Source: Roseomonas aerilata DSM 19363 (GTDB lineage: Bacteria > Pseudomonadota > Alphaproteobacteria > Acetobacterales > Acetobacteraceae). Taken from it: 64,000 bases of DNA. Where the stretch lies: the NCBI RefSeq assembly GCF_000711725.1, contig NZ_JONP01000002.1:124001-188000 (forward strand). The letters run 5' to 3'. Positions 1 through 64,000 of the stretch are shown piece after piece (position 1 is the stretch's first letter; each line of letters opens with the position of its first letter). The notes under the pieces were generated by a model, which was given only the letters and a program-made list of their open reading frames with translations, was not told the origin of the DNA and searched no databases. Both the position numbers and the translations under genes were made by a program.

Positions 1-174
1 CGCCGTGGCCGGCACGTTGCCGGTCAGCGCGTGGACGAGCGAGGTCTTGCCCGCCCCGTTCGGCCCGATCAGCGCGTGCCGTGCCCCCGCCTCGACGCGC
101 AGCGAGACATCGCCCACCGCCGTGAAGTGGCCGTAGCGGAGGGTGAGGCCCTCCGTCTCGATAGCGGGCGTCAT
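1..174 (-). CDS. livG: LivG-type ABC transporter ATP-binding protein (N-terminal part, runs off the left edge)
   Basis: Only the first 58 codons are in the window. The reading begins MTPAIETEGLTLRYGHF and reaches a Walker A loop, GPNGAGKTS, at about residues 38-46. That is the usual position in LivG/BraF-type ATPases of branched-chain amino-acid-type importers. The start ATG overlaps the stop of the upstream LivM gene (ATGA), so translation is probably coupled. It should sit on the cytoplasmic face and drive transport through LivH/LivM. In this operon the cargo is more likely an aromatic acid than leucine; that is inferred from the gallate dioxygenase at the operon head. Confidence 0.9.
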   Translation of the reverse strand, partial: MTPAIETEGLTLRYGHFTAVGDVSLRVEAGARHALIGPNGAGKTSLVHALTGNVPATA

Positions 175-1118
175 TCCCAACCCCGCAGCCGGCGCAGCAG
201 GGCCGAGACGCCGCCCGCGATGCCCCCGCGCAGGACGAAGACCGAGAGCATGAGCACGAGGCCAATCCCGAGATGCCAATATTTCGGGCTCATCGCCGAG
301 AGCGCGTCTTTGAGATAGCTGAAGCCCACGGCGCCCAGCACCACGCCGGGGATGCTGCCCGTGCCCCCAAGGGTCGCCATCATCATCACCTCCGCCGAGC
401 GCTCGAAGCCGAGCATGTCGAGCGAGGCGAAGTTGCTCGTCTGCGCCAGCAGCGCGCCGGCGAGCCCGGCGATCCCACCGGAGATGGTATAGGCCGTGGC
501 GAGGTGGCGGCGCACCGGCGCGCCGATGGCCGGCATGCGCCGCACGTTCTCCCGGATGCCGCGCAGCGCGAGGCCGAAGGGCGAGGTCGTCAGCCGCCAG
601 AGGAAGGCATAGACGAGCACCAGCGCGGCCAGGCTGTACCAGAAGGCCGTCTCCCCCGCGAAGTCGAAGCGGAACAGGCCCAGCACCGGCCCCATGGTGA
701 AGTCCGACATGCCGTCCGCTCCGCCCGTCAGCCAGCGCGCCTGGTTCGCGGCCTCCAGCATCAGGAAGCCGATCCCGAGCGTCACCAGCAGCCGCGTCAG
801 GTCGTTCCCGACCACGACGATGCGCGTGAGCAGCAGCGCGAGCAACCCGCTGAGGAGAAGCGCCGCCAGCAGTCCGACGACCGGCTCCGTCACCCCATGG
901 GCCGCGAGGACGGCAGCGGTATAGGCGCCCATCCCGAAGAACACCGCGTGCCCCAGCGACACCACGCCCGCATGCCCTTGCAGCAGATCATAGGCGAGGG
1001 CGAAGATGGCGAGGATGAACAGCGTGTTCAGCAGGCTGAGGTACTCGGGGAAGAGGAAGAAGCTGGCGACGGCTGCCAGCAGGAGCGGCAGCCCGGCGCC
1101 GATGCGGATCAGCCTCAC
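171..1118 (-). CDS. livM: LivM-type ABC transporter permease
   Basis: A 315-residue, strongly hydrophobic protein of normal LivM length. It carries the family signature around residues 45-65 (DLLQGHAGVVSLGHAVFFGMGAY) and a second conserved stretch near residue 185 (GLALRGIRENVRRMPAIG), the cytoplasmic loop that contacts the ATPase. About 9-10 membrane spans are visible. It would pair with LivH to form the channel. Both ends overlap neighbours by four bases (ATGA), so the order binding protein, livH, livM, livG reads as one tightly packed operon. Substrate specificity cannot be read from the permease itself. Confidence 0.93.
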   Translation of the reverse strand: MRLIRIGAGLPLLLAAVASFFLFPEYLSLLNTLFILAIFALAYDLLQGHAGVVSLGHAVFFGMGAYTAAVLAAHGVTEPVVGLLAALLLSGLLALLLTRIVVVGNDLTRLLVTLGIGFLMLEAANQARWLTGGADGMSDFTMGPVLGLFRFDFAGETAFWYSLAALVLVYAFLWRLTTSPFGLALRGIRENVRRMPAIGAPVRRHLATAYTISGGIAGLAGALLAQTSNFASLDMLGFERSAEVMMMATLGGTGSIPGVVLGAVGFSYLKDALSAMSPKYWHLGIGLVLMLSVFVLRGGIAGGVSALLRRLRGWE

Positions 1119-1978
1119 GCCGCCCTCCCCGCCAGGCCGCGCGGGAAGAAGATCATCATCAGCACGAGCAGCGCGTAGATGACGTAGTTGCCGACCTCCG
1201 GCACGAGGTACTTGAACAGTGCGTCGATCGCGCCGATCGCGATGGCCGCGGCGAAGGACCCGCCGATCGAGCCCGGCCCGCCGATCGCGACCACCATCAG
1301 CACCAGCACGAGGTACTTGAAGGGAAAGGTCGGATCGAGCCCGAGGAAGCCCACGGCCAACGCGCCGCCCAGCCCCGCGAAGGCGGCCCCCAGCCCGAAG
1401 GTAAGGGCGAAGAGCCGGTCCACGTTGATCCCGATCCCCTCCGCCGCGCGCCGGTCGTCAACCGCCGCCCGCACGCGCGCGCCGAAGAGGGTGAAGTTGA
1501 ACAGCGCCATCAGCAGCCCCGCCGCGACCAGCCCGAACAGGACGAGGAACAGCCTGTAGCCGGTGATCCCGACGCCGAGGAAGCCGACGCGCGCGGTCAG
1601 CCAGTCCGGCAGCAGCATTGGCTGCTGCTGCGGTCCGAACAGGATGTTCGCCACCGCCCCCGCCGCGAAGGCGAGGCCGATGGAAAACAGCACCTGCTGC
1701 AACTCCGGCATGGGATAGACGTGGCGGATGACGGAGCGCTCCAGCACCACGCCGATCAGCCCGGTGACAACAGCCGCCGCCGGCAGGGTGAGCAGGAAGG
1801 GCACGCCGAAGCCGTTCAGCAGCACCACCGCCACATAGCCCCCGCACATGGCGAAGGCGCCATGGGCAAGGTTGATGAAGCGCATCAGCCCGAGCGTGAC
1901 CGACAGGCCGATGGAGAAGAGGAACAGCAGCATTCCGTAGGCGATGCCGTCCGCGAGAATGCTGATGAGGCCGGACAT
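1115..1978 (-). CDS. livH: LivH-type ABC transporter permease
   Basis: A 287-residue inner-membrane permease of the LivH family. The N-terminus shows the typical ADGIAYGMLLFLFSIGLSVT and the conserved LMRFINLAHGAFAMCGGY stretch. RRAAEGIGINVDRLFALTF near residue 175 matches the cytoplasmic coupling loop. It ends in an ATGA overlap with livM and begins five bases after the stop of the binding-protein gene. With LivM it would form the membrane part of the importer at the end of the gallate dioxygenase operon. Confidence 0.93.
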   Translation of the reverse strand: MSGLISILADGIAYGMLLFLFSIGLSVTLGLMRFINLAHGAFAMCGGYVAVVLLNGFGVPFLLTLPAAAVVTGLIGVVLERSVIRHVYPMPELQQVLFSIGLAFAAGAVANILFGPQQQPMLLPDWLTARVGFLGVGITGYRLFLVLFGLVAAGLLMALFNFTLFGARVRAAVDDRRAAEGIGINVDRLFALTFGLGAAFAGLGGALAVGFLGLDPTFPFKYLVLVLMVVAIGGPGSIGGSFAAAIAIGAIDALFKYLVPEVGNYVIYALLVLMMIFFPRGLAGRAA

Positions 1979-1983
1979 GCCCT

Positions 1984-3192
1984 CTACTTCGCGGGGTCCT
2001 TTACGCCCTCGATGGTCTCGAAGGCGATATTGGCCCAGCGGCCATCCCTCTGCTGCCCGCGGCGGATATAGATGCTCTGCACGATGTCGCGCGTGGCGGG
2101 ATCGATGGTGAAGGGCCCGCGCGGGCTGTCGATCCGGGCGCCCTTGATCGCGTTCATGATGGAATCGGCATCGGTCTTGCCGCCCGTCGCCTGCAGGGCG
2201 TGGTAGATCAGCGCCATCCCGTCATAGGCCTGCACGGTGCGGTAGCTCGGCGTCGCATTTGCGCCGGCAACCTCGCGGAAGCCCGTGAGGAAGCGCCTAT
2301 TGGCGGGGTTGTCCAGTTCCACTTGATAATGCAGCGCGGAGATCACGCCGTCCAGCGCGTCGCCCATGGCGGGGATGAGGTTGTCGTCCACCACGTCGCC
2401 CGTCACCAGCAGCTTGATGCCGGCCTGCGACAACCCGCGCTCCTTCGTCTGCTTCATGAAGGCGACGGAGACGTCGCCGCCCGGGTTGAAGCCGAACACC
2501 GCCTCCGGCTTCGCCTCGATGGCGCGCTGGAGGAAGGGCGAGTAGTCCATCGCCGCCACCGGCGTGCGGGCGCCGCCCACTACCTTGCCGCCGCCGGCCT
2601 CGAAGGCCTTGGTGAACCAGGTTTCCGCATCCAGCCCCGGCCCGTAGTCGGAAACGATGGTGAAGACCGTCTTGATCCCGTTGCGCGCCGCCCACTGGCC
2701 GAGCGAGGAGGCGAGCTGCGGCAGCGTCATCGACACGCGCGCGAAATAGGGGGAGCGCTCCGTGATGATGGAGGTCGCGGCATTGATGATGATGCCCGGC
2801 TTCTTCGCCTCCGTCAGGAGTGACGCAGCCGAGAGCGCGTTGGGCGTGAAGCTGTAGCCGAGGATGATCTCCGCCCGGCTGCGCTGGATCAGCTCCTGGG
2901 TCAGGCGGCGGGAGAGGTCGCCCGAGCCCGGCCCCTGGTCGTCGCGCATCACCGTCTCGACCGTGACGTTGCCGACCTTCGTGCCGTGGATCTTCTGGAA
3001 GGTCTTGATGCCCTCCTCGTTGTTGCGGCCCTGGTCGGCGAAGGTGCCGGAGAGCGGCAGGACGACGCCCACGACCAGCTTGCGCTCCTGCGCGATGGCC
3101 GGGCGCGCGAGCGGAAAGGCCGCCGCGGCCGAGGCGGCGAGGAGAACCGAACGCCGCCTGGCCTGGACGGAGGGCTGCTTGCTGCGGGCCAT
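1984..3192 (-). CDS. Periplasmic substrate-binding protein of a branched-chain/aromatic-acid ABC importer
   Basis: Type I periplasmic binding protein (Peripla_BP_6/LivK family), about 402 residues. The start at 3192 is preferred over an upstream in-frame ATG because AAGGAG sits nine bases before it and the upstream codon overlaps the dioxygenase stop. The N-terminus has a twin-arginine-like leader (ARRRSVLLAA, then a hydrophobic stretch and a PAIAQE cleavage region), so Tat export is possible. The mature part begins KLVVGVVLPLSGTFADQGRN, the usual ligand-lobe opening. It lies between a gallate dioxygenase gene and livHMG. LivK-type proteins in such settings often bind aromatic acids; the ligand here is inferred, not shown. 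Confidence 0.9.
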   Translation of the reverse strand: MARSKQPSVQARRRSVLLAASAAAAFPLARPAIAQERKLVVGVVLPLSGTFADQGRNNEEGIKTFQKIHGTKVGNVTVETVMRDDQGPGSGDLSRRLTQELIQRSRAEIILGYSFTPNALSAASLLTEAKKPGIIINAATSIITERSPYFARVSMTLPQLASSLGQWAARNGIKTVFTIVSDYGPGLDAETWFTKAFEAGGGKVVGGARTPVAAMDYSPFLQRAIEAKPEAVFGFNPGGDVSVAFMKQTKERGLSQAGIKLLVTGDVVDDNLIPAMGDALDGVISALHYQVELDNPANRRFLTGFREVAGANATPSYRTVQAYDGMALIYHALQATGGKTDADSIMNAIKGARIDSPRGPFTIDPATRDIVQSIYIRRGQQRDGRWANIAFETIEGVKDPAK

Positions 3193-3237
3193 GCCACTTG
3201 CTCCTTGTCGAAGATATCCTGGACGCTTAGCCCGCAC

Positions 3238-4461
3238 TCAGCGGGCGTCGGGCACTTGCCGCGTGGCGAGGAACTCCTCGAAGGTCTCGCCGCGCATCTC
3301 GGCGTAGACCTCGAGGTTCGAGCGCTGCGCGGTGCGGGCGAACTTCTCGAGCACGAAAAAGTTGGCGCCGTAGCGGATGAGGCCAAGCCAGTCGCGCTCG
3401 AGCACGAGGCGGGTTTCCTCGGGCGTCAGGCCTGCGCGCTCGCAGGCGCCCGCCTCGTCCGCCAGGAAGGCCTCGCGAAAGGCGGTCTCCTTCATGTTCC
3501 AGAAGAAGCGGTTCAGGCGTAGCCGCTCGCGTGCCGTCGAGATATCGAAGGCGTAGGTGCCCTCGATGCTCTCGATACCTTCGAGCTGCGGATTGACCCC
3601 GCTGCCGGGCACGGCCGCGGCATCGCCTTTCTCCTCGAAAACAAGCACCGTCATCGCCGTGGTGGTGGCCAAATAGTAGTTCTGGTGCACCTTCTCTATG
3701 TTGTCGCTGAGCGCGCCGCGCATCGCCAGCCACATGATGACCTCGACGCTCTCCGCGCCGCCCAGGCGGATATAGTCCACGTGCCGCATGCGCGCGAGCG
3801 TCATCGGGTCGTGCTCGATGAGGTCGATGAAGCGCATGTCCCAATCGGTGTCGTTGTAGCCCGTGCGCTCGCCGTGCACCTGGTGCGACAGGCCACCCGT
3901 GCCGACGACGACCACCTTCAGGTCCTCGGGATAGGACTCCACCGCCCGCCGCAACGCCTGTCCGAGCTTGAAGCAGCGCATGGCCGTCGGCAGCGGGTAC
4001 TGCACCACGTTGACCTCGATCGGCACCACTGCCCCCGGCCAGCTCCCCTCATGCGGCCAGAGCAGAGGCAGGGGAGAGAAGACGCCGTGGTCGAGCGGGC
4101 GGTCCTGGAACACTGCCGGATCAAATTCGTCATTCACCAGGCACTCGGCAATGTGCTTGGACAGGCCGGGATGTCCAGGCAGCAAGGGCAGCGGCCGCCG
4201 GCCGGCCCCTTCGTCCGCCACGTCGTAGCTCGGCGCGACCCCCACCGCGAAGGTGGGATAGAGGTCGTAGAAGAAGGCGTTCAGATGGTCGTTGTAGAAG
4301 AAGACGAGAACGTCGGGCTTCTTCTCCTCAAGCCAGCGCCGTGCCGGCTCGTAGCCCTGGAACAGGGGCGCCCAGGCCGGAGCCTCCTGCTTGCCCTTGT
4401 CATAGGCCACCCCGATCGTCGGTACGTGCGACGTCCCGATCCCGCCAATGATCCTGGCCAT
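3238..4461 (-). CDS. galA: Gallate dioxygenase (fused LigB-LigA type extradiol dioxygenase)
   Basis: A 407-residue protein with an N-terminal LigB-like catalytic domain and a C-terminal LigA-like helical domain (from about residue 290), the architecture and length of GalA/DesB. His12 (GTSHVPTIG) and His59 (YNDHLN) fall at the known iron-ligand positions. Catalytic-type histidines appear at 193 and 196 (GLSHQVH), and a conserved acidic pair lies near 237-240. The family opens the gallate ring with O2 to give 4-oxalomesaconate in the cytoplasm. It heads an operon with a binding protein and LivHMG permeases, and a putative LysR operator lies about 130 bp upstream. A protocatechuate 4,5-dioxygenase activity is the main alternative, but the fused form favours gallate. 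Confidence 0.92.
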   Translation of the reverse strand: MARIIGGIGTSHVPTIGVAYDKGKQEAPAWAPLFQGYEPARRWLEEKKPDVLVFFYNDHLNAFFYDLYPTFAVGVAPSYDVADEGAGRRPLPLLPGHPGLSKHIAECLVNDEFDPAVFQDRPLDHGVFSPLPLLWPHEGSWPGAVVPIEVNVVQYPLPTAMRCFKLGQALRRAVESYPEDLKVVVVGTGGLSHQVHGERTGYNDTDWDMRFIDLIEHDPMTLARMRHVDYIRLGGAESVEVIMWLAMRGALSDNIEKVHQNYYLATTTAMTVLVFEEKGDAAAVPGSGVNPQLEGIESIEGTYAFDISTARERLRLNRFFWNMKETAFREAFLADEAGACERAGLTPEETRLVLERDWLGLIRYGANFFVLEKFARTAQRSNLEVYAEMRGETFEEFLATRQVPDAR

Positions 4462-4591
4462 GCCACGCCATCCCTACCCTGCGCCCCAGGCGGTGCGTCG
4501 CCAGGGGCGGCACCGCCCCCGACACCCCAGCCGGGACTGCTATTCTTCGGGCATACCGGCCTGACCGGTAGCCACAAAGAGTGAGATTGGC

Positions 4592-4607
4592 ATCGAAAAC
4601 ACTTATC
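4592..4607 (-). promoter_or_regulatory. Putative LysR-type operator upstream of galA (copy 1 of 3)
   Basis: ATCGAAAACACTTATC. It contains TCGAAAACACTTA, which fits the T-N11-A pattern of LysR boxes. It lies 131 bp before the galA start, in the 171-bp gap between galA and the end of the cysteine hydrolase gene. Near-identical copies are at 5392 and 7930, each upstream of another gene of the same locus. No matching copy was noticed elsewhere in the window by eye. Confidence 0.65.
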
Positions 4608-4632
4608 GGCCAGAGGGCCGACGGGCCGCTGC

Positions 4633-5304
4633 CTAGCGGAGCATCCCGATCATCTCGTCCACCGTCACCACGTCGCCGAAGCTCTGGAACACGGTCGTGA
4701 AGCCGATATTGTGGTCCTCGTCGTAGCGTGCCGCGTTGGCATCGGAAACCATGGCCACGTGATAGTCCAGCATCATCGCGTCGCGCGCCGAGGTCTCGCA
4801 GCAGAAGTTGGTCAGCATGCCCACGATCGCCACGTTGGTGATCCCGCGCTCAGCCAGCTTCTCCGGCAGGTCGGACTTGCCGGGAATGAAGGCGCTGAAA
4901 CGGGATTTCTCCGCCTGGATATCCTCGGGCATGGGCTCGAGGTCCGGGTGCAGCTCGTGGCCAGGGGCGCCGGGGGTGAGGTTGTCGCGGTGCCGCGCGG
5001 CGTTGGCCGGGTTGAAGAAGCGCTCGTGATAGAGCGGCCAGAGGCTCTGCCCGTCGCGGCCGGCCGTCATCTTCACCCAGGCGACGCTCGCGCCCCTGGC
5101 GCGGAAGGTACGGGCCAGGCGGTTGATGTTCGGGACGATGGCGACCGCCGGCGGCACGTCCGTCACGTAGAAGGCCTGCATATCGATGACCACGAGGGCG
5201 GTCTTCGCCGGCTCGAACTGCTCGAAGACGCGGAGCCGGCCGCGCTTGTTCATCACGCGTTCGATGACATAGGCGGGCATCTCGAACGGGGCGGGTTCGG
5301 TCAT
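4633..5304 (-). CDS. Isochorismatase-family cysteine hydrolase
   Basis: About 223 residues when started at MTEPAPFEMP (5304). A longer reading from 5388 would run through the regulatory region, so it is rejected. The isochorismatase fold is clear: ALVVIDMQAFYV near residue 38 carries the catalytic Asp, an ENSRFSAF-like segment (EKSRFSAF) supplies the Lys, and MLTNFCCETSARDAM holds the catalytic Cys. Members hydrolyse amides, imides or isochorismate-type ethers; the substrate here is unknown. It is divergent from the tandem-HTH LysR gene and shares the 5392 operator with it, so it is probably part of the gallate/hydroxybenzoate regulon. Confidence 0.85.
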   Translation of the reverse strand: MTEPAPFEMPAYVIERVMNKRGRLRVFEQFEPAKTALVVIDMQAFYVTDVPPAVAIVPNINRLARTFRARGASVAWVKMTAGRDGQSLWPLYHERFFNPANAARHRDNLTPGAPGHELHPDLEPMPEDIQAEKSRFSAFIPGKSDLPEKLAERGITNVAIVGMLTNFCCETSARDAMMLDYHVAMVSDANAARYDEDHNIGFTTVFQSFGDVVTVDEMIGMLR

Positions 5305-5391
5305 CGTCTCGTCTCGCTCAGGGCTGGGCGGTGTGCGGCCTAGAAAACATTTGCCAGGTGCCGGCGCCCAGCCGAAACTGAACGCCACCCC

Positions 5392-5407
5392 ATCGAAAAC
5401 CCTTATC
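5392..5407. promoter_or_regulatory. Putative LysR-type operator in the divergent hydrolase/regulator promoter (copy 2 of 3)
   Basis: ATCGAAAACCCTTATC, matching the 4592 copy at 15 of 16 positions and keeping the T-N11-A spacing. It sits 88 bp upstream of the cysteine hydrolase start and 17 bp before the likely start of the LysR gene. This is the classic place for autoregulation plus activation of the divergent gene. Confidence 0.65.
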
Positions 5408-5410
5408 CGC

Positions 5411-5418
5411 GGGAGAGG
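5411..5418 (+). promoter_or_regulatory. Shine-Dalgarno that points to an ATC start codon
   Basis: GGGAGAGG lies five bases before ATC at 5424. Between the in-frame stop TGA at 5379 and a GTG at 5478 there is no ATG, GTG or TTG in the regulator's frame, yet the first DNA-binding helices are encoded upstream of 5478. The site therefore supports a rare ATC start. Confidence 0.5.
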
Positions 5419-5423
5419 CCGAG

Positions 5424-6644
5424 ATCACGGCGGCGCCGCACGCCATCAATCCCAAGCATCTCCGCGCCTTCCTCGCCGTGGCGCAGACAGGCAGCGTCGT
5501 CCGCTCCAGCCGGATGGTGCGCCGGGTGCAATCCGCCGTCACCCGCTCTATCCAGGAGCTGGAGAGGGAGCTCGGCGCGCTTCTGTTCGAGCGCCGGCCG
5601 CAGGGGATGCTGCTTACCGGTCTCGGCCGCACGCTGCTGCATCGGGTGGAGCGCGCCTTCGCGGAGATGGAGAGTGCGCGGCAGGGGATTGCCGCCGCCG
5701 GCCCGCCCTCGGGCTGGAACGATCACGCGCCGATCCTATCCCTCTCCCTCGGCCGGCAACGGCTGCTCGCCTTCGCCGAGCTGGTGGAGCAGCGGCACAT
5801 GGGGGCGGTCGCGGACAGCCTGCTGATCTCCCAGCCCGCCGTCAGCCAGGCCCTGCGGGAGGTGGAACTGGGGCTGGGCATCGAGGTCTTCATCCGCTCC
5901 CCCGCGGGGCTGCAGCCAACGCCTCTCGGTGCGCTGCTCGCCCTGCATGTGCGCCGTGCCCTCGCCGAGATCCGCGCGGCGGAGGTGGAGGTCGGCCTTC
6001 TCCAGGGCGCCATGGCCGGGCGCGTCACCGTCGGCACGCTCTCCCTCGGCCGCACGCGCCTCCTGCCGCAGGCCATTATCCACATGCAGGAGAGCCATCC
6101 GAACCTGACGGTCAGCACGGTGGAGGGAAGCTTCGAGCACCTCGCCATGCGCCTCCGCGCGGGCGACATCGACTTCATCCTCGGCGCCCTGCGCTCGCCC
6201 GAGCACACGATCGGCCTCACGCGGGAGACGATCGCGCAGGACGAGCTCGCGATCGTCACGCGCGCCGGCCATCACCTGGCGCAGCGCCCCGATCCGGACT
6301 TCGCCGCCCTGGCCAACGCGCGCTGGGTGCTGCCGCAGCGCGGCACGCCGACGCGCGAGCTGCTGGAAATCGCCCTGCAGGGCCGGGCCCTTCCCACCCC
6401 GCAGGTTGCGGTCGAGACGACGGACCTCGCGATCACGCGCGGCCTGCTCCTTGACAGCGACCTGCTCACCGCCGTCTCGCCGCACCTGTTCCAGCCGGAG
6501 ATCGACGCGGGGCGGCTCGCCATCCTCCCGCTCGACCTGCCGGAGACGCGCCGCGGCATCGGCATCCTGCAACGCGCCGGCGGCAGCCCTTCCCTCGCCG
6601 CGCGGCTGCTGATGAGCAGCATCCGCGCGATCGGCCGCCTCTAG
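5424..6644 (+). CDS. LysR-type regulator with two N-terminal HTH domains (probable gallate-pathway regulator)
   Basis: About 406 residues if initiated at ATC 5424. The first HTH (about residues 8-75) reads INPKHLRAFLAVAQTGSV and ends LLFERRPQGMLLTGLG. A second complete HTH follows (about residues 103-165: RLLAFAELVEQRHMGAVADS, then SQPAVSQALREVELGLGIEVF). The rest is a LysR effector domain. Normal family members have one HTH and about 300 residues. The frame has no ordinary start codon that would include HTH1; the GTG at 5478 would delete its first helix. It is divergent from the cysteine hydrolase, convergent with pobA, and flanked by three copies of a T-N11-A motif. Control of gallate/hydroxybenzoate genes is inferred from context. 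Confidence 0.85.
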   Translation: MTAAPHAINPKHLRAFLAVAQTGSVVRSSRMVRRVQSAVTRSIQELERELGALLFERRPQGMLLTGLGRTLLHRVERAFAEMESARQGIAAAGPPSGWNDHAPILSLSLGRQRLLAFAELVEQRHMGAVADSLLISQPAVSQALREVELGLGIEVFIRSPAGLQPTPLGALLALHVRRALAEIRAAEVEVGLLQGAMAGRVTVGTLSLGRTRLLPQAIIHMQESHPNLTVSTVEGSFEHLAMRLRAGDIDFILGALRSPEHTIGLTRETIAQDELAIVTRAGHHLAQRPDPDFAALANARWVLPQRGTPTRELLEIALQGRALPTPQVAVETTDLAITRGLLLDSDLLTAVSPHLFQPEIDAGRLAILPLDLPETRRGIGILQRAGGSPSLAARLLMSSIRAIGRL

Positions 6645-7822
6645 GGCAGGTCCTTCAGATAGTTCAGCATCACGTACTGCTCGGCGATGGCGGCCTGGGC
6701 GTTGCGCGATCCCGCGACATATTCCAGCTCGGCGAGCTGCAGATTGCGTTGAAGCGGTGAGTGCTCGTCGAAGCGGTGCAGCAACCCTGTCAGCGCGCTG
6801 GAGAAGCGCACCGTCTTCCACACGCGCTCGAGGCAAGTGGCCGAATAGGCCTCCAACGCCGTGCGCGACCCGTCGCGGTAATGGGCCGTCAGCGCGTGGC
6901 TGAGCACCCGGACATCCGCCACCGCCATGTTGAGCCCCTTGGCGCCGGCGGGCGGCACGATGTGCACGGCATCGCCCGCCAGGAAGAGGCGGCCGTGCTG
7001 CATCGGCGCGGCGACGAAGGCGCGCAGCTTCGCGAGGTCTCGCTGGAAGATCTCGCCCTCCGCGATCTCGCTCCGGTCCTCGTCAAACATCCGGGCGTGC
7101 AGTTCCTCCCAGAAGCGGCTGTCGGACCACTCCTCGGGATTCGCGTCGACCGGCACCTGGAGGTAGAGGCGCGACACCTGCATCGAGCGGCGGCTGCACA
7201 GGGCGAAGCCGCGGTCGCTGTTGCTGTAGGTCATGTCCGCCATCGGCCGCGCCCGGGCGAGCACCCCGAGCCAGGCGAAGTCATAGACCTGCTCGAATAG
7301 CGTGATGCGGTCCTGCGGCATCGCGGCGCGGCCGGCACCGTGATAGCCGTCGCAGCCCGCGACAAATTCACAGTCCAGCACACGGCTCTCGCCGCCCTCG
7401 GTGTAGTGGATGCGCGGGCTTTCGGTCTCAATCCCCTCGATCCGCGTCACCTGCGCCTCGAAGATCAGCGGGTCGCCGGCCTCCACCCGCGCGGCCATGA
7501 GGTCCTTCACCACCTCCTGCTGGCCGTAGATCACCACGGAGCGGCCGGTGAGCTCCGGCAGGTCGAGATGGATGGTGCGACCCCGGAAGCGCATGTCCAG
7601 GCCCTCGTCGATCAGCCCTTCGCGCCGCAAGCGGGCGTCGAGGCCGAGCCGCGCCATCGTTTCGACCGTTCCCGGCTCGAGCACGCCCGCGCGCACCCGG
7701 CCCTCGGCGTAGGTGCGGCTGCGCGCCTCCAGAATGACGGAGTCGATCCCCTGCGCCTTCAGCAGATGCGCGAGGAACAGCCCCGCAGGCCCTGCGCCGA
7801 TGATGCCGACCTGTGTTCTCAT
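6641..7822 (-). CDS. pobA: PobA-type 4-hydroxybenzoate 3-monooxygenase, possibly adapted towards protocatechuate/gallate
   Basis: 393 residues starting at MRTQVGIIGAGPAG (7822), one residue shorter than typical PobA. It shows the FAD fingerprint GIIGAGPAGLFLAHLL, the DG motif (AGCDGYHGAGR) and the second FAD motif (LFLAGDAVHIVPPAGAKG). Substrate residues known from PobA are kept: Tyr199 (family Tyr201), Ser210, Arg212, Tyr220 and Tyr383 (family Tyr385). Position 292, equivalent to the family's Thr294, is alanine. The enzyme hydroxylates 4-hydroxybenzoate to protocatechuate with NADPH and O2. The neighbouring gallate dioxygenase makes onward hydroxylation to gallate worth considering. Its stop shares the palindrome CTAG (6641-6644) with the convergent LysR gene. 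Confidence 0.92.
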   Translation of the reverse strand: MRTQVGIIGAGPAGLFLAHLLKAQGIDSVILEARSRTYAEGRVRAGVLEPGTVETMARLGLDARLRREGLIDEGLDMRFRGRTIHLDLPELTGRSVVIYGQQEVVKDLMAARVEAGDPLIFEAQVTRIEGIETESPRIHYTEGGESRVLDCEFVAGCDGYHGAGRAAMPQDRITLFEQVYDFAWLGVLARARPMADMTYSNSDRGFALCSRRSMQVSRLYLQVPVDANPEEWSDSRFWEELHARMFDEDRSEIAEGEIFQRDLAKLRAFVAAPMQHGRLFLAGDAVHIVPPAGAKGLNMAVADVRVLSHALTAHYRDGSRTALEAYSATCLERVWKTVRFSSALTGLLHRFDEHSPLQRNLQLAELEYVAGSRNAQAAIAEQYVMLNYLKDLP

Positions 7823-7929
7823 CGATCCGTCCACGCCACCCTGGTTCCGCTCCGGCCGCGGGGCGGCGAAGGGGTGCAAAATCTGTCCTGCCCGGGGGGA
7901 CCCGGCCAGCGCAAAAAGCCGCAGGGGGG

Positions 7930-7945
7930 ATCGAAATCCCTTATC
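7930..7945 (-). promoter_or_regulatory. Putative LysR-type operator upstream of pobA (copy 3 of 3)
   Basis: ATCGAAATCCCTTATC, differing from the 5392 copy at only two of 16 positions and keeping T-N11-A. It lies 108 bp before the pobA start, between the end of the GST gene and pobA. Copies 1 and 3 also end in ATCG, making a direct repeat of ATCG spaced by nine bases. Confidence 0.6.
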
Positions 7946-7995
7946 GTTTCGGGAGATGGCGCGGCAAGCCTGCGCCGGCCGCGCCGCGGCGAGAC

Positions 7996-8871
7996 CTAAC
8001 CGGCGGGGCTCACCTTATCCTGTGTCTTCGTCTCGAAGTCGCCCGCATCGTGGCGCTCCCAAAGCTGGCCGGAGGGCTCGCCCTGCGTGCGGTTCACCAT
8101 GCGGCCCCGCTTCACGGCCGGGCGCTCCCAGATCATCTCCGCCCAGCGCTGCACGTTTCTGTAGGACTCCACATCGAGGAACTCGGCCGCCCCGTAGTTC
8201 CAGCCCTTCACCAGGCCGCCATACCAGGGCCAGATCGCCATGTCCGCGATCGTGTAGTCGGGGCCGGCGATGTACTCGCTCTCCGCCAGGCGCCGGTCGA
8301 GCACGTCGAGCTGCCGCTTCACCTCCATTGCAAAGCGGTCGATCGGATACTCCATCTTCACGGGCGCATAGGCGTAGAAATGCCCGAAGCCGCCGCCGAG
8401 ATAGGGCGCACTCCCCATCTGCCAGAAGAGCCAGGAGAGGCACTCCGCCCGCGCCGCTCCCCCAGTGGGCAGGAAGGCGCCGAACTTCTCGGCGAGGTAG
8501 ACGAGGATGGCGCCGGACTCGAACACGCGCACCGGCGTCGCGCCGCTCCGGTCCATGAGCGCCGGGATCTTCGAGTTCGGGTTCACGGCGACGAAGCCGC
8601 TGCCGAACTGCTCGCCCTCGCCGATGCGGATGAGCCAGGCGTCGTATTCCGCGCCGCCATGACCGGCGGCGAGGAGCTCCTCCAGCATGACCGTCACCTT
8701 CACCCCGTTCGGCGTGCCCTGGGAATAGAGCTGGAGGGGGTGGCGGCCAACCGGCAGCTCCTTCTCATGCGTCGGCCCGGCGATCGGGCGGTTGATGTTG
8801 GCGAAGCGGCCGCCGCTGGCCTTGTTCCAGGTCCAGACCTTCGGCGGCGTGTACTCGGCGGAATCGCTCAT
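7996..8871 (-). CDS. yghU: YghU-type glutathione S-transferase / disulfide-bond oxidoreductase
   Basis: 291 residues from MSDSAEYTPP (8871), close to the 288 of E. coli YghU. The N-terminal PPKVWTWNKASGGRFANINRPIAG is characteristic of the Nu-class GSTs YghU/YfcG. It is followed by a thioredoxin-like domain (HPLQLYSQGTPNGVKVTVMLEELL, NPNSKIPAL, FESGAILVYLAEKFG) and an all-helical C-terminal domain. The family binds two glutathiones and reduces disulfides or peroxides. It precedes pobA on the same strand, but the pobA operator separates them, so co-transcription is uncertain. Confidence 0.92.
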   Translation of the reverse strand: MSDSAEYTPPKVWTWNKASGGRFANINRPIAGPTHEKELPVGRHPLQLYSQGTPNGVKVTVMLEELLAAGHGGAEYDAWLIRIGEGEQFGSGFVAVNPNSKIPALMDRSGATPVRVFESGAILVYLAEKFGAFLPTGGAARAECLSWLFWQMGSAPYLGGGFGHFYAYAPVKMEYPIDRFAMEVKRQLDVLDRRLAESEYIAGPDYTIADMAIWPWYGGLVKGWNYGAAEFLDVESYRNVQRWAEMIWERPAVKRGRMVNRTQGEPSGQLWERHDAGDFETKTQDKVSPAG

Positions 8872-8994
8872 GCATCGGGCTCCTGGCGGCGCTCGGGGAA
8901 TGCCGACCCTAGCTGCTCGGGCAGAGGGCGCGAAGGAGGGGGCGACCCCGCCCCGCGTCACAGCGGCGGCACCGCCGGCGCGGGGCCCGGCGGG

Positions 8995-9660
8995 TCAGGC
9001 CACGCGCCGCTCCGCCATGGCCACCTTCGCCGCCGCGCAGGCGGCCTCCACATGCAGAAGGGCGGCCTTGCGCGCCGCTGCCGGCGCTCGCTCCTGGATG
9101 GCGGAGAGGATCGCCCGCATCTCTCGCGCGCTCTCCGGCGCCCGCCCCTGGCGCGACATGGAGCGCGAGCGCAGCAGGTTAATGCGCGCGTGCAGGCCTC
9201 GCAGGATCTCGTCGATCACGGCATTGCCGCAGGCCGCGAGCATCAGGTCATAGAAACGCGCCGTGGCGGCAATCCGACCAAGGGCGTCCTCCGTCGCCAC
9301 CGCCGCCTCGAAGGCCCCCAGCGCCGCCTCCATGGCCTCGCGCTGCGCCGCCGTCGCGCGCCGGGCCGCCAGCGCCGCCGCCTCCCCCTCCAGCAGGCGG
9401 CGCACGTCGTAGATCTGCGCCGCCTCCTCCCAGCTCAGCTCCGTGACGGAGGGGCCGCGGTTCGGGGTGATGACGACCAGCCGCTCCCCCTCCAGCCGTC
9501 GCAGCGCCTCGCGCACCGAGCCGCGGCTGATGCCGAGCAGCCGGCACAGCTCCGCCTCCACCAGCCGCTGCCCCGGTTGGAAATGGCCAGAGACGATCGC
9601 CTCCCGCAGCTTGTCCACCGCCTGGCTCTGGACGCCCTGCGGGGTGACGCGCAGGTCCAT
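8995..9660 (-). CDS. GntR-family (FadR/FCD) transcriptional regulator
   Basis: 221 residues. The N-terminal winged HTH (about residues 10-75) includes GQRLVEAELCRLLGISRGSVREALRRLEGERLV, the standard GntR signature. A C-terminal FCD helical effector domain follows (YDVRRLLEGEAAALAARRAT and later a helical bundle). The ATG overlaps the stop of the upstream barrel gene (ATGA), so both come from one transcript. A 17-bp palindrome of the GntR type lies in the promoter of that transcript (10354), consistent with autoregulation; a second copy is upstream of a TctC receptor. Ligand unknown. Confidence 0.9.
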   Translation of the reverse strand: MDLRVTPQGVQSQAVDKLREAIVSGHFQPGQRLVEAELCRLLGISRGSVREALRRLEGERLVVITPNRGPSVTELSWEEAAQIYDVRRLLEGEAAALAARRATAAQREAMEAALGAFEAAVATEDALGRIAATARFYDLMLAACGNAVIDEILRGLHARINLLRSRSMSRQGRAPESAREMRAILSAIQERAPAAARKAALLHVEAACAAAKVAMAERRVA

Positions 9661-10334
9661 CAGCGGGCGGGCTTCTGCCGCGGGCGGATCGCCTCGAACA
9701 CGCTGTAGCTGCCCTTGAACCAGGGCTCCGCGGCCAGGCGCGCGCGCCAGGGCGTCGCCCGCGCCTTCTCCCGCGCCGGGGAGGAAAGAGCGGCGCGGTC
9801 CGCCAGGTAGTGCAGGGCGAGGCGGTTAAAGGGCAGCGGCTCGCCGTCATTGATGCGGAAGCGGCGCACCATCAGCCAGTCCGGGCTTTCCATCAGCAGC
9901 GGCACGTGGTCCTGCTCGTACCAGGCGTCGAAGTCGGCGAGGCGATCCTCCGGCACCTGGAACCACACGGCGTAGAGCAGCGGGGCGTCCAGCGCGGCTG
10001 GCGCATCCCCCTCGGCGCGGCGGCGGACGGCCATCTCCTGCCCGATATAGCGGGTGAAGCCCGAGACACTGGCCAGCATGTCCCTGGTCAACGCGCTCGG
10101 CTTGCCCTTCACCTCCTCATAGGCTGCGGACCTCAGCACGTCCGGCGCGTCCATCTCGTAGACGGCCAGGAAGCCCTTCGCCCCCTCCCCCGTGTCGCGG
10201 TAGCGCCGGGCGGAGACAAAGCCGGGCACGCCAACGCGGAGCGGGACGTGCTCCTCGTCGTACCAGGCGTGGAATTCCTCCTCGCGGCCCGGCGGCGGCG
10301 TCATCTCGGAAAAGAGGATGGTCGTGCCCTGCAC
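9660..10334 (-). CDS. Tandem dimeric alpha/beta-barrel (EthD-like) protein
   Basis: 224 residues from GTG at 10334, chosen because AGGAGG lies five bases upstream. Two similar ferredoxin-like halves are visible. Each has the motif HAWYDEEHVPLR near residue 20 and DAWYEQDHVPLLM near residue 130, each followed by a VRRF/ARRY strand, so it looks like an internally duplicated EthD/DUF-type barrel. Such proteins act as small monooxygenases, decarboxylases, cyclases or accessory factors. It is translationally coupled to the GntR gene and divergent from a DUF1185/amidohydrolase/hydroxylase operon, so a role in the same degradation pathway is likely. The exact reaction is not recognisable. Confidence 0.8.
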   Translation of the reverse strand: MQGTTILFSEMTPPPGREEEFHAWYDEEHVPLRVGVPGFVSARRYRDTGEGAKGFLAVYEMDAPDVLRSAAYEEVKGKPSALTRDMLASVSGFTRYIGQEMAVRRRAEGDAPAALDAPLLYAVWFQVPEDRLADFDAWYEQDHVPLLMESPDWLMVRRFRINDGEPLPFNRLALHYLADRAALSSPAREKARATPWRARLAAEPWFKGSYSVFEAIRPRQKPAR

Positions 10335-10353
10335 AGGCGCCTCCTGAAGCTTT

Positions 10354-10370
10354 GGATTGTTTGACAATCC
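10354..10370. promoter_or_regulatory. GntR-type palindromic operator (copy 1 of 2)
   Basis: GGATTGTTTGACAATCC is a perfect inverted repeat of seven bases around TTG. It lies in the 84-bp gap between the divergent barrel/gntR operon and the DUF1185 operon and overlaps the TTGACA -35 element of the latter. An identical 17-mer is at 15565. Confidence 0.75.
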
Positions 10371-10389
10371 TATGATGGGGAGGGATGAT
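10361..10389 (+). promoter_or_regulatory. Sigma-70-like promoter for the DUF1185/amidohydrolase operon
   Basis: TTGACA (10361-10366), a 17-bp spacer, then GATGAT (10384-10389). Transcription would begin near 10396, just before the ATG at 10419. The -35 hexamer is inside the palindrome, so a bound GntR protein would block it. Confidence 0.6.
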
Positions 10390-10418
10390 CCCACAACACG
10401 CTTCCGAAGGTCGCCCCG

Positions 10419-11000
10419 ATGCCGCTCGATGTCCGCCGCTGGTCCACCCTCGTCGAGGAGAAGGCCGTGGAGGCCGGGCAGCGCAGCGAGGTTCCGCTCC
10501 GCAAGGTGGCGGCGCTGGCCATCGTCGCCAACCCCCATGCCGGCCGCTACGAGCCCGACCTCTCCGGCGTGATCGCGGACAGCGAGGCGGTCGGCGCCCT
10601 GCTCGCGAAGCTCGCGCTCGAGGCCATGGGCGGCCTGCCCGTCGAGAGCTACGGCAAGGGCGGCGTCGTCGGCCTCGGCGGCGAGCAGGAGCACGCCAAC
10701 GCCATGCTGACCACCACCTTCGCCGAGCCGCTGCGGGTCGCCGTGGGCGGCGCGCTCTCCTGGATCCCCTCCTTCACGAAGGTGGCGGCGCCGGGTGGCA
10801 TCATCGACGTGCCGCTGGCCCACAAGGACGCGCTCTACGTCCGCTCCCACTACGACGGCGTCACGGTCGCCCTGCCGCCGGACGCCCCGGCGCCCGACGA
10901 GGTCGCGCTCATCGTCGTGCTCGCCAATCGCGGGCGGCTGAACGCGCGCGTCGGCGGGCTGAAGGCCGGGGAGATCAGCGCGCGCGACGGGCTGCGCTAG
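10419..11000 (+). CDS. Amino-acid-synthesis family protein (DUF1185/AA_synth)
   Basis: 193 residues. The pattern VEEKAVEAGQRSEVPLRKVAALAIVANPHAGRYEPDL and the later GGVVGLGGEQEHANAMLTTTFAEPLR are typical of DUF1185 (AA_synth). The biochemical role of this family is not well established; members often sit in catabolic clusters with amidohydrolases and flavin monooxygenases, as here. It is the first gene of a plus-strand operon, one base before the amidohydrolase start, under a promoter overlapped by the GntR palindrome. Confidence 0.85.
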   Translation: MPLDVRRWSTLVEEKAVEAGQRSEVPLRKVAALAIVANPHAGRYEPDLSGVIADSEAVGALLAKLALEAMGGLPVESYGKGGVVGLGGEQEHANAMLTTTFAEPLRVAVGGALSWIPSFTKVAAPGGIIDVPLAHKDALYVRSHYDGVTVALPPDAPAPDEVALIVVLANRGRLNARVGGLKAGEISARDGLR

Positions 11001-11001
11001 C

Positions 11002-12198
11002 ATGCGGGTCGCGGTCGTTAATCTCGGGCAGATCGTGACGGGGGACCTCGCCTCCCCCTTCGCCGCGGGGGATTCGATCCTCCTGGAAGCGGGCCGGATC
11101 GCCGCCCTCGGCACGCTGACGGCCGAGCAGGTCTCGGGCGCCGACGTGGTGGTGGACGCGGCGGGCACGGTCGCCATCCCCGGGTTGATCGACAGCCACG
11201 TCCACATCACCTTCGGCGACTACACGCCGCGCCAAAAGGTGGTGGGCTATCTCGAGAGCTACCTGCACGGCGGGACGACCACGGCCATCACCGCCTCCGA
11301 GGTGCATGTCCCCGGGCGGCCGAAGGACCCCGCGGGGGTGAAGGCCCTGGCGCTCGCCGCCCAGGCCTGCTTCCGGGACTACCGGCCGGGCGGCATGCGC
11401 GTGCACGCCGGTTCGGTGATCCTCGAACCTGGCCTGACGGAAGCGGACCTCGCGGAACTGAAGGCGGCCGGCATCTGGCTGGCCAAGGCCGGCTTCGGCG
11501 CCTTCGCCACTCCCTATGACTACGCGCCCCTGATGCGGGCCGCGCGTCGCCTCGGCATGGTCACCACCATGCACACGGGCGGCTCCTCCATCCCCGGCTC
11601 CTCGGGTATCTGGGCGGAGCACGTGCTGGCCGCCGACGCCACCGTCTCCTTCCACGTCAATGGCGGCCCCGTCGCCATGCCGGAGGAGGGCTTCGAGCGG
11701 CTGGTGAAGGAGAGCAGCGTCGCCATGCAGATCTGCACGGCCGGCAATCTCCGCACCGCGCTCAAGACCGCGCGCCTGCTGGACGAAGCCAGGCAGCCCG
11801 AGCGCCTGCTGATCGCGACCGACACGCCCACGGGGAGCGGCATCATGCCACTCGGCATCTTCTACACCATCACCCATCTCGCGAGCCTCGGCGGCATGGC
11901 GCCCGAGCGGGCGATCGCCGCCGCCACCGGCAACAACGCCCGCGTCTACGGGCTGAACAGCGGCTTCCTCGCACCCGGCCGCGACGCCGACCTCGTGCTG
12001 ATCGACGCCTGCGCCGGCGGCGCGCATGACGAGGCCCTGACCGCCATCGCCCATGGCGACGTGCCGGCTGTCGCGGCGGTCTTCACCGACGGCGTGCCGC
12101 GCTTCGTCGGCCGCAGCCGGAATACGCCGGCCTCCATCCGCAACGTGCGGGTGGCCGAATGCCGGCTGCCCATGGATTTCTCGGGGAGCGCGCATTGA
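11002..12198 (+). CDS. Enamidase-like metal-dependent amidohydrolase
   Basis: 398 residues of the amidohydrolase superfamily. The metal motif is PGLIDSHVHITFGDYTPRQ (about residues 60-78). Further ligands are likely in MHTGGSSIPG (His near 190) and the Asp in LLIATDTPTGSG (near 273). A C-terminal composite beta domain closes with FLAPGRDADLVLID. Overall pattern and length resemble enamidase, which opens the ring of tetrahydro-6-oxonicotinate in anaerobic nicotinate breakdown. The substrate here may be another cyclic amide. It overlaps the next gene by one base (TGATG), so the hydroxylase is co-translated. Confidence 0.8.
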   Translation: MRVAVVNLGQIVTGDLASPFAAGDSILLEAGRIAALGTLTAEQVSGADVVVDAAGTVAIPGLIDSHVHITFGDYTPRQKVVGYLESYLHGGTTTAITASEVHVPGRPKDPAGVKALALAAQACFRDYRPGGMRVHAGSVILEPGLTEADLAELKAAGIWLAKAGFGAFATPYDYAPLMRAARRLGMVTTMHTGGSSIPGSSGIWAEHVLAADATVSFHVNGGPVAMPEEGFERLVKESSVAMQICTAGNLRTALKTARLLDEARQPERLLIATDTPTGSGIMPLGIFYTITHLASLGGMAPERAIAAATGNNARVYGLNSGFLAPGRDADLVLIDACAGGAHDEALTAIAHGDVPAVAAVFTDGVPRFVGRSRNTPASIRNVRVAECRLPMDFSGSAH

Positions 12199-13412
12199 TG
12201 AGCCGTTTCAACGCCGCCCCGAGCGTGATCGTCGCGGGGGCGGGGCCGGTCGGCGTCGTCACCGCCCTCGCACTGGCGGATGCCGGCTTTGCGGTCACCC
12301 TCATCGAGGCGGCGGCGGATATCGACCGCAATCCCCGCGCCTCCACCACCCACCCCTCCACGCTCGCCATGATCGAGCGCGTGGGGCTCATCGACCGCTT
12401 CGTGCGCGAGGGCCTCATCGCCCGCTATTTCCAGTTCTGGGACCGCCCTGCCGGGCAGAAGGTGGCCGAGTTCGACCACCAGATCCTCGCGGACGACACC
12501 CCCTTCCCCTTCGTGGTGCAGACCGAGCAGCACAAGCTCGCCCGCATGGGCCTCGACCGGCTGGCGACGCTGCCCAACGCCACGATCCGCATGAACACCG
12601 GCCTGACCGCGCTGGAGCAGAACGCGGATGGCGTCACCGTCACCCTGCCGGACGGCGAGAGGCTGCGCGCCGACTGGCTGGTGGGCGCCGATGGCGGCCG
12701 CTCCACCGTGCGCAAGGCGCTCGACATCGAGTTCGAGGGCTACACCTGGCCCGAGCGCTTCATCGTGCTGACCGTCACCGACGACTTCGAGGCGATGCTC
12801 GGCTGCTGCCTCAGGAACTACTTCGCCGATCCCGACGAGTGGGCCAACCTCTTCAAGGTGGCCGGCGACGGCCAGGGCCCGCTCTGGCGCGCGGTCTTCC
12901 CCACGCGGCAGGACGAGCCCGACGAGGAGGCGCTCTCCGATGAGGGCGCGGAGCGGCGCCTGCAGGGGCTGCACCCGAAACCCGGCCGCTACGACCTCGT
13001 GCACCGCAACCTCTACAAGGTGCACCAGCGCGTGGCGAAGAGCTTCCGGCAGGGCCGCGTCTTCCTCGCGGGCGATGCGGGCCACGTGAACAACCCCATC
13101 GGCGGGCTGGGGCTGAACTTCGGCATCCACGACGCCATGGACCTCGCGGACACGCTCTCCGCCCATGTCTTCGGCGGCGCCGATGCCGCGCTGCTCGACG
13201 GCTACGAGCGCCGTCGCCGCACGCTGAACATCGAGTTCGTCCAGCAACAGACAATCGCGAACAAGAAGCGGCTGGAGGAGAAGGACCCGGCCCGGCGCCG
13301 CGCCAGCCTGGACGCGCTGGCCGAGACCGCCGCCGATCCCGTGAAGGCCCGCGAGTTCCTCCTGCGCAGCTCGCTGATCGGCAGCACCCGTCAGGCCGCC
13401 GCCATGGCCTGA
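12198..13412 (+). CDS. FAD-dependent aromatic hydroxylase (PHBH/MhpA-like group A monooxygenase)
   Basis: 404 residues from ATG 12198, which overlaps the amidohydrolase stop. It shows the Rossmann fingerprint VIVAGAGPVGVVTALALADAG, the DG motif LVGADGGRSTVRKAL (near 155) and the GD motif RVFLAGDAGHVNNPIGGLGLNFGIHD (near 285). The latter has NN in place of the usual PP. The C-terminal thioredoxin-like domain of longer MhpA/TfdB proteins is absent. It should hydroxylate an aromatic or heteroaromatic ring with NAD(P)H and O2. The amidohydrolase beside it hints at an N-heterocycle, but that is inference. Confidence 0.88.
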   Translation: MSRFNAAPSVIVAGAGPVGVVTALALADAGFAVTLIEAAADIDRNPRASTTHPSTLAMIERVGLIDRFVREGLIARYFQFWDRPAGQKVAEFDHQILADDTPFPFVVQTEQHKLARMGLDRLATLPNATIRMNTGLTALEQNADGVTVTLPDGERLRADWLVGADGGRSTVRKALDIEFEGYTWPERFIVLTVTDDFEAMLGCCLRNYFADPDEWANLFKVAGDGQGPLWRAVFPTRQDEPDEEALSDEGAERRLQGLHPKPGRYDLVHRNLYKVHQRVAKSFRQGRVFLAGDAGHVNNPIGGLGLNFGIHDAMDLADTLSAHVFGGADAALLDGYERRRRTLNIEFVQQQTIANKKRLEEKDPARRRASLDALAETAADPVKAREFLLRSSLIGSTRQAAAMA

Positions 13413-13441
13413 CGGACCGCCCCCGTCGAAGGAACGCCCCA

Positions 13442-14464
13442 ATGCTACGCCGCCTCGCCCCGGCCGCCCTGGCCATTTCTCTCACCATCGCCGCCCCCCC
13501 ATCGCCGGCACGGGCCGCGGAAGTGGTGGCCGCCCGCATCGCCTACGAGGAGGTGGCCCGCCCCGCCGGCCTGCCGGAGACCTTCCAGCCGGCGGAGGCG
13601 GCGACGCTGCGCTTCCTCGTGATCACCGCGATCGACGGGAACCGCGTGGACGCCGCGCTCTGGGAACCGCGCAACCGCCCGCCCGCCGAGACCACGCTGG
13701 TCGTCGCCGTGCACGGCAGCGGCGACAATTTCGCCCACGCGCCGGCCGATGCGCTCGGCCGCGGCCTCTCGGCCGGTGGGCGCGCCGTGCTCTCGATCAG
13801 CACGCGCCAGCACGACGACCGCGTGAACACGGAAAACTTCTTCGACGTCCGGCGCGACATCGAGGCGGCTGTCATGACGGCCCGCTCCCTCGGCTACGGT
13901 CGCCTGGTGCTCTCCGGCCACTCGCTTGGCAACATCCAGGTGCAATTCTACGCCGCCACCGACTGGTCGTCCGACATTCGCGGCGTGGTCCTGCTCGGGC
14001 CTTTCGCCAATCTGCCCTGGAAGACGCGCAACATCCTCATGCAGGACGAGCCCGCCTACCGGCGGCTGAACGAGGCGGCGCGGGCGATGCTGCGCGATGG
14101 CCGGCTGGCGGAGCGGCTGCCGGAGCCGATGGGCTTCTACACCGGCCAGCGCGTGCCAGTAACGGCGCAGCACTTCCTCACCTACCGCTCCGACGCTGTG
14201 AGCGCTGCGGACGGCACCTTCTGGATCCGCCGCATCCCCAAGCCCGTGCTCATCATGCGCGACGCCGCCGACGCGGTAATCCAGCCCTTCGAGCCGCATA
14301 TGCTGCTCTCCGCCGCGAATGCGGAGGGGTCGCTGACCCAGGGCGCCCGCTACGTGCTGCTGCCCAATGACCGGCCGCCCTCGCTTGCCGGCCACTACTT
14401 CCCGGACACGGCGGACAAGCTTGTGGAAACCCTCGGCGCCTGGCTGGCCGAACGGCAACTCTAG
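13442..14464 (+). CDS. Secreted alpha/beta hydrolase
   Basis: 340 residues with a signal peptide (MLRRLAPAALAISLTIAA, cleavage near ARAAE). AAGGAA lies eight bases before the ATG. The hydrolase core has LVVAVHGSGDN (oxyanion region), the nucleophile elbow LSGHSLGNIQ (Ser near 155), a candidate Asp in PVLIMRDAADAV and a His in LAGHYFPDT near the C-terminus. A periplasmic esterase or amidase feeding the pathway is plausible. It is last in the plus-strand operon and ends at a strong hairpin. Confidence 0.82.
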   Translation: MLRRLAPAALAISLTIAAPPSPARAAEVVAARIAYEEVARPAGLPETFQPAEAATLRFLVITAIDGNRVDAALWEPRNRPPAETTLVVAVHGSGDNFAHAPADALGRGLSAGGRAVLSISTRQHDDRVNTENFFDVRRDIEAAVMTARSLGYGRLVLSGHSLGNIQVQFYAATDWSSDIRGVVLLGPFANLPWKTRNILMQDEPAYRRLNEAARAMLRDGRLAERLPEPMGFYTGQRVPVTAQHFLTYRSDAVSAADGTFWIRRIPKPVLIMRDAADAVIQPFEPHMLLSAANAEGSLTQGARYVLLPNDRPPSLAGHYFPDTADKLVETLGAWLAERQL

Positions 14465-14470
14465 CAGGGC

Positions 14471-14495
14471 GGGGGCCGGCAAGCGGCCGGCCCCC
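14471..14495. terminator. Hairpin between convergent genes
   Basis: A ten-base stem, GGGGGCCGGC / GCCGGCCCCC, around the loop AAGCG lies in the 39-bp gap between the hydrolase and the convergent TctC gene. There is no T-run, so it may work as a rho-assisted or bidirectional stop. Confidence 0.55.
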
Positions 14496-14503
14496 TGCCC
14501 CTC

Positions 14504-15481
14504 TCAGTCGAGCGTTGCGCCCGAGATCTGCACCGCTTCCTTCCAGACCGGCAGGTCCGCTTCCACGCGCGCGCCCATTTCAGCCGGCGTGTTGCACACG
14601 GGCTCGACGCCCAGGCGGCTGAGCGAGGCGCGGAAGGCGGCGTCGGCGCAGGCCGGCCGCATGGCTTCGGCGATCCGCTCCACGATCGCGGGCGGCGTGC
14701 CCGCGGGTGCCGCGATGCCGTTCCAGGTCTCCGTCACGAGCCCCGCCACGCCCTGCTCGGCCACCGTCGGCACGTCCGGCAGTTCGGGAATGCGCTCGCG
14801 GCCGGAAGTGGCGATGATGCGGAGCGTGCCGCCCTGCATCTGCGGCACCACCTCGGAAGGGTTGCCGAAATAGGCGACGACGCGCCCGGCCAGCAGGTCC
14901 TGCGTGGCGGGGCCACCGCCACGATAGGGCACGTGCTGCATCTCGATGCCGGCCCGGCGCAGGAAGAGCGCCATGGTGAGATGGCTGCCCGAGCCGTTGC
15001 CCGCGGAGGCATAGTCCAGCGTCCCGTTCTCGCGCCGCGCCAGCGCGATGAACTCCTGCAGGTTGGCCACGCCGAGCCGCGCGGGCACGGCGAGGGCGAA
15101 AGGATTGCTCGCCACGATGGAAACCGGCGCGAAGCTGCGCAGGGGGTCGTAGCGGACAGCGGTCAGTGCGGGCAGCACCGCAAACTGCGAGGCGCTGGCG
15201 ACGAGCAGCGTATAGCCGTCGGGCCGGCTGCCGGCCACGAGTTCGGCCGCGATGCTGCCGTTGCCGCCGCTGCGGTTCTCCACCACCACGGGCTTGCCCA
15301 GGCGGCTGCCGAGCCATTCCGCGCTGATTCGCCCGATGCTGTCCGTCACGCCGCCGGGCGCGAAGGGCACGACGAGGCGGATGGGCCGTTCGGGCCAGGC
15401 CTCCTGCGCCCGCGCGCCCGGCGCGCCGCCGACGAGGACTGCCGCCATGCAGGCGGCCAGCAACGCAGGAACCCACTTCAT
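14504..15481 (-). CDS. TctC/Bug-type periplasmic solute receptor
   Basis: 325 residues with a cleavable signal (MKWVPALLAACMAAVLVGG, cut near ARAQE). The mature part opens WPERPIRLVVPFAPGGVTDSIGR, and PDGYTLLV and VPYRGGGPATQDLLAGRV are typical of the Bug family. These proteins bind carboxylates in the periplasm, usually with TctAB, but no tctAB lies in this window. A copy of the GntR palindrome 84 bp upstream links it to the amidohydrolase/hydroxylase operon, so its ligand may be that pathway's substrate. Confidence 0.92.
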   Translation of the reverse strand: MKWVPALLAACMAAVLVGGAPGARAQEAWPERPIRLVVPFAPGGVTDSIGRISAEWLGSRLGKPVVVENRSGGNGSIAAELVAGSRPDGYTLLVASASQFAVLPALTAVRYDPLRSFAPVSIVASNPFALAVPARLGVANLQEFIALARRENGTLDYASAGNGSGSHLTMALFLRRAGIEMQHVPYRGGGPATQDLLAGRVVAYFGNPSEVVPQMQGGTLRIIATSGRERIPELPDVPTVAEQGVAGLVTETWNGIAAPAGTPPAIVERIAEAMRPACADAAFRASLSRLGVEPVCNTPAEMGARVEADLPVWKEAVQISGATLD

Positions 15482-15564
15482 CGCGCATCACCTCTTTCTG
15501 ACGCCCCTTCGGCCGGCGGAGCGCCGCAGGGGAGCGGCGCCACCGATCGTGGCCGGATAGGGCC

Positions 15565-15581
15565 GGATTGTTTGACAATCC
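15565..15581. promoter_or_regulatory. GntR-type palindromic operator (copy 2 of 2)
   Basis: GGATTGTTTGACAATCC, identical over all 17 bases to 10354-10370. It lies between the LysR gene stop (15640) and the TctC start (15481), so it most likely controls the receptor gene. Confidence 0.75.
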
Positions 15582-15639
15582 CACGATGCCTGCAATGCAG
15601 AATCCGTGCCGCCGACGGCGCGCCGCCCGTGAACGCCGC

Positions 15640-16560
15640 TCAGGCGGCAGCCGCGCCCGGCATTGCCGGCAGCCGCGCCGCGCCGATCCGTAGCAGCCGC
15701 ACGAACTCCGCCGCGGCTGGCGAAAGGGAGCGCTCCTCGCGGTAGACAAGCTCGATCTCGCGCGTGACGGAGGGGCGCGCGAGCGGCCGCAGCACGAGCG
15801 ACTGCGCGGCGAAGGGCCCGAGCGCGTAAGGGGGAAGCACCGTGACCCCGAAGCCGGCCTCCACCATCGCGATCACGGTGCCGATCTGGTCCAGCTCGAT
15901 GGCCGGCGCGGCGCGCAACCCCGCTTCCTCGTAGCCGCGCTCCACCTGGTCGCGGATCCCGTTGCCGGGGCGGAGCGTGATGAGCGGCACCCCTTCCAGC
16001 TCCGCCCAGCCGGGCTCCGCACGCCCGGCCAGCGGATGGTCGGCCCGGCACAGCAGCGAGAGGCGGTCGGCGATCAGCGTCACCCTTACCAGCCCCTGCT
16101 CCTCCCGGCGAAAGGTTCCCACGGCCAGCTGCACCTCGCCGTCCCGCAGCAGGGCGCCGATGGCCGCGATGTGCCGGTCGTAGAGGGTAACGGAGACGCC
16201 CGGCGCGCTCTCCGCGAAGGCGCGGATCACCCCCGGCAGCAGCGTGGCCGCGAGGAGCGGCGGGGCACCGATGCTGAGATGCCCGCGTCGCCGCGCGCCG
16301 ATGTCGCGTGCCCGGCGCACCGCGCGGTCCAGATCGCCCGTCATGCGCCTTGCGTCCGTCAGGAACTCCGCCGCCGCCGCGGTCAGCTCGACCCGGCGCG
16401 TGGTGCGGTCAAAGAGGCGAAAGCCAAGCTCCGCCTCCAGTTCACGGATGAGGGCCGAGACCATGGGCTGGGCCATGTGCAGCGCACGGGCCGCGCGCGT
16501 GAAGCTGCCCTTCTCCGCGACGGTGACGAAGGCGCGGAGCTGACGAAGGGTGATGCTCAT
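15640..16560 (-). CDS. LysR-type transcriptional regulator
   Basis: 306 residues, normal LysR length. The N-terminal HTH reads ITLRQLRAFVTVAEKGSFTRAARALHMAQPMVSALIRELEAELGFRLFDRTTRRVELT. The C-terminal half is a periplasmic-binding-like effector domain. It is divergent from a salicylate-hydroxylase-like gene across a 190-bp gap holding a good T-N11-A dyad (16590-16610), so it probably activates that gene in response to an aromatic intermediate. Confidence 0.92.
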   Translation of the reverse strand: MSITLRQLRAFVTVAEKGSFTRAARALHMAQPMVSALIRELEAELGFRLFDRTTRRVELTAAAAEFLTDARRMTGDLDRAVRRARDIGARRRGHLSIGAPPLLAATLLPGVIRAFAESAPGVSVTLYDRHIAAIGALLRDGEVQLAVGTFRREEQGLVRVTLIADRLSLLCRADHPLAGRAEPGWAELEGVPLITLRPGNGIRDQVERGYEEAGLRAAPAIELDQIGTVIAMVEAGFGVTVLPPYALGPFAAQSLVLRPLARPSVTREIELVYREERSLSPAAAEFVRLLRIGAARLPAMPGAAAA

Positions 16561-16589
16561 GCGCGCGGATCCGGGATTGATAGCGGATC

Positions 16590-16610
16590 CTTATTAACTA
16601 AGATCATAAG
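16590..16610. promoter_or_regulatory. LysR box between the divergent regulator and hydroxylase
   Basis: CTTAT, 11 bases, ATAAG: a perfect five-base inverted repeat with LysR spacing, 29 bp upstream of the LysR start and about 140 bp upstream of the hydroxylase start. Confidence 0.55.
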
Positions 16611-16750
16611 GCCATGTTGCCGGCTAAATCGCCGCTCTCCAGTTTAGGGGAAAGGGGAGGCAGCGGGCGCTTGCCCGTTCGAAGCCCCTCGGCCCCGACA
16701 CGAGGCAAGAAGGGCCAAATCCAGCACGCGGCAGGGAGGAGGATCACGAC

Positions 16751-17965
16751 ATGCAGGCCAGGAAGCTGCGCGCGGCCGTCGTCGGCGGCGGCATCGGCGG
16801 GCTCGCCGCCGCCAGGGCGCTGATGCACCGCGGCATCGAGGTCGCCGTCTTCGAGCGGGCGGAGGCCCTGGGCGAGGTCGGAGCGGGCGTGTTCATCTTC
16901 CCGAACAGCCTGCGGCAGATGGTGCGCATGGGGCTCGGCCCCGCGCTCGACAAGGTCGGCGGCAAAGTCGGTCCGGCCTCGCGCTACTGCCGGATGGACG
17001 GCACGGTCGTCGGCAGGATCCCAACCACGGACTCGAGCGGCTGGAACGGCATGTACGGCATGCACCGGGCCGACCTGCTGAACGCGATCGCCGCCACCAT
17101 CCCGCCGGAGGCCATCCACACCGGCCACCGCTGCACCGGTCTCCAGCAGGATGAGCAGGGTGCGAGGCTGGAGTTCGCCAACGGCAACACCTTCGAGGCC
17201 GATGTCGTCATTGCGGCCGACGGCATCCAGTCGGTCCTGCAACCCTACGTCGTCGATCCCATGCCGCCGGAATACTCTGGCTCCCGCGCCTATCGTGGCC
17301 TGATCGCGCGCGACAAGCTGCCGAACTGGCTGGATGAGGCGCACCAGGTCTGGATGGGCGACGGGAAGCACTTCATGGTCTTCCCCGTGCGCAGCGGACA
17401 GCTGCTCAATTACGTCGGCTTCGTCCCGACCGAGGACCAGACCGTGGAGTCCTGGTCCGCCATCGGCGACCGCGACGAGTTGGCCGCCTCCTTCGCCGAC
17501 TGGGACGCGCCCGTGGTCGAACTGCTCTCCAAGGTGGAGAGCTGCTTCTGGTGGGGCCTCTACGACCGCCGCCCGCTGGCCAGCTGGACGAGGGGCCGCC
17601 TGGCCCTGCTCGGCGACGCCGCCCACCCGATGCTTCCGCATCTCGGCCAGGGCGCCAATCAGGCCATCGAGGACGGCGTCGCGCTCGCGGTCCTGCTCGA
17701 GGGCCGGTCGCCGGAGGAGGTGCCGGAAATCCTTCCGCGCTACGAGGCGCTGCGCCGGGTGCGCACCGACGTCATCCAGGCGGAGGCGCGCCGCAACGGT
17801 CTGCGCTACGACTCCCGCTGGGGCAGCCTGGAGCAGCGCGACCGCGAGATCGCCAATGCCGCGAAGTTCCGCCGCCAGCTCTACGACTACGATATCGAGG
17901 CCGCGGCCATCGCCTTCCGGGACGGCAAGGGGACGACGACCGAGCTGGAGGTCGCGCTCACCTGA
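16751..17965 (+). CDS. Salicylate-hydroxylase-like FAD monooxygenase
   Basis: 404 residues; GGGAGGAGG precedes the ATG by about eight bases. FAD motifs: VVGGGIGGLAAARALMHRG, the DG motif VIAADGIQSVLQPYV (near 155) and GD motif LALLGDAAHPMLPHLGQGANQAIEDG (near 290). It resembles salicylate 1-hydroxylase, 3-hydroxybenzoate 6-hydroxylase and 6-hydroxynicotinate 3-monooxygenase; the sequence alone does not separate these. A TctC receptor and an exported amidohydrolase follow on the same strand, suggesting uptake and processing of one precursor. Confidence 0.9.
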   Translation: MQARKLRAAVVGGGIGGLAAARALMHRGIEVAVFERAEALGEVGAGVFIFPNSLRQMVRMGLGPALDKVGGKVGPASRYCRMDGTVVGRIPTTDSSGWNGMYGMHRADLLNAIAATIPPEAIHTGHRCTGLQQDEQGARLEFANGNTFEADVVIAADGIQSVLQPYVVDPMPPEYSGSRAYRGLIARDKLPNWLDEAHQVWMGDGKHFMVFPVRSGQLLNYVGFVPTEDQTVESWSAIGDRDELAASFADWDAPVVELLSKVESCFWWGLYDRRPLASWTRGRLALLGDAAHPMLPHLGQGANQAIEDGVALAVLLEGRSPEEVPEILPRYEALRRVRTDVIQAEARRNGLRYDSRWGSLEQRDREIANAAKFRRQLYDYDIEAAAIAFRDGKGTTTELEVALT

Positions 17966-18011
17966 GGCACGGCTTCGCAAGGCCGCAACAAGAAGAACGG
18001 GGAGAGAGACG

Positions 18012-18986
18012 ATGAAACGGCGTGAACTCGGTGCGGGCCTCGCGGCCCTCGCGCTTTCGGCTCCGCTTGCCCGCCGCGCCCGCGCGCAGGGAAATTGGCC
18101 CGCCCAGCCCGTGCGGATCGTGGTTCCCTTTCCCGCGGGCGGCACGGCCGATTCCGTGCCGCGCATCGTCGCGGAGGGGCTGCGCGCCCTCTGGCGGCAG
18201 CCCGTGATCATCGACAACCGCCCCGGCGCCGCCGGCAATATCGGCACCGCCCATGTCGCGGGCGCGGAGCCGGACGGCTACACGCTGCTCGCCGCGCCCC
18301 CGCCGCCGCTGGCGATCAACCAGCACCTCTACGCCCGCCTCAACTTCGACCCGACGGGGCTTCGCCCGATCGTCATCATGGGCACCTCGCCCAATGTGGT
18401 GGAGGTCTCGACGAAACTCGAGGTACGCAACCTGCGCGAGCTGATCGACCTCGCGAAGGCAAAGCCCGGCGGCATCAACGCCGCGAACCAGGGCATGGGC
18501 ACCACCTCCCACCTGACGGCCGCGATGTTCGAGGCGGCGGCCGGGGTCGAGTTCAACCACGTACCCTACAACGGCACGGCGCCCGCGCTGAACGACCTCG
18601 TCGCGGGGCATGTGGACCTGTTCTTCGACAATCTCTCCTCCTCCCTCTCCTTCCACCAGTCCGGCGCCACGCGCATCCTCGCGATCTGCCAGGCCGAGCG
18701 CGCGCCGCAGCTGCCGGACGTGCCGACCGTGTCGGAACTCGCCCTGCCCGGTTTCTCCGCCATCGCCTGGTACGCCATCATGGCACCGCGCGGCACGCCG
18801 GACGCGGTGATCCAGGCGGTGAACCGGGACGCCGTCTCGGTCATCCAGCAGCCGGAGGTACAAAAGCGCTTCGTCGAGCAGGCGGTGAAGCCGGTTGGCA
18901 ATTCGCCGGAGGAGGCCGCGGCCTTCATCACCGCCGAATCCCGCCTGTGGGGCGAAGCCGTGCGGCGGACCGGCCTGCGGCTCTGA
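18012..18986 (+). CDS. TctC/Bug-type periplasmic solute receptor
   Basis: 324 residues. The start MKRRELGAGLAALALSAPLARRARAQ is a signal peptide with an RR near the start, and a purine-rich RBS (GGGGAGAG) precedes it. The same frame is open further upstream, but that part is antisense to nothing and overlaps the hydroxylase in another frame. Family motifs: WPAQPVRIVVPFPAGGTADSVPR, PDGYTLL, VPYNGTAPALNDLVAGHVDLFFDN. It lies 46 bp after the hydroxylase and 101 bp before the amidohydrolase. Again no tctAB is near. Confidence 0.92.
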   Translation: MKRRELGAGLAALALSAPLARRARAQGNWPAQPVRIVVPFPAGGTADSVPRIVAEGLRALWRQPVIIDNRPGAAGNIGTAHVAGAEPDGYTLLAAPPPPLAINQHLYARLNFDPTGLRPIVIMGTSPNVVEVSTKLEVRNLRELIDLAKAKPGGINAANQGMGTTSHLTAAMFEAAAGVEFNHVPYNGTAPALNDLVAGHVDLFFDNLSSSLSFHQSGATRILAICQAERAPQLPDVPTVSELALPGFSAIAWYAIMAPRGTPDAVIQAVNRDAVSVIQQPEVQKRFVEQAVKPVGNSPEEAAAFITAESRLWGEAVRRTGLRL

Positions 18987-19087
18987 GTGCGACAGCCGGG
19001 AGCGCTCGACAGGCTCTCGGCAGCCGTGCAACCCTTCCCGAAACCGCCTCGGAACGGAATATCGGGCGGGAACGGGGAGAATGGTCC

Positions 19088-20770
19088 ATGCCGACGCTCG
19101 CGCGCGGATGCATCGCCGCGGCCCTCGCCGCCTTCCTCAGCATCGGAACCGCCGCGGCCCAGCCGGCCGACACGGTGCTGCTCAACGGGAAGGTCCTGAC
19201 GGTGGACCGCGACTTCTCCACACGGGAAGCGCTCGCAATCCGCGGCGGCCGCGTGCTCGCGACCGGCAGCTCGGAGGCGATGCGGGCGCTGGCAGGCGAT
19301 GCCACCCGCGTCGTCGATCTCGGCGGGCGCACCGTCATTCCCGGGCTGAACGACAGCCACATCCACGCGATCCGCGCCGCCCAGACCTTCGCCGTCGAGG
19401 TGAATTGGACGGGCGTGCCGAGCCTCGAGGAAGCGCTGGCGCGGCTGCGCGAGGCGGCGGAGCACGCGCCGCCCGAGGCCTGGATCATCGTCGCCGGCGG
19501 CTGGATGGACATCCAGTTCAAGGAAGGCCGCAAGCCGACCCAGGCGGAGATCGTCGCGGCCGTGCCGGATCATCCCGTCTACATCCAGCAGCTCTACGAA
19601 TGGCTGCTCCTCTCCCCGCTCGCGATGGAGCGGCTGGGCATCGCGAGGGAGGCGGACCTGCCGCGCCCCGGCCGCCTGCTGCTCGGCCCCGATGGGCGGC
19701 CGAACGGCGAGATCGCGGGCGACGCGCTGCTGCTGGGCGCGCTGTTCAACAAGCTGCCGCGCCCGAGCCTCGATCAGGAAATTGAGGGCACGCGCCGCTT
19801 CTTCGCGGAGATGAACCGGCTGGGCGTGACAGGGTTGATCGATCCCGCCGGCGTCAGCGTCCCGCCATCGAGCTACCGCCCGGTCATGCGGCTCTGGCAG
19901 GATGGCGCGCTGACGATGCGGGTCAGTTACCACCTCTCCTCCCAGCAACCGCCGGGCAAGGAACTGGACGACTACCGCAACCTGACGCAGCTCCTCCCCT
20001 CCGGCTTCGGGGACGACATGCTGCGCTTCGGCGGCATCGGCGAGATCGTCACCTGGCAGACCTGGACGGACAACGACCCGACCGAGGACGCCATGGGGCA
20101 TCTTCAATCCGTGCTGCGCTGGGCCGCGCGGGAACGGATGGGCCTGCAGATCCACTGGAACCCGAACCGCAGCGCCGGATGGCTGCTCGACCTGATGGAG
20201 GCGGTGAACCGCGAGACGCCGATCGCGGATCTGCGCTGGTGGATCAACCACCTGCACGACGCCACGCCGGAGACTCTCCGCCGGATGAAGAACCTCGGCG
20301 TCGCCTGGAGCGTGCAGGACTCACTCTTCTTCTCCGGCAACCGCTTCGCCGCGGCGCGCGGCCCCGAGGTCTCGGCGCATGCGCCGCCGATCCGCACGGC
20401 GCTGGAGATGGGCCTGCACGTGGCGGGCGGTACGGACGCGCACCGCGTCTCCTCCTACAACCCCTTCGTCGCGCTGCGCTGGTATCTCGACGGCCGCACC
20501 ATGGACGGCCGCACCGTCCTCGGCGAGGCGGAGCGCATCACGCGCGAGCAGGCGCTGCGCATGTACACGATCGATTCCGTCTGGCTGGCCCGTGCCGAGG
20601 ACCGGCGCGGCTCGCTGGAGCCGGGCAAATACGCTGATCTCGCCGTGCTGAGCGCGGATTACGCGACCGTTCCCGTTCAGCAGATCGGCGACATCGTCTC
20701 GGAGCTGACGATGCTCGGCGGCCGCGTCGTGCACGCCACGGGCCCTTTCGCCGGCCTCGCCGCCCGCTGA
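19088..20770 (+). CDS. Exported YtcJ-type amidohydrolase (amidohydrolase 3 family)
   Basis: 560 residues from MPTLARGCIAAALAAF; GGGGAGA lies seven bases before this ATG. A signal peptide is evident (cut near AAAQPAD), unusual since most YtcJ proteins are cytoplasmic. The body shows VLLNGKVLTVDRDFSTREALAIRGGRVLATGS, the metal motif IPGLNDSHIHAIRAA (near 95), WWINHLHDATPE, the metal-binding Asp in HVAGGTDAHRVSSY (near 455) and the closing GSLEPGKYADLAVL. It probably cleaves an amide or related bond in the periplasm. The substrate is unknown; the context suggests an aromatic amide. Confidence 0.87.
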   Translation: MPTLARGCIAAALAAFLSIGTAAAQPADTVLLNGKVLTVDRDFSTREALAIRGGRVLATGSSEAMRALAGDATRVVDLGGRTVIPGLNDSHIHAIRAAQTFAVEVNWTGVPSLEEALARLREAAEHAPPEAWIIVAGGWMDIQFKEGRKPTQAEIVAAVPDHPVYIQQLYEWLLLSPLAMERLGIAREADLPRPGRLLLGPDGRPNGEIAGDALLLGALFNKLPRPSLDQEIEGTRRFFAEMNRLGVTGLIDPAGVSVPPSSYRPVMRLWQDGALTMRVSYHLSSQQPPGKELDDYRNLTQLLPSGFGDDMLRFGGIGEIVTWQTWTDNDPTEDAMGHLQSVLRWAARERMGLQIHWNPNRSAGWLLDLMEAVNRETPIADLRWWINHLHDATPETLRRMKNLGVAWSVQDSLFFSGNRFAAARGPEVSAHAPPIRTALEMGLHVAGGTDAHRVSSYNPFVALRWYLDGRTMDGRTVLGEAERITREQALRMYTIDSVWLARAEDRRGSLEPGKYADLAVLSADYATVPVQQIGDIVSELTMLGGRVVHATGPFAGLAAR

Positions 20771-20780
20771 GGATGGAACC

Positions 20781-22316
20781 CTAGACGCCCTCCATTCCCG
20801 CGAGCACCCCTGCCGCCCGCGCACGGATGGTGCCCAGGCGGCTGGGCGCCATCGCGTCCAGCGCGCGCAGGGCCGGGCCCATGCGGGAATTGGTCGAGAG
20901 GCGGTCTCGATGTCGTGCGAGGAAGTCCCAGTAGAGGCTGTTGAAAGGGCAGGCGCCCTCGCCGGCGGCCTCGCGCACGTCGTAGGCGCAGCCGCGGCAG
21001 TAGTCGCTCATGCGGTTGATGTAGGCGCCGCTGGCGGCATAGGGCTTCGAGCCCATCAGCCCGCCATCCGCGTGCAGCGCCATGCCGTGCACGTTCGGCA
21101 GTTGCACCCATTCATAGGCGTCGGCGAAGACGATGAGGTACCACTCGTTCACCGCCGCGGGTTCGAGGCCCGCGAGAAGAGCGAAATTGCCAGTGACCAT
21201 CAGCCGCTGGATGTGGTGGGCATAGGCGTGGTCGCGCGTCTGGCGCACCACCTGGCGCAGGCAGTTCATGCGCGTCTCGCCCGTCCAGAAGAAGCCGGGC
21301 AGCGGGCGGTCGGCGGCGAGCGCGTTGAGGGCGCGGTAGCCGGGCATCTGCCCCCAGTAGACGCCGCGCACGTATTCCCGCCAGCCGAGCACCTGGCGGA
21401 TGAACCCCTCGGTGGCGGCCAGGGGAATATGGCCGGCGCGATAGGCCCCTTCGGCGGCGGCGATGACCTCCCAGGCCAGGAGCAGGCTGAGGTTGAGGCT
21501 GGTCGAGACGAGGGCGTGGAACAGGAAGGGCTCGCCCGAGGCCATCTGGTCCTGGTGCAGCCCGAAGCCGGGGAAGCGGCGGGCGACGAAATCCTCCAGC
21601 GCGCGCACGGCCTGGGCGCGGGTCACGGGCCAGCCGAAGCCCTCCAGCGCGCCGAAATGATCGGGGAAGCGGCGCTCCACCAGCGCCATAACCTCCTGCG
21701 TGATGCCGTCCGGCGGCACCACGGGGCGGGCGGGCACGGGCGGCAGGCGGCGCAGCGGCGCGCGGTTCTCCCGGTCGAAGTTCCAGGCCCCGCCGACCGG
21801 GCTGCCGTCCCCTTCCATCAGCACGCCGTGGCTCGCGCGCATGGCGCGGTAGAAGAACTCCATGCGCGGCTGGCGCTGCCCGGCGGACCAGCGGCGGAAC
21901 TCGTGGAGCGAGCAGAGAAAGCGGTCGTCCTCGAGGATATCCACGGGAACGCCCGCGGTTTCCTCCCAGCCGCGCATCGCTTCCAGCAACCGCCACTCGC
22001 CGGGATGGGTGAGCACAACGCGCTCGGGGCGAAGCTCGCGCACCGCGCGCAGCACCTCGCCCTCCAGGCTACCGGTGTTGTCGGGGTCGTCCAGCCGGAT
22101 GTAACGGACCCGCGTACCGAGCGCCGCAAGCGAGGCCGCGAAATGTCGCATCGCCGAGAGGACGAGGGCGATCTTCTGCTTGTGGTGGCGGACATAGGTG
22201 CATTCCGCCGCCACCTCCGCCATCAGCACCGTGTCCTCGGCGGGATCAAGGTCGCGCAACCCGGCAAGACTTTCCGAGAGCTGGTCGCCCAGAACCAGGC
22301 GCAGCCTGCCCCCCAT
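20781..22316 (-). CDS. FeS-type (6-4) photolyase / cryptochrome-like protein (FeS-BCP family)
   Basis: 511 residues, the length of bacterial FeS photolyases such as Agrobacterium PhrB. The N-terminal antenna domain starts LRLVLGDQLSESLAGLRDLD. The C-terminal helical domain carries GWREYVRGVYWGQMPGY, VTGNFALLAGL and WVQLPNVHGMALHADGG. Four cysteines fit the [4Fe-4S] ligands: one in TRMNCLRQ, two in DYCRGCAYD and one in EGACPFNS. It repairs UV (6-4) lesions or acts as a photoreceptor, with FAD and a lumazine antenna. It starts ten bases after the adenosyltransferase gene. Confidence 0.9.
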   Translation of the reverse strand: MGGRLRLVLGDQLSESLAGLRDLDPAEDTVLMAEVAAECTYVRHHKQKIALVLSAMRHFAASLAALGTRVRYIRLDDPDNTGSLEGEVLRAVRELRPERVVLTHPGEWRLLEAMRGWEETAGVPVDILEDDRFLCSLHEFRRWSAGQRQPRMEFFYRAMRASHGVLMEGDGSPVGGAWNFDRENRAPLRRLPPVPARPVVPPDGITQEVMALVERRFPDHFGALEGFGWPVTRAQAVRALEDFVARRFPGFGLHQDQMASGEPFLFHALVSTSLNLSLLLAWEVIAAAEGAYRAGHIPLAATEGFIRQVLGWREYVRGVYWGQMPGYRALNALAADRPLPGFFWTGETRMNCLRQVVRQTRDHAYAHHIQRLMVTGNFALLAGLEPAAVNEWYLIVFADAYEWVQLPNVHGMALHADGGLMGSKPYAASGAYINRMSDYCRGCAYDVREAAGEGACPFNSLYWDFLARHRDRLSTNSRMGPALRALDAMAPSRLGTIRARAAGVLAGMEGV

Positions 22317-22326
22317 ACGGCGCGGC

Positions 22327-22872
22327 CTATCGCGTGGCGCCGGGTTCCCAGAGCACGTCCTGCCCCGTGTTCAGGCTGCGCGCGAGGACGAAGAGGTGGT
22401 CCGAGAGCCGGTTCAGGTAGCGCACGGCATCCCCGTTCACTGGTTCGGCCGCGGCCAGGGCCACCACTGCGCGCTCCGCCCGCCGGGCTAGGGCGCGGGC
22501 CATGTGCGCGTGGGCGGCGGCGGGCGTGCCGCCCGGCAGGACGAAGGAGCGAAGCGGCGGCAGGCCCTCGTTCATCGTCTGCAATTCCCGCTCCAGCCGC
22601 AGACATTGGGCCTCGGTCACGCGCAGCCCGCCCTCCGCGCCCGGCACGCTGAGATCGGCGCCGAGGTCGAAGAGGTCGTTCTGGATGCGCCCGAGCATCG
22701 CGTCCTCCTCCTGCGCCGTGTGCAGGCGGAGCATGCCGATGGCGGTATTCGCCTCGTCCACCGTCCCGAGCGCCTCGATGCGCGGCGCGTCCTTCGGGAC
22801 CCTCTCGCCATTGCCCAGCGATGTCTCGCCGGTGTCGCCGCCGCGGGTGGTGATGACGTCGAGCTTGACCAT
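22327..22872 (-). CDS. pduO: Cob(I)alamin adenosyltransferase (PduO/MMAB type)
   Basis: 181 residues from MVKLDVITTRGGDTGETSLGNG (22872); AAGGAA precedes it. The longer in-frame reading would run into tonB. Conserved elements are the ATP-binding N-terminus (TRGGDTGETSLGNGERVPKD), LGTVDEANTAIG and the C-terminal RRAERAVVALAAAEPVNGDAVRYLNRLSDHLFVLAR. It transfers the adenosyl group of ATP to cob(I)alamin. It lies downstream of metH and tonB on the same strand, fitting a B12-related gene set. Confidence 0.93.
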   Translation of the reverse strand: MVKLDVITTRGGDTGETSLGNGERVPKDAPRIEALGTVDEANTAIGMLRLHTAQEEDAMLGRIQNDLFDLGADLSVPGAEGGLRVTEAQCLRLERELQTMNEGLPPLRSFVLPGGTPAAAHAHMARALARRAERAVVALAAAEPVNGDAVRYLNRLSDHLFVLARSLNTGQDVLWEPGATR

Positions 22873-22930
22873 GCCGTTTCCTTCTCGAGCCCGCCGCTGG
22901 CGGAAATTCAGACGCAGCACATGGGCCGGT

Positions 22931-23833
22931 TTATTCCAGGCGGAACACCACGGGGTAGTCCCGGCTGCCCCAGACCGGCATCCCATCCCGCAGCGAGGGC
23001 AGGAAGCGGCAGCGGCGGATGCCCATCCGAGCCGCCTCGTCCAGGGCGAAGGACCCGCTCGGCTCGACTACGCGGGCCTCCACCACACGGCCGTCGTCGG
23101 AGACGCGGAGGCGGAGCTTCACCCGGCCCGTGATCCCGCGGGCGCGCTCGGAGGCCGGGTAACCGATCACGTCCTGGCAGCCGGGCTGCGGCGCGCCGAC
23201 CTCCCGGCTCTCCCCCGGAGACCCGGCCGTGCCCGCGCCGAGGCGGATGGCGCCGGCAGCCAGCGCTACCTCCCCCGCCCGAGCGGCAGGGGCAGGCGCC
23301 GTGGCCGTGGGAGCGGCCGGGGCCGTGCGCGGCGGGACCGGCGGCGCGGGCGGCGCCGGGGGAAGCGGCAGAGGCAGCGGGGCGGCCGGGACTGGGCGCA
23401 AGGCAAGGGCCTGCTGCGCCGGCGGCGCCGGGGCATCGGGGGCCACGGGCAGCGGCTCGGCGGCCGGCGTCGGCGGCATCGCGTCGGGCAGGGGCGCCTC
23501 GGGCACGGGGTCCTGCGGCGCCGCCTCCGGGGGCGGGGGCGGGGCCGCCTCGGCCGGCATGGCGGGCGCGAAGGCCTCGGGCGCGGCGCGGGGAGCGTCG
23601 GGTGAGAGGTCCGGCGCGCCCTCGGCGGCACCCACCGGCCCCTCCCAAACGAGCGGCGTGCCCTCCACGATCCGCGGTTCGGCAAGCGTCTCCGGCCCAA
23701 GATAAAGGAGTGCGGCAAGGGCAGCGGCGTGCAGGGCGGCCGCGAGCCACCAGGGCCAGGCCACCGCCCTTTCCCGCCGGGATCGCGGGCGCCAGGCGGG
23801 GGCGGCGCAGGGGGTCCAGGCGACCGCGCTCAA
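22931..23833 (-). CDS. tonB: TonB-like energy transducer
   Basis: 300 residues: a short N-terminal cytoplasmic stretch, one membrane span (about residues 26-46: VAWPWWLAAALHAAALAALLYLG), a long Pro/Ala/Glu-rich periplasmic linker (about 60-200) and a TonB C-terminal domain with YPASERARGITGRVKLRLRVSDDGRVVEARVVEPSG. It would carry proton-motive energy to outer-membrane receptors, B12 receptors being the obvious candidate given its neighbours. No exbBD is adjacent. The linker explains the spurious open frames on the other strand. Confidence 0.88.
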   Translation of the reverse strand: MSAVAWTPCAAPAWRPRSRRERAVAWPWWLAAALHAAALAALLYLGPETLAEPRIVEGTPLVWEGPVGAAEGAPDLSPDAPRAAPEAFAPAMPAEAAPPPPPEAAPQDPVPEAPLPDAMPPTPAAEPLPVAPDAPAPPAQQALALRPVPAAPLPLPLPPAPPAPPVPPRTAPAAPTATAPAPAARAGEVALAAGAIRLGAGTAGSPGESREVGAPQPGCQDVIGYPASERARGITGRVKLRLRVSDDGRVVEARVVEPSGSFALDEAARMGIRRCRFLPSLRDGMPVWGSRDYPVVFRLE

Positions 23834-23854
23834 GGCCCGGCTCTCAGGGGCGGC

Positions 23855-24754
23855 TCACAGGACGACCACGCCGCTGTGCTTCGCCTTGCCCTCCGGCTCC
23901 ACATGGATGGTGATGACGGCGCTGCCGAGCGACTCCTTCAGCGCGGCCTCGATCCGGTCGCAGATCACATGCGCCTCCGCCACCGGCATGGCGCCGGGAA
24001 CGACGAGATGGAACTCGACGAAGGTGATGCGCCCGGCGCGACGGGTGCGGAGGTCATGCGCCTCGATCGCCCCCTCCGCCTGGGTCGAAACGAGGCTGCG
24101 TATATTCGCGAGCTCGTCAGTCCGCACCGCCTCGTCCATCAGCCCGCCCACGCTCTCACGCAGCAGCCGGGCGCCCGAAAACAGGATCATCACCGCCGTC
24201 GCGCCGGCCAGCACCGGGTCCAGCCAGAGAATACCGGTGGCCGCCACCAGCCCGACGCCGGCGATCACCCCGGCCGAGGTGACCACGTCCGACATCAGAT
24301 AGTGTGAATCCGCGACAAGGGCCGGGGAACCGAGGCGCTTGCCCCTCCGCCGCAGGACGGTGGCCCAGGATCCGTTGATCACCGTCGCGACCGCCGAGAG
24401 CGCGAGGCCCACCAGCGGCTGGTCCGGGGCGCGCGGCCTGAACCAGGCCTGGTACACCTCCTGCAGGATCATGGAGGCAGCCACCAGGATCAGCGCCCCC
24501 TCCAGCACCGCCGAGAAGTACTCCACCTTGGCATGGCCATAAGGGTGGTTCTCATCCGCCGGCATGGCGGAATAGCGCACCGCCGCCAGCGCGGCGGAGG
24601 CGGCGGCGACATTCACCACCGTCTCCAGCATGTCCGCGAAAAGGGCCGTGCTGCCCGTCAGCCACCACGCCGCCCCCTTGAGGGCGAGCACGGAGAGGCC
24701 AACGCCCAGGCTGGTCCAGGCGGTGCGTTCGGTCGGGCTCATCGGGCCCGACAT
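23855..24754 (-). CDS. Cation diffusion facilitator (CDF) metal efflux protein
   Basis: 299 residues from MSGPMSPTERTAW (24754). A second ATG at 24742 is possible; neither has a strong RBS. It has six membrane spans, with metal-site motifs STALFADMLETVVNV in TM2 and VADSHYLMSDVVTS in TM5; HPYGHAKVEYFSA follows TM2. A cytoplasmic C-terminal domain (VEFHLVVPGAMPVAEAHVICDRIE) completes it. CDF proteins export Zn2+, Co2+, Fe2+ or Mn2+ by proton exchange. The start lies 14 bp after the metH stop. Cobalt or zinc would suit the B12/MetH context, but the metal is not readable. Confidence 0.92.
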   Translation of the reverse strand: MSGPMSPTERTAWTSLGVGLSVLALKGAAWWLTGSTALFADMLETVVNVAAASAALAAVRYSAMPADENHPYGHAKVEYFSAVLEGALILVAASMILQEVYQAWFRPRAPDQPLVGLALSAVATVINGSWATVLRRRGKRLGSPALVADSHYLMSDVVTSAGVIAGVGLVAATGILWLDPVLAGATAVMILFSGARLLRESVGGLMDEAVRTDELANIRSLVSTQAEGAIEAHDLRTRRAGRITFVEFHLVVPGAMPVAEAHVICDRIEAALKESLGSAVITIHVEPEGKAKHSGVVVL

Positions 24755-24767
24755 AGCCCGCCCGACC

Positions 24768-27700
24768 CTAGACCGAGAAGTACTTCGCCCGCGGGTGGTG
24801 CAGCACGATCGCGGAGGTGGATTGCTCGGGATGCAATTGCCATTCGTCGGAAATCGTGACCCCCACCCGTTCCGCCTTGAGCAGCCGGAGCAGGCTCTCC
24901 TGGTCCTCCAGCTTCGGGCAGGCCGGATAGCCGAAGGAGTAGCGCCCGCCCCGGTAACCCTGGGCAAGCATCTTCTCCATGTCCCGGGCATCCTCCCCGG
25001 CGAAGCCCCATTCTGCGCGGATGCGCTTGTGGACGTACTCCGCCATCCCCTCCGCCATCTCGACCGAGAGGCCGTGCAGGTAGAGGTAGTCCTGGTAGCG
25101 ATTGTCCTCGAACCACTCGCGCGCCATGTCGCTCGCCTTCTGGCCGACGGTGACGACCTGAAGCCCGATCACGTCGCGCCCCCCCGGCCCGTCATCGATG
25201 TCGCGCACGAAATCGGCGATGCACTCGCCATCGGCCTTCGGCTGGCGCGGCAGGGTGAAGCGCGCGGCCTCGGTCACGCCGTCCTCCTCGAAGAGGACGA
25301 GATCGTTCCCCTGCCCCGCGCATTTCCAGTAGCCATAGATCGCCTGCGGCTTGAGGATATCGCCCTCCTCCGCGACCGCCAGCATCCGCCGCAGCACCGG
25401 CCGCAGCTCCTGCTTCGCCCAGCCGATAAAATCCTCGAGCGAGCGGCCCTGCTTCCGGAAGCCCCACTGGAATTGGTAGAGGCTGCGCTCGTTGATGAAG
25501 GGAACGATCGCCTTGGGCGGCGCCTCGATCACCTTCGCGCCCCAGAAGGGCGGCACCGGTACGGGCTCGCCCGCGGTCTCCCGGCGGCGGCGGGTCTGCG
25601 CGTAGCCGACCTCGACGGGGGCGAAGCCGCGCGCATCGGCCACGCCCAGCGTGCGGCGCTCGTTCCGCCCCTTGCCCACGCGCTTGGCCTGCAGCGCGGC
25701 CAAGTAGTCGTCGAAGCCGTTGCCCATGACGCGGTCCATCAGGTGCAGGCCGTCGAAGGCGTCCCGTGCATAGGCCACGCGCCCGCAGGCATAGGCCTTG
25801 ACGCAGTCCTCCTCCACGTAGTTCCGCGTCAGCGCCGCGCCGCCGAGCATGACGGGGATATCAACGCCCTGGCGCGACATCTCCTCGAGGTTCTCGCGCA
25901 TCACCACGGTGGACTTCACCAGCAGGCCGGACATGCCGATGGCGTGCGCCTTGTGCTCGCGCGCGGCGGTCACGATGTCGGCCAGCGGCACCTTGATGCC
26001 GAGGTTGACGACCTTGTAGCCGTTGTTCGTCAGGATGATGTCGACGAGGTTCTTGCCGATGTCGTGCACGTCGCCCTTCACCGTGCCGAGCACGATGGTG
26101 CCCTTCTCTTGGCCCTCCACCTTGACCATGTGCGGCTCAAGGTAGGCGACGGCGGCCTTCATCGTCTCCGCTGACTGCAGCACGAAGGGAAGCTGCATCT
26201 TGCCGGCGCCGAACAGCTCGCCCACCACCTTCATCCCGTCCAGCAAGATGTCATTGATGATCGTCAGCGGCTCGATGCCGCGGCCGAGCGCATCCGCCAG
26301 CTCGTCGTCCAGCCCCTTGCGGTCGCCGTCCACGATCCGGTCCTTCAGGCGCCCCTCGACCGTTTCTGCCTTCGCGCGCTTCGCCGAATCGGCGGCCTTC
26401 CGGCCCGAGAAAATCTCCAGCAGCTTCTGCAGCGGGTCGTAGCCCTCGGCGCGACGGTCGAAGATCAGGTCCTCGGCCACCCGCACCTCCTCCTCGGGGA
26501 TGAGATGCAGCGGCTTGATCTTGGAGACGTGCACGATGGCCCCAGTCATACCCGCCCGCACGGCGTGGTCGAGGAACACGCTGTTCAGCACATGCCGCGC
26601 GGCCGGGTTCAGCCCGAAGGAGATGTTGGACAGTCCGAGGATGATCTGGATCTCCGGGAAGCGCTCCCGGATCATCCTGATCCCCTCCAGCGTCCAGAGC
26701 CCGAGCTTGCGGTCGTCCTCGTTGCCCGTGGCGATGGTGAAGGTCAGCGGGTCGATCATCAGGTCGGATTGCGGCAGCCCGTACCTGTTGCAGGCGAAGT
26801 CCACCAGCCGCTCGGCGATCCGCAGCTTGTCCTCGGCCGTCTTGGCCATGCCCACTTCGTCGATGGTCAGCGCGATCACGGCGGCGCCGAACTTCTTGGC
26901 CAGCACCAGCCGATCCCGCGCGTGCCCCTCGCCGTCCTCGAAGTTGATCGAGTTGATGATGGGCTTGCCGCCGTGCAGCTTCAGCGCCGCCTCGATCACC
27001 GGCGTCTCAGTCGAATCAATCACCAGCGGCGCGTTCACGCTGCTCGTGAAGCGCGTGATGACCTCGTTCATCTCGGCCACCTCGTCGCGCCCGACAAAGG
27101 CCGTGCAGATGTCGAGCGAGTTGGAGCCCTCTCCCACCTGCTCGCGCCCGATGGCGACGCAGCCGTCCCAGTCATGCGCCTCCTGCCGCTGGCGCCAGAT
27201 CTTGGAGCCGTTGGCGTTGCAGCGCTCGCCGATGGAGAAATACGCGTTCTCCTGCCGCAGCGCGACGGCGCCGTAGAGGCTGGCGACCGAGGGTACCCAG
27301 ACCGGCTTGCGCGCGACCGGCGCCGGCCGCGCCTTGGCCCCGCCCAGCCGCCGCAGCATCGCGTCCAGTGCCTGGATATGCGCGATGGATGTGCCGCAGC
27401 AGCCACCGATGAGGTTCAGCCCGTCCTCGGTGACAAAGCGCTCCATCCAGCTTGCCATCTCGGCCGCGCCCAACGGGTAATGGGTGTGGCCATCCACCAG
27501 CTCCGGCAGTCCCGCATTGGGCTGGACCGAGAGCAGCCCACGCCAGTTCTGCGAGAGCCACCGCACGTGCTCCGCCATCTCCTGCGGCCCCGTTGCGCAG
27601 TTGAGGCCGATGAGCGGCACGTCCAGCGAATCCACCACCGTCGCGGCCGCCGCGATGTCGGGCCCCACCAGCAGCGTGCCGGTCGTCTCCACCGTCACCT

Positions 27701-28268
27701 GCACGAAGATGGGGATATCGACGCCTGCCTCCGCAATGGCGGCCTTGGCGGCGTTCACGGCGGCCTTGATGAACAGCGTGTCCTGGTTCGTCTCGGTCAG
27801 GATGGCGTCACAGCCGCCGGCGATCAGTCCGCGGCACTGCTCCGTCAGCGCCGCCTCCAGCGCGTCATAGGTGATGTGGCCGAGGCTCGGCAGCCGCGTG
27901 CCGGGCCCGATATCGCCGATCACCCAGCGCGGCCGTCCGTCCGAGAACCCCTCCGCCGCCTCGCGCGCCAGTTCCACCGCGCGCTTGTTGATCTCGTGCG
28001 TGCGCCCCGTCAGGTCGAACTCGCCGAGCGTCACCGGGCTGCCGCCGAAGGTATTCGTCAGCACCATGTCCGCCCCAGCCTCGAAATACCCGCGGTGGAT
28101 TTCGCGCACGAGATCGGGGCGGGAGAGGTTCAGCACCTCCGTGCAGTTCTCCTGCCCCCAGTAATCCTTCTCGATATCGAGGGTGAGCGCCTGCACGCGG
28201 CTGCCCATCGCGCCGTCGCAGAGAAGAACACGGTCGCGCAGCGCGTCGAGAAGGTGCGGTCGGGACAT
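24768..28268 (-). CDS. metH: Cobalamin-dependent methionine synthase
   Basis: 1166 residues from MSRPHLLDALRDRVLLCDGAMG (28268), containing all four MetH modules. These are the homocysteine domain with Zn cysteines in GLNCATGPQEM and IGGCCGTSIAHIQ, a pterin-binding domain (SIGERCNANGSK), the B12-binding domain with base-off motif GDVHDIGKNLVD (near 735), and an activation domain ending YSFGYPACPKLEDQE. It transfers methyl from methyltetrahydrofolate to homocysteine. The start follows the ArsR-methyltransferase stop by 11 bp, so both share a transcript controlled from the operator at 29225. There is no room for a riboswitch directly upstream. Confidence 0.96.
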   Translation of the reverse strand: MSRPHLLDALRDRVLLCDGAMGSRVQALTLDIEKDYWGQENCTEVLNLSRPDLVREIHRGYFEAGADMVLTNTFGGSPVTLGEFDLTGRTHEINKRAVELAREAAEGFSDGRPRWVIGDIGPGTRLPSLGHITYDALEAALTEQCRGLIAGGCDAILTETNQDTLFIKAAVNAAKAAIAEAGVDIPIFVQVTVETTGTLLVGPDIAAAATVVDSLDVPLIGLNCATGPQEMAEHVRWLSQNWRGLLSVQPNAGLPELVDGHTHYPLGAAEMASWMERFVTEDGLNLIGGCCGTSIAHIQALDAMLRRLGGAKARPAPVARKPVWVPSVASLYGAVALRQENAYFSIGERCNANGSKIWRQRQEAHDWDGCVAIGREQVGEGSNSLDICTAFVGRDEVAEMNEVITRFTSSVNAPLVIDSTETPVIEAALKLHGGKPIINSINFEDGEGHARDRLVLAKKFGAAVIALTIDEVGMAKTAEDKLRIAERLVDFACNRYGLPQSDLMIDPLTFTIATGNEDDRKLGLWTLEGIRMIRERFPEIQIILGLSNISFGLNPAARHVLNSVFLDHAVRAGMTGAIVHVSKIKPLHLIPEEEVRVAEDLIFDRRAEGYDPLQKLLEIFSGRKAADSAKRAKAETVEGRLKDRIVDGDRKGLDDELADALGRGIEPLTIINDILLDGMKVVGELFGAGKMQLPFVLQSAETMKAAVAYLEPHMVKVEGQEKGTIVLGTVKGDVHDIGKNLVDIILTNNGYKVVNLGIKVPLADIVTAAREHKAHAIGMSGLLVKSTVVMRENLEEMSRQGVDIPVMLGGAALTRNYVEEDCVKAYACGRVAYARDAFDGLHLMDRVMGNGFDDYLAALQAKRVGKGRNERRTLGVADARGFAPVEVGYAQTRRRRETAGEPVPVPPFWGAKVIEAPPKAIVPFINERSLYQFQWGFRKQGRSLEDFIGWAKQELRPVLRRMLAVAEEGDILKPQAIYGYWKCAGQGNDLVLFEEDGVTEAARFTLPRQPKADGECIADFVRDIDDGPGGRDVIGLQVVTVGQKASDMAREWFEDNRYQDYLYLHGLSVEMAEGMAEYVHKRIRAEWGFAGEDARDMEKMLAQGYRGGRYSFGYPACPKLEDQESLLRLLKAERVGVTISDEWQLHPEQSTSAIVLHHPRAKYFSV

Positions 28269-28279
28269 GCGGAGTTCTC

Positions 28280-29224
28280 TCAGGCGGGCTGCGCGGCGGT
28301 CGCGCGATGCGCCGACCACAGGCGGACGTTCAGGGGACCGGCGATTTCGACCGGCGAGGAGGCGGCGCAGCCGGCGGCACCGAGCCAGCCGGCGATCTGC
28401 GCGTCGTCGAAGCCGGGCCAGCGATGGGCCTGCCCCTCGATCAGCTCGGCCCGCGCGTGGGGCGCAAGGTCCAGCACCAGCAGCACCCCCTCGGGTGAGA
28501 GGACGCGGGCGGCCTCGGCCAGGGCGGCAGCGGGGTCCTCGGCGTAGTGAAGGACCATCTGCAAGGTCACGGCGTCGAAGGAGGCATCCGGGAAGGGCAG
28601 CCGGTACATGTCGGCCTGGCGGACGGCGCAGCGGGAGGCGAGCCCGCGCTCGGCCAGGCGGCCGCGGGCAAGGGCCAACATGTCGCGGCTGGCATCCACC
28701 CCCAGGGCCGTGCCGCAGCGATCGGCCACGAGTTCCAGCAGTTGCCCGGTGCCCGCGCCAATATCGAGCAGCCGCCCGATGCGGGGCGGCAGCGCGCCCA
28801 GCAGCGCCGCCTCGATGGCCGGGGCCGGCAGGCCCAGCGCCCGCATCTCGTCCCAGTCCGCGCCAGCGCTGCGGAAGGCCTCCGAGGCCGCGCGGGCACG
28901 CTCGGCCCCAAGGCGCGCGGCCACGCGACGGTCAGCGGCCAGAAGCGGATCATCCTCCGGCAGGCGGGCGAGAATGGCATGCGCCAACCCGGCGCGGGCG
29001 GAGAGGGAGAAATAGACATTCGGCCCCTCCGGCATCCGCTCCAGCAACCCCGCCTCCACCAGCAGCTTGAGGTGCCGGGACAGCCGCGGCTGGGACTGTC
29101 CGAGGGCCGCGCAGAGGTCGGTTACGCAGAGCGCACCGCGCGCGCAGAGCGCGAGGAGGCGAAGGCGCGTGGGCTCGGCGGCGGCACGAAGCTGGGCCAG
29201 GATGTCGTCCATGGGCTTGATCAT
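28280..29224 (-). CDS. ArsR-type regulator fused to a SAM-dependent methyltransferase domain (SahR-like)
   Basis: 314 residues. An ArsR winged helix (about 5-85) reads LRAAAEPTRLRLLALCARGALCVTDLCAALGQSQPRLSRHLKLLVEAGLLER. A class I methyltransferase domain follows, with motif I LLDIGAGTGQLLELVADRC (about 150) and DMYRLPFPDASFDAVTLQMVLHYAEDP. Such fusions head metH or metF transcripts in alphaproteobacteria and are thought to sense SAM/SAH. The start ATG (or an internal ATG four codons later) abuts a clear palindrome, so autoregulation is likely. Whether the methyltransferase part is catalytic or only binds the ligand is open. Confidence 0.9.
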   Translation of the reverse strand: MIKPMDDILAQLRAAAEPTRLRLLALCARGALCVTDLCAALGQSQPRLSRHLKLLVEAGLLERMPEGPNVYFSLSARAGLAHAILARLPEDDPLLAADRRVAARLGAERARAASEAFRSAGADWDEMRALGLPAPAIEAALLGALPPRIGRLLDIGAGTGQLLELVADRCGTALGVDASRDMLALARGRLAERGLASRCAVRQADMYRLPFPDASFDAVTLQMVLHYAEDPAAALAEAARVLSPEGVLLVLDLAPHARAELIEGQAHRWPGFDDAQIAGWLGAAGCAASSPVEIAGPLNVRLWSAHRATAAQPA

Positions 29225-29246
29225 GACATAACAATATCTTTATGTC
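29225..29246. promoter_or_regulatory. ArsR/SahR-like operator in the divergent metH-operon promoter
   Basis: GACATAA, 8 bases, TTATGTC: a perfect seven-base inverted repeat touching the regulator's start codon and 24 bp before the ATG of a divergent small gene. On the minus strand it reads ACATAAAGATATTGTTATGT, like AT-rich ArsR-family sites. Confidence 0.7.
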
Positions 29247-29269
29247 TATTCGGAAGGAGCCCAGCACCC

Positions 29270-29644
29270 ATGCCCGTCTTCGCCGATGGCCGCATCCCCG
29301 TCCTGCCCGTGCCCGACGAGCCGACGATGCGGGCTGCCCTGGCCTCGCGCCCCGGGGCCGCCATCCTCGCCGAGGCCCCGCCTCCGACGCTGCCGGAAGG
29401 CGCCGTCGCCATGGCCAGCTTCGACCTCTACCTCTCCTCCCACCCCCAGGCCTGCACCTGCTGCGGCGGGCGCTCGCCCCTCTCCCAGGCCCTGGACCGG
29501 CTCTTCCTGGCGCGGGTGAAGGGGCAGTCGCGGTGGTTCGACCGAGTGGTAGCACTGGTTCCCGGCGCGGACGCGCGCTCCGCCCTGGCCACCGCCCTGC
29601 GCGAGGATGCGGTGACCGCTAGCCGGTATCGCGCGGAGGTGTAG
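29270..29644 (+). CDS. Small CXCC protein resembling the middle of COG0523 (CobW-type) metallochaperones
   Basis: 124 residues with a strong RBS (AAGGAG) before the ATG. No known full-length family is recognised. From residue 61 it reads QACTCCGGRSPLSQALDRLF, then WFDRVVALVPGADAR and DAVTASRYR. This order is that of the CXCC segment in G3E/COG0523 GTPases (CXCC, arginine, helix, FDRVV, Gly-x-Ala-Asp, ARYR). Walker A and the GTPase N-terminus are missing. It could be a derived metal-binding fragment or coincidence. The operator shared with the metH regulator suggests co-regulation with the methionine/SAM cycle. Confidence 0.6.
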   Translation: MPVFADGRIPVLPVPDEPTMRAALASRPGAAILAEAPPPTLPEGAVAMASFDLYLSSHPQACTCCGGRSPLSQALDRLFLARVKGQSRWFDRVVALVPGADARSALATALREDAVTASRYRAEV

Positions 29645-29648
29645 CGCC

Positions 29649-29880
29649 CTGGAGAGGGCTCTGCCCTCTCCAGACCTCTCCCGCCAAGGGCCTGAGGCCC
29701 TTGGATCTCCATCTGGCTGGCGCGGATGCAATGATTGGGGACGGCGCTTTCTCTGTGCCCCTCCTGCCCGTGTAGTCGCCTCGACCCGAGGCGCACCGGC
29801 CATTCAGTATTTCCAGATCGAAGAAGAAGATGATGGAGAGGGGTCCTGGGGGAGGAAGAATTCCTTCTTCCTCCCCCAGG
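29649..29880. repeat. Structured intergenic repeat, copy 1
   Basis: About 232 bp starting five bases after a stop codon. The 5' hairpin is CTGGAGAGGGC / GCCCTCTCCAG with loop TCT (29649-29673). Next comes CCAAGGGCC / GGCCCTTGG. A conserved single-stranded core follows (ATCTGGCTGGCGCGGATGC then AATGATTGGGG), then GCCTCG / CGAGGC. The 3' hairpin has a 16-base stem, CCTGGGGGAGGAAGAA / TTCTTCCTCCCCCAGG with loop TTCC (29845-29880). Copy 2 at 50828 has the same layout with paired changes in the stems. It may also terminate transcription of the CXCC gene. Confidence 0.75.
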
Positions 29881-29928
29881 AGTCACCCGCAAAGCCGACT
29901 CAGAACAAAGTCCTGAATGCGCCCGATT

Positions 29929-30447
29929 TCAGCCCGGAAGGGTGCGGTCCGCTTCGCCCAGGGCTTTCTGCATATAGACCACGTCCACCCAGCGCCCGAA
30001 CTTCAGCCCGACCGCGCGCAGCAGCCCGGCCTGCTTGAAGCCGAGCGAGAGGTGCAGCCCGATCGAGCCGACATTCTCGGAATCACCAATCACCGCGATC
30101 ATCTGGCGGAACCCCGCCGCTTCCGCCCGGACCAGGAGTTCGGCCACCAGTCCCTTGCCAACGCCCTGCCCCCGCACGTTGTCCCGCACGTAGATCGAGT
30201 TCTCCACCGTGTGCCGGTAGGCGGATCGCGCGTGGAAATTGGTGTAGTAGGCGTAGCCGAGGATGGCATCGTCCTCCTCCGCCACCAACCAGGCGTGGCC
30301 GGCAGCCTGGATGCGGGCCATGCGGGCCGCCACCTCCTCGGCGGCGGGCGGCGTCTCCTCGAAGGTGCCGGTGCCGTGCAGGACATGGTGGGCGTAGATC
30401 GCCGCGATGGCAGCGGCGTCGTCGGTCGTGGCGTCGCGGATGGGCAT
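29929..30447 (-). CDS. GNAT acetyltransferase, phosphinothricin acetyltransferase-like
   Basis: 172 residues. It begins IRDATTDDAAAIAAIYAHHVLHGTGTFEETPP and has RSAYRHTVENSIYV, the acetyl-CoA loop VRGQGVGKGL and the closing GRWVDVVYMQKAL, the usual order in Pat/YncA-type enzymes. They acetylate small amines such as phosphinothricin, methionine sulfone or sulfoximine. A paralogue lies at 37514 on the other strand. Confidence 0.9.
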   Translation of the reverse strand: MPIRDATTDDAAAIAAIYAHHVLHGTGTFEETPPAAEEVAARMARIQAAGHAWLVAEEDDAILGYAYYTNFHARSAYRHTVENSIYVRDNVRGQGVGKGLVAELLVRAEAAGFRQMIAVIGDSENVGSIGLHLSLGFKQAGLLRAVGLKFGRWVDVVYMQKALGEADRTLPG

Positions 30448-30482
30448 GGGGGTTGCCTAGAGCAGATCGGGCACGGCGGGAA

Positions 30483-30641
30483 TCACCTCACCGCAAATCG
30501 GCGCCCTCGCCGGTTGCCGAAGGTGAGGACGGCCAGGTTCCGAAGGGGAATGCTCCTTACGTCGATGCCCTCCAGCCGCCAGGGGCGGTGGCCGACGGTC
30601 CATCCTGCGAAACGCGGCGTCCCTCCATGGTGAATGCGCAC
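30483..30641 (-). CDS. Candidate small protein, 52 residues, after the DUF3429 gene
   Basis: A GTG-initiated frame preceded by a GGGGAAGGGG stretch, in the 224-bp gap after the DUF3429 stop and in the same frame. The product starts VRIHHGGTPRFAGWTVGHRP and ends in arginine-rich GNRRGRRFAVR. Third-position GC is roughly three quarters, lower than in neighbours, so coding is uncertain. No family recognised. Nothing else is seen in this gap. Confidence 0.25.
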   Translation of the reverse strand: MRIHHGGTPRFAGWTVGHRPWRLEGIDVRSIPLRNLAVLTFGNRRGRRFAVR

Positions 30642-30671
30642 GATGGCGGCCCCTTCCCCGACTCGGGACGC

Positions 30672-31112
30672 TCAGGCGAGCGCCGCGCCGACCAGGAGGC
30701 AGGCACCCGCCCCGAGGCTGAGCGCCCAGCGCAACCGAAGATAGGCGGCGGGAACGAGCCCGCGCCGGGCAGCCAGACTTTCCACGGCCGCGGTGGCCAG
30801 CAGAAGAGCGGCCAGCCCGGCCAACCCCGCGGCCAAGGGGGCGAGCAGCGCGACCCAGGCAAGCAGCGCCGGGACGACGCCGAGCCCCAACCGCCCCCAG
30901 GCCGCACCCTCCTCGCCTGGCGTCGGGCGAAGGGCGAGGCCCCAGTGAACGGCGCCGAGGAAAGCGGCGATGGTTGCGCCATAGGCCAGCAGCGCGACGA
31001 GAAGAACAGGCCGCCACTCGGGCCAGAGGGCGGCGAGCAGAACGAGGCCGGCAAAAGGGATTAGCCCGGCGGGGCCGAGGACGCGGGCAGGGCTGGGCAG
31101 AGTGTCGTGCAT
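30672..31112 (-). CDS. DUF3429 membrane protein
   Basis: 146 residues with about five membrane spans. ARVLGPAGLIPFAG at the N-terminus, YGATIAAFLGAVHWGLAL near residue 45 and LRLRWALSLGAGACLLVGA at the end are the DUF3429 pattern. Its function is not established. It stands alone between a GNAT gene and a possible small frame. Confidence 0.85.
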   Translation of the reverse strand: MHDTLPSPARVLGPAGLIPFAGLVLLAALWPEWRPVLLVALLAYGATIAAFLGAVHWGLALRPTPGEEGAAWGRLGLGVVPALLAWVALLAPLAAGLAGLAALLLATAAVESLAARRGLVPAAYLRLRWALSLGAGACLLVGAALA

Positions 31113-31211
31113 GGGCGGCAGATCGTGCGGGGCGGGCGCGCGGCAAGCCCGGCTCCCCAGGCGATCCCGCCAGCGCTCGCTCTGCCAACGGCCCTGTCCG
31201 GGCGGACGGGC

Positions 31212-31925
31212 TCAGCCCGCCGCGGCGATCCAGGGCAGCGGTGCATGGGGCGCCCGCGCGAGGGAGGCACAGGGCCGCCCCGTCTCGTCCCAGTTCCCTT
31301 CCGCCAGCCAGGCTGCGATGGCCTCGCGTCGCGCCGGCCACTCGTCGGCCAGGATGGAGAACTGCGCCGTGTCCCGCAGCCGCCCCTTGATCACCTTGAT
31401 GGCCCGCAGCGTGCCCTCGTAGCGGAAGCCGAGCCGGGCGGCCGCCGCGCGAGAGGGAGCGTTGAGCGCGTGGCACTTCCAGACGAGCCGGCGGTAGCCG
31501 AGGTCGTCCATGGCGTGGCGCATGAGAAGGAACATCGCCTCCGTCGCCGCCAGCGTGCGTTGCATCCGGGGGGAGAACCAGATGTGGCCGATCTCGATCG
31601 CCGAATCGGCGGGGGAGATCTCCATCAGGGTCAACCAGCCATCGGCGGTGCCGGTCAGCGCCGGGCGAACTGCCCAGGCCATGGGGTCGTGCTGGGCGGC
31701 GAAGGCGGCGACGTGGCGGCGCATGGCGCCCTCGTCCGCGAAGGGGCCGTAGCCGAGATAGGCCCAGCCATCCTCGGCCGCCGGGGATTGGGCAGCAGCC
31801 CAGAGCTCCTCCGCGTGCTCGGTGCGAAGCGGTTCGAGCACCACGCTCGCGCCCCGATGGGGAATGCGGGCGGGCAGCGGGCGCGGGGTGGGATCGACCT
31901 CGGGGCCGAGGGGCGGTGTGGGCAT
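31212..31925 (-). CDS. GNAT-family N-acetyltransferase (RimJ/RimL-like)
   Basis: 237 residues from MPTPPLGPEVDPTPRPLP (31925). The core shows VVLEPLRTEHAEELWAAA, WLTLMEISPADSAIEIGHIWFSPRMQRT, EAMFLLMRHAMDDLGYRRLVWKCHALNAPSRAAAARLGFRYEGTLR. The AIEIGHIW...N..S...A..LGF order is typical of RimJ-like acetyltransferases acting on proteins or small amines. It is divergent from the ferredoxin-NADP reductase gene. Substrate unknown. Confidence 0.87.
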   Translation of the reverse strand: MPTPPLGPEVDPTPRPLPARIPHRGASVVLEPLRTEHAEELWAAAQSPAAEDGWAYLGYGPFADEGAMRRHVAAFAAQHDPMAWAVRPALTGTADGWLTLMEISPADSAIEIGHIWFSPRMQRTLAATEAMFLLMRHAMDDLGYRRLVWKCHALNAPSRAAAARLGFRYEGTLRAIKVIKGRLRDTAQFSILADEWPARREAIAAWLAEGNWDETGRPCASLARAPHAPLPWIAAAG

Positions 31926-32012
31926 CCGGCGATGGTGCCGGGTGGCGCGGCGCGCCTCAAGGGAGCGGTGCCGCATTGCACAACCGGCGCCTCCACCCCA
32001 TACGGTCCCGCC

Positions 32013-32816
32013 ATGCCGACCGCCGATCCCACCCGCCCCGCCATGACCGCCTTCCTGACCGAGACGGTGCTGGAGGTCCGCCACTGGACCGACCGGCTCT
32101 TCTCCTTCCGCTGCACCCGCGACCCGGGCTTCCGCTTCGAGGCCGGGCAGTTCGCGATGATCGGGCTGATGGTGAACGGCAAGCCCCTGGTGCGGGCCTA
32201 TTCCATGGCCTCTCCGCCCTGGGAGGAGACGCTCGAGTTCCTCTCGATCAAGGTGCAGGACGGACCGCTGACCTCCCGCCTGCAGAACATCGTCAAGGGC
32301 GACGAGGTGCTGATCGGCCGCAAGCCCGTGGGCACCCTGATCCTGGGCAACCTGCTGCCCGGGAAGAACCTCTGGTTCCTCTCCACCGGCACCGGCCTCG
32401 CGCCCTTCATGGGCCTGATCCGCGAACCCGAGTGCTACGACCGCTTCGAGAAGATCATCGTGACCCACACGGTGCGCCAGGTGGAGGAGCTGGCCTACCG
32501 CGAGTACATCACGAAGGAACTGCCCGGGAACGAGTTCCTCGGCGAGATGGTCAGCGAGAAGCTCGTCTACTACCCGAGCGTCACCCGGGAGGAATTCCCG
32601 AACCGCGGCCGCATCACCGAGCTGATGGACAGCGGCCACCTCTACACGGATCTCGGCCTCCCCCCGATGTCTCCCGAGAACGACCGGGTGATGCTCTGCG
32701 GCTCCCCGGAGATGCTGGTGGATGCCCGCGCCCGGCTGGAGGCCATGGGCATGAAGGAGGGCAGTCAGCACGAGCCCGGCCATTTCGTGATCGAGAAAGC
32801 CTTCGTCGAGAAGTAG
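32013..32816 (+). CDS. fpr: Ferredoxin-NADP(+) reductase
   Basis: 267 residues from 32013; an ATG at 32043 (MTAFLTETVLEVRHWTD) matches the usual family start and is a fair alternative, neither having a good RBS. FAD binding is shown by RAYSMASPPWE (about 62) and NADP binding by FLSTGTGLAPFMGLIREPE (about 120) and MLCGSPEMLVD (about 225). The C-terminal HFVIEKAFVEK is typical of bacterial class I FPRs. It exchanges electrons between NADPH and ferredoxin or flavodoxin in the cytoplasm. Confidence 0.95.
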   Translation: MPTADPTRPAMTAFLTETVLEVRHWTDRLFSFRCTRDPGFRFEAGQFAMIGLMVNGKPLVRAYSMASPPWEETLEFLSIKVQDGPLTSRLQNIVKGDEVLIGRKPVGTLILGNLLPGKNLWFLSTGTGLAPFMGLIREPECYDRFEKIIVTHTVRQVEELAYREYITKELPGNEFLGEMVSEKLVYYPSVTREEFPNRGRITELMDSGHLYTDLGLPPMSPENDRVMLCGSPEMLVDARARLEAMGMKEGSQHEPGHFVIEKAFVEK

Positions 32817-33150
32817 CGCCGCGTCAGCCCAGGAGGCTGGTCCGACGGAACGGGAAAGGCAGTCCTGGCACCTTCGGAACGGTTGCTGACCGCATTTTTT
32901 GATGTGCGATGCAGCATTTTCATCACAGTCTTGTAGATGATTGCTGTTTCTCCAGCTTCGCCGCTGGCAGGCCCGTGATTCGGCGCGCTAGCGTGCCGGA
33001 TGCGGGTCGGCGCGACGGCCCGCCCCTTCGCGCGTCCCGGACCTCAGTCCGGGCCCATTGATCCAGGGTCGGTCATCCGGCCGCGGTGCGGGAGGGAAGC
33101 AAAGTTCCGGGAGGTGTCGCAGCCCGGGGGGGAAGCAGGGTCCGAGAAAG
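32817..33150. other. Intergenic region before the MFS gene
   Basis: 334 bp without a gene. An AT-richer stretch at about 32895-32952 is the likely promoter zone, but no convincing -35/-10 pair stands out. A hairpin CCCGGAC / GTCCGGG with loop CTCA lies at 33036-33053 in what would be the leader. Confidence 0.4.
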
Positions 33151-34860
33151 ATGAGCACAGCCTATTCAACCGCGGCGGCGGCGGACCGCCACCGACCGAT
33201 GAGCCGGGAGGAGCGGAAGGTCATCCTCGGCTCCTCGCTCGGAACCGTCTTCGAGTGGTACGACTTCTACCTCTACGGGAGCCTCGCGGGCCTCATCGGC
33301 ACGCATTTCTTCAGCCAGTACCCCGAGGGAACGCGCAACATCTTCGCGCTGCTGACCTTCGCGGCCGGCTTCCTCGTCCGCCCCTTCGGTGCGCTCGTCT
33401 TCGGCCGCATCGGCGACCTCGTCGGGCGCAAGTACACCTTCCTCGTCACCATTCTGATCATGGGCGCCTCGACCTTCATCGTCGGCCTGCTGCCGGGGTC
33501 GGACACCATCGGGATCCTCGCGCCCATCCTGCTCATCGTCCTGCGCTGCCTCCAGGGCCTGGCGCTCGGCGGCGAGTACGGCGGCGCCGCCACCTACGTG
33601 GCCGAGCACGCGCCTAACGGGCGCCGCGGCTTCTACACCTCCTTCATTCAGATCACCGCGACGGCCGGCCTCTTCCTGTCACTGCTCGTGATCCTCGGCG
33701 TCCGCACCTGGACGGGCGAGGCGGATTTCGCGGCCTGGGGCTGGCGCATTCCCTTCCTTCTCTCCGTCGTGCTGCTCGGCATCTCCGTCTGGATCCGCTC
33801 CACGCTGAACGAGAGCCCGGCCTTCCAGAAGATGAAGGAGGAGGGCACGCACTCCAAGGCGCCGCTGTCGGAGGCTTTCGGCCAGTGGAAGAACGCCAAG
33901 TGGGCGATCCTCGCGCTGCTCGGCCTCACCATGGGCCAGGCGGTGGTCTGGTACACCGGGCAGTTCTACGCGCTGTTCTTCCTCGGCTCGATCGCCAAGG
34001 TGGACGGCCCGACGACGAACCTGCTCATCGCCTGGTCTCTGCTGCTGGGATCGGGCTTCTTCGTCTTCTTCGGCTGGCTCTCGGACAAGATCGGCCGCAA
34101 GCCGATCATCCTCGGCGGCTGCCTCCTCGCGGCATTGACCTACTTCCCGCTGTTCAAGCTGCTGACGGCGGAGGCCAACCCGGCGCTGCACCAGGCGCAG
34201 CAGACCATCCCGGTGACGGTGCTGACCGATCCTTCGACCTGCTCCTTCCAGTTCAACCCGGTGGGCACCGCGCGCTTCACCCAGCCCTGCGACATCGCCA
34301 AGGCCGCGCTCGCCCGCGCCTCGGTGAAGTACAGTGTCGAGGCACTGCCGAATAACGGCGCGGCGGCCGGCACCGCGGTCCGCATCAAGGACGGCGCGCC
34401 GATCATCGCGACGGACCCGACCTTCCAGCAGCAGCTCACGGCCGCGCTCACGGCCGCGGGCTACCCGGCGGCGTCCAACCCGACGGTCGTGAAGATGTCG
34501 GGGCCCTTCGACATCTTCCGTGAGCAGCCGGCGGTGCTGATCGGCGTGCTGACGATCCTCGTGATCTACGTCACCATGGTCTACGGCCCGATCGCGGCAG
34601 CGCTGGTGGAGCTCTTCCCCACGCGCATCCGCTACACCTCCATGTCGCTGCCCTATCACATCGGCAACGGCTGGTTCGGCGGGCTGCTGCCGGCGACCTC
34701 GCTGGCCATGGTCGCGCAGACCGGCGACACCTATTACGGGCTCTGGTACCCCATCGTCATCGCGCTCGCGACCGTGGTGATCGGCGCCATCTTCATCCCG
34801 GAGACCAAGGACCGCGACATCTTCGAGGCCGAGGAATCGGGCACCAACGTCCGCGCCTGA
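33151..34860 (+). CDS. MFS metabolite:H+ symporter (MHS family) with a long loop insert
   Basis: 569 residues from MSTAYSTAAAADRH (33151). MHS hallmarks: SSLGTVFEWYDFYLYG in TM1, RPFGALVFGRIGDLVGRKYTF between TM2 and TM3, and RCLQGLALGGEYGGAATYVAEHAP. A segment of about 120 residues (roughly 365-480), with two cysteines (TCSFQF, QPCDIAK), interrupts the second half between membrane spans and is probably periplasmic. Relatives carry dicarboxylates, osmolytes or aromatic acids. A good terminator follows at 34883. Confidence 0.92.
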   Translation: MSTAYSTAAAADRHRPMSREERKVILGSSLGTVFEWYDFYLYGSLAGLIGTHFFSQYPEGTRNIFALLTFAAGFLVRPFGALVFGRIGDLVGRKYTFLVTILIMGASTFIVGLLPGSDTIGILAPILLIVLRCLQGLALGGEYGGAATYVAEHAPNGRRGFYTSFIQITATAGLFLSLLVILGVRTWTGEADFAAWGWRIPFLLSVVLLGISVWIRSTLNESPAFQKMKEEGTHSKAPLSEAFGQWKNAKWAILALLGLTMGQAVVWYTGQFYALFFLGSIAKVDGPTTNLLIAWSLLLGSGFFVFFGWLSDKIGRKPIILGGCLLAALTYFPLFKLLTAEANPALHQAQQTIPVTVLTDPSTCSFQFNPVGTARFTQPCDIAKAALARASVKYSVEALPNNGAAAGTAVRIKDGAPIIATDPTFQQQLTAALTAAGYPAASNPTVVKMSGPFDIFREQPAVLIGVLTILVIYVTMVYGPIAAALVELFPTRIRYTSMSLPYHIGNGWFGGLLPATSLAMVAQTGDTYYGLWYPIVIALATVVIGAIFIPETKDRDIFEAEESGTNVRA

Positions 34861-34882
34861 TCGGCTCCGGACGAACGGAAAA

Positions 34883-34917
34883 GGGCGTCGGGAGGGATCC
34901 CGGCGCCCTTCTTCTTT
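34883..34917 (+). terminator. Rho-independent terminator after the MFS gene
   Basis: GGGCGTCGGGA / TCCCGGCGCCC stem (34883-34893 and 34898-34908, one G-T type mismatch) around a four-base loop, followed by TTCTTCTTT. Confidence 0.75.
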
Positions 34918-35008
34918 GCGCGCTCGCCACGCGGCTCTGGATGGGCCGCGCCCTGTCGGTGCATGATGGGCACGAGAGGCAGAACAACCTGCCCCGAAGG
35001 AAACGAGC

Positions 35009-35827
35009 TTGCCCGACAGCCTCGCCGAGGCGGGCCCTGCCCCGACGCTCCTGCGGGAGGATGCGGCGGGGGTGGCCACCCTCATCCTGAACCGCCCGCG
35101 CGCCCGGAACGGCCTCTCCGTCGCGCTGCTCGACGCCCTGGCGGCGTCGCTGCGCGACATCGCGGCGGACGAGGCCGTGCGCTGCGTCGTCATCGCGGCC
35201 GAGGGGCCGGTCTTCTGCGCCGGGCACGACCTGAAGGAGATCACGGCGCATTTCGCCGATCCCGATGGCGGCCGCGCCTTCTTCGCGGACTCGATGGCGC
35301 GCTGCGCGGGCGTGATGCAGGCCATCCCCGCCCTGCCGCAGCCGGTCATCGCCGCGGTGGAGGGGCTGGCAACGGCTGCGGGCTGCCAGCTCGCCGCCGC
35401 CTGCGACATGATCCTCGCCTCGGAAGCCGCGCGCTTCTGCACGCCGGGCGTCGATATCGGCCTCTTCTGCTCCACCCCCGCAGTGGCCCTCTCGCGCGCC
35501 GTGCCCGGCAAGGCCGCGATGGAGATGCTGCTGACGGGCGAGGCTATCGGCGCCGAGGAGGCGCGGCGCATCGGCCTCGTCAACCGCGTGGTGCCCGCAG
35601 GCGCATCGCGGGCGGAGGCGGCGGCGCTCGCCGCGCGCATCGCCGGCCGCTCGACGCTGGCGGTGCAGCTGGGCAAGCGAACTTTCTACCGTCAGGCCGG
35701 CCTGCCCCTCGCGGAAGCCTACGAGATCGCGGCGGCGGCCATGGTCACGAATCTTCTCGCGGAGGACGCGGCCGAGGGCATCGGCGCCCTTCTCGAGCGC
35801 AGGACCCCGCAATGGAGGCATCGCTGA
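35009..35827 (+). CDS. Enoyl-CoA hydratase/isomerase family protein
   Basis: 272 residues from TTG at 35009 with AAGGA upstream. Crotonase features: VATLILNRPRARNGLSVALLDAL, the oxyanion segment VFCAGHDLKEI (about 70) and EGLATAAGCQLAAACDMILASEAARFCTPGVDIGLFC (about 115-150). The sequence resembles ECHDC3-like members. It overlaps the acyl-CoA ligase start (TGATG), so hydratase and ligase work in one acyl-CoA pathway. The substrate is not evident. Confidence 0.9.
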   Translation: MPDSLAEAGPAPTLLREDAAGVATLILNRPRARNGLSVALLDALAASLRDIAADEAVRCVVIAAEGPVFCAGHDLKEITAHFADPDGGRAFFADSMARCAGVMQAIPALPQPVIAAVEGLATAAGCQLAAACDMILASEAARFCTPGVDIGLFCSTPAVALSRAVPGKAAMEMLLTGEAIGAEEARRIGLVNRVVPAGASRAEAAALAARIAGRSTLAVQLGKRTFYRQAGLPLAEAYEIAAAAMVTNLLAEDAAEGIGALLERRTPQWRHR

Positions 35828-37473
35828 TGGACATGGAACCGACGCCCCTACCGGCCAAGGCGGCCTATGACGCGCTGCCCCAGGGTCCGGCCAACCACCG
35901 CGCCCTGACGCCGCTGCTGTTCGTGGAGCGCGCGGCGGCGGTCTTCCCCGACCGTGTCGCCGTCATCCACGGCGCGCAGCGCATGACCTGGCGCGAGCAC
36001 CGGGACCGTTGCGTGCGGCTCGCCTCCGCCCTCGCTGCGCGCGGCATCGGGCGTGGCGACACGGTGGCGGCGATCCTGCCGAACATCCCCGCCATGATCG
36101 AGTGCCACAACGGCGTGCCGATGACGGGCGCGGTGCTGAACACGATCAACATCCGCCTCGACCCCGATACCATCGCCTATATCCTCGACCACGGGGAGGC
36201 GCGGGCCGTCATCGTGGACCGCGAGTTCGTGCCGGTGCTCTCCCGCGCGCTGGAGATCGCCACGACGAAGCCGCTGGTCATCGAGGTGGACGACCCTGAG
36301 GCGCGCTTCCCGCACAGCATAAGCGACGAGAGCTACGACGCCTTCGTCGCCTCGGGCGACCCCGCCTTCGCCTGGCAGCCGCCGGCCGACGAGTGGGACG
36401 CCATCGCGCTCAACTACACCTCCGGCACCACGGGACGGCCCAAGGGCGTGGTCTATCACCACCGCGGCGCCTATCTCGGGGCCATCGGCGACCTGCTCGC
36501 CTGCGGCATCGGCCCGGCGCCTGTCTATCTCTGGACGCTGCCGATGTTCCACTGCAACGGCTGGTCCTTCCCCTGGGCCATCGCCGCCGTCTCGGGCACG
36601 CATGTCTGCCTGCGCGCCGTGCGGGGCCCGGCGATGTGGGAGAAGATCACGGCGCATGGCGTGACCCATATGTGCGGCGCGCCGATCGTGCTGCAGACGC
36701 TGGTGAACGACTCCGCGCGCGTCGCGGGCACGGGCCTCGTCTTCGCTGTGGCCGGCGCCTCCCCGCCCGAGGCCGTGCTGGCCGCGGCCGACACCGCCGG
36801 CGTCACCGTGCGCCACATCTACGGCCTGACGGAGTGCTACGGCCCCTCCGTCGTCAACGAGTGGCATCCCGAGCACGACGCCCTGCCCGGCCCCGAGCGC
36901 GCGGCGCTGATGGCGCGCCAGGGCGTGCGCTACGTCACGCTCGAGGCCTTCGATGTGCTCGATGCCAACGACCGCCCCGTGCCGGCGGACGGCGTGACGA
37001 TGGGCGAGGTGGTGATGCGCGGGAACACCGTGATGAAGGGCTACCTCAAGGACACGGCCGCGACGGAGAAGGCCTTCGCCGGCGGCTGGTTCCGCACGGG
37101 CGACCTCGGCGTGAAGCACAGGGACGGTTACGTCCAGCTGAAGGACCGCGCGAAGGACATCATCATCTCCGGCGGAGAGAACATCTCCTCCATCGAGGTC
37201 GAGGACGCGCTCTACAAGCACCCCGCCGTCGCGGTCGCCGCCGTCATCTCAGCCCCCGACGAGAAATGGGGCGAGGTGCCCTGGGCCTTCGTGGAGCTGA
37301 AGCCTGACGGCCTGGCAAGTGAGGCCGAGCTGATCGCCCATGCCCGCGGCCTGCTGGCGGGCTTCAAGGTGCCCAAGCGGATTCTCTTCCAGGAGGTGCC
37401 CAAGACCTCCACGGGCAAGCTCCAGAAGGTCCCGTTGCGCAAGGCGGTTCGGGAGGGAACGCTCGCGACCTGA
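35827..37473 (+). CDS. Acyl-CoA synthetase (AMP-forming), DmdB/medium-chain type
   Basis: 548 residues from ATG 35827, chosen because GGAGG lies eight bases upstream; an in-frame ATG at 35812 is the alternative. Adenylation motifs: LNYTSGTTGRPKGVVYHHRG (about 195), IYGLTECYGPSVVNEW (about 335), GWFRTGDLGVKHRDGYVQLKDRAKDIIISGGENISSIEVE and the catalytic Lys in KTSTGKLQK. It resembles 3-methylmercaptopropionate-CoA ligase and related fatty acid ligases. Coupled with the upstream enoyl-CoA hydratase gene. Confidence 0.93.
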   Translation: MDMEPTPLPAKAAYDALPQGPANHRALTPLLFVERAAAVFPDRVAVIHGAQRMTWREHRDRCVRLASALAARGIGRGDTVAAILPNIPAMIECHNGVPMTGAVLNTINIRLDPDTIAYILDHGEARAVIVDREFVPVLSRALEIATTKPLVIEVDDPEARFPHSISDESYDAFVASGDPAFAWQPPADEWDAIALNYTSGTTGRPKGVVYHHRGAYLGAIGDLLACGIGPAPVYLWTLPMFHCNGWSFPWAIAAVSGTHVCLRAVRGPAMWEKITAHGVTHMCGAPIVLQTLVNDSARVAGTGLVFAVAGASPPEAVLAAADTAGVTVRHIYGLTECYGPSVVNEWHPEHDALPGPERAALMARQGVRYVTLEAFDVLDANDRPVPADGVTMGEVVMRGNTVMKGYLKDTAATEKAFAGGWFRTGDLGVKHRDGYVQLKDRAKDIIISGGENISSIEVEDALYKHPAVAVAAVISAPDEKWGEVPWAFVELKPDGLASEAELIAHARGLLAGFKVPKRILFQEVPKTSTGKLQKVPLRKAVREGTLAT

Positions 37474-37513
37474 CCTGCTTGCGGCCCGTGGCGGCGCGCT
37501 GCATGACGGCTAC

Positions 37514-38050
37514 ATGACCGCGCCCGCCATCCGCGACAGCCGCCCCGAAGACGTCACCGCCATCGCCGCTATCTACGCCCACTGGGTTGAGAACGGCCGC
37601 GCCTCCTTCGAGCTCTCCCCGCCCTCGGAGGAGGAGATGGCGGCGCGGCGGGAGGCGATCCTCGCGGGCGGCTACCCCCACCTCGTCGCGACCGACGAGG
37701 CCGGGGCGGTGCTCGGCTACGCCTATGCCTCCGCCTACCGCCCCCGCCCGGCCTACCGCCACACGGTGGAGAACTCGGTCTATGTCGCGCCCGGCGCCAC
37801 CCGGGGCAGCACCGGGCGTGCGCTGCTGGAAGCGCTGATCGCCCGCTGCGAGGCCGCGGATTTCCGCCTGATGGTCGCGGTGATCGGCGATTCCGCCAAT
37901 GCGCCCTCCATCCGCCTGCACGAGGCGCTGGGCTTCCGCCACGCGGGCGTCATCCCCTCCATCGGCTGGAAGCACGAGATGTGGCTCGACACCGTGCTGA
38001 TGACCCGCCCCCTCGGCCCAGGCGACACCACCCCGCCGACCCGCCCGTGA
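37514..38050 (+). CDS. GNAT acetyltransferase, phosphinothricin acetyltransferase-like
   Basis: 178 residues from MTAPAIRDSRPEDVTAIAAIYAHW (37514). It shares the Pat pattern with the gene at 29929: YRHTVENSVYVAPGATRGSTGRALLEALIARCE and MVAVIGDSANAPSIRLHEALGFRHAGV. The acetyl-CoA loop is ATRGSTGRAL. Its stop overlaps the GTG of the next gene (GTGA). Confidence 0.9.
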   Translation: MTAPAIRDSRPEDVTAIAAIYAHWVENGRASFELSPPSEEEMAARREAILAGGYPHLVATDEAGAVLGYAYASAYRPRPAYRHTVENSVYVAPGATRGSTGRALLEALIARCEAADFRLMVAVIGDSANAPSIRLHEALGFRHAGVIPSIGWKHEMWLDTVLMTRPLGPGDTTPPTRP

Positions 38051-38808
38051 CACCCGAGGCGGCCGACCGCGACACGCGGAACTCGGCCCTCACCCTCGCC
38101 CTCACCCTGCCAGGCGACACGGTGCTCTACCTCCTGCTGCCGCTGCACGCCGCCGTCTTCGGCGTGACCCTGCCGGAGGCCGGGCTGCTGCTCGCGGCCA
38201 ACCGCCTCGTGCGCATCGCCGGCTGCGGCTGGGTCGCGCGCTTCTACGCCGATCGCGGCCCGCGCGCCGCCTGCATGCTGGCCGCCGGTGGCGCCGCGCT
38301 GGCCACCACCGGCTACGCGCTGCTCTCCGGCGTCACGGCCCTGCTGGCCGCCCGCCTCCTCTGGGGCCTCGCCTATGCCGCGATGAACATCGCCGTGCAG
38401 GCCCTGCCGACGGCGCTGCCGGACGGCGCGGAGCGGCGCAGCGGCTGGTCCCGCTCCATCGTGGCGGCCGGGCCAATGATCGGGCTGGCAGGCGGCGCGC
38501 TGCTGATGCTGGGAGGCGGCGGTGCGCTGCTCTGGCTCGGCGCCCTGTCCACCGTGCTGCTGCGCGCGGTGGTCCAGCCCCTGCCCGGCCCGATCGTGGC
38601 GGCGGAGAACCCGGGCGGCGCGCGCGTGCCGGCCCTCGCCCGGCAGGCCACCTGGCGGGACATCGGCGCCGGGGCCGGCCCGCTCCTCGCGGGCCTGCTC
38701 TTCCCGGTGCTGCCGGCGCTGGCGATCTATGGCGGGGCCGCCGCCCTGCTGACGGTCGCCAGCCTCGCGGTGAGGCGGCCCCGGTCTCGCGCGTCCGGGC
38801 AGGTTTGA
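38047..38808 (+). CDS. Short MFS-like transporter, possibly internally deleted
   Basis: 253 residues from GTG 38047, overlapping the previous stop. The first part fits MFS spans 1-6 (LPGDTVLYLLLPLHAAVFGVTLPEAGLLLAANRLVRI, then FYADRGPRAACMLAAGGAAL, RLLWGLAYAAMNIAVQAL). After a domain-linker region it jumps to ALARQATWRDIGAGAGPLLAGLLFP, which resembles span 11 of full-length relatives. So about four spans seem to be missing in frame. It may be a degraded gene or a compact transporter. Confidence 0.65.
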   Translation: MTPEAADRDTRNSALTLALTLPGDTVLYLLLPLHAAVFGVTLPEAGLLLAANRLVRIAGCGWVARFYADRGPRAACMLAAGGAALATTGYALLSGVTALLAARLLWGLAYAAMNIAVQALPTALPDGAERRSGWSRSIVAAGPMIGLAGGALLMLGGGGALLWLGALSTVLLRAVVQPLPGPIVAAENPGGARVPALARQATWRDIGAGAGPLLAGLLFPVLPALAIYGGAAALLTVASLAVRRPRSRASGQV

Positions 38809-38861
38809 ACCTGACCGCGGCGCCAGCGTTCCTCCCCTGTACCGAGGGGAACCATCGAAGC

Positions 38862-39923
38862 ATGCCGGACCATGCCATCGCGCCGCCCACCAGCGGTCAC
38901 GCGTCGTCGCACCTGCCCCATGTGATCCTGGACGCCTACAACGCCGAGCTGCGCGACAAGGACGGCTTCATCGGCGACCGCGCCAGCAAGCGCGCCTTCC
39001 GCGCGATCCTCGACGACTGGCGCGAACGCCTGCACAAGCTCGGCGACGAGGACCCACTAGGTGAGACGGAGACGGAGGAGGTCTCCAACCGCCGGCTGGA
39101 GAAGCTCCTGAACGACGAGCGCCCCGAGGCCGCCGCGCTCATCCACGGGGTGATCGAGGAATTTGCTCAGGAACTCGCCAGCGTCACGCGCCGGTTCCTC
39201 CGTCACAAAGGCTGGAAGGACACCCAGCGCATCGTCGTCGGCGGCGGCATGAGCGGCAGCCGCATCGGCAAGCTCTCCATCGGCCGCGCCTCCCTCCTGC
39301 TGAAGGCCGAAGGGACGGGCGTGGAGCTCGTGCCGATCACCCACGAGCCGGACGAGGCCGCGCTGATCGGCGCCGCGCAGCTGGCGCCGAGCTGGATCTT
39401 CTCCGGCCATGACAGCCTGCTTGCCGTGGATATCGGTGGCACGAACATCCGTGCGGGCCTTGTGGACCTGAACCTGAGGAAGGCGCGCGACCTCTCGGCC
39501 GCCAAGGTCGTCGGATTGGAACTCTGGCGCCACCGCGACGACAACCCGACACGCGAGCAGGCGGTGGAGCGGATCGTCGCCATGCTGCGCGGGATGATCG
39601 ATCTGGCCGAGAGCAAGCACCGCTCCCTCGCACCCTTCATCGGCATCGGCTGCCCCGGCATCATCCGCGAGGACGGCTCCATCGACCGCGGCGGCCAGAA
39701 CCTCCCCGGCAACTGGGAGAGCAGCCGCTTCCACCTGCCGAGCGCCATCGCCGAGGCTATCCCGGAGATCGGCGGCCACCCCAGCGTCGTCATCATGCAC
39801 AACGACGCCGTGCTGCAAGGACTGAGCGAGATCCCGAACACGAAGGACGTGGAGCGCTGGGGCGTGCTGACCATCGGCACGGGCCTCGGCAATGCCCGCT
39901 TCACCAACCGCCGCTCAGGCTGA
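38862..39923 (+). CDS. ROK-family protein with apparently swapped halves (circular permutation)
   Basis: 353 residues from MPDHAIAPPTSGH (38862). The ROK phosphate motif LLAVDIGGTNIRAGLVDL lies near residue 190 instead of near the N-terminus. The HND...GTGLG segment (VVIMHNDAVLQGLSE, VLTIGTGLGNARFT) ends the protein. What is normally the C-terminal part, an IVVGGG strand-loop followed about 44 residues later by DEAALIGAAQLA, comes before it (about 122-172). Spacings inside each half match ordinary ROK proteins. Kinase activity is uncertain. It overlaps the convergent DUF1643 gene by nine bases. Confidence 0.75.
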   Translation: MPDHAIAPPTSGHASSHLPHVILDAYNAELRDKDGFIGDRASKRAFRAILDDWRERLHKLGDEDPLGETETEEVSNRRLEKLLNDERPEAAALIHGVIEEFAQELASVTRRFLRHKGWKDTQRIVVGGGMSGSRIGKLSIGRASLLLKAEGTGVELVPITHEPDEAALIGAAQLAPSWIFSGHDSLLAVDIGGTNIRAGLVDLNLRKARDLSAAKVVGLELWRHRDDNPTREQAVERIVAMLRGMIDLAESKHRSLAPFIGIGCPGIIREDGSIDRGGQNLPGNWESSRFHLPSAIAEAIPEIGGHPSVVIMHNDAVLQGLSEIPNTKDVERWGVLTIGTGLGNARFTNRRSG

Positions 39924-40505
39924 GGGCGGCACCCAGGGCTGGGGCAAGGTGTCCCCGGCGATGTAGAGCGGGTGGCCGGGCTGGCCATCCGCCGTGACCT
40001 TCAGCGCCAGCGGCTTCGCGCCCACCCCCTCCAGAAGCGCGGCCAGTTGCAGCGCGCGGCCGCGCAGCCGCTTCGGCGGCAGGCCCCAGGCGACCACCAC
40101 CCGATCCGCCCGCGCCGCCCATTCGGCGATGGCGGCGTCGTTCCCCGGCCCCACGGGGTCCTCGCATTCGAGCAGCATCGTGGGCTTCGTGGCGCGCAGC
40201 GCGAAAGCGTTCAACACGACCATGGCGCCGAAGCCCCATCGGCGCGTGAAGTCGCGCGCGCGGCGCACGGTGGGGTCGTCCACCGTCTCGTCAGCCGTGC
40301 TCGGGTTCATCATGATCCAGGCGCAGACGCCGGGGCTGCCGAAGGGCAACCCATCCCAGCGCCGCTCCAGCACCGTGCGGTAGCGGCCATCCGGCGAGAA
40401 CTCGGCGCGGCTGACCACCTCTTCCCCGATCCGCAGCCGCACCTTGCCGCCGGGATCGTGCCGGTCCTGCGGCCGCGGGGCCGCGGGAAACAGGTCGTCC
40501 GTCAC
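39915..40505 (-). CDS. DUF1643 protein
   Basis: 196 residues. AEFSPDGRYRTVLERRWD, CAWIMMNPSTADETVDDPTVRRARDFTRRWGFGAMVVLNAFALRATKP and VVAWGLPPKRLRGRALQLA are the DUF1643 signature. The function is unknown. Its start overlaps the prfB stop (ATGA), so it is translated from the prfB transcript. Confidence 0.88.
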   Translation of the reverse strand: MTDDLFPAAPRPQDRHDPGGKVRLRIGEEVVSRAEFSPDGRYRTVLERRWDGLPFGSPGVCAWIMMNPSTADETVDDPTVRRARDFTRRWGFGAMVVLNAFALRATKPTMLLECEDPVGPGNDAAIAEWAARADRVVVAWGLPPKRLRGRALQLAALLEGVGAKPLALKVTADGQPGHPLYIAGDTLPQPWVPPSA

Positions 40506-41632
40506 CGCGCGCTGGCGCTGGCCTCGGAGCGCGTCGCGCCGACGCGGCTGGCCAGGGCCGCGGCCATGAAATCGTCGAGGTCGCCGTCGAGCACCGCCGC
40601 CGGGTTGCCCTTCTCCACGCCCGTCCGCAGGTCCTTCACCATCTGGTAGGGCTGCAGCACGTAGGAGCGGATCTGGTGGCCCCAGCCGATATCGGTCTTG
40701 CCCGCCTCGGTCGCGGCGGAGACCGCCTCGCGCTTCTGCAATTCCAACTCGTAGAGACGCGCGCGCAGCATGTTCATCGCGATCACGCGGTTCTTGTGCT
40801 GGCTGCGGTCCTGCGTCGAGGCCGCCACGATCCCCGTCGGGATATGCGTGAAGCGCACGCCGGATTCAGTCTTGTTCACGTGCTGCCCGCCGGCGCCCGA
40901 GGCACGGAAGGTATCGGTGCGCAGGTCCGCCGGGTTGATGTCCACCTCGATCTTGTCGTCGATCACCGGGTAGACATAGACGGAGGCGAAGCTCGTCTGC
41001 CGCTTGTCGTTCCCGCCGAAGGGCGAGATCCGCACGAGGCGGTGCACGCCCATCTCGGTCTTCAACCAGCCATAGGCGCTGGGGCCGCTCACCTGGATCG
41101 TGGCCGACTTGATCCCGGCCTCGTCGCCCTCGCTCTGCTCGGTGATGGACACCTTGTAGCCATGCGCCTCGGCCCAGCGCGTGTACATGCGGAGCATCAT
41201 CTCCGCCCAGTCCTGCGCATCCGTGCCGCCGGCGCCGGCATTCACCTCGACATAGGCGTCGTTGCTGTCCGCCTCGCCCGACAACAGGCTCTCGATCTCG
41301 CGGCGCTTGGCCTCGGCCGCCAGGGCGTGCAGGTCGGCAACGGCGGCATCGGCCATGGCGGCGTCCCCCTCCGCCTCGGCCATCTCGATCAGCTCCAGCG
41401 CGTCGTTGACGTCCCGCTCCATGCGGCGAACGCCGTCGATCTGGTCGGACAGCCGCGTGCGCTCGCGCATCATCTTCTGCGCCGCCGCCGCGTCGTTCCA
41501 GAGGGAGGGGTCCTCCGCCCGCGCGTTCAGCTCCTGCAGGCGGACGAGGGCGGCATCCCAGTTCAGGTGGCGGCGCAGCAGCGCCACGCTATCGGCGATC
41601 TGGGCCTTCAGGCCCTCGGCATCGGCGCGCAT
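40502..41632 (-). CDS. prfB: Peptide chain release factor 2
   Basis: 376 residues. The stop-codon recognition tripeptide SPF (RISPFGGNDKRQ, near 205) marks RF2, and the catalytic GGQ is in ASGAGGQHVNKTES (near 250). It releases peptides at UGA and UAA. The gene is one continuous frame; the programmed +1 frameshift of the E. coli gene is absent, as in many alphaproteobacteria. Followed by DUF1643 with ATGA overlap; the PBP1A gene lies just upstream on the same strand. Confidence 0.96.
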   Translation of the reverse strand: MRADAEGLKAQIADSVALLRRHLNWDAALVRLQELNARAEDPSLWNDAAAAQKMMRERTRLSDQIDGVRRMERDVNDALELIEMAEAEGDAAMADAAVADLHALAAEAKRREIESLLSGEADSNDAYVEVNAGAGGTDAQDWAEMMLRMYTRWAEAHGYKVSITEQSEGDEAGIKSATIQVSGPSAYGWLKTEMGVHRLVRISPFGGNDKRQTSFASVYVYPVIDDKIEVDINPADLRTDTFRASGAGGQHVNKTESGVRFTHIPTGIVAASTQDRSQHKNRVIAMNMLRARLYELELQKREAVSAATEAGKTDIGWGHQIRSYVLQPYQMVKDLRTGVEKGNPAAVLDGDLDDFMAAALASRVGATRSEASASAR

Positions 41633-41733
41633 GGTTCAACGGGTCCAGTCGTGAGATCCGGTCGAATCGGGTGGCGCCGATCCGATCTCCTTGTATTGCG
41701 GGTGCTTCCCCAAATGGGGCGCCCGGGCCGGCC

Positions 41734-44352
41734 CTAGTAGAGCCCGCCCAGGCTGCTGTCCACGGCCGAGGCCGTGCTGCCGGCCGAGCGGCCGGCCGCA
41801 TCCCCACCGGAGGCGACGTTGCCGCCCATGGGCGGACGAGCCGCGTTCTCGGTCCCGGGCTTGAAGGGCTCGAGGATCGACTCGCGGTTGCTGGTGGAGA
41901 CGCGCACCAGCGCCACGCCCGGCGGCGCGCGGAAGGGCACGGGCGGGCTGTCCTGCAGGGCCGCCGCCACCACCTCGTTGAAGATCGGCGCCGCGTTGCC
42001 GCCGCCCGTCTCACCCTCGCCGAGGCTGTGCGGATCGTCGAAGCCGACCCAGACGGCCACCACGATGTCCGGCGTGAAGCCCACGAACCAGTTGTCGTAG
42101 TAGTCGTTGGTGGTGCCGGTCTTGCCAGCCACGGGGCGGTTCAGCCCCTTGGCCGCAGCGATGCCCGTGCCCCTGGTGGTCACGCCCTGCAGCAGGGAGA
42201 CCATCTGATAGGCCGCGATCGGGTCCACCACCTGGCGGCGCGCATCCGCCAGCCGGGGCGGCCCGGCCGAGACATCGGCGTCGCAGCCCTGGCAGCGTCG
42301 CGCGTCGTTGCGCCACACCACATGGCCGAAGCGGTCCTGCACGCTGTCGATGAGCGAGGGCTCGACGCCCCGCCCGCCGTTGACGAAGGCGGCGTAGCCC
42401 GCGGCCATCCGCATCACCGTCGTCTCTCCGGCGCCGAGCGACATCGACAGCACGCGCGGCATGTTCGGAATGACGCCGAACCGCCGGGCGGTATCGGCCA
42501 CCTTGTCGATCCCCACCTCCTGAGCGAGGCGGATGGTCACGAGGTTGAGCGACTTCTCGATCGCCGTCCGCATCGTCACCCAACCGTTAGAGGTGCGGTC
42601 CCCGTAGTTGCCGGGCCGCCAGACGCCCTGCGGCGTGTTCATCTCGAAGGGCGCGTCCAGCAGCTGCTGGTTGGGCGGGATGCCCTGCTCCAGCGCCGTG
42701 ACATAGACGAAGGGCTTGAAGGAGGAGCCGGGCTGGCGCAGTGCCTGGGTCGCGCGGTTGAACCAGGACTTGCCGAAGTCGAAGCCTCCGGACATCGCCA
42801 GCACGCGGCCGGTGGCGGGGTCGAGCGCGACGACGGCGCCCTCCACCTCCGGGATCTGGCGCAGCACGATGCGCTCGGCCCGGGCATTGCGCCCCTGGGC
42901 GGCGGGCAGCGTCTCCACCATCACCACGTCGCCGGGGGAGACGACGTCCTGCATGCGGCGCGGCACGGCGCCCAGGCGCCCGTCGCGCACGGGGCGGGCC
43001 CAGGCCATGTCCTCGAAGGCCATCCGGCCCTCGCGCGGCTGGGCGGCGGCGCGGGGCGCGGGGCGCTCGGCCCAGCCGAGGCGGGCCTCGCGGGCGTTCA
43101 CCTCCAGCACCACGGCCAACCGCCAATCGGCGAGCATGCCGGGCACCCGGTTCACCCCCTCCAGCGCCGGCATCCACTCGGCGGCGGCGGGGGAGACCTT
43201 GGCCACGGGCCCGCGCCAGCCGCCGCGGCGGCGGTCATAGGCCATCAGGTGGTCGCGCAGCGCCTTCTCGGTCGCCGCCTGCAGCTTGGGGTCCATGGAG
43301 GTGCGGACCACGAGGCCGCCCATCGTCGTCTGCTCCGGCCCGAAGCGGGCGTTCAGGTCGCGCCGCACCTCCTCGGTGAAGTACTGGCCGACGGCGACCA
43401 GGTCGGGGCGGGCGCGGCCGCGGGCGATCAGCGGCTCCGCCTTGGCGGCATCGGCCTCAGCGCGGCTGATGGCGCGGTCCTCGAACATGCGCTCGATCAC
43501 CCAGTCGCGCCGGGCCTTGGCGGCCTCGGGGTGGCGGTTGGGGTTGTAGTTGTTCGGCGCCTTCGGAAGGGCGCCGAGGAAGGCCATCTCTCCGATGGTC
43601 AACTCGTCGAGGCCCTTGTTGAAGTAGTTCTGCGCGGCAGCGGCCACGCCATAGGCCTGGGCGCCGAGGAAGATCTCGTTGAGGTAGATCTCGAGGATCC
43701 GCTCCTTGCTCATGGCCCCCTCGAGCCGCTGGGCGAGGATGGCCTCCCGGACCTTGCGCATCATCGTGCGATCCGCCCCCACCAGCATGTTCTTGGCGAC
43801 CTGCTGGGTGATGGTGGAGGCGCCGATGCTGCGCCGGCCGCTGCCGAGCTGCTCAAGATTGGTGAAGGCGGCGCGGGCGACGGCCAGCGGGTCGACGCCG
43901 CCATGGGTCCAGAAATTCTGGTCCTCGGCCGAGACGAAGGCCTGCTGCACGCGCTTGGGGATGGCGGCGATGGGCACGAAGACCCGCCGCTCGATCGCCA
44001 TCTCGGCCATCAGCCGGCTGTCGGCGGCGTAGATGCGCGACATCTGCGGCGGCTGGTAGTCGGCCAGCCAGGCATGGTCCGGCAGGTCCGCCGTCGCGCT
44101 GCGCCAGAGGCCGTAGCCGGCAATGCCGCCGACCACCACGCCGATCATGCCGACCGCGAAGACGAAGCCCACGGTGCGCCGCAGCCAGATGGCGCGGCGC
44201 GGGCGGGGCTTGCCGGGGCGTCGCGGGGAGCCGGCGGGCGGCACCGGCGGCTCCGTGCCGTCACCACCACCGCCGGAACGCAGGGGATCGGCACCGCGCG
44301 GGCGGCGCTCGCCCACCAGGGGCCGTTCGGCGCGCAGATCTCTCGAAGCCAT
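41734..44352 (-). CDS. mrcA: Penicillin-binding protein 1A (bifunctional transglycosylase/transpeptidase)
   Basis: 872 residues from MASRDLRAERPL (44352), where GAGGA is suitably placed; ATGs further upstream overlap that RBS. A cytoplasmic Pro/Arg-rich tail and one span (WLRRTVGFVFAVGMIGVVVGG) precede the GT51 domain (SAEDQNFWTHGGVDPLAV, GASTITQQVAKN). The transpeptidase domain has SxxK in GSSFKPFVYV, SLN in EKSLNLVTIR and KTGT in VAGKTGTTNDYYDNWF. An OB-like insert lies between. It polymerises and cross-links peptidoglycan at the inner membrane. Confidence 0.96.
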   Translation of the reverse strand: MASRDLRAERPLVGERRPRGADPLRSGGGGDGTEPPVPPAGSPRRPGKPRPRRAIWLRRTVGFVFAVGMIGVVVGGIAGYGLWRSATADLPDHAWLADYQPPQMSRIYAADSRLMAEMAIERRVFVPIAAIPKRVQQAFVSAEDQNFWTHGGVDPLAVARAAFTNLEQLGSGRRSIGASTITQQVAKNMLVGADRTMMRKVREAILAQRLEGAMSKERILEIYLNEIFLGAQAYGVAAAAQNYFNKGLDELTIGEMAFLGALPKAPNNYNPNRHPEAAKARRDWVIERMFEDRAISRAEADAAKAEPLIARGRARPDLVAVGQYFTEEVRRDLNARFGPEQTTMGGLVVRTSMDPKLQAATEKALRDHLMAYDRRRGGWRGPVAKVSPAAAEWMPALEGVNRVPGMLADWRLAVVLEVNAREARLGWAERPAPRAAAQPREGRMAFEDMAWARPVRDGRLGAVPRRMQDVVSPGDVVMVETLPAAQGRNARAERIVLRQIPEVEGAVVALDPATGRVLAMSGGFDFGKSWFNRATQALRQPGSSFKPFVYVTALEQGIPPNQQLLDAPFEMNTPQGVWRPGNYGDRTSNGWVTMRTAIEKSLNLVTIRLAQEVGIDKVADTARRFGVIPNMPRVLSMSLGAGETTVMRMAAGYAAFVNGGRGVEPSLIDSVQDRFGHVVWRNDARRCQGCDADVSAGPPRLADARRQVVDPIAAYQMVSLLQGVTTRGTGIAAAKGLNRPVAGKTGTTNDYYDNWFVGFTPDIVVAVWVGFDDPHSLGEGETGGGNAAPIFNEVVAAALQDSPPVPFRAPPGVALVRVSTSNRESILEPFKPGTENAARPPMGGNVASGGDAAGRSAGSTASAVDSSLGGLY

Positions 44353-44582
44353 CCCAATCCTCATGGCGGCCCCGCCGGGGCGGCCCATCCGTCGTCCGTC
44401 GTGTCGCAAGCCCCGCGGGCGGGGCCATGGCAGGCCGCGCCGCGCCCGAAGGGGCGAAGCGGTGCTTCTAGCACAGGTCTCAGGGGCCGGGGTTTAACAC
44501 CTCCGCGCGGAACCGGTCAGTCTGAAACGTAGCCCGAGCAGGCGCGGGCCGAATCGGTCCGGCCGGCCTTCGACGAGGTGAG

Positions 44583-45725
44583 CTAGCCGAAGGAGGCCAT
44601 GCCGAGGCCGGGGCGCTCGAGATAGTCCTCCACCGCCGAGGCAAGGGCGGTGGCCACCACCGCCCGGTGATCCGCCCGGTTGAGCTGCGCCTCGTCCTGC
44701 CGGTTGGAGAGAAAGCCGATCTCCACCAGCACCGAGGGGATGTCGGGCGCCTTCAGCACGGCGAAGGCCGCCTGGCGGTGCGTGTTGGGCAACAGCGGCA
44801 CGCGGGGGCGAAGGGCGCCCACCGCCATATTGGCCAGCCGCACCGAGCCCTGCCGCGTCTCCTGCCGCACGAGGCTGAGCAGGATGCGCTGCACATCGGC
44901 CGAAACCGGCGGCAGGTTCAGCCCGCCCGCCGCATCCGCCGCGTTCTCCCGCCGAGCAAGGCCCGCCGAAAGGGCGTCCGAGGCCGTCTCGGAGAGAGTA
45001 TAGACGCTCGCCCCGCGGGCGCCCGGGGCCGAATCGGCGTGCACGGAGACAAAGAGCACGGCCCCGTTCCGCCGGGCGAACTCCACGCGGTTGGCGAGCG
45101 GCACGAAGACGTCGCGGGTGCGGGTCATCATCACCCGGCAGCGCCCGCCGGCCTCCAGCCGCCGCCGCATCTCCTGCGCCGCGGCGAGGACGATACGCTT
45201 CTCGTAGGTGCCGGCGGCGCCGATCGTGCCGGGATCCTTCCCGCCATGGCCGGGATCCAGCACCACCAGGGGGCGCGGCGCCGGGGTGCCCTGCACGATC
45301 GGCCGCCCGGTGCCGGCCATCCGCACGAAGGCGTCGCCCGGGCCAGGGCGGAGGGAGAGGACGAGCGCCCCGCCCTCCTGCACCACGTCCGGCACGCCGA
45401 CGGGGGCGGCGAGGTCGATCACCAGCCGGCGGGCGCGGGGCTCCCAGCGGGCGGCGCGGACCGGGCCGGCGCCGGGCAGCACGAGCGGGCCGCGCCAGCC
45501 GTGCCGGGGCAGGCTGAGAAGCAGCTGGGCCGGCCGCGCCTCGGCCAGCAGGCGGTAGCCGCTGGCAGCCCCGCCGGGCAGCACCAGGCGCGCGCCGTCG
45601 CCCTCGGCGCGCAGGGTGGCGGGCGCGGCGGCATCGGCCGGGTCGGCCAGGGCTGCGCCAGCGGCGGTGGCAGTGGCGGCAAGGGCTGCGGCCAGAAGGC
45701 CCCGGCGCGTCGCAAACGACTTCAT
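44583..45725 (-). CDS. amiC: N-acetylmuramoyl-L-alanine amidase (AmiC type)
   Basis: 380 residues from MKSFATRRGLLAAALAA (45725), GGAAGGG upstream. A twin-arginine-like leader fits known Tat export of AmiA/AmiC. An AMIN-like beta domain (about 35-135) precedes Amidase_3: VVLDPGHGGKDPGTIG (Zn His near 157), TYEKRIVLAAAQEM (Zn Glu), FVSVHADSAPG (Zn His) and VLVEIGFLSNRQDEAQL (catalytic Glu). It cleaves the peptide stem from murein during cell separation. PBP1A follows downstream. Confidence 0.94.
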   Translation of the reverse strand: MKSFATRRGLLAAALAATATAAGAALADPADAAAPATLRAEGDGARLVLPGGAASGYRLLAEARPAQLLLSLPRHGWRGPLVLPGAGPVRAARWEPRARRLVIDLAAPVGVPDVVQEGGALVLSLRPGPGDAFVRMAGTGRPIVQGTPAPRPLVVLDPGHGGKDPGTIGAAGTYEKRIVLAAAQEMRRRLEAGGRCRVMMTRTRDVFVPLANRVEFARRNGAVLFVSVHADSAPGARGASVYTLSETASDALSAGLARRENAADAAGGLNLPPVSADVQRILLSLVRQETRQGSVRLANMAVGALRPRVPLLPNTHRQAAFAVLKAPDIPSVLVEIGFLSNRQDEAQLNRADHRAVVATALASAVEDYLERPGLGMASFG

Positions 45726-46556
45726 CCCTTCCGCAGACCCCTCCCCAGGCCAGGCGGCACCCGGCATCCCCGAATCCCCGGCGGGAATCCTTCGTGGATC
45801 GTAGCACCGCGAATGCGGCCGATCCTTGCCACAAAGCCTATCTCCCCCCTTCCGAGCGTTCACGCGGAAGCGAGTCCCAGCCCTTCCCGCCGCTTCCCCC
45901 GCCGGTGTGTCCCGCGGCACACACAGCGCCTTGCCCCCTGCTCCCCCCCTGCGTATGGTGCAGTGCCCCGGCGGCACGCCGCCGGTGGAGGGTTCCGGGC
46001 GCGGCCGACACAGAACGGCCGCCGGTCCACCAGATGGACGCCCGACCCGCGCCACCCCGGCCAAGGGGCCGCCGCCAGCGCCGATCTTCGGCCGGGCGAG
46101 CCGGCCCGGGGAACCGGGGGCGCGGATAGCAATCCTCGCCGGCGCGCGCCACGCGGCGCGACAGGGCCCCGTCTCGCTCCTCATGGGTCTATCCCCTGAG
46201 CTGCCTGGCGGACCGCGACGCGCCAGCCGCCGGACCGCCCGCGCGCGCCCCTCGCCTGCCAAAGGAGAGGGGACCGCCGCGCCGAGGGGTCCGCGCAGGG
46301 CCGCGACAACGGGCGCCCCGGCGCCCGAGGACGAACCCATCGGATGCCTCGGCATCCGAGAGCAAACGGGCACCCCCTGCCCGAACCCACCCGGGCATTC
46401 AGTTGCCCATGAGCGCATCCGGGCCCCGAGCCCGCGGGAGAAAGGAACGGCGGCGGATGACGGTCACCCTCGCTCCGCGCCGGTCCCCTCCCGGCCCCCC
46501 AACCCTCACCGCCGCCGGTTGCACAGAGCCCCGCGCGGCGCGGAGCCCTCTCTTCC
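45726..46556. other. 831-bp intergenic region holding the rne leader
   Basis: No credible gene; the open frames here are GC-driven and lack family features. Because amiC reads left and rne reads right, it must contain both promoters. A candidate rne promoter is at 45931-45959, leaving a leader of about 590 nt. RNase E genes commonly have long autoregulatory leaders. Confidence 0.5.
45931..45959 (+). promoter_or_regulatory. Candidate sigma-70 promoter for rne
   Basis: TTGCCC (45931-45936), 17-bp spacer, TATGGT (45954-45959). It is the best -35/-10 pair noticed in the region; predicted start near 45966. Confidence 0.4.
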
Positions 46557-49500
46557 ATGACCAAGCGCATGCTGATCGATGCATCCCACCCCGAAGAGAC
46601 GCGGGTGGTGGTGCTGGACGGCAACCGTCTTGAGGACTTCGACCTCGAGACCCAGAATCGCCGCCCGCTGAAGGGCAACATCTACCTGGCCAAGATCGTC
46701 CGGGTGGAGCCCAGCCTGCAGGCCGCCTTCGTCGAGTACGGCGGCAACCGCCACGGCTTCCTCGCCTTCGGCGAGATCCACCCCGACTACTACCAGATCC
46801 CCGTCGCCGACCGGCAGCGCCTGCTGGAAGCCCAGGCCCAGGAAGCCGCCGAGGAAGACCCCGAGGACGAGATCGAGACCGCGGCCGAGCGCGTGGCGCC
46901 CCGCGACGACGCCGACCTCCAGCGCAGTGGCCGGGATCGCGACAGGGACCGTGATCGGGGCCGCGGGCGCGACCGGGACCGGCACGGCCGCCGCCAGGGG
47001 GTCGCATCGCCCAGTTCGGACGCCGTCCAGGAGGCCGCCGACGCGGCGCTCGGCTCTGAGGCCGCGGGCGAGGAAACGCCGGCGATCGAGCAGGCCCTGC
47101 CCCTGGAGCATGCCGCGTCGTCGGAGCCCGAGCAGGCCGCCGAGGACCTGACCCTCAAGGCGGCCCCCGCCGAAGCCCCGAACGAGGCTCCCGGCGAGAC
47201 GACCGATGAGGCGCCGGCCGAGCCCGCGGCGACCTCCGGCGCCAGCGCCCTCGAGCGGGCCGTCGGTATCGACCTCAGCGGCCCCGGCGAGAGCCTGGGC
47301 GAGGACGGCGCCCCCGCCGTGACCCCGGCCGAGGAAGCCCCGCCCGCCCCCGCCGCCCCGATCGACCCCACCCCCTCCCCCATCGCCGGCGAGACCGGCG
47401 GCGGCGAGGACGGCGCCCCGCCGCCGGAGGCCCGCCCCCCCCAGGCTCAGCCAATGACCATGCATGTGGACCGGGTGAGCGAGGGCGACCCCGTCGCCGA
47501 AATCGGGGCCGAGGCCGGCGCCGGGGAGGAGGACGAGGGCAACGAGGTCGAGACCGTCTCCGACGATACCCCGCCCCCCGAGACCATTGGCGGCGACGAC
47601 CGCGAGGACCGCGAGGACCGCGAGGGTACGGACGAGGAGCGCCGCGAGCGCCGGGTCCCCTCCAAGTTCCTTCGCCACTACAAGATCCAGGAGGTCATCC
47701 GCCGCCGGCAGGTGATCCTCGTGCAGGTCGTCAAGGAGGAGCGCGGCAACAAGGGCGCCGCGCTGACCACCTATATCTCCCTGCCCGGCCGCTTCTCGGT
47801 CCTGATGCCGAACTCGCCCAAGGGCGGCGGCGTCTCCCGCAAGATCTCCTCGGCCGCCGACCGCAAGCGCCTGCGCGAGGTGATCGACGAGGTGGGCCTG
47901 CCGCGCGGCATGGGCATCATCGTCCGCACCGCCGGCGCCCAGCGGCCCAAGCCCGAGATCCGGCGCGACTGCGAGTACCTGCTGCGGCTCTGGGACGACA
48001 TCCGCACCCGCACCCTGTCCTCCACCGCCCCCGCCCTGGTCTATGAGGAGGCCGACCTCCTCAAGCGCTCCATCCGCGACAACTTCGCGCGCGAGATCGA
48101 GGAGATCCAGATCGAGGGCGAGGACGCCTTCCGCCAGGCGCGCGACTTCACGCGCATGCTGATGCCGCAGAACGAGCGCAAGATTAAGCTCTACCGCGAC
48201 CCGAGCATGCCCCTCTTCGCCCGCGCCGGCGTGGAGCAGCAGCTCGACGCCATGATGTCCCCGACGGTCCAGCTCCGCTCGGGCGGCTACATCGTCATCA
48301 ACCAGACCGAGGCGCTGGTCTCCATCGACGTGAACTCGGGCCGCGCCACCCGCGACCGGCACATCGAGGACACCGCGCTCCGCACCAACCTCGAGGCCGC
48401 GGACGAGATCGCGCGCCAGCTTCGGCTCCGCGACCTCGCCGGCCTCATCGTCATCGACTTCATCGACATGGAGAGCAGCCGCAACGACGCGATGGTCGAG
48501 CGGCGGATGAAGGAGGCGTTGCAGCACGACCGCGCGCGCATCCAGGTCGGCCGCATCTCGCATTTCGGCCTGCTGGAGATGTCGCGCCAGCGGCTGCGCC
48601 CCTCCCTCACCGAGCACTCCTTCGTCACCTGCCCGCACTGCCAGGGCCTGGGCATCGTCCGCTCCGACGAGAGCGCCGCGCTGCACGTGCTGCGCGCCAT
48701 CGAGGAGGAGGGCGCGAAGCGCCGTGCCGCCGAGATCGTGGTGCACTGCTCCCCGGCCGTCGCCATGCACATCCTCAACCGCAAGCGCGAGCGGCTGGCG
48801 GCGGTGGAAAGCCGCCACGACATGTGCGTGATCTTCGAGCCGGACGCGACGATGACCGCGGCGCAGAACCGCATCGAGCGCACCCGGCCGCAGACCTCGG
48901 TCCCCGCGCCCGCCGCGATGCCCGCACTGCGCATGGACTACGCGCCCGAGCCGGTGATCCTCTCCGGCGGCGGCGACGACGAGGAAGAGGAGGAGATCCT
49001 CCCGCCCGAGGAAGCGACCGGCGCCACGGAGGCCGCCGAGGAGGCCGCCCCCGGCGACGCCAATGGCGAGCGCGGCCGCCGCCGCCGCCGCCGCCGCCGC
49101 GGCGGCCGGCGCGAGGAGGGAGGCGCCCCCGAGGCCGAGGGCGAGGAGGAGTCCTCCGCCGAGGAACTGCCGGAGGAGGCGCCCGGCGATGCCGGCGAGG
49201 AGGAGGCGGCTGCCGAGGCCGCGCCGGCCGAGGAGGAGCGGCCGGTGGGCGACCGCCCGGAGGGCGAGGGCGATGCCCGCCGCCGCCGTGGCCGCCGCGG
49301 CGGCCGCCGCCGCCGCGAGGACGAGGCCCCGCGCGCCGAGGGCGACACCTCGCGCCCCGCGGCTGACGCCGCCCCGCGCTACGCCGGCCCCACCCCGGCC
49401 GATCCCTTCGGCGGCACCTATGACGCGCTGATGGACACGCTGGACGCGGCGGAGGAGGCGAGCGCCCCCCGCAGCCTGCGCGAGATCCCGATCGCCGCGG

Positions 49501-49763
49501 AGCCGCCGGCGACGGATGCGGCCGAGGAGCCGGCCCAGCCTATCGCCGAGGCGCCGGCCGAGCCGGCCGCCGAAGTGCCGGCCGAGGCCCCTGCGCCCGA
49601 GCCCGCCGCGCTCGCCCCGGCGCCCGAGGCACCCGAGCCCGTGGCCCCCGAGGCCGAGGCGCCGCGCGCGGAGCCGGTGGTCGGCACCGTCGTGCAGCCC
49701 GTGCTGCTGGGCACCGAGGAAGCCCCGGCCGCTCCGGCAAAGAAGGGATGGTGGCGCCGCTGA
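46557..49763 (+). CDS. rne: Ribonuclease E
   Basis: 1068 residues. The S1 domain starts KRMLIDASHPEETRVVVLDGNRLEDFD and NIYLAKIVRVEPSLQAAFVEYGGNRHGFLAFGEIHPDYYQIP. It is split by an acidic, Ala/Pro/Glu-rich insert of about 270 residues (about 95-367) before SKFLRHYKIQEVIRRRQ. The catalytic DNase I-like domain has SIDVNSGRATR (Asp near 591) and LIVIDFIDM (Asp near 633). The Zn-link is TCPHCQGLG (near 692). A long disordered C-terminus with Arg-rich and acidic blocks would scaffold the degradosome. It processes mRNA and rRNA. Confidence 0.95.
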   Translation: MTKRMLIDASHPEETRVVVLDGNRLEDFDLETQNRRPLKGNIYLAKIVRVEPSLQAAFVEYGGNRHGFLAFGEIHPDYYQIPVADRQRLLEAQAQEAAEEDPEDEIETAAERVAPRDDADLQRSGRDRDRDRDRGRGRDRDRHGRRQGVASPSSDAVQEAADAALGSEAAGEETPAIEQALPLEHAASSEPEQAAEDLTLKAAPAEAPNEAPGETTDEAPAEPAATSGASALERAVGIDLSGPGESLGEDGAPAVTPAEEAPPAPAAPIDPTPSPIAGETGGGEDGAPPPEARPPQAQPMTMHVDRVSEGDPVAEIGAEAGAGEEDEGNEVETVSDDTPPPETIGGDDREDREDREGTDEERRERRVPSKFLRHYKIQEVIRRRQVILVQVVKEERGNKGAALTTYISLPGRFSVLMPNSPKGGGVSRKISSAADRKRLREVIDEVGLPRGMGIIVRTAGAQRPKPEIRRDCEYLLRLWDDIRTRTLSSTAPALVYEEADLLKRSIRDNFAREIEEIQIEGEDAFRQARDFTRMLMPQNERKIKLYRDPSMPLFARAGVEQQLDAMMSPTVQLRSGGYIVINQTEALVSIDVNSGRATRDRHIEDTALRTNLEAADEIARQLRLRDLAGLIVIDFIDMESSRNDAMVERRMKEALQHDRARIQVGRISHFGLLEMSRQRLRPSLTEHSFVTCPHCQGLGIVRSDESAALHVLRAIEEEGAKRRAAEIVVHCSPAVAMHILNRKRERLAAVESRHDMCVIFEPDATMTAAQNRIERTRPQTSVPAPAAMPALRMDYAPEPVILSGGGDDEEEEEILPPEEATGATEAAEEAAPGDANGERGRRRRRRRRGGRREEGGAPEAEGEEESSAEELPEEAPGDAGEEEAAAEAAPAEEERPVGDRPEGEGDARRRRGRRGGRRRREDEAPRAEGDTSRPAADAAPRYAGPTPADPFGGTYDALMDTLDAAEEASAPRSLREIPIAAEPPATDAAEEPAQPIAEAPAEPAAEVPAEAPAPEPAALAPAPEAPEPVAPEAEAPRAEPVVGTVVQPVLLGTEEAPAAPAKKGWWRR

Positions 49764-49803
49764 CCCGGCGCCCCCGCGCCCGGCACCGCCCGGGAGGGCC
49801 GAT

Positions 49804-50802
49804 GTGAGCGACGCGATCTTCGCGCCCCTCGCCGTGGACGACCTCACCCTCCGCGCCCTGCGCGCGGAGGACGCGGCCGAACTGCACCGGCTGGTGAACG
49901 ACTGGGAGGTCGCGCGCATGCTCGCGCGCGTCCCTTTCCCCTACTCCCGAGAGCTGGCGGACGAGTGGATCGCCTCCACGCGCGCGCAGATCGAGGCGGG
50001 CGCGGGCTGGCACCTCGCGATCATGCGGGGCGAGGCGCTGGTGGGCTGCGTGGGCCTGACCACCACCCGCGACGCGCCGCGGCACGCGGAGCTGGGCTAC
50101 TGGGTCGGGCGGCGCCACTGGGGACAAGGCATCGGCCCCCGCGCCGCCGGCCGCCTCGCGCGCTGGGCTCTGGCCAACCTCGACATCGACGTGATCCACG
50201 CCTCCGTGCTGGAGGAGAACGCGCGCTCCGCCGCCGTGCTGGCGCGCATCGGCTTCCAGGAGGATGGCTGGGCCGAGCAGGACTTCACCGCCCGCAACGC
50301 ACGCCTTCCCGTCCGCCGCTTCCGCGCCGGGCGGGCGGAGCTCTCCGCCACCTCCGAACCTGCCACGCCGCCCGCGCCGCCCCCCGCCGGCACCGAGGCC
50401 GCGACCAACCTGCTGCTGGTGGTCGCCTGCGGGCTGATCGATGCCGACGGGCGGGTGCTGCTGGCCCGCCGCCCGGAAGGCAAGCACATGGCCGGCCTCT
50501 GGGAATTTCCGGGTGGCAAGGTCGCCCCGGGGGAAACACCGGAAGCCGCCCTGATCCGCGAATTGTACGAGGAACTGGGCATTGACGTCTCCGCCGCCTG
50601 CCTCGCCCCCTTCGCCTTCGCCTCCCACCCGCTGGACGGCCGGCACCTGCTGATGCCCCTCTATCTCTGCCGACGCTGGGGAGGAACGCCGGAGGGCCGG
50701 GAAGGCCAGGCCCTGGCCTGGGTGCGGCCGAACAAGCTTGGCGACTACGCGATGCCGCCGGCCGATAAGCCGCTGGTGGCGCTGCTCAGGGATTTTCTCT
50801 GA
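49804..50802 (+). CDS. GNAT acetyltransferase fused to a MutT-type Nudix hydrolase
   Basis: 332 residues from GTG 49804 (GGGAGG a few bases upstream; the ATG two bases earlier meets a stop). Residues 1-180 are a RimJ-like GNAT domain (LTLRALRAEDAAELHRLVNDWEVARML, AELGYWVGRRHWGQGIGPRAAG, SVLEENARSAAVLARIGFQEDG). After a Pro/Ala linker, residues 200-332 are Nudix: VVACGLIDADGRVLLARRPEGKHMAGLWEFPGGK with the box GKVAPGETPEAALIRELYEELG. MutT proteins remove 8-oxo-dGTP. The meaning of the fusion is unknown. Confidence 0.9.
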   Translation: MSDAIFAPLAVDDLTLRALRAEDAAELHRLVNDWEVARMLARVPFPYSRELADEWIASTRAQIEAGAGWHLAIMRGEALVGCVGLTTTRDAPRHAELGYWVGRRHWGQGIGPRAAGRLARWALANLDIDVIHASVLEENARSAAVLARIGFQEDGWAEQDFTARNARLPVRRFRAGRAELSATSEPATPPAPPPAGTEAATNLLLVVACGLIDADGRVLLARRPEGKHMAGLWEFPGGKVAPGETPEAALIRELYEELGIDVSAACLAPFAFASHPLDGRHLLMPLYLCRRWGGTPEGREGQALAWVRPNKLGDYAMPPADKPLVALLRDFL

Positions 50803-50827
50803 GGTTCTTCTGACCTCCGTTGCGGCC

Positions 50828-51069
50828 TCGGAGAGGGCGCCGCCCTCTCCGAACCTCACCCGCCAAGGGCCTGAGGCTCCTGGACCCCCATCTGGCTGGC
50901 GCGGATGCGATGATTGGGGGCTAGGGCTCTTCTAAGCGCCCTTCCTGCGCGTGGAGTCGCCTCGGGTCCATGGCTCGAGGCGCACCGACTGCAAAGCATT
51001 CCCAACCTGAAAAAGGGGATGATGGGGAGGGGTCTGGGGAGAGGAAGAACTCCTTCTTCCTCTCCCCAG
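50828..51069. repeat. Structured intergenic repeat, copy 2
   Basis: About 242 bp, 25 bp after the GNAT-Nudix stop. 5' hairpin TCGGAGAGGGC / GCCCTCTCCGA with loop GCC (50828-50852). The middle block is shared with copy 1 (CCAAGGGCCTGAGG, ATCTGGCTGGCGCGGATGC, GCCTCG / CGAGGC). 3' hairpin CTGGGGAGAGGAAGAA / TTCTTCCTCTCCCCAG with loop CTCC (51034-51069). Stem bases differ from copy 1 in pairs, so folding is preserved. It fills the 359-bp gap before the CinA-like gene. Confidence 0.75.
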
Positions 51070-51161
51070 AGCCGCAAGCACGATCGAGCACCGCCACGCC
51101 CCGGGCTTGACGCCGCGCCCCAGTGCGCAACCTTGCAGGCTTCGCCCGAGAGAGTCGCCAG

Positions 51162-51932
51162 ATGACCCAGCCCACCGCCGCCCTTCTCATCATAGGCAAC
51201 GAGGTGCTGTCGGGCCGCACCCAGGACGCCAACCTGAAGTTCATCGCGACGCGGCTGGGCGAGTTGGGCATTCCCCTGCGCGAGGCGCGCGTGATCCCGG
51301 ACGTGCCGGAGACGATCATCGGCACGGTGAACGAGATCCGCGCCCGCTTCACCTATGTCTTCACCACCGGCGGCATCGGCCCGACGCATGACGACATCAC
51401 CAGCGAGTGCGTCTCCCGCGCCTTCGGCGTGCCGTGGGAGGTGCACGAGCCCTCCCGCGCGATCATGGAGGCCGACTACGCCCGCCGCTCCCCGCCCGTG
51501 GAGATGAATGCCGCCCGGCTGCGGATGGCGACGCTGCCGCGGGGGGCGGAGCCCATTCTTTGCGGGGAAACGTCGGCGCCCGGCTTCCGCATGGAGAACG
51601 TCTACGTCATGGCCGGCGTCCCGCGGATCATGCGCAGCATGTTCGAGGTGGTCGCCCCCACACTGCAGGGCGGCACCCCCGTGAAGTCCCGTGCCCTGCA
51701 CGCGACGGGGCTGCTGGAGGGCGCGATCGCCGAGGCGCTGACCGCCGTGCAGAACCGCTTCCCGATGCTCGATATCGGCTCCTACCCCTACTACCGGGAG
51801 GGCGGGAACGGCGTGGCGCTCGTCGCCAAGGGTACGGACGAGGCCGCGCTGGAGGCTGCAGCGGCCGAGATCGCCGCGCTCATCCGTGCGGATGGCAAGG
51901 AGCCCATCGTGGGAGAGCCGGCGGCAGCCTAG
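51162..51932 (+). CDS. CinA-like molybdopterin-binding domain protein (COG1058)
   Basis: 256 residues from MTQPTAALLIIGNEVLSGRT (51162). LIIGNEVLSGRTQDAN, TYVFTTGGIGPTHDDITSECVSRAFG and FRMENVYVMAGVPRIMRSMF are the MoCF/COG1058 pattern of CinA N-terminal domains, without the amidase half. Proposed roles are in nucleotide or cofactor repair (ADP-ribose pyrophosphatase type); the function here is open. It converges on the aspartoacylase-family gene with a four-base overlap. Confidence 0.88.
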   Translation: MTQPTAALLIIGNEVLSGRTQDANLKFIATRLGELGIPLREARVIPDVPETIIGTVNEIRARFTYVFTTGGIGPTHDDITSECVSRAFGVPWEVHEPSRAIMEADYARRSPPVEMNAARLRMATLPRGAEPILCGETSAPGFRMENVYVMAGVPRIMRSMFEVVAPTLQGGTPVKSRALHATGLLEGAIAEALTAVQNRFPMLDIGSYPYYREGGNGVALVAKGTDEAALEAAAAEIAALIRADGKEPIVGEPAAA

Positions 51933-52870
51933 CCCTCCGCCCGCTCGGCCAAGCGCACCGCCACATGCCCACGCATCACGCGTGGGCTGGGCATCACCAG
52001 CATGCAGTCGTCGTGCGGCGTCCGAATCTCCGCCGCCCCGTCGTGCGCGATGAGGGTGCCGGCGCGCGGGATCACCGCGCCACCGCGGAAGCTGCCCGTG
52101 AAGGCGAAGTGGCGCGAGACGGCGGTAACGGCACGGGTGACACGCCAGACGGAGGCGTCGCCGCAGGGCGAGGCGGGCACCGGGATCATGCCGAGGGCGC
52201 GCAGGAAGCCGCGCACGCAGGCCTCCGCCACTACCTCGGTGCCGGGCTCCCAATGCATCCCGGCCTCGACCAGCAATGCGGCCCGGCGCGTGCCAGGGGC
52301 GATGAAGGGCGCGTGGTCGATCAGCCGCGGTCCCTCCGGGTGGCCCGAATCGGCCACGATGGTGCCGGGGACGCCGATCGCGCGTGCCAGGTCCAGCGCC
52401 GCTGGCGTCGCCTTGCCCAGGATCAGCGGGTCGGAGGGCCAGAGCATGGAATGAAGGTCGAGCAGCACGTCGGCCGCCTCCACCACCGGGCGCAGCGCGC
52501 GGGCGCGGCGAAGTTCCAGGCTGTCGCGCCGGCCATCCAGGTGCTGCGGGCTCCAGACCCGGTTCATGTCCTCGTCCACGTAGCGGGAGAGGGTGGGGTC
52601 CGCCGGGTCGAAGCGGGCGAAGGCGTCGAGGTTGGCGAAGACAAGGGTCAGGCTGCCGCGGACCGGGCGCGGGCCCGCACGCAGCAGCCGCGCCAGCACG
52701 GCGGCCCCCGTGAACTCGTTGCCGTGGATGAGAGAGACGATGACGGCCTGCGGCCCTGCCACGCCCGAGTCGAAGCGCCACACCCCCGGGATTCCGGTAT
52801 TGCCGCGGGCCGCCGCGCCGAGATCCGGGACGGGCACGCGCACCGGGAAGCCAGGGGCATCCTCGGTCAC
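51929..52870 (-). CDS. Succinylglutamate desuccinylase/aspartoacylase-family hydrolase
   Basis: 313 residues from GTG 52870 (VTEDAPGFPV); the frame is open far upstream, but no ATG fits and that part lies opposite the PLP gene. Zn-carboxypeptidase-like motifs: VIVSLIHGNEFTGAAVLARLL (His and Glu ligands, near 55), RYVDEDMNRVW, VLLDLHSMLWPSDPL (third ligand His, near 135) and a candidate Glu in LLVEAGMHWEPG. The family removes acyl groups from N-acyl amino acids. Substrate unknown; start uncertain. Confidence 0.78.
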   Translation of the reverse strand: MTEDAPGFPVRVPVPDLGAAARGNTGIPGVWRFDSGVAGPQAVIVSLIHGNEFTGAAVLARLLRAGPRPVRGSLTLVFANLDAFARFDPADPTLSRYVDEDMNRVWSPQHLDGRRDSLELRRARALRPVVEAADVLLDLHSMLWPSDPLILGKATPAALDLARAIGVPGTIVADSGHPEGPRLIDHAPFIAPGTRRAALLVEAGMHWEPGTEVVAEACVRGFLRALGMIPVPASPCGDASVWRVTRAVTAVSRHFAFTGSFRGGAVIPRAGTLIAHDGAAEIRTPHDDCMLVMPSPRVMRGHVAVRLAERAEG

Positions 52871-53002
52871 GGCGCGGCGCGGCCTGGCCTGTCCGGCGGC
52901 GCCGGGCGGCGGGGCGCGGCCGCTGGCTGACGTCGTCGTGTCATTCCCGGTCTCCCGCGGCCACTCTATACGCTGGCGGCACGGCGACAATCCGGAGGGG
53001 TG

Positions 53003-54151
53003 ATGCTGGACCTGCGCGCGCATTTCTCGCGCTTCCTGACGGCCGAACCCGGCCGGCTGCACTTCGCGGCCCATAGCCACCATCCCTGGCCCGACGTGAC
53101 GCGCGAGGCCCAGCTTCGCGCCTGGGACGACGCGGCCCGCCTGCACGACAGCAAGTGGGAGAAGGTGCTCGGCCCTGTGGCAGGTCGCGCGGCCGCCGCG
53201 GTGGCCGCCCAGCTCCGCCTGCCGGATCCTTCCACCATCGCCTTCGCGCCGAACACGCACGAGTTCGTCCGCCGCATACTCAGCGCCATGCCGCTCGGCC
53301 GCCCGCCCCGCGTGCTCACCACCGACGGCGAGTTCCACTCCTTCGCCCGCCAGGCCGCGCGGCTGGAGGAGGAGGGGCTGATCGCCGTCACCCGGATCCC
53401 CTCCGAACCCGGCGGCGACTGCGTGGCGCGGCTGGCCGAGGCCGCGCGGGCCGGCTTCGACCTCATCTGGGTCAGCGAGGTCTTCTTCCACTCCGGCTAC
53501 GCCCTGACGGGGCTGGAAGCTCTGGCGGAAGCCGCCGGGGAGGCCGCGATGGTCATCGACGGCTACCACGCCTTCATGGCGCGGCCCGTCGATCTCTCGC
53601 GCATGGCGGATCGCGTCTTCTACACCGCCGGCGGTTACAAATACGCCATGGCCGGCGAGGGCTGCTGCTTCCTGCACTGCCCGCCCGGCTGGCTCCCGCG
53701 CCCGCGCGACACCGGCTGGTACGCCGCCTTCGGCGCCCTTTCCGCGAGCGACGGGCGCGTCGGCTACGCGGAGGACGGGCGGCGCTTCCTCGGCGCCACC
53801 TTCGACCCTTCGGGGCTCTACCGGCTTGATGCCGCGCTGCGCTGGGTGGAGGAGACCGGCCTGACCGTCGCCGCGATTCACGCCCACGCGCATGCCCTGC
53901 AGGAGCGCTTCATCGCGGGGCTGGAGGGCACGGGGCTCGACCCCGCTTCGCTGGCCGTGCCGCTCTCCGAACCCCGGCGCGGCAACTTCCTCGCCTTCGA
54001 CCTCGACGAGGCCGGGGAATGGCAGGCCCGGCTGGAGGCCGCCCGGATCACCACGGACCGCCGCGGCCGGCGGCTGCGATTCGGCTTCGGCCCCTACCAG
54101 ACTGCCGACGAGGTGGACGAGGCGCTGGCGCGCATCCGCAAGCTCGCCTGA
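53003..54151 (+). CDS. PLP-dependent class V aminotransferase/kynureninase-like enzyme
   Basis: 382 residues from ATG 53003 with GGAGG just upstream (a GTG at 53000 is adjacent). Fold type I features: APNTHEFVRRILSAM, TTDGEFHSFARQAARLEEEG, VSEVFFHSGYALTGLEALAEAAGEAAMVIDGYHAF (PLP Asp near 190) and the Schiff-base Lys in FYTAGGYKYAMAGEGCCFLHCPP (near 213). It resembles kynureninase and cysteine desulfurase relatives. It stands alone, and the substrate is not evident. Confidence 0.87.
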   Translation: MLDLRAHFSRFLTAEPGRLHFAAHSHHPWPDVTREAQLRAWDDAARLHDSKWEKVLGPVAGRAAAAVAAQLRLPDPSTIAFAPNTHEFVRRILSAMPLGRPPRVLTTDGEFHSFARQAARLEEEGLIAVTRIPSEPGGDCVARLAEAARAGFDLIWVSEVFFHSGYALTGLEALAEAAGEAAMVIDGYHAFMARPVDLSRMADRVFYTAGGYKYAMAGEGCCFLHCPPGWLPRPRDTGWYAAFGALSASDGRVGYAEDGRRFLGATFDPSGLYRLDAALRWVEETGLTVAAIHAHAHALQERFIAGLEGTGLDPASLAVPLSEPRRGNFLAFDLDEAGEWQARLEAARITTDRRGRRLRFGFGPYQTADEVDEALARIRKLA

Positions 54152-54216
54152 ACCGGCCTCCCGGCCCGGCGGGCGGCCGCTTCACAAAGCCGACCAAGCC
54201 TGCAATCTGAGGCCTC

Positions 54217-55050
54217 ATGACAACGCCTCATCGCGACGCCCGACCGGTCCCTGCTCCGGTTTCTGCCGCGGATGCCCGGGCCGGGATGCAGCTCATCTCG
54301 CGCGCCTCGGCTGTGCTGCAGGCGCTGGAGGGACAGCTGACCGGCCTCAGCCTCGGCCAGATCGCGGGCGTGACGGGCCTTCCGCGCCCGACCGTGCAGC
54401 GGCTCGTGGACGCGCTCTGCGCCGAGGGCTTCGCGCTGGTGGACCCGCAGCAGGGCGGCGTGCGGCTCGGCCCCCTCATCGCGCGGCTCGCCAGCTCGGT
54501 CCGGATCGACCTCGTGGCGCTCGCGCGGCCCTATCTCGAGCGCTTGGCCTGGAAGACCCAGGAATCCGCGGCCATGACCACGCTGCAGGACGGGAAGGTC
54601 GTCGTGCTCGCGATCGTGACGCCGCCGGCACGCGCCATCCAGCTGACCGCCAGCGTCGGCTCCCACTGGCCGCTGCACAGCTCCGCCGAGGGAAAGGCGC
54701 TTCTCTCCGGGCTTCCGGAGGACGCCATCCGCGCGATGCTGCCGCCGGCGCTGGAAGCGCGCACGCCGCGGACGACCACCTCCGTCCTGGCCCTCCTCGC
54801 CGAGATCCAGGAGGCCGCGGCGCACGGCGTCGCGGTGGATGAGGAGGGAACGGCGACGGGCATCTCCGCCCTCGCGGCGCGGCTGGTGGATGGGACGGGG
54901 CGGCGATACGCCCTGTCCCTCCTGCTCCCGGCCTCGCGCTTCAACGCCCTGGCCGGCGAATTGCGGAGCGCCCTGCTGGAGTGCCGGGCCGCCGTGCTGA
55001 CCGCGGCGGGCCTCCCGCCGATGCCGTCACCCGAGGGATTTGCGGAGTGA
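54217..55050 (+). CDS. IclR-family transcriptional regulator
   Basis: 277 residues. The N-terminal HTH (about 25-90) reads RASAVLQALEGQLTGLSLGQIAGVTGLPRPTVQRLVDALCAEGFALVD. The effector domain has SAMTTLQDGKVVVLAIV-like strands, HWPLHSSAEGKALLSGLPE and GVAVDEEGTATGISALAARL. IclR proteins (PcaR, PobR, MhpR relatives) often control aromatic degradation. It converges with the TfdB-like gene, so control of that minus-strand cluster is the obvious guess. Confidence 0.92.
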   Translation: MTTPHRDARPVPAPVSAADARAGMQLISRASAVLQALEGQLTGLSLGQIAGVTGLPRPTVQRLVDALCAEGFALVDPQQGGVRLGPLIARLASSVRIDLVALARPYLERLAWKTQESAAMTTLQDGKVVVLAIVTPPARAIQLTASVGSHWPLHSSAEGKALLSGLPEDAIRAMLPPALEARTPRTTTSVLALLAEIQEAAAHGVAVDEEGTATGISALAARLVDGTGRRYALSLLLPASRFNALAGELRSALLECRAAVLTAAGLPPMPSPEGFAE

Positions 55051-55077
55051 CGGCAGGGCCGGTGCCCGAAAGGGCCC

Positions 55078-56841
55078 TCAGGCGGCCCGGCTGACCGGCA
55101 CGGCCCCCGCGCGCCCCAGCACGGCGCGCAGGGCGTCGCCCAGCCCTCCGACCTGACCGGCATCCTGGGCGCGCCAGGCGACATGCATGTCGGGGCGCAC
55201 CAGCACGCAGCCATCCTCGTCGATGCCCCGGATCGTCGCCCAGTCCCCGAACAGGTCCTCGTAGGCCTGGCCGGGGCCGATAATGAAAACCTCGATCGGC
55301 AAGCCCGTCTCGCCCACCAGCTGCTCCACCTCTCGCTGCCAGGCGCCGCCGTTGATGCCGGTAAAGAGCGAGAAGCGCCCCTTGCCGGCGAGGTCCAGCG
55401 TGGAGACCTGCCGGCCGCCCTGGCCGAGCCAGACATGCGGCAGCCGCGCGCCGGGCCAGGTGGTCGGGTGATAGTAGAGTTCCGCGTCCCGCTCCCAGGC
55501 CGGCTCTGGCGTGCCGTCCGGCACCACCGCCGCCGAGGCGTAGCGCTGGTTCATCTCCACGCCATGCGCGTTGAACTCGTAGTCCTTGAAGGCGATCGCC
55601 TGGCGCAGCGTCTCGCGCTGCGCGGCGGCCTCGGGCGTCGCGGCCTTGCGGGCCTCCATGTTGGCGCGCATTTGGGCGAAGCCGCGGTCGTCGAGCAGGC
55701 CGAGCGCGCCGAAGATCGGGCCGAACTCCTCGATGCTCTTGTTGGCGCGCGTGACGATCTGCCGGCCGATGGGCGCGCGTTCCGCATCGTAGGTGTCGAG
55801 CAGAGAGGGATCCGCCTGCCCCTTGAGGACCAGCGCCAGCTTCCAGGCGAGGTTGTAGGCATCCTGGATCGAGGTGTTGGAGCCGAGGCCGTTGGAGGGC
55901 GGATGCCGGTGCACCGCGTCGCCCATGCAGAAGACCCGGCCCTTCGCGTAGCGCGTGGCGAACATGTTGTTCACCGTCCAGACCGAGGTGGAGGTGATCT
56001 CGATCGGGACCGTCTCGTCGCCGATCAGCTTGTGCGCCACCTCCTTCGCCAGCGCGTCGCTCACCTCCGGCGGGGGCTGGTTGATGTCGTAGCCCCAGAC
56101 GATCAGCCACTCGTTCCAGGGCCGGACCATGCGCACCAGCCCCATGCCGATGCCGCCGATGTTCGATCCCGGCTGCAGCACCCAGTAGAGCACGCTCGGA
56201 CGGTGCGCGACGTAGCGGGAGAGGTCCGCCTTGAAGACGATGTTCATGCTCCCGGCCACGCCCATCCGGCCCTCCATCGGCAGGGCGATGTCCTCGGCCA
56301 CCTTGGAGCGGCCGCCATCGGCGCCGATGAGATACTTCGCGCGGATCTGGTACTCCTCGCCGCCCAGCCGGTCCCGCACCGTCGCCGTCACGCCCTCTGC
56401 GTCCTGGGTGAGAGAGAGGTACTCGGTGTCGAACCGCGCGCGCGTGCCGCGGGCGCAGGCATTGCCGAAGAGGATCGGCTCCATCAGGTGCTGCGGCATG
56501 TCGCACATGGCCGACGGGCTCGCCTGGTCGTAATCCGCCTTTCTCCGCGGGTGCGTGCCCCAGGTGCGGATGCGGCCGAGTTCCTCGCCGGCGAGGCTCG
56601 TGCAGAAGACGGTATTGCCCATCCACTCCTGCGGCGTGGCCAACGCCTTCACCTCCTCCTCGACGCCGAGGTCGCGCAGGATCTCCATCGTCCGCTGGTT
56701 CGTGATGTGCGCGCGGGGCGTGTCGGCCAGCCAGCGGTACTTCGTGACGAGCACGTTGGGGATGCCGTAGCTGCTCAGCATCAGCGCGGCCGATGAGCCC
56801 GCGGGCCCGCTTCCCACGATCAGCACGTCCGTCTCGATCAT
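55078..56841 (-). CDS. FAD-dependent phenol hydroxylase (TfdB/2,4-dichlorophenol 6-monooxygenase-like)
   Basis: 587 residues, close to TfdB (598); GGAGGAG lies eight bases before the ATG. FAD motif LIVGSGPAGSSAALMLSSYG, TPRAHITNQRTMEILRDLG, DG motif LIGADGGRSKVAEDIAL, GD motif VFCMGDAVHRHPPSNGLGSNTSIQDAYNLAWKLALVLKG, and a C-terminal thioredoxin-like domain (about 430-560) ending DEDGCVLVRPDMHVAWRA. It would ortho-hydroxylate a substituted phenol using NADPH. No ring-cleavage gene lies nearby. Confidence 0.92.
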   Translation of the reverse strand: MIETDVLIVGSGPAGSSAALMLSSYGIPNVLVTKYRWLADTPRAHITNQRTMEILRDLGVEEEVKALATPQEWMGNTVFCTSLAGEELGRIRTWGTHPRRKADYDQASPSAMCDMPQHLMEPILFGNACARGTRARFDTEYLSLTQDAEGVTATVRDRLGGEEYQIRAKYLIGADGGRSKVAEDIALPMEGRMGVAGSMNIVFKADLSRYVAHRPSVLYWVLQPGSNIGGIGMGLVRMVRPWNEWLIVWGYDINQPPPEVSDALAKEVAHKLIGDETVPIEITSTSVWTVNNMFATRYAKGRVFCMGDAVHRHPPSNGLGSNTSIQDAYNLAWKLALVLKGQADPSLLDTYDAERAPIGRQIVTRANKSIEEFGPIFGALGLLDDRGFAQMRANMEARKAATPEAAAQRETLRQAIAFKDYEFNAHGVEMNQRYASAAVVPDGTPEPAWERDAELYYHPTTWPGARLPHVWLGQGGRQVSTLDLAGKGRFSLFTGINGGAWQREVEQLVGETGLPIEVFIIGPGQAYEDLFGDWATIRGIDEDGCVLVRPDMHVAWRAQDAGQVGGLGDALRAVLGRAGAVPVSRAA

Positions 56842-56977
56842 CAGCGCACTCCTCCCCTGATCATTCGTCGCCGCAGGCTAGCGCAGCCGGCGGGCCCGAG
56901 GCTGAAAGTTTCGCAGGCGGCGCGACAGCCCGGCGCCAGGGCCGCCTCTTTCCGAAGCGGAGCGGCGGGAAGCGCCG

Positions 56978-58252
56978 CTAGAGGCCACGGAACCCCGTCG
57001 GCCGGCCGAGATGCGCCCGCGCCGCGTAGGTCGCGAAGGCCTGGTGCTGCGCGGACATGTGTGTGCGGTACATCTGCACGTCGCGGAAGTAGCGCTGCAG
57101 CCGGTTGCCCCGCTTCGTCGCGAAGGCCCCCACGTTGTGGAACAGGGATTCCACCACCTCGCAAGCGAGCTTCCCGCCCTGCTGGAGCATGGTCCAGAGC
57201 CGCAGGTTGTCCTCGACCGTGAAAGGGGTGCCGTCGCGGGCCCAGCGGGCGCAAAGGTCCATGTAGCGCCCCGCGGCGCCCATCAGGACGGCCTCCGCCG
57301 CATCCGCCTTGGCCAGCGCCTCGCCCAGCGGGCGCTGGAAGTCGTGGTGGTCCGCCCGCAGGACATCTGGGTCGATATAGGTCTTCATCCTCTCTGAGAC
57401 GGCCTCGTACTCGTCGATGGCCGCCCAGGCCGCGCCGGTCACCACGGCGACGAGGGAGGCGTGGTAGGGGCCCATCAGGCGCCCGAGATACATCGGGTTG
57501 CCGTGCAGCCGCGTGCCGTGCGTGCCGTTCTCCAGGCCCTCCGGCCGGGCGAACAGCACGTCGAAGGGCACCACGAAATGGGCGGGCACAAGGGTGTCGC
57601 GGATCTCGACGCTGTTGGATCCGCTGGCCCGCATGCCCAGGGTCTCGTCCCCGCCCCAGTCCGGGACGATCTCGTAGCCCCCGCGCGGCACGGCCACGAG
57701 CACGGCGCGCGGCGCGGCCTCGCCCTCCCGCAGCAGCGCCGTGCCGATGAAGTGGGTGGCGTGCGGGATGCCCGAGCAGTAGTTCCACCGGCCGTTCACC
57801 CGCCAGCCCTCGGCAGTGCGCGTCACGGTGCCCATCGGCTGGGCGCGGTGTGGTGCGATGAAGTCCCCGTCCGGGCCGAAGAGCTCGCGCTGCGCCCTCT
57901 CCGGCCAGTGCGAGGCCACGACGAAGCCGTGCGAGGCCCCGAGCGTGAGGCACCAGCCCACGGCGGGATCGCCGCGCGAGACCTCCATCATGACGCGGTA
58001 GAAATGCGGCAGCGGCATCTCGTAGCCGCCGAACAGCCGCGGCTGCGTGATGCGGTAGAAGCCGGCATCGCGGAAGGCGCGGTGCAGGTCCTCGCCATAG
58101 GTGCCCCGCACCTCGTTCTCCGCCTGCTGCTCGCGCAGGATCGGGCGCAGCGCCGCGGCCCGCTGCACGAGAGCCTCCGGCGTCAGGCCTGGCTCGGGCG
58201 CGGGAAGCGGCAGCTGCCGCAACCCCGGATGGTCAGCGAGGGCGAAGGACAT
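56978..58252 (-). CDS. Group D flavin monooxygenase, oxygenase component (HpaH-C2/HsaA-like, acyl-CoA dehydrogenase fold), paralogue 1
   Basis: 424 residues. FYRITQPRLFGGYEMPLPHFYRVMMEVSRGDPAVGWCLTLGASHGF, GRWNYCSGIPHATHFIG and WGGDETLGMRASGSNSVEI match two-component flavin hydroxylases such as Acinetobacter HPAH C2 and HsaA. They use FMNH2 or FADH2 from a separate reductase, and no reductase gene is in the cluster. It closely resembles the gene at 61517. It lies 37 bp from a TctC receptor on the same strand. Confidence 0.88.
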   Translation of the reverse strand: MSFALADHPGLRQLPLPAPEPGLTPEALVQRAAALRPILREQQAENEVRGTYGEDLHRAFRDAGFYRITQPRLFGGYEMPLPHFYRVMMEVSRGDPAVGWCLTLGASHGFVVASHWPERAQRELFGPDGDFIAPHRAQPMGTVTRTAEGWRVNGRWNYCSGIPHATHFIGTALLREGEAAPRAVLVAVPRGGYEIVPDWGGDETLGMRASGSNSVEIRDTLVPAHFVVPFDVLFARPEGLENGTHGTRLHGNPMYLGRLMGPYHASLVAVVTGAAWAAIDEYEAVSERMKTYIDPDVLRADHHDFQRPLGEALAKADAAEAVLMGAAGRYMDLCARWARDGTPFTVEDNLRLWTMLQQGGKLACEVVESLFHNVGAFATKRGNRLQRYFRDVQMYRTHMSAQHQAFATYAARAHLGRPTGFRGL

Positions 58253-58289
58253 GGCTTGGTTCCCGGTCAGGTCTCGGCGGGCGGAGAGG

Positions 58290-59267
58290 CTATTCCTCGG
58301 CCGTGTAGCCGGTGTCCCGCACGATCGGCCCCCAGCGGTCGCGCTCGCTGGCGATGCGCTCGGCCATGCCGCGCGAGCCGAGCGTAGCGGGCGTCTGCTC
58401 CATCTTCGCCAGCGCAGCGCGCAGCTCGGGGTTGGCGGAGGCGGCGGCGATGGCGCGCTCCAGCGCCTCCACCACGGGCGCCGGCGCGCCAGCGGGAAGC
58501 AGGATCGTGTAGAGTTCCTCCGAGGTCAGCTCCGCATGGCCGAGCTCCGCGAAGGTGGGCACGTCCGGCAGCGAGGCGACGCGCTTGGGGGAGGTGATCG
58601 CGAGGACGCGCACATGCCCCGCGCGGTGCTGCTCCCCCATGTCGCCGATCACGCCCATGATGCCGCTCAGCCGTCCCGTGGCGAGGTCCGGCATGGCAGG
58701 GCCCGTGCCGCGATAGGCCACATGCATCAGCCGGAGATCCAGCTTGCGCGACATCTGCTCGGCCACGAAATGCGGCATCGAGCCCGCGGCGGGGCTGGCA
58801 TAGGAGACGTCGCGCTGCGTACGCGCCCATTGCACGAAGGAGGCGAAGTCCTTCGCCGGATGGTTCGGCGCGACGATGAAGGCAAAGCCGAAGGAGGATG
58901 TCGCACCGCCCGGCACGAAGTCCTTCGAACCGTCGTAGCGCAGGGTGCGCGGGTAGATGTGCGGGTAGATGGTCAGCATGCTCTCGGGCGTGAAGACGAG
59001 CGTGCTGCCGTCGGGCACCGCGGCCTTCGCGGCCTCCAGCGCGATGCGGGCGGCGGCGCCTGGGCGGTTCTCCACGACGACCTGCTGGGCGAAGCCGCCC
59101 CGCAGCCGTTCCGCGTAGATCCGGGCGACAATGTCGGCCGCGCCGCCCGGCGGGAAGCCAACGAGCATGCGCACGGTTCGATCCAGTCCCTGCGCGCGCG
59201 CCGCGCGCGCCAGCATCGCGGATGCCTGCAGCCCGACAAGGGCGCGCCGACCCAGTGCGAGAACCAT
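58290..59267 (-). CDS. TctC/Bug-type solute receptor, paralogue A
   Basis: 325 residues from MVLALGRRALVGLQASAML (59267), GGGAGGAAG upstream; a signal peptide ends near ARAQG. Bug motifs: TVRMLVGFPPGGAADIVARIYAERLRGGF, VVENRPGAAARI, PDGSTLVFTPESMLTIYP and SLPDVPTFAELG. It is clearly related to the next receptor (59407), more than to the two at 14504 and 18012, so a local duplication is likely. Ligand probably an aromatic acid. Confidence 0.91.
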   Translation of the reverse strand: MVLALGRRALVGLQASAMLARAARAQGLDRTVRMLVGFPPGGAADIVARIYAERLRGGFAQQVVVENRPGAAARIALEAAKAAVPDGSTLVFTPESMLTIYPHIYPRTLRYDGSKDFVPGGATSSFGFAFIVAPNHPAKDFASFVQWARTQRDVSYASPAAGSMPHFVAEQMSRKLDLRLMHVAYRGTGPAMPDLATGRLSGIMGVIGDMGEQHRAGHVRVLAITSPKRVASLPDVPTFAELGHAELTSEELYTILLPAGAPAPVVEALERAIAAASANPELRAALAKMEQTPATLGSRGMAERIASERDRWGPIVRDTGYTAEE

Positions 59268-59406
59268 GCCCGCTTCCTCCCGGCCCGGCCGGACGGTCCT
59301 GATATCCGCCAGCCAGTTCATTGTATCGTTAGATGACGGCTATTCTCTTTGCCGCTCGGCCGTCAACTATTATCGGCGGCCAGGCAGCGGGGCCCCGGCC
59401 AGCTCC

Positions 59407-60399
59407 CTATTCCGCCACCTCGTAGCCGGAGCTGCGGACCACCGGTTCCCATCGGGCGCGCTCCGCCCGCAGCCGCTCGGCAAATTGCGAGGGCGTCGTC
59501 TCCACCGGATACTGTTCCAGCCTCAGGAGGGAGGCGCGCATCTCCGGCGTGGCGGCCACGCGGGCAATCGCGCCGTGCAGGCCGGCGACCATCGGCGGCG
59601 GCGTGCCTGCGGGCAGGAAGATCCCGTACCACTCGTCCGCCGTGAACTGCGGAAAGCCAAGCTCGGCGAAGGTCGGCACGTCGGGCAGCGTCGCCACGCG
59701 CTGCGGCATCGTCACGGCCAGCAGCCGCATCCGGCCGGAACGGTGCTGCTCCGCCGCCGTGCCGATCACCGACATATAGGCCGCGATGCGCCCGCCGTTG
59801 AGGTCGGCGAAGGCCATGGCCATCTCGCGATAGGGCACGTGCGACAGCCGCAGCCCTAGCGCCTGCGCCATGATGACGGAGACGAAATGCGGCGTGGAGC
59901 CCGCGGCCGGCGTGGCGTAGTCGATCTCCGTCTGCCGCCGCGCCCATTCGACGAAGCCGTGGAAGTCCTTCGCGGGATGGTTCGCGTCCACCATCCAGCC
60001 GAAGCCGAAGGAGGAAAGGCCCGTCACCGGCACGAAGTCGCGCTGCGGGTCGTAACGCAGGCTCCGGTAGATGAAGGGGTAGAGCACCATCATCGTCTCG
60101 GGCGTCATCAGGAAGGTGGTGCCGTCGGCGGGGGCGGTCTTGGCCAGCTCCACCCCGATGCGCGCCGCGCCGCCCGGACGGTTGTCCACGATCACCTGCG
60201 GCGCGTACTGCCCGCGCAGCCGCTCGGCGTAGAGGCGCGCGACCGTGTCCATCACGCCGCCCGCCGAGAAGTTCATGATCAGCCGCGCCGGCCGGTCCAG
60301 CAGCGGGCCCTGCGCCAGCGCCCGGTGCGGAACAGCGAGCCCGCTCAGGCCCGCGGCGCCGGCACGCAGCAGCGCGCGGCGCGTGGTGGTACGCTCCAT
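59407..60399 (-). CDS. TctC/Bug-type solute receptor, paralogue B
   Basis: 330 residues; GGGGAGG before the ATG. A twin-Arg-like leader (MERTTTRRALLRAGAAGLSG, cut near ALAQG) suggests Tat export. Core: ARLIMNFSAGGVMDTVARLYAERLRGQYAPQVIVDNRPGGAARI, TTFLMTPETMMVLYPFIYRSLRYDP and SHVPYREMAMAFADLNGGR. It is paralogous to 58290 with the same PxxMxxxYPxIYxxLRYD segment. The 139-bp gap to 59267 is AT-richer and may hold a second promoter. Confidence 0.91.
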   Translation of the reverse strand: MERTTTRRALLRAGAAGLSGLAVPHRALAQGPLLDRPARLIMNFSAGGVMDTVARLYAERLRGQYAPQVIVDNRPGGAARIGVELAKTAPADGTTFLMTPETMMVLYPFIYRSLRYDPQRDFVPVTGLSSFGFGWMVDANHPAKDFHGFVEWARRQTEIDYATPAAGSTPHFVSVIMAQALGLRLSHVPYREMAMAFADLNGGRIAAYMSVIGTAAEQHRSGRMRLLAVTMPQRVATLPDVPTFAELGFPQFTADEWYGIFLPAGTPPPMVAGLHGAIARVAATPEMRASLLRLEQYPVETTPSQFAERLRAERARWEPVVRSSGYEVAE

Positions 60400-60449
60400 G
60401 ACGTTCCTCCCCTCCCTGGCCCGGGCGGTTGCTCCGCCCTGTGGCCGCG

Positions 60450-61505
60450 TTACGCCGTCCTTCGCGTGATCCAGTCACAGAGCAGGGCGGCGATCTCGTC
60501 GCTGTTCCGTTCGATCATCATCATGTGGCCGTTGCCGCGCAGCCCGTGCTCCTCCAGCCGCAGATGCTCGACCGGGACGCCGGCCTGGCGCAGGAAGTCC
60601 ACCATCCCGTGGTCCTCCGCCGCCTTCCAGGAGGCCTCGGCCGTCACCACCGCCACGGGCACGTCCCGCAGGTTCGGCAGCTGCCTCGCCGGCTCCGCCT
60701 GCACGAAGCAGTCCTGGAGGTACGGGCGCGGCGCGGCGCGCAGTTCCCGCCCGATCTCGCCGGGCGTTGCCGCCGGCGGGTCGAACCTCATGGGCACGGC
60801 GGTCAGGCCCCAGGAGAGCTCGCCGCCCGGCGCCGCGGCGAAGGGCGGCCCCTGCGGTTCCACCGCCAGGATGGCGCGCACCTGTCCGGGCCGTGCATCC
60901 GCCGCCAGCCAGCCGAAGGAGCCGCCGGCGGAGTGCGTCACCAGCACCGCCGGGCCGATCCGGTCCAGCAGCGCCGCCGCGCAGCGCTGGATGTCCGCGT
61001 GCACCCGCGCGAGGTCCGCGACCGACGGTCCCTGCCCCGCCATGAACTGGTCGAGCACGGGGTCGCCCGGTTCCGTGCCGCCCGGCCACTGCGTGTGCAG
61101 CGCCGCCTGGGGATAGGCGTCCGGGGTCAGCTCCGGCGCCACGAACCGCCCGCGCATGAGGCCGTAGCTCGGCGGCGGACCGAGCGAGCCGTGCAGGTCG
61201 GGATGATAGGGCGAGCGGCCGAGCGCGGTGCGGTCCACGACATAAACGGCGTATCCGTGCCGCAGGAAGGCGGTGGCCCAGCCCGGCCGCCCGTCGGGCG
61301 TGCCGAGATAATCGAGCCCCTGCCCGCCGCCGCCATGCACCATCACCACGGGCAGCGCGTGCTGCCGCACGGCGGGCACCATGTACTGGACGAACATCTG
61401 CCCAGCCGCCATCAGGCCGCCGGCCCGCTCCTCGCGCTCGACGCCCACCCAGAAGAAGCCCTGGTCGGCCAGAACAGGCGGCGCCTGTCGCGTCACCCCG
61501 TCCAC
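60450..61505 (-). CDS. Alpha/beta hydrolase
   Basis: 351 residues from GTG 61505 (VDGVTRQAPPVLADQ), eleven bases after the stop of the upstream monooxygenase and with AAGGAAG in place; GTG 61496 is an alternative. Core: LPVVMVHGGGGQGLDYLGTPDGRPGWATAFLRHGYAVYVVD, nucleophile LVTHSAGGSFGWLAAD (Ser near 180), late His in GLRGNGHMMMIERN. No signal peptide is seen. An esterase or C-C hydrolase role in the same pathway is plausible. Confidence 0.85.
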   Translation of the reverse strand: MDGVTRQAPPVLADQGFFWVGVEREERAGGLMAAGQMFVQYMVPAVRQHALPVVMVHGGGGQGLDYLGTPDGRPGWATAFLRHGYAVYVVDRTALGRSPYHPDLHGSLGPPPSYGLMRGRFVAPELTPDAYPQAALHTQWPGGTEPGDPVLDQFMAGQGPSVADLARVHADIQRCAAALLDRIGPAVLVTHSAGGSFGWLAADARPGQVRAILAVEPQGPPFAAAPGGELSWGLTAVPMRFDPPAATPGEIGRELRAAPRPYLQDCFVQAEPARQLPNLRDVPVAVVTAEASWKAAEDHGMVDFLRQAGVPVEHLRLEEHGLRGNGHMMMIERNSDEIAALLCDWITRRTA

Positions 61506-61516
61506 TGTGCGCTTCC

Positions 61517-62794
61517 TTACAGCCCGCGCATGCCGATGGGCCGGCCGAGATGGGCGCGGCCCACGAAGGTCGCGAACTCCTCGGGCTGGGCCGAGCTGTG
61601 CGTGCGGTACATCGTCACGTCCCGGAAGTAGCGCTGCAGCCGGTTGCCCTTCTTCGTGGTCATGGCACCCGCGGAGCGCAGCAGCGATTCCACGACGTCC
61701 GAGGCCATCGCGCCCGCCTGCTGCAGCACCGCGCGCAGGCGAAGGTTCTCCTCCACGCTGATCGGCGTGCCGTCCGCGGCCCAGCGGTCGCACAGCTCCA
61801 TGTAGCGGTCCAGCGTGCGGAGAAGGATCGCCTCCGCGGCGTCAGTGCGCGAGAGGGCGAGACCGATCACGCGCTGCGCATCGTGGTGGTCGGCGCGCAG
61901 GGTGTTCGGATCCGTCGGCACCTTGAAGCGGCCGATGATTGCCTCGTACTCGTCGATCGCCGCCCAGGCCGCCCCGACGATCACCGAAACGAGCGAGGCG
62001 TGGTACAGGCCCATGATCCGGCCGAGATACATCGGGTTGCCGTGCAGCCGCGTGCCGGGCGTGCCCTCCGCCATTTCCTCGGGCCGGCAGAACTGGGCGT
62101 TGAAGGGCACGACATGGTGCGTGGGGATGACCGCCCCTTCCACCACCACCGTGTTGGAGCCGGACGAGCGCATGCCGAGGATCTCGTCGCCGCCCCAGTC
62201 CTTCACGATCGTGAACTCGCCCCGCGGCACGACGACCAGCACGGATTCAGGCGGCTCGCCTTCGCGCTGCAGCATCGCCGTGCCGATGAAATGCGTCGCG
62301 TGCGGCACGCCGGAGGAGTAGTTCCAGCGCCCCTCGATCCGGTAGCCGCCCGGTACGGGCGTCGCGGTCCCGAGCGGCAGCGCGCGGTGCGGCGCGACAA
62401 AGTGGCCGGTCTCGCCGAAGAACTCGGCCTGCGCCCGCTCCGGCCAGTGGGAGGCGATGAGGAAGGCGTGCGACGCGGCGAGGGTGAGGCACCAGCCCAC
62501 GCCGGGATCTCCGCGCGAGATCTCGACCATGGTGCGGAAGAAGACGGCGGGCGGGAACTCGTAGCCGCCGAACATCCGCGGCTGGGTGATGCGGTAGAAG
62601 CCCATCCGCTCGAATGTATCGTGCAGGTCGGGGGCATAGGTGCCAAGCTCCTCGTGCTCCGCCTGGCGGTCCCGCAGCATGGGGCGGAGCGAGACGGCGC
62701 GACGGATGAGCTCGCCCGGCGTCAGCCCGGGTTCCGGGAGGGGGAGCGAGACCTTAGGCGCGGCCTTCGCGTGGCCGAGTGCGGTGAGGTGCAT
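61517..62794 (-). CDS. Group D flavin monooxygenase, oxygenase component, paralogue 2
   Basis: 425 residues, AAGGGAG before the ATG. Same architecture as 56978: GFYRITQPRMFGGYEFPPAVFFRTMVEISRGDPGVGWCLTL, GRWNYSSGVPHATHFIG, WGGDEILGMRSSGSNTVVVEG, and nearly the same ending (GNRLQRYFRDVTMYRTHSSAQ, RAHLGRPIGMRGL). It heads the minus-strand cluster; the 409-bp gap upstream should hold the promoter. It needs a separate flavin reductase. Confidence 0.88.
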   Translation of the reverse strand: MHLTALGHAKAAPKVSLPLPEPGLTPGELIRRAVSLRPMLRDRQAEHEELGTYAPDLHDTFERMGFYRITQPRMFGGYEFPPAVFFRTMVEISRGDPGVGWCLTLAASHAFLIASHWPERAQAEFFGETGHFVAPHRALPLGTATPVPGGYRIEGRWNYSSGVPHATHFIGTAMLQREGEPPESVLVVVPRGEFTIVKDWGGDEILGMRSSGSNTVVVEGAVIPTHHVVPFNAQFCRPEEMAEGTPGTRLHGNPMYLGRIMGLYHASLVSVIVGAAWAAIDEYEAIIGRFKVPTDPNTLRADHHDAQRVIGLALSRTDAAEAILLRTLDRYMELCDRWAADGTPISVEENLRLRAVLQQAGAMASDVVESLLRSAGAMTTKKGNRLQRYFRDVTMYRTHSSAQPEEFATFVGRAHLGRPIGMRGL

Positions 62795-63203
62795 GAAACG
62801 CTCCCTTCGCGATGACGGGACACCCCAGGCGCGTCCCCGCGTATATTCTTATCTATCCGTCAGTCGGTACAGCGCATCGAATTGTTGGAGGCTAGGATGG
62901 CGTCGGCGCGGGTGTCAATTTTTCATTGACCCTTCACCGGCGCAGCGCCGGCCGGCCGGCCGGGGAATGCTTTCGAACAGCCTTGCCGGCAACGACGAGC
63001 GCCGCCCCGACGCTCTCGGGGCGGTGATCCACGTTCCCGGCCTGCGGGAACCGTCTCTCAGACAGTCAGGTTATCCCGGCGAACATGCGAACCGACACAC
63101 CGCGGCGACGCGGCTGCGCCGGGATGCTGCTTCTGGAGACCGCGCCGGGGGCGGTTGTCCGAAGTGGAGCGGACGGGGCGGGACAACCCCCGCCCCGCCA
63201 GCC
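62795..63203. other. Intergenic region upstream of the monooxygenase cluster
   Basis: 409 bp without a gene. AT-rich at about 62841-62930, likely promoter DNA for 62794. An inverted repeat GTCAAT, 5 bases, ATTGAC lies at 62914-62930 and could be an operator. A hairpin GGTTCCCGCAGG-type stem near 63031-63053 may end the amino-acid binding-protein operon's antisense side. No RNA gene seen. Confidence 0.4.
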
Positions 63204-64000
63204 TCAACGCATGGCCGGCGCGTAGATCAGCCCGCCCTGGCTCCAGAGCCGGTTCACGCCTCGGTCGATCCCGATCGGCGTCAGGTTGCGCGCGAAGATC
63301 TCGCTGTAATTGCCGACCTGGCGCACGGCCTCATAGGCCCAGCGGTCGTTCAGGCCGAGCATGGTGCCGAAATTGCCCGTCACGCCCAGCAGGCGCTGCG
63401 TGTTGGGGTCGGTGCTGCGGAGCTTCTCGGCGAGGTTGGCGCTCGTCACGCCCTGCTCCTCCGCCTCGATGAGGGAGAAGAGGGTCCAGCGCACGATCTC
63501 CAGCCAGCGCTGGTCGCCCTGGGCGACGACGGGGGAGTAGGGCTCCTTGCTCAGCACCTCCGGCAGCAGCACGAAGTCGTCAGGGTTGGGCGCGCGCAGC
63601 CGCGTGCCCGCCAGCGCCGCGCGGTCCCAGTTGAAGGCGTCACAGCGGCCGTTGAACAGCGCGTCGAAGATCTGCTCGAGGTTTTGGAAGACAAGCGGAT
63701 TGAGGCGGATGTTGTTCGTGCGCGCGAAGTCGGCCACGACCAGCTCGTTGGTCGATCCCGTCTGGACGCAGACCGAGGCGCCGTCGAGCTGCGCCGCGCG
63801 CTCCAGCCCCGGCGACTTCCGCGCGAGGAAGCCGGCGCCGTCGTAGAAGGCGATGCCGACGAATTCGAGGCCGAGCTGGATGTCGCGCTGGAAGGTCCAG
63901 GTGGTGTTGCGCGAGAGAACGTCGATCTCGCCGGACTGGAGCGCCGTGAAGCGCTGCTGCGCGGAATAGGCCTGATAGCGCACCTTGTTCGCGTCGCCGA
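63204..64000 (-). CDS. aapJ: General L-amino-acid ABC transporter binding protein, AapJ-like (5' part beyond the right edge)
   Basis: The visible 265 residues are the C-terminal part and stay open to the window edge (upstream reading GDANKVRYQAYSAQQRF). SGEIDVLSRNTTWTFQRDIQLGLEFVGIAFYDGAGFLARK, VCVQTGSTNELVVADFARTNNI, LPEVLSKEPYSPVVAQGDQRWLEIVRWTLFSLIEAEEQGVTSAN and the closing NRLWSQGGLIYAPAMR match AapJ/BztA. It binds many L-amino acids in the periplasm for an AapQMP permease, expected downstream outside this reading or elsewhere. Confidence 0.92.
   Translation of the reverse strand, partial: GDANKVRYQAYSAQQRFTALQSGEIDVLSRNTTWTFQRDIQLGLEFVGIAFYDGAGFLARKSPGLERAAQLDGASVCVQTGSTNELVVADFARTNNIRLNPLVFQNLEQIFDALFNGRCDAFNWDRAALAGTRLRAPNPDDFVLLPEVLSKEPYSPVVAQGDQRWLEIVRWTLFSLIEAEEQGVTSANLAEKLRSTDPNTQRLLGVTGNFGTMLGLNDRWAYEAVRQVGNYSEIFARNLTPIGIDRGVNRLWSQGGLIYAPAMR

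Follow-up and report, generated by a model that had tools for sequence, protein, structure and literature searches.

Genes and repeated sites of the locus

The window analyzed here is a stretch of 64,000 nucleotides from Roseomonas aerilata DSM 19363. The following genes of interest were assigned in it.

171 to 1118, minus strand: ABC permease of the LivM type (named from sequence)
1115 to 1978, minus strand: ABC permease of the LivH type (named from sequence)
1984 to 3192, minus strand: ABC substrate-binding protein of the galA operon (PF13458)
3238 to 4461, minus strand: galA, a gallate dioxygenase with LigB and LigA fused, first in the transporter operon (NF009904, 555.6 bits against a cut-off of 412)
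4633 to 5304, minus strand: isochorismatase-family hydrolase (PF00857)
5424 (about) to 6644, plus strand: GalR-like LysR regulator with two HTH domains (two stretches of PF00126, and PF03466; start taken as the ATC at 5424)
6641 to 7822, minus strand: gal-linked PobA-family hydroxylase with a D72/L75/M199/A294 pocket (NF006091, 537 against 351)

The galA product exceeded the cut-off of the gallate dioxygenase model NF009904 and was the sole PF02900 match in the genome at an E value of ≤1e-10. Its best PDB relative was DesB/GalA (PDB 3wku; 445 bits over residues 1 to 402 of 407), which shares the fused LigB-LigA arrangement, but the window gene lies within an ABC-transporter operon instead of with galTAP. 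From 174, an ATPase-like ORF extends across the left window edge, followed by a second ATPase-like ORF and a creatininase-family gene. No NCBIfam model placed the isochorismatase-family hydrolase above its cut-off. Elsewhere, the genome encodes a LigK/GalC aldolase and a relative of GalB (56%), and the 18-kb stretch holding the later pathway genes contained no operator site of the kind described below.

Three 16-mers were present on the plus strand of the window: ATCGAAAACACTTATC (4592 to 4607), ATCGAAAACCCTTATC (5392 to 5407) and ATCGAAATCCCTTATC (7930 to 7945). An earlier note had described them as near-identical T-N11-A motifs upstream of galA, of the divergent hydrolase/LysR pair and of pobA, and their coordinates, strand and gene assignments were confirmed; the T is position 2 and the A position 14 of each 16-mer. 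A scan of the window allowing up to 3 mismatches detected these three sites only, compared with a mean of 0.20 and a maximum of 2 in 100 shuffled versions. Across the whole genome (6,428,469 bases in 151 contigs), five matches with up to 2 mismatches were detected. Three were the sites themselves, which were the only exact matches in 6.43 Mb and all lie inside 3.4 kb; the other two, each with 2 mismatches, were within long ORFs and were rejected as regulon members. A reversed control pattern gave 0 matches at the same stringency. The commonness at other genomic positions that the earlier note had named as evidence against its reading was thus not seen, and a chance origin of the repeats was rejected on the basis of the window shuffles and the whole-genome rarity.

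Each 16-mer formed the right half of a longer element with a consensus of roughly aGCsnAAAA-N13-ATCGAAA-N3-CTTATC. The left half of this element starts 22 bp to the left of the 16-mer, a distance of about two helical turns. Conservation was examined in a family survey of 397 genomes, six of which carry the tandem-HTH LysR (here termed carriers) and 391 of which do not.

4570 to 4579, plus strand: left half (ABS-like) of the galA operator, AGCCACAAAG, beginning 22 bp left of the 16-mer
4592 to 4607, plus strand: right half (RBS-like) of the galA operator, ATCGAAAACACTTATC, 130 nt before the galA start; same promoter in 4/6 species
5370 to 5379, plus strand: left half of the hydrolase/LysR operator, AGCCGAAACT; CGAAACT invariant in 6/6 species
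5392 to 5407, plus strand: right half of the hydrolase/LysR operator, ATCGAAAACCCTTATC, 87 nt from the hydrolase and 16 nt from the LysR ATC; 6/6 species
5411 to 5418, plus strand: Shine-Dalgarno-like sequence before the ATC, GGGAGAGG; putative role
7908 to 7917, plus strand: left half of the pobA operator, AGCGCAAAAA
7930 to 7945, plus strand: right half of the pobA operator, ATCGAAATCCCTTATC, 107 nt before the pobA start; 6/6 species, with 2 mismatches in one (G013)

The ATAAG end of each site points away from the proposed target, and the A-rich second half, 20 to 21 bp from the site's own AAA tract (again about two helical turns), lies nearer to it. The AAA of the left half was at -17 to -15 or -16 to -14 in 13 of 15 sites and was replaced by AGAA in the other 2, at the transporter promoter. 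This combination of a T-N11-A site with a nearby second site is consistent with a LysR-type operator. The core had been described previously as longer than a usual LysR box, a description that did not hold: the core is an ordinary T-N11-A site, and it is the two-part operator that is long. A consensus search of positions 4450 to 5480 and 7700 to 8100 found no sigma-70-like promoter.

The gal-linked PobA-family hydroxylase

The residues D72, L75, M199 and A294 were present in 7/7 gal-linked PobA copies and in 0/12 others; in other PobAs, these positions influence how gallate is formed. The gal-linked copies formed a branch with full support and a length of 0.67, and each of the six carrier genomes retained another PobA with H72, L199 and T294. 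Judged by these sequences, the gene named pobA may encode something other than a plain 4-hydroxybenzoate hydroxylase. It missed the 4-hydroxybenzoate 3-monooxygenase equivalog TIGR02360 (492.8 to 493.1 bits against a cut-off of 538.7), but this miss does not single it out, because 11 of the 13 PobA matches in the six genomes also miss and only 2 pass.

Supply of gallate from protocatechuate by this enzyme is the least certain step of our interpretation, a possibility to which we assign somewhat less than an even chance. The protein is not a member of clade F, for which the available text of PMC10770758 describes natural protocatechuate hydroxylases with Trp201, Met210 and Phe385; the gal-linked protein has Tyr201, Leu210 and Tyr385 at these positions. 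The clade F protocatechuate 5-hydroxylase of Xylophilus ampelinus likewise belongs to the PobA family and departs from standard PobA at residues 72, 75 and 199, but it has M72, I75, V199 and T294 (PMC10770758, same text). Engineered PobA mutants named in the available text of PMC9063093 all change position 385.

An ordinary 4-hydroxybenzoate 3-hydroxylase, in which the pocket changes reflect drift or tuning and with protocatechuate taken by GalA or another enzyme, is an explanation with only slightly under an even chance. Retention of Tyr201, Leu210, Ser212, Arg214, Tyr222 and Tyr385, with neither the clade F changes nor the engineered 385 changes, is consistent with it, as are the score above the NF006091 subfamily cut-off and the nondiscriminating TIGR02360 result; furthermore, each genome has four to nine PF00775 matches, some of which could be protocatechuate-using enzymes. 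Fixation of all four pocket changes on the fully supported gal-linked branch argues against it, as does the retention of a second PobA with H72, L199 and T294 in every carrier. Of the "gallate/hydroxybenzoate regulon" proposed in the earlier note, a gallate regulon under the tandem-HTH LysR was upheld; the hydroxybenzoate label is questionable, given that the gal-linked lineage of PobA has an altered pocket and may be a supplier of gallate.

The tandem-HTH regulator and conservation of its putative operator

The regulator contains the HTH_1 and LysR_substrate domains of a LysR-type protein and was linked to galA in 6/6 carriers. In sequence it resembles GalR, the activator of the Pseudomonas gallate pathway, with 42.5% identity to the gal-cluster LysR of P. 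oryzihabitans (a protein other than KT2440 GalR), in an alignment spanning 94% of the query, and 46.7% to a LysR near a gallate dioxygenase; given this resemblance, the core reading of a single regulon stands. PcaQ (TIGR02424) was the best NCBIfam match, with its best stretch over HTH2 and the effector domain, but the window protein has an extra HTH in front, and a PcaQ identity was rejected (211.2 bits against a cut-off of 303.8). The tandem HTH was not peculiar to this genome, with 39 of 58 loci matching the LysR from residue ≤12 to residue ≥386 in a set selected by search patterns that lay in HTH1; the 94% span of the P. oryzihabitans alignment points the same way. One of three plasmid homologues opened, from Caballeronia (44%), had no annotated gal gene within 7 kb. 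Among the matches listed in a literature search that mostly excluded subscription journals, we recognized no treatment of tandem-HTH LysR proteins or of an AUC or other noncanonical start in a LysR gene.

Absence from orthologous promoters had also been named as evidence against the motif, and it proved to be present there: the operator was detected at the matching hydrolase/LysR and pobA promoters of all six carriers and at the galA promoter of four. The exact pattern WTCGAAAWNSCTTATC occurred in 6/6 carriers and 7/391 other family genomes (Fisher, 3e-10), in a test that is partly circular, as the pattern was widened after orthologous sites had been seen, unlike the own-genome test. The seven noncarrier matches lacked the A-rich left half at the same offset, and no relatives of 14 window proteins were found in their 2- to 3-kb loci; the reversed control matched in 2/397 genomes. 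Among 15 genomes of the same genus, the motif (≤1 mismatch) was present in 5/5 with the LysR and 2/10 without it. Invariant columns amounted to 39/48 in the 16-mer compared to 43/255 in the flanks (three promoters; 6, 6 and 4 species), among six carrier species that are related to one another; synonymous divergence in HTH1 was 0.59 to 0.97 in all computed pairs except window-KE2513 (eight pairs). PrpF (GalD-like) genes were present in 5/6 genomes, away from the locus.

The galA site was absent in R. populi and P. indoligenes, each of which had one other copy at a transporter/2Fe-2S-gene promoter. A match in KE2513 (G010:C45) and single matches in two other genomes (G002 and G009) were inside ORFs or beside ORFs that looked unrelated by eye and were rejected as regulon members. 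Six loci of distant double-HTH relatives (30 to 38% identity) gave 11 scattered matches, all with 3 mismatches, and 24 further distant loci (L012 to L035) gave no match to a narrower window pattern at ≤3 mismatches; the box is therefore not shown for the wider double-HTH family. Some weak matches were left uncounted: two 3-mismatch copies facing each other before galA at the locus of a 49% relative (L070) and, in Bradyrhizobium dw_411 (65%), one 2-mismatch copy facing an MBL-fold/ABC gene group, as well as looser ATCTAA-N4-GTTAT sequences before pobA and the LysR gene.

The three 16-mers are very probably binding sites of the GalR-type LysR encoded between them, a prediction that does not involve the PobA gallate-supply step. 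Control of the dioxygenase-transporter operon, the hydrolase and the hydroxylase by one regulator, as claimed in the earlier note, is supported by the co-occurrence of sites and LysR across genomes. These genes would be switched on together for the degradation of plant phenolic acids. Another regulator, either a second LysR or the GntR protein encoded at 8995 to 9660, is an improbable alternative: the genome is rich in LysR genes (at least 31 matches at E ≤ 0.001 from scoring 30 of the 77 candidates) and the GntR gene is near the sites, but the sites co-occur with the tandem-HTH LysR (6/6 carriers against 7/391), one of them occupies the divergent promoter of this LysR gene in 6/6 species, and local BLAST found no relative of the GntR protein in those stretches of the relatives' genomes that hold this locus.

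The LysR gene seems to begin at an unusual ATC (AUC) start codon. No ATG, GTG or TTG was present in any frame between the operator and HTH1, and an ATC behind a Shine-Dalgarno-like sequence was conserved in 5/6 species, 16 to 17 nt after the operator. In-frame GTG (5478) and ATG (5664) codons exist downstream, but translation from an ordinary codon there, leaving the first HTH untranslated, is unlikely: HTH1 was under purifying selection in 9/9 pairs computed of 15 possible (dN, 0.01 to 0.15; dS, 0.23 to 0.97), and in R. populi and P. indoligenes a GTC stands in place of the GTG. That the 16-mers represent a mobile or structural DNA element (a terminator or repeat) devoid of regulatory meaning is very improbable. 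A terminator-like stem at 4605 to 4622 abuts the galA site, in favor of this reading, but a second stem (5353 to 5372) does not adjoin the 16-mer at 5392 and none was found at 7700 to 8100, which led to rejection of a terminator; in addition, orientation and spacing to the second half were maintained at four different promoters and no further exact copies occurred in the genome.

Predicted circuit and comparison with Pseudomonas GalR

In the mechanism that we propose, GalR would sit on the right half of the operator, and 4-oxalomesaconate arising from gallate ring cleavage would change its contact with the second half. GalR would then activate the hydrolase gene, pobA, and galA together with the transporter genes. 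Through the central site it would also restrain its own gene, and the AUC start would keep it scarce. A closed circuit, in which ordinary PobA makes protocatechuate, the new PobA lineage hydroxylates this to gallate, GalA opens the ring and 4-oxalomesaconate switches on the AUC-started GalR, is put forward tentatively, as rather less probable than not.

The available texts on P. putida KT2440 and Pseudomonas sp. NGC7 describe 4-oxalomesaconate as the GalR effector and an RBS plus ABS layout (PMC9942251), and show activation of galA in response to this compound (PMC9942251, PMC12314914). As at the window locus, the GalR regulon there includes a LysR activator divergent from a target, and gallate dioxygenase and a transporter are among the targets (PMC9942251, PMC12314914). 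The sites predicted for Pseudomonas are ATAAANAAANNGNAT in KT2440 and ATAAGTAAAAAGTAT in NGC7 (PMC12314914), and the reverse complement of the window site, ATAAGGGTTTTCGAT, has the same length and ends; the Pseudomonas sites are likewise 15-nt T-N11-A regulatory sites, with ATAAG (NGC7) or ATAAA (KT2440) and AT ends. A second activation site is predicted in KT2440, with none clear in NGC7, and the window sites are also two-part. In contrast to the Pseudomonas systems as described in these texts, the regulator in the window is predicted to target galA and its Liv-type ABC transporter, along with a hydrolase of the isochorismatase family and a PobA-family gene; the galB- and galC-like genes are elsewhere and lack a site; and the other half-site (CGAAA) differs.

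Pseudomonas GalR sites are said in the available text of PMC9942251 to be uncharacterized, and the present comparison provides cross-species sequence support for a proposed GalR operator and would extend a gallate regulon by a PobA-family gene. If the AUC start is conserved, gene callers limited to ATG, GTG and TTG would misplace the start of this regulator across a clade. Gallate-making forms of PobA are sought in metabolic engineering (PMC9063093, available text), and the physiological role of the natural protocatechuate hydroxylase is said to be unknown in the corresponding text of PMC10770758. If the gal-linked PobA makes gallate, it would carry out the same reaction with a second type of pocket and would give a natural protocatechuate 5-hydroxylase the catabolic role left open there in the description of the first such enzyme.

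The predicted operator and its distribution

A pattern scan of the window agreed with the positions that the earlier note had given for three near-identical 16-mers. Gene families were assigned by Pfam and NCBIfam, and the locus had the following layout.

3238-4461, reverse strand: galA, gallate dioxygenase
4592-4607, forward strand: box at the galA promoter
4633-5304, reverse strand: isochorismatase-family hydrolase, no closer family assignment
5392-5407, forward strand: box at the hydrolase/LysR promoter
about 5424-6644, forward strand: LysR regulator with tandem HTH
6641-7822, reverse strand: PobA-family hydroxylase (gal-linked PobA)
7930-7945, forward strand: box at the pobA promoter
8995-13412: adjoining gene group of a GntR/FCD regulator, AA_synth protein, amidohydrolase and FAD monooxygenase

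In 100 shuffles of the window, a mean of 0.20 matches was obtained at ≤3 mismatches and three were never reached. The earlier note had proposed a genome-wide scan with the 16-mer, and exact matches in the 151 contigs (6,428,469 bases) were confined to the three window boxes. At ≤2 mismatches, ATCGAAAWCMCTTATC had five genome matches, namely these three and two with 2 mismatches, both within long ORFs; its reversed control had zero across the genome. A terminator-like stem was present on the reverse strand at 4605-4622, with a T-rich tail overlapping the galA operator.

Promoters were aligned from the six family genomes that carry the tandem-HTH LysR (the window genome, Roseomonas KE2513, AT-5844, R. 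populi, P. indoligenes and G013). The alignment predicted a two-part operator, aGCsnAAAA - 13 bp - (A/T)TCGAAA-N3-CTTATc, whose ATAAG end faces away from the proposed target. Columns were counted on 15 sites, the three from KE2513 being dropped as this genome is nearly identical to the window. All 15 sites kept TCGAAA and CTTAT, and the left half had AAA at -17..-15 or -16..-14 in 13 sites and AGAA in the remaining two. As the reading in the earlier note would lead one to expect, the motif was present at orthologous promoters of related genomes: at hydrolase/LysR in 6/6 species, at pobA in 6/6 (as ATCGAAACTGCTTATC in G013) and at galA in 4/6, R. populi and P. indoligenes lacking it there. These two species had operator copies at one shared promoter:

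L056:4782-4797 and L057:4990-5005: additional boxes of these two species

This promoter is flanked on the left by an SBP_bac_5 gene and on the right by a 2Fe-2S protein gene (Pfam), followed by ORFs that by eye resemble molybdenum hydroxylase. An orthologue of the SBP (94-100%) was detected only in these two species, the best match in the other four carriers being 55-58%. Across three promoters, each in at least four species, invariant columns made up 39/48 of the 16-mer versus 43/255 of the flanks, a comparison made more favourable by the use of the motif to find the sites; at the hydrolase/LysR promoter, MAFFT run unguided on five genomes recovered the same conserved block. In Bradyrhizobium dw_411, a 2-mismatch box (L069:8591-8606) points at an MBL-fold/ABC gene group beside a syntenic galA-hydrolase-LysR-pobA locus.

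The LysR was detected at E ≤ 1e-60 in 6/397 family genomes. Exact WTCGAAAWNSCTTATC occurred in 13/397, comprising all six carriers (12 places) and 7/391 others (one place each), with the two draws of 397 genomes taken as the same set; the reversed control matched in 2/397. None of the seven non-carrier sites had an A-rich left half at the operator spacing; in L126, GAGAAG stands one base off this position. None of these loci (2-3 kb each) encoded a relative of any of 14 window proteins. Among 15 same-genus genomes, the box was present at ≤1 mismatch in 5/5 carriers and 2/10 others, one carrier match (G010:C45) being off target. No carrier besides G143 was detected among 17 genomes searched from its genus. 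It is highly probable that one regulator acts through one predicted operator on one regulon.

The probable regulator and its putative start codon

The LysR has two HTH_1 stretches and a LysR_substrate domain, and scored over no NCBIfam cut-off (top model PcaQ, 211.2 versus 303.8). A plasmid tblastn search gave 118 records, every one at <60% identity, and three were examined for gene context. The P. oryzihabitans homologue (42.5%) belongs to a gal cluster, where galB and a porin gene flank it and genes for a gallate dioxygenase, a tautomerase, an aldolase and an aromatic-acid transporter are also present; a homologue at 46.7% has a gallate dioxygenase gene nearby, and for a Caballeronia homologue (44%) the annotation lists no gal gene within 7 kb. 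Because of these contexts, we consider that the window LysR is a GalR-like protein. The tandem HTH is common to relatives, as 39/58 loci matched from residue ≤12 to ≥386, these loci having been selected by search patterns lying in the first HTH (HTH1).

The available portions of two papers describe Pseudomonas GalR sites as uncharacterised, with a regulatory (RBS) and an activation (ABS) binding site predicted, and conclude that 4-oxalomesaconate is the effector (PMC9942251); they give ATAAANAAANNGNAT as the predicted KT2440 RBS and, for NGC7, the RBS-like ATAAGTAAAAAGTAT with no clear ABS found there (PMC12314914). The reverse complement of the window site, ATAAGGGTTTTCGAT, is equal in length to these predicted KT2440 and NGC7 sites and has ATAAG-N8-AT in common with that of NGC7. 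These likenesses support homology of the predicted operator to the Pseudomonas GalR sites, themselves predictions. The predicted regulon is a variant form of the GalR system rather than a separate kind of system.

The LysR ORF of the window and that of KE2513 begin after a stop just 5' of the operator, and in both genomes ATG, GTG and TTG were absent in all frames from the operator to HTH1. An ATC (window 5424-5426) lies 16-17 nt past the operator, preceded by a GGAG-type Shine-Dalgarno-like sequence, in 5/6 species; G013 had no ATC at the corresponding position. As AT-5844 has an in-frame TTG just upstream of the operator, P. indoligenes a GTG farther upstream and G013 a frame open far upstream, closed cases without an ordinary start number only three (window, KE2513 and R. 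populi). HTH1 was under purifying selection in 9/9 pairs computed, of 15 possible, and hence is very likely translated. In 34 more distant loci, examined from among those of the tandem-HTH search, ATG, GTG or TTG was present near the HTH1 start in 33, L098 lying at a contig edge.

Gallate genes and the gal-linked PobA

The galA product is a gallate dioxygenase of fused LigB-LigA type (NF009904, 555.6 bits versus a cut-off of 412), with DesB as its best relative of solved structure. In every carrier genome, galA is the sole match to PF02900 at E ≤ 1e-10. The operon that it heads contains Liv-type ABC transporter genes; an ATPase-like ORF extends across the left edge of the window and is followed by a second ATPase-like ORF and a creatininase-family gene. 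On the other side of the pobA site is a glutathione-dependent disulfide-bond oxidoreductase gene (NF008731). Genes outside the window were as follows.

L055:5887-6723: creatininase-family gene alongside the gallate operon
L204:4275-10517 (window genome, contig C12): distinct cluster that encodes LigK/GalC, a GalB relative and an amidohydrolase, with a LysR nearby
L149 (G000:C36:20114-21280): third PobA copy (window genome), with an internal TAG and a score above the equivalog cut-off

The gallate operon is accompanied by isochorismatase-family and creatininase-family genes. In the C12 cluster, the LigK/GalC aldolase scored over its cut-off, the PIG-L protein was 56% identical to the protein annotated as GalB in P. 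oryzihabitans, from the gal cluster described above, and the nearby LysR was shorter (335 aa). The box was absent at ≤2 mismatches from the 18-kb stretch around this cluster. LigK was over the cut-off in 5/6 carrier genomes (302.1 versus 304.5 in G013), and PF00775 matches numbered 4 to 9 per carrier genome.

The gal-linked PobA scored under the TIGR02360 equivalog cut-off. Those of the six carriers formed a clade with a Bradyrhizobium dw_411 copy (100/100, stem 0.67), and all seven had D72, L75, M199 and A294; 12 other PobA rows had H72 (one E), V/I/F75, L199 and T294. The examination of plasmids for these pocket residues covered four records out of 279. Every carrier encodes a further PobA with H72, L199 and T294, two of these having Thr at 212, and the window genome has two beyond the gal-linked one, including that with the internal stop. 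In the available portions of PMC9063093 and PMC10770758, protocatechuate-active PobA mutants are changed at 199, 294 and 385 in various sets, with 385 in all those named; XaPobA, the natural enzyme of clade F, departs at 72, 75, 199, 201, 210 and 385. Tyr385 is retained in the gal-linked PobAs, which counts against gallate formation by them. Our hypothesis that the gal-linked PobA may form gallate is a tentative one, possible and somewhat doubtful on these residues. The interest of the system lies in this PobA lineage and in the putative AUC start of the LysR.
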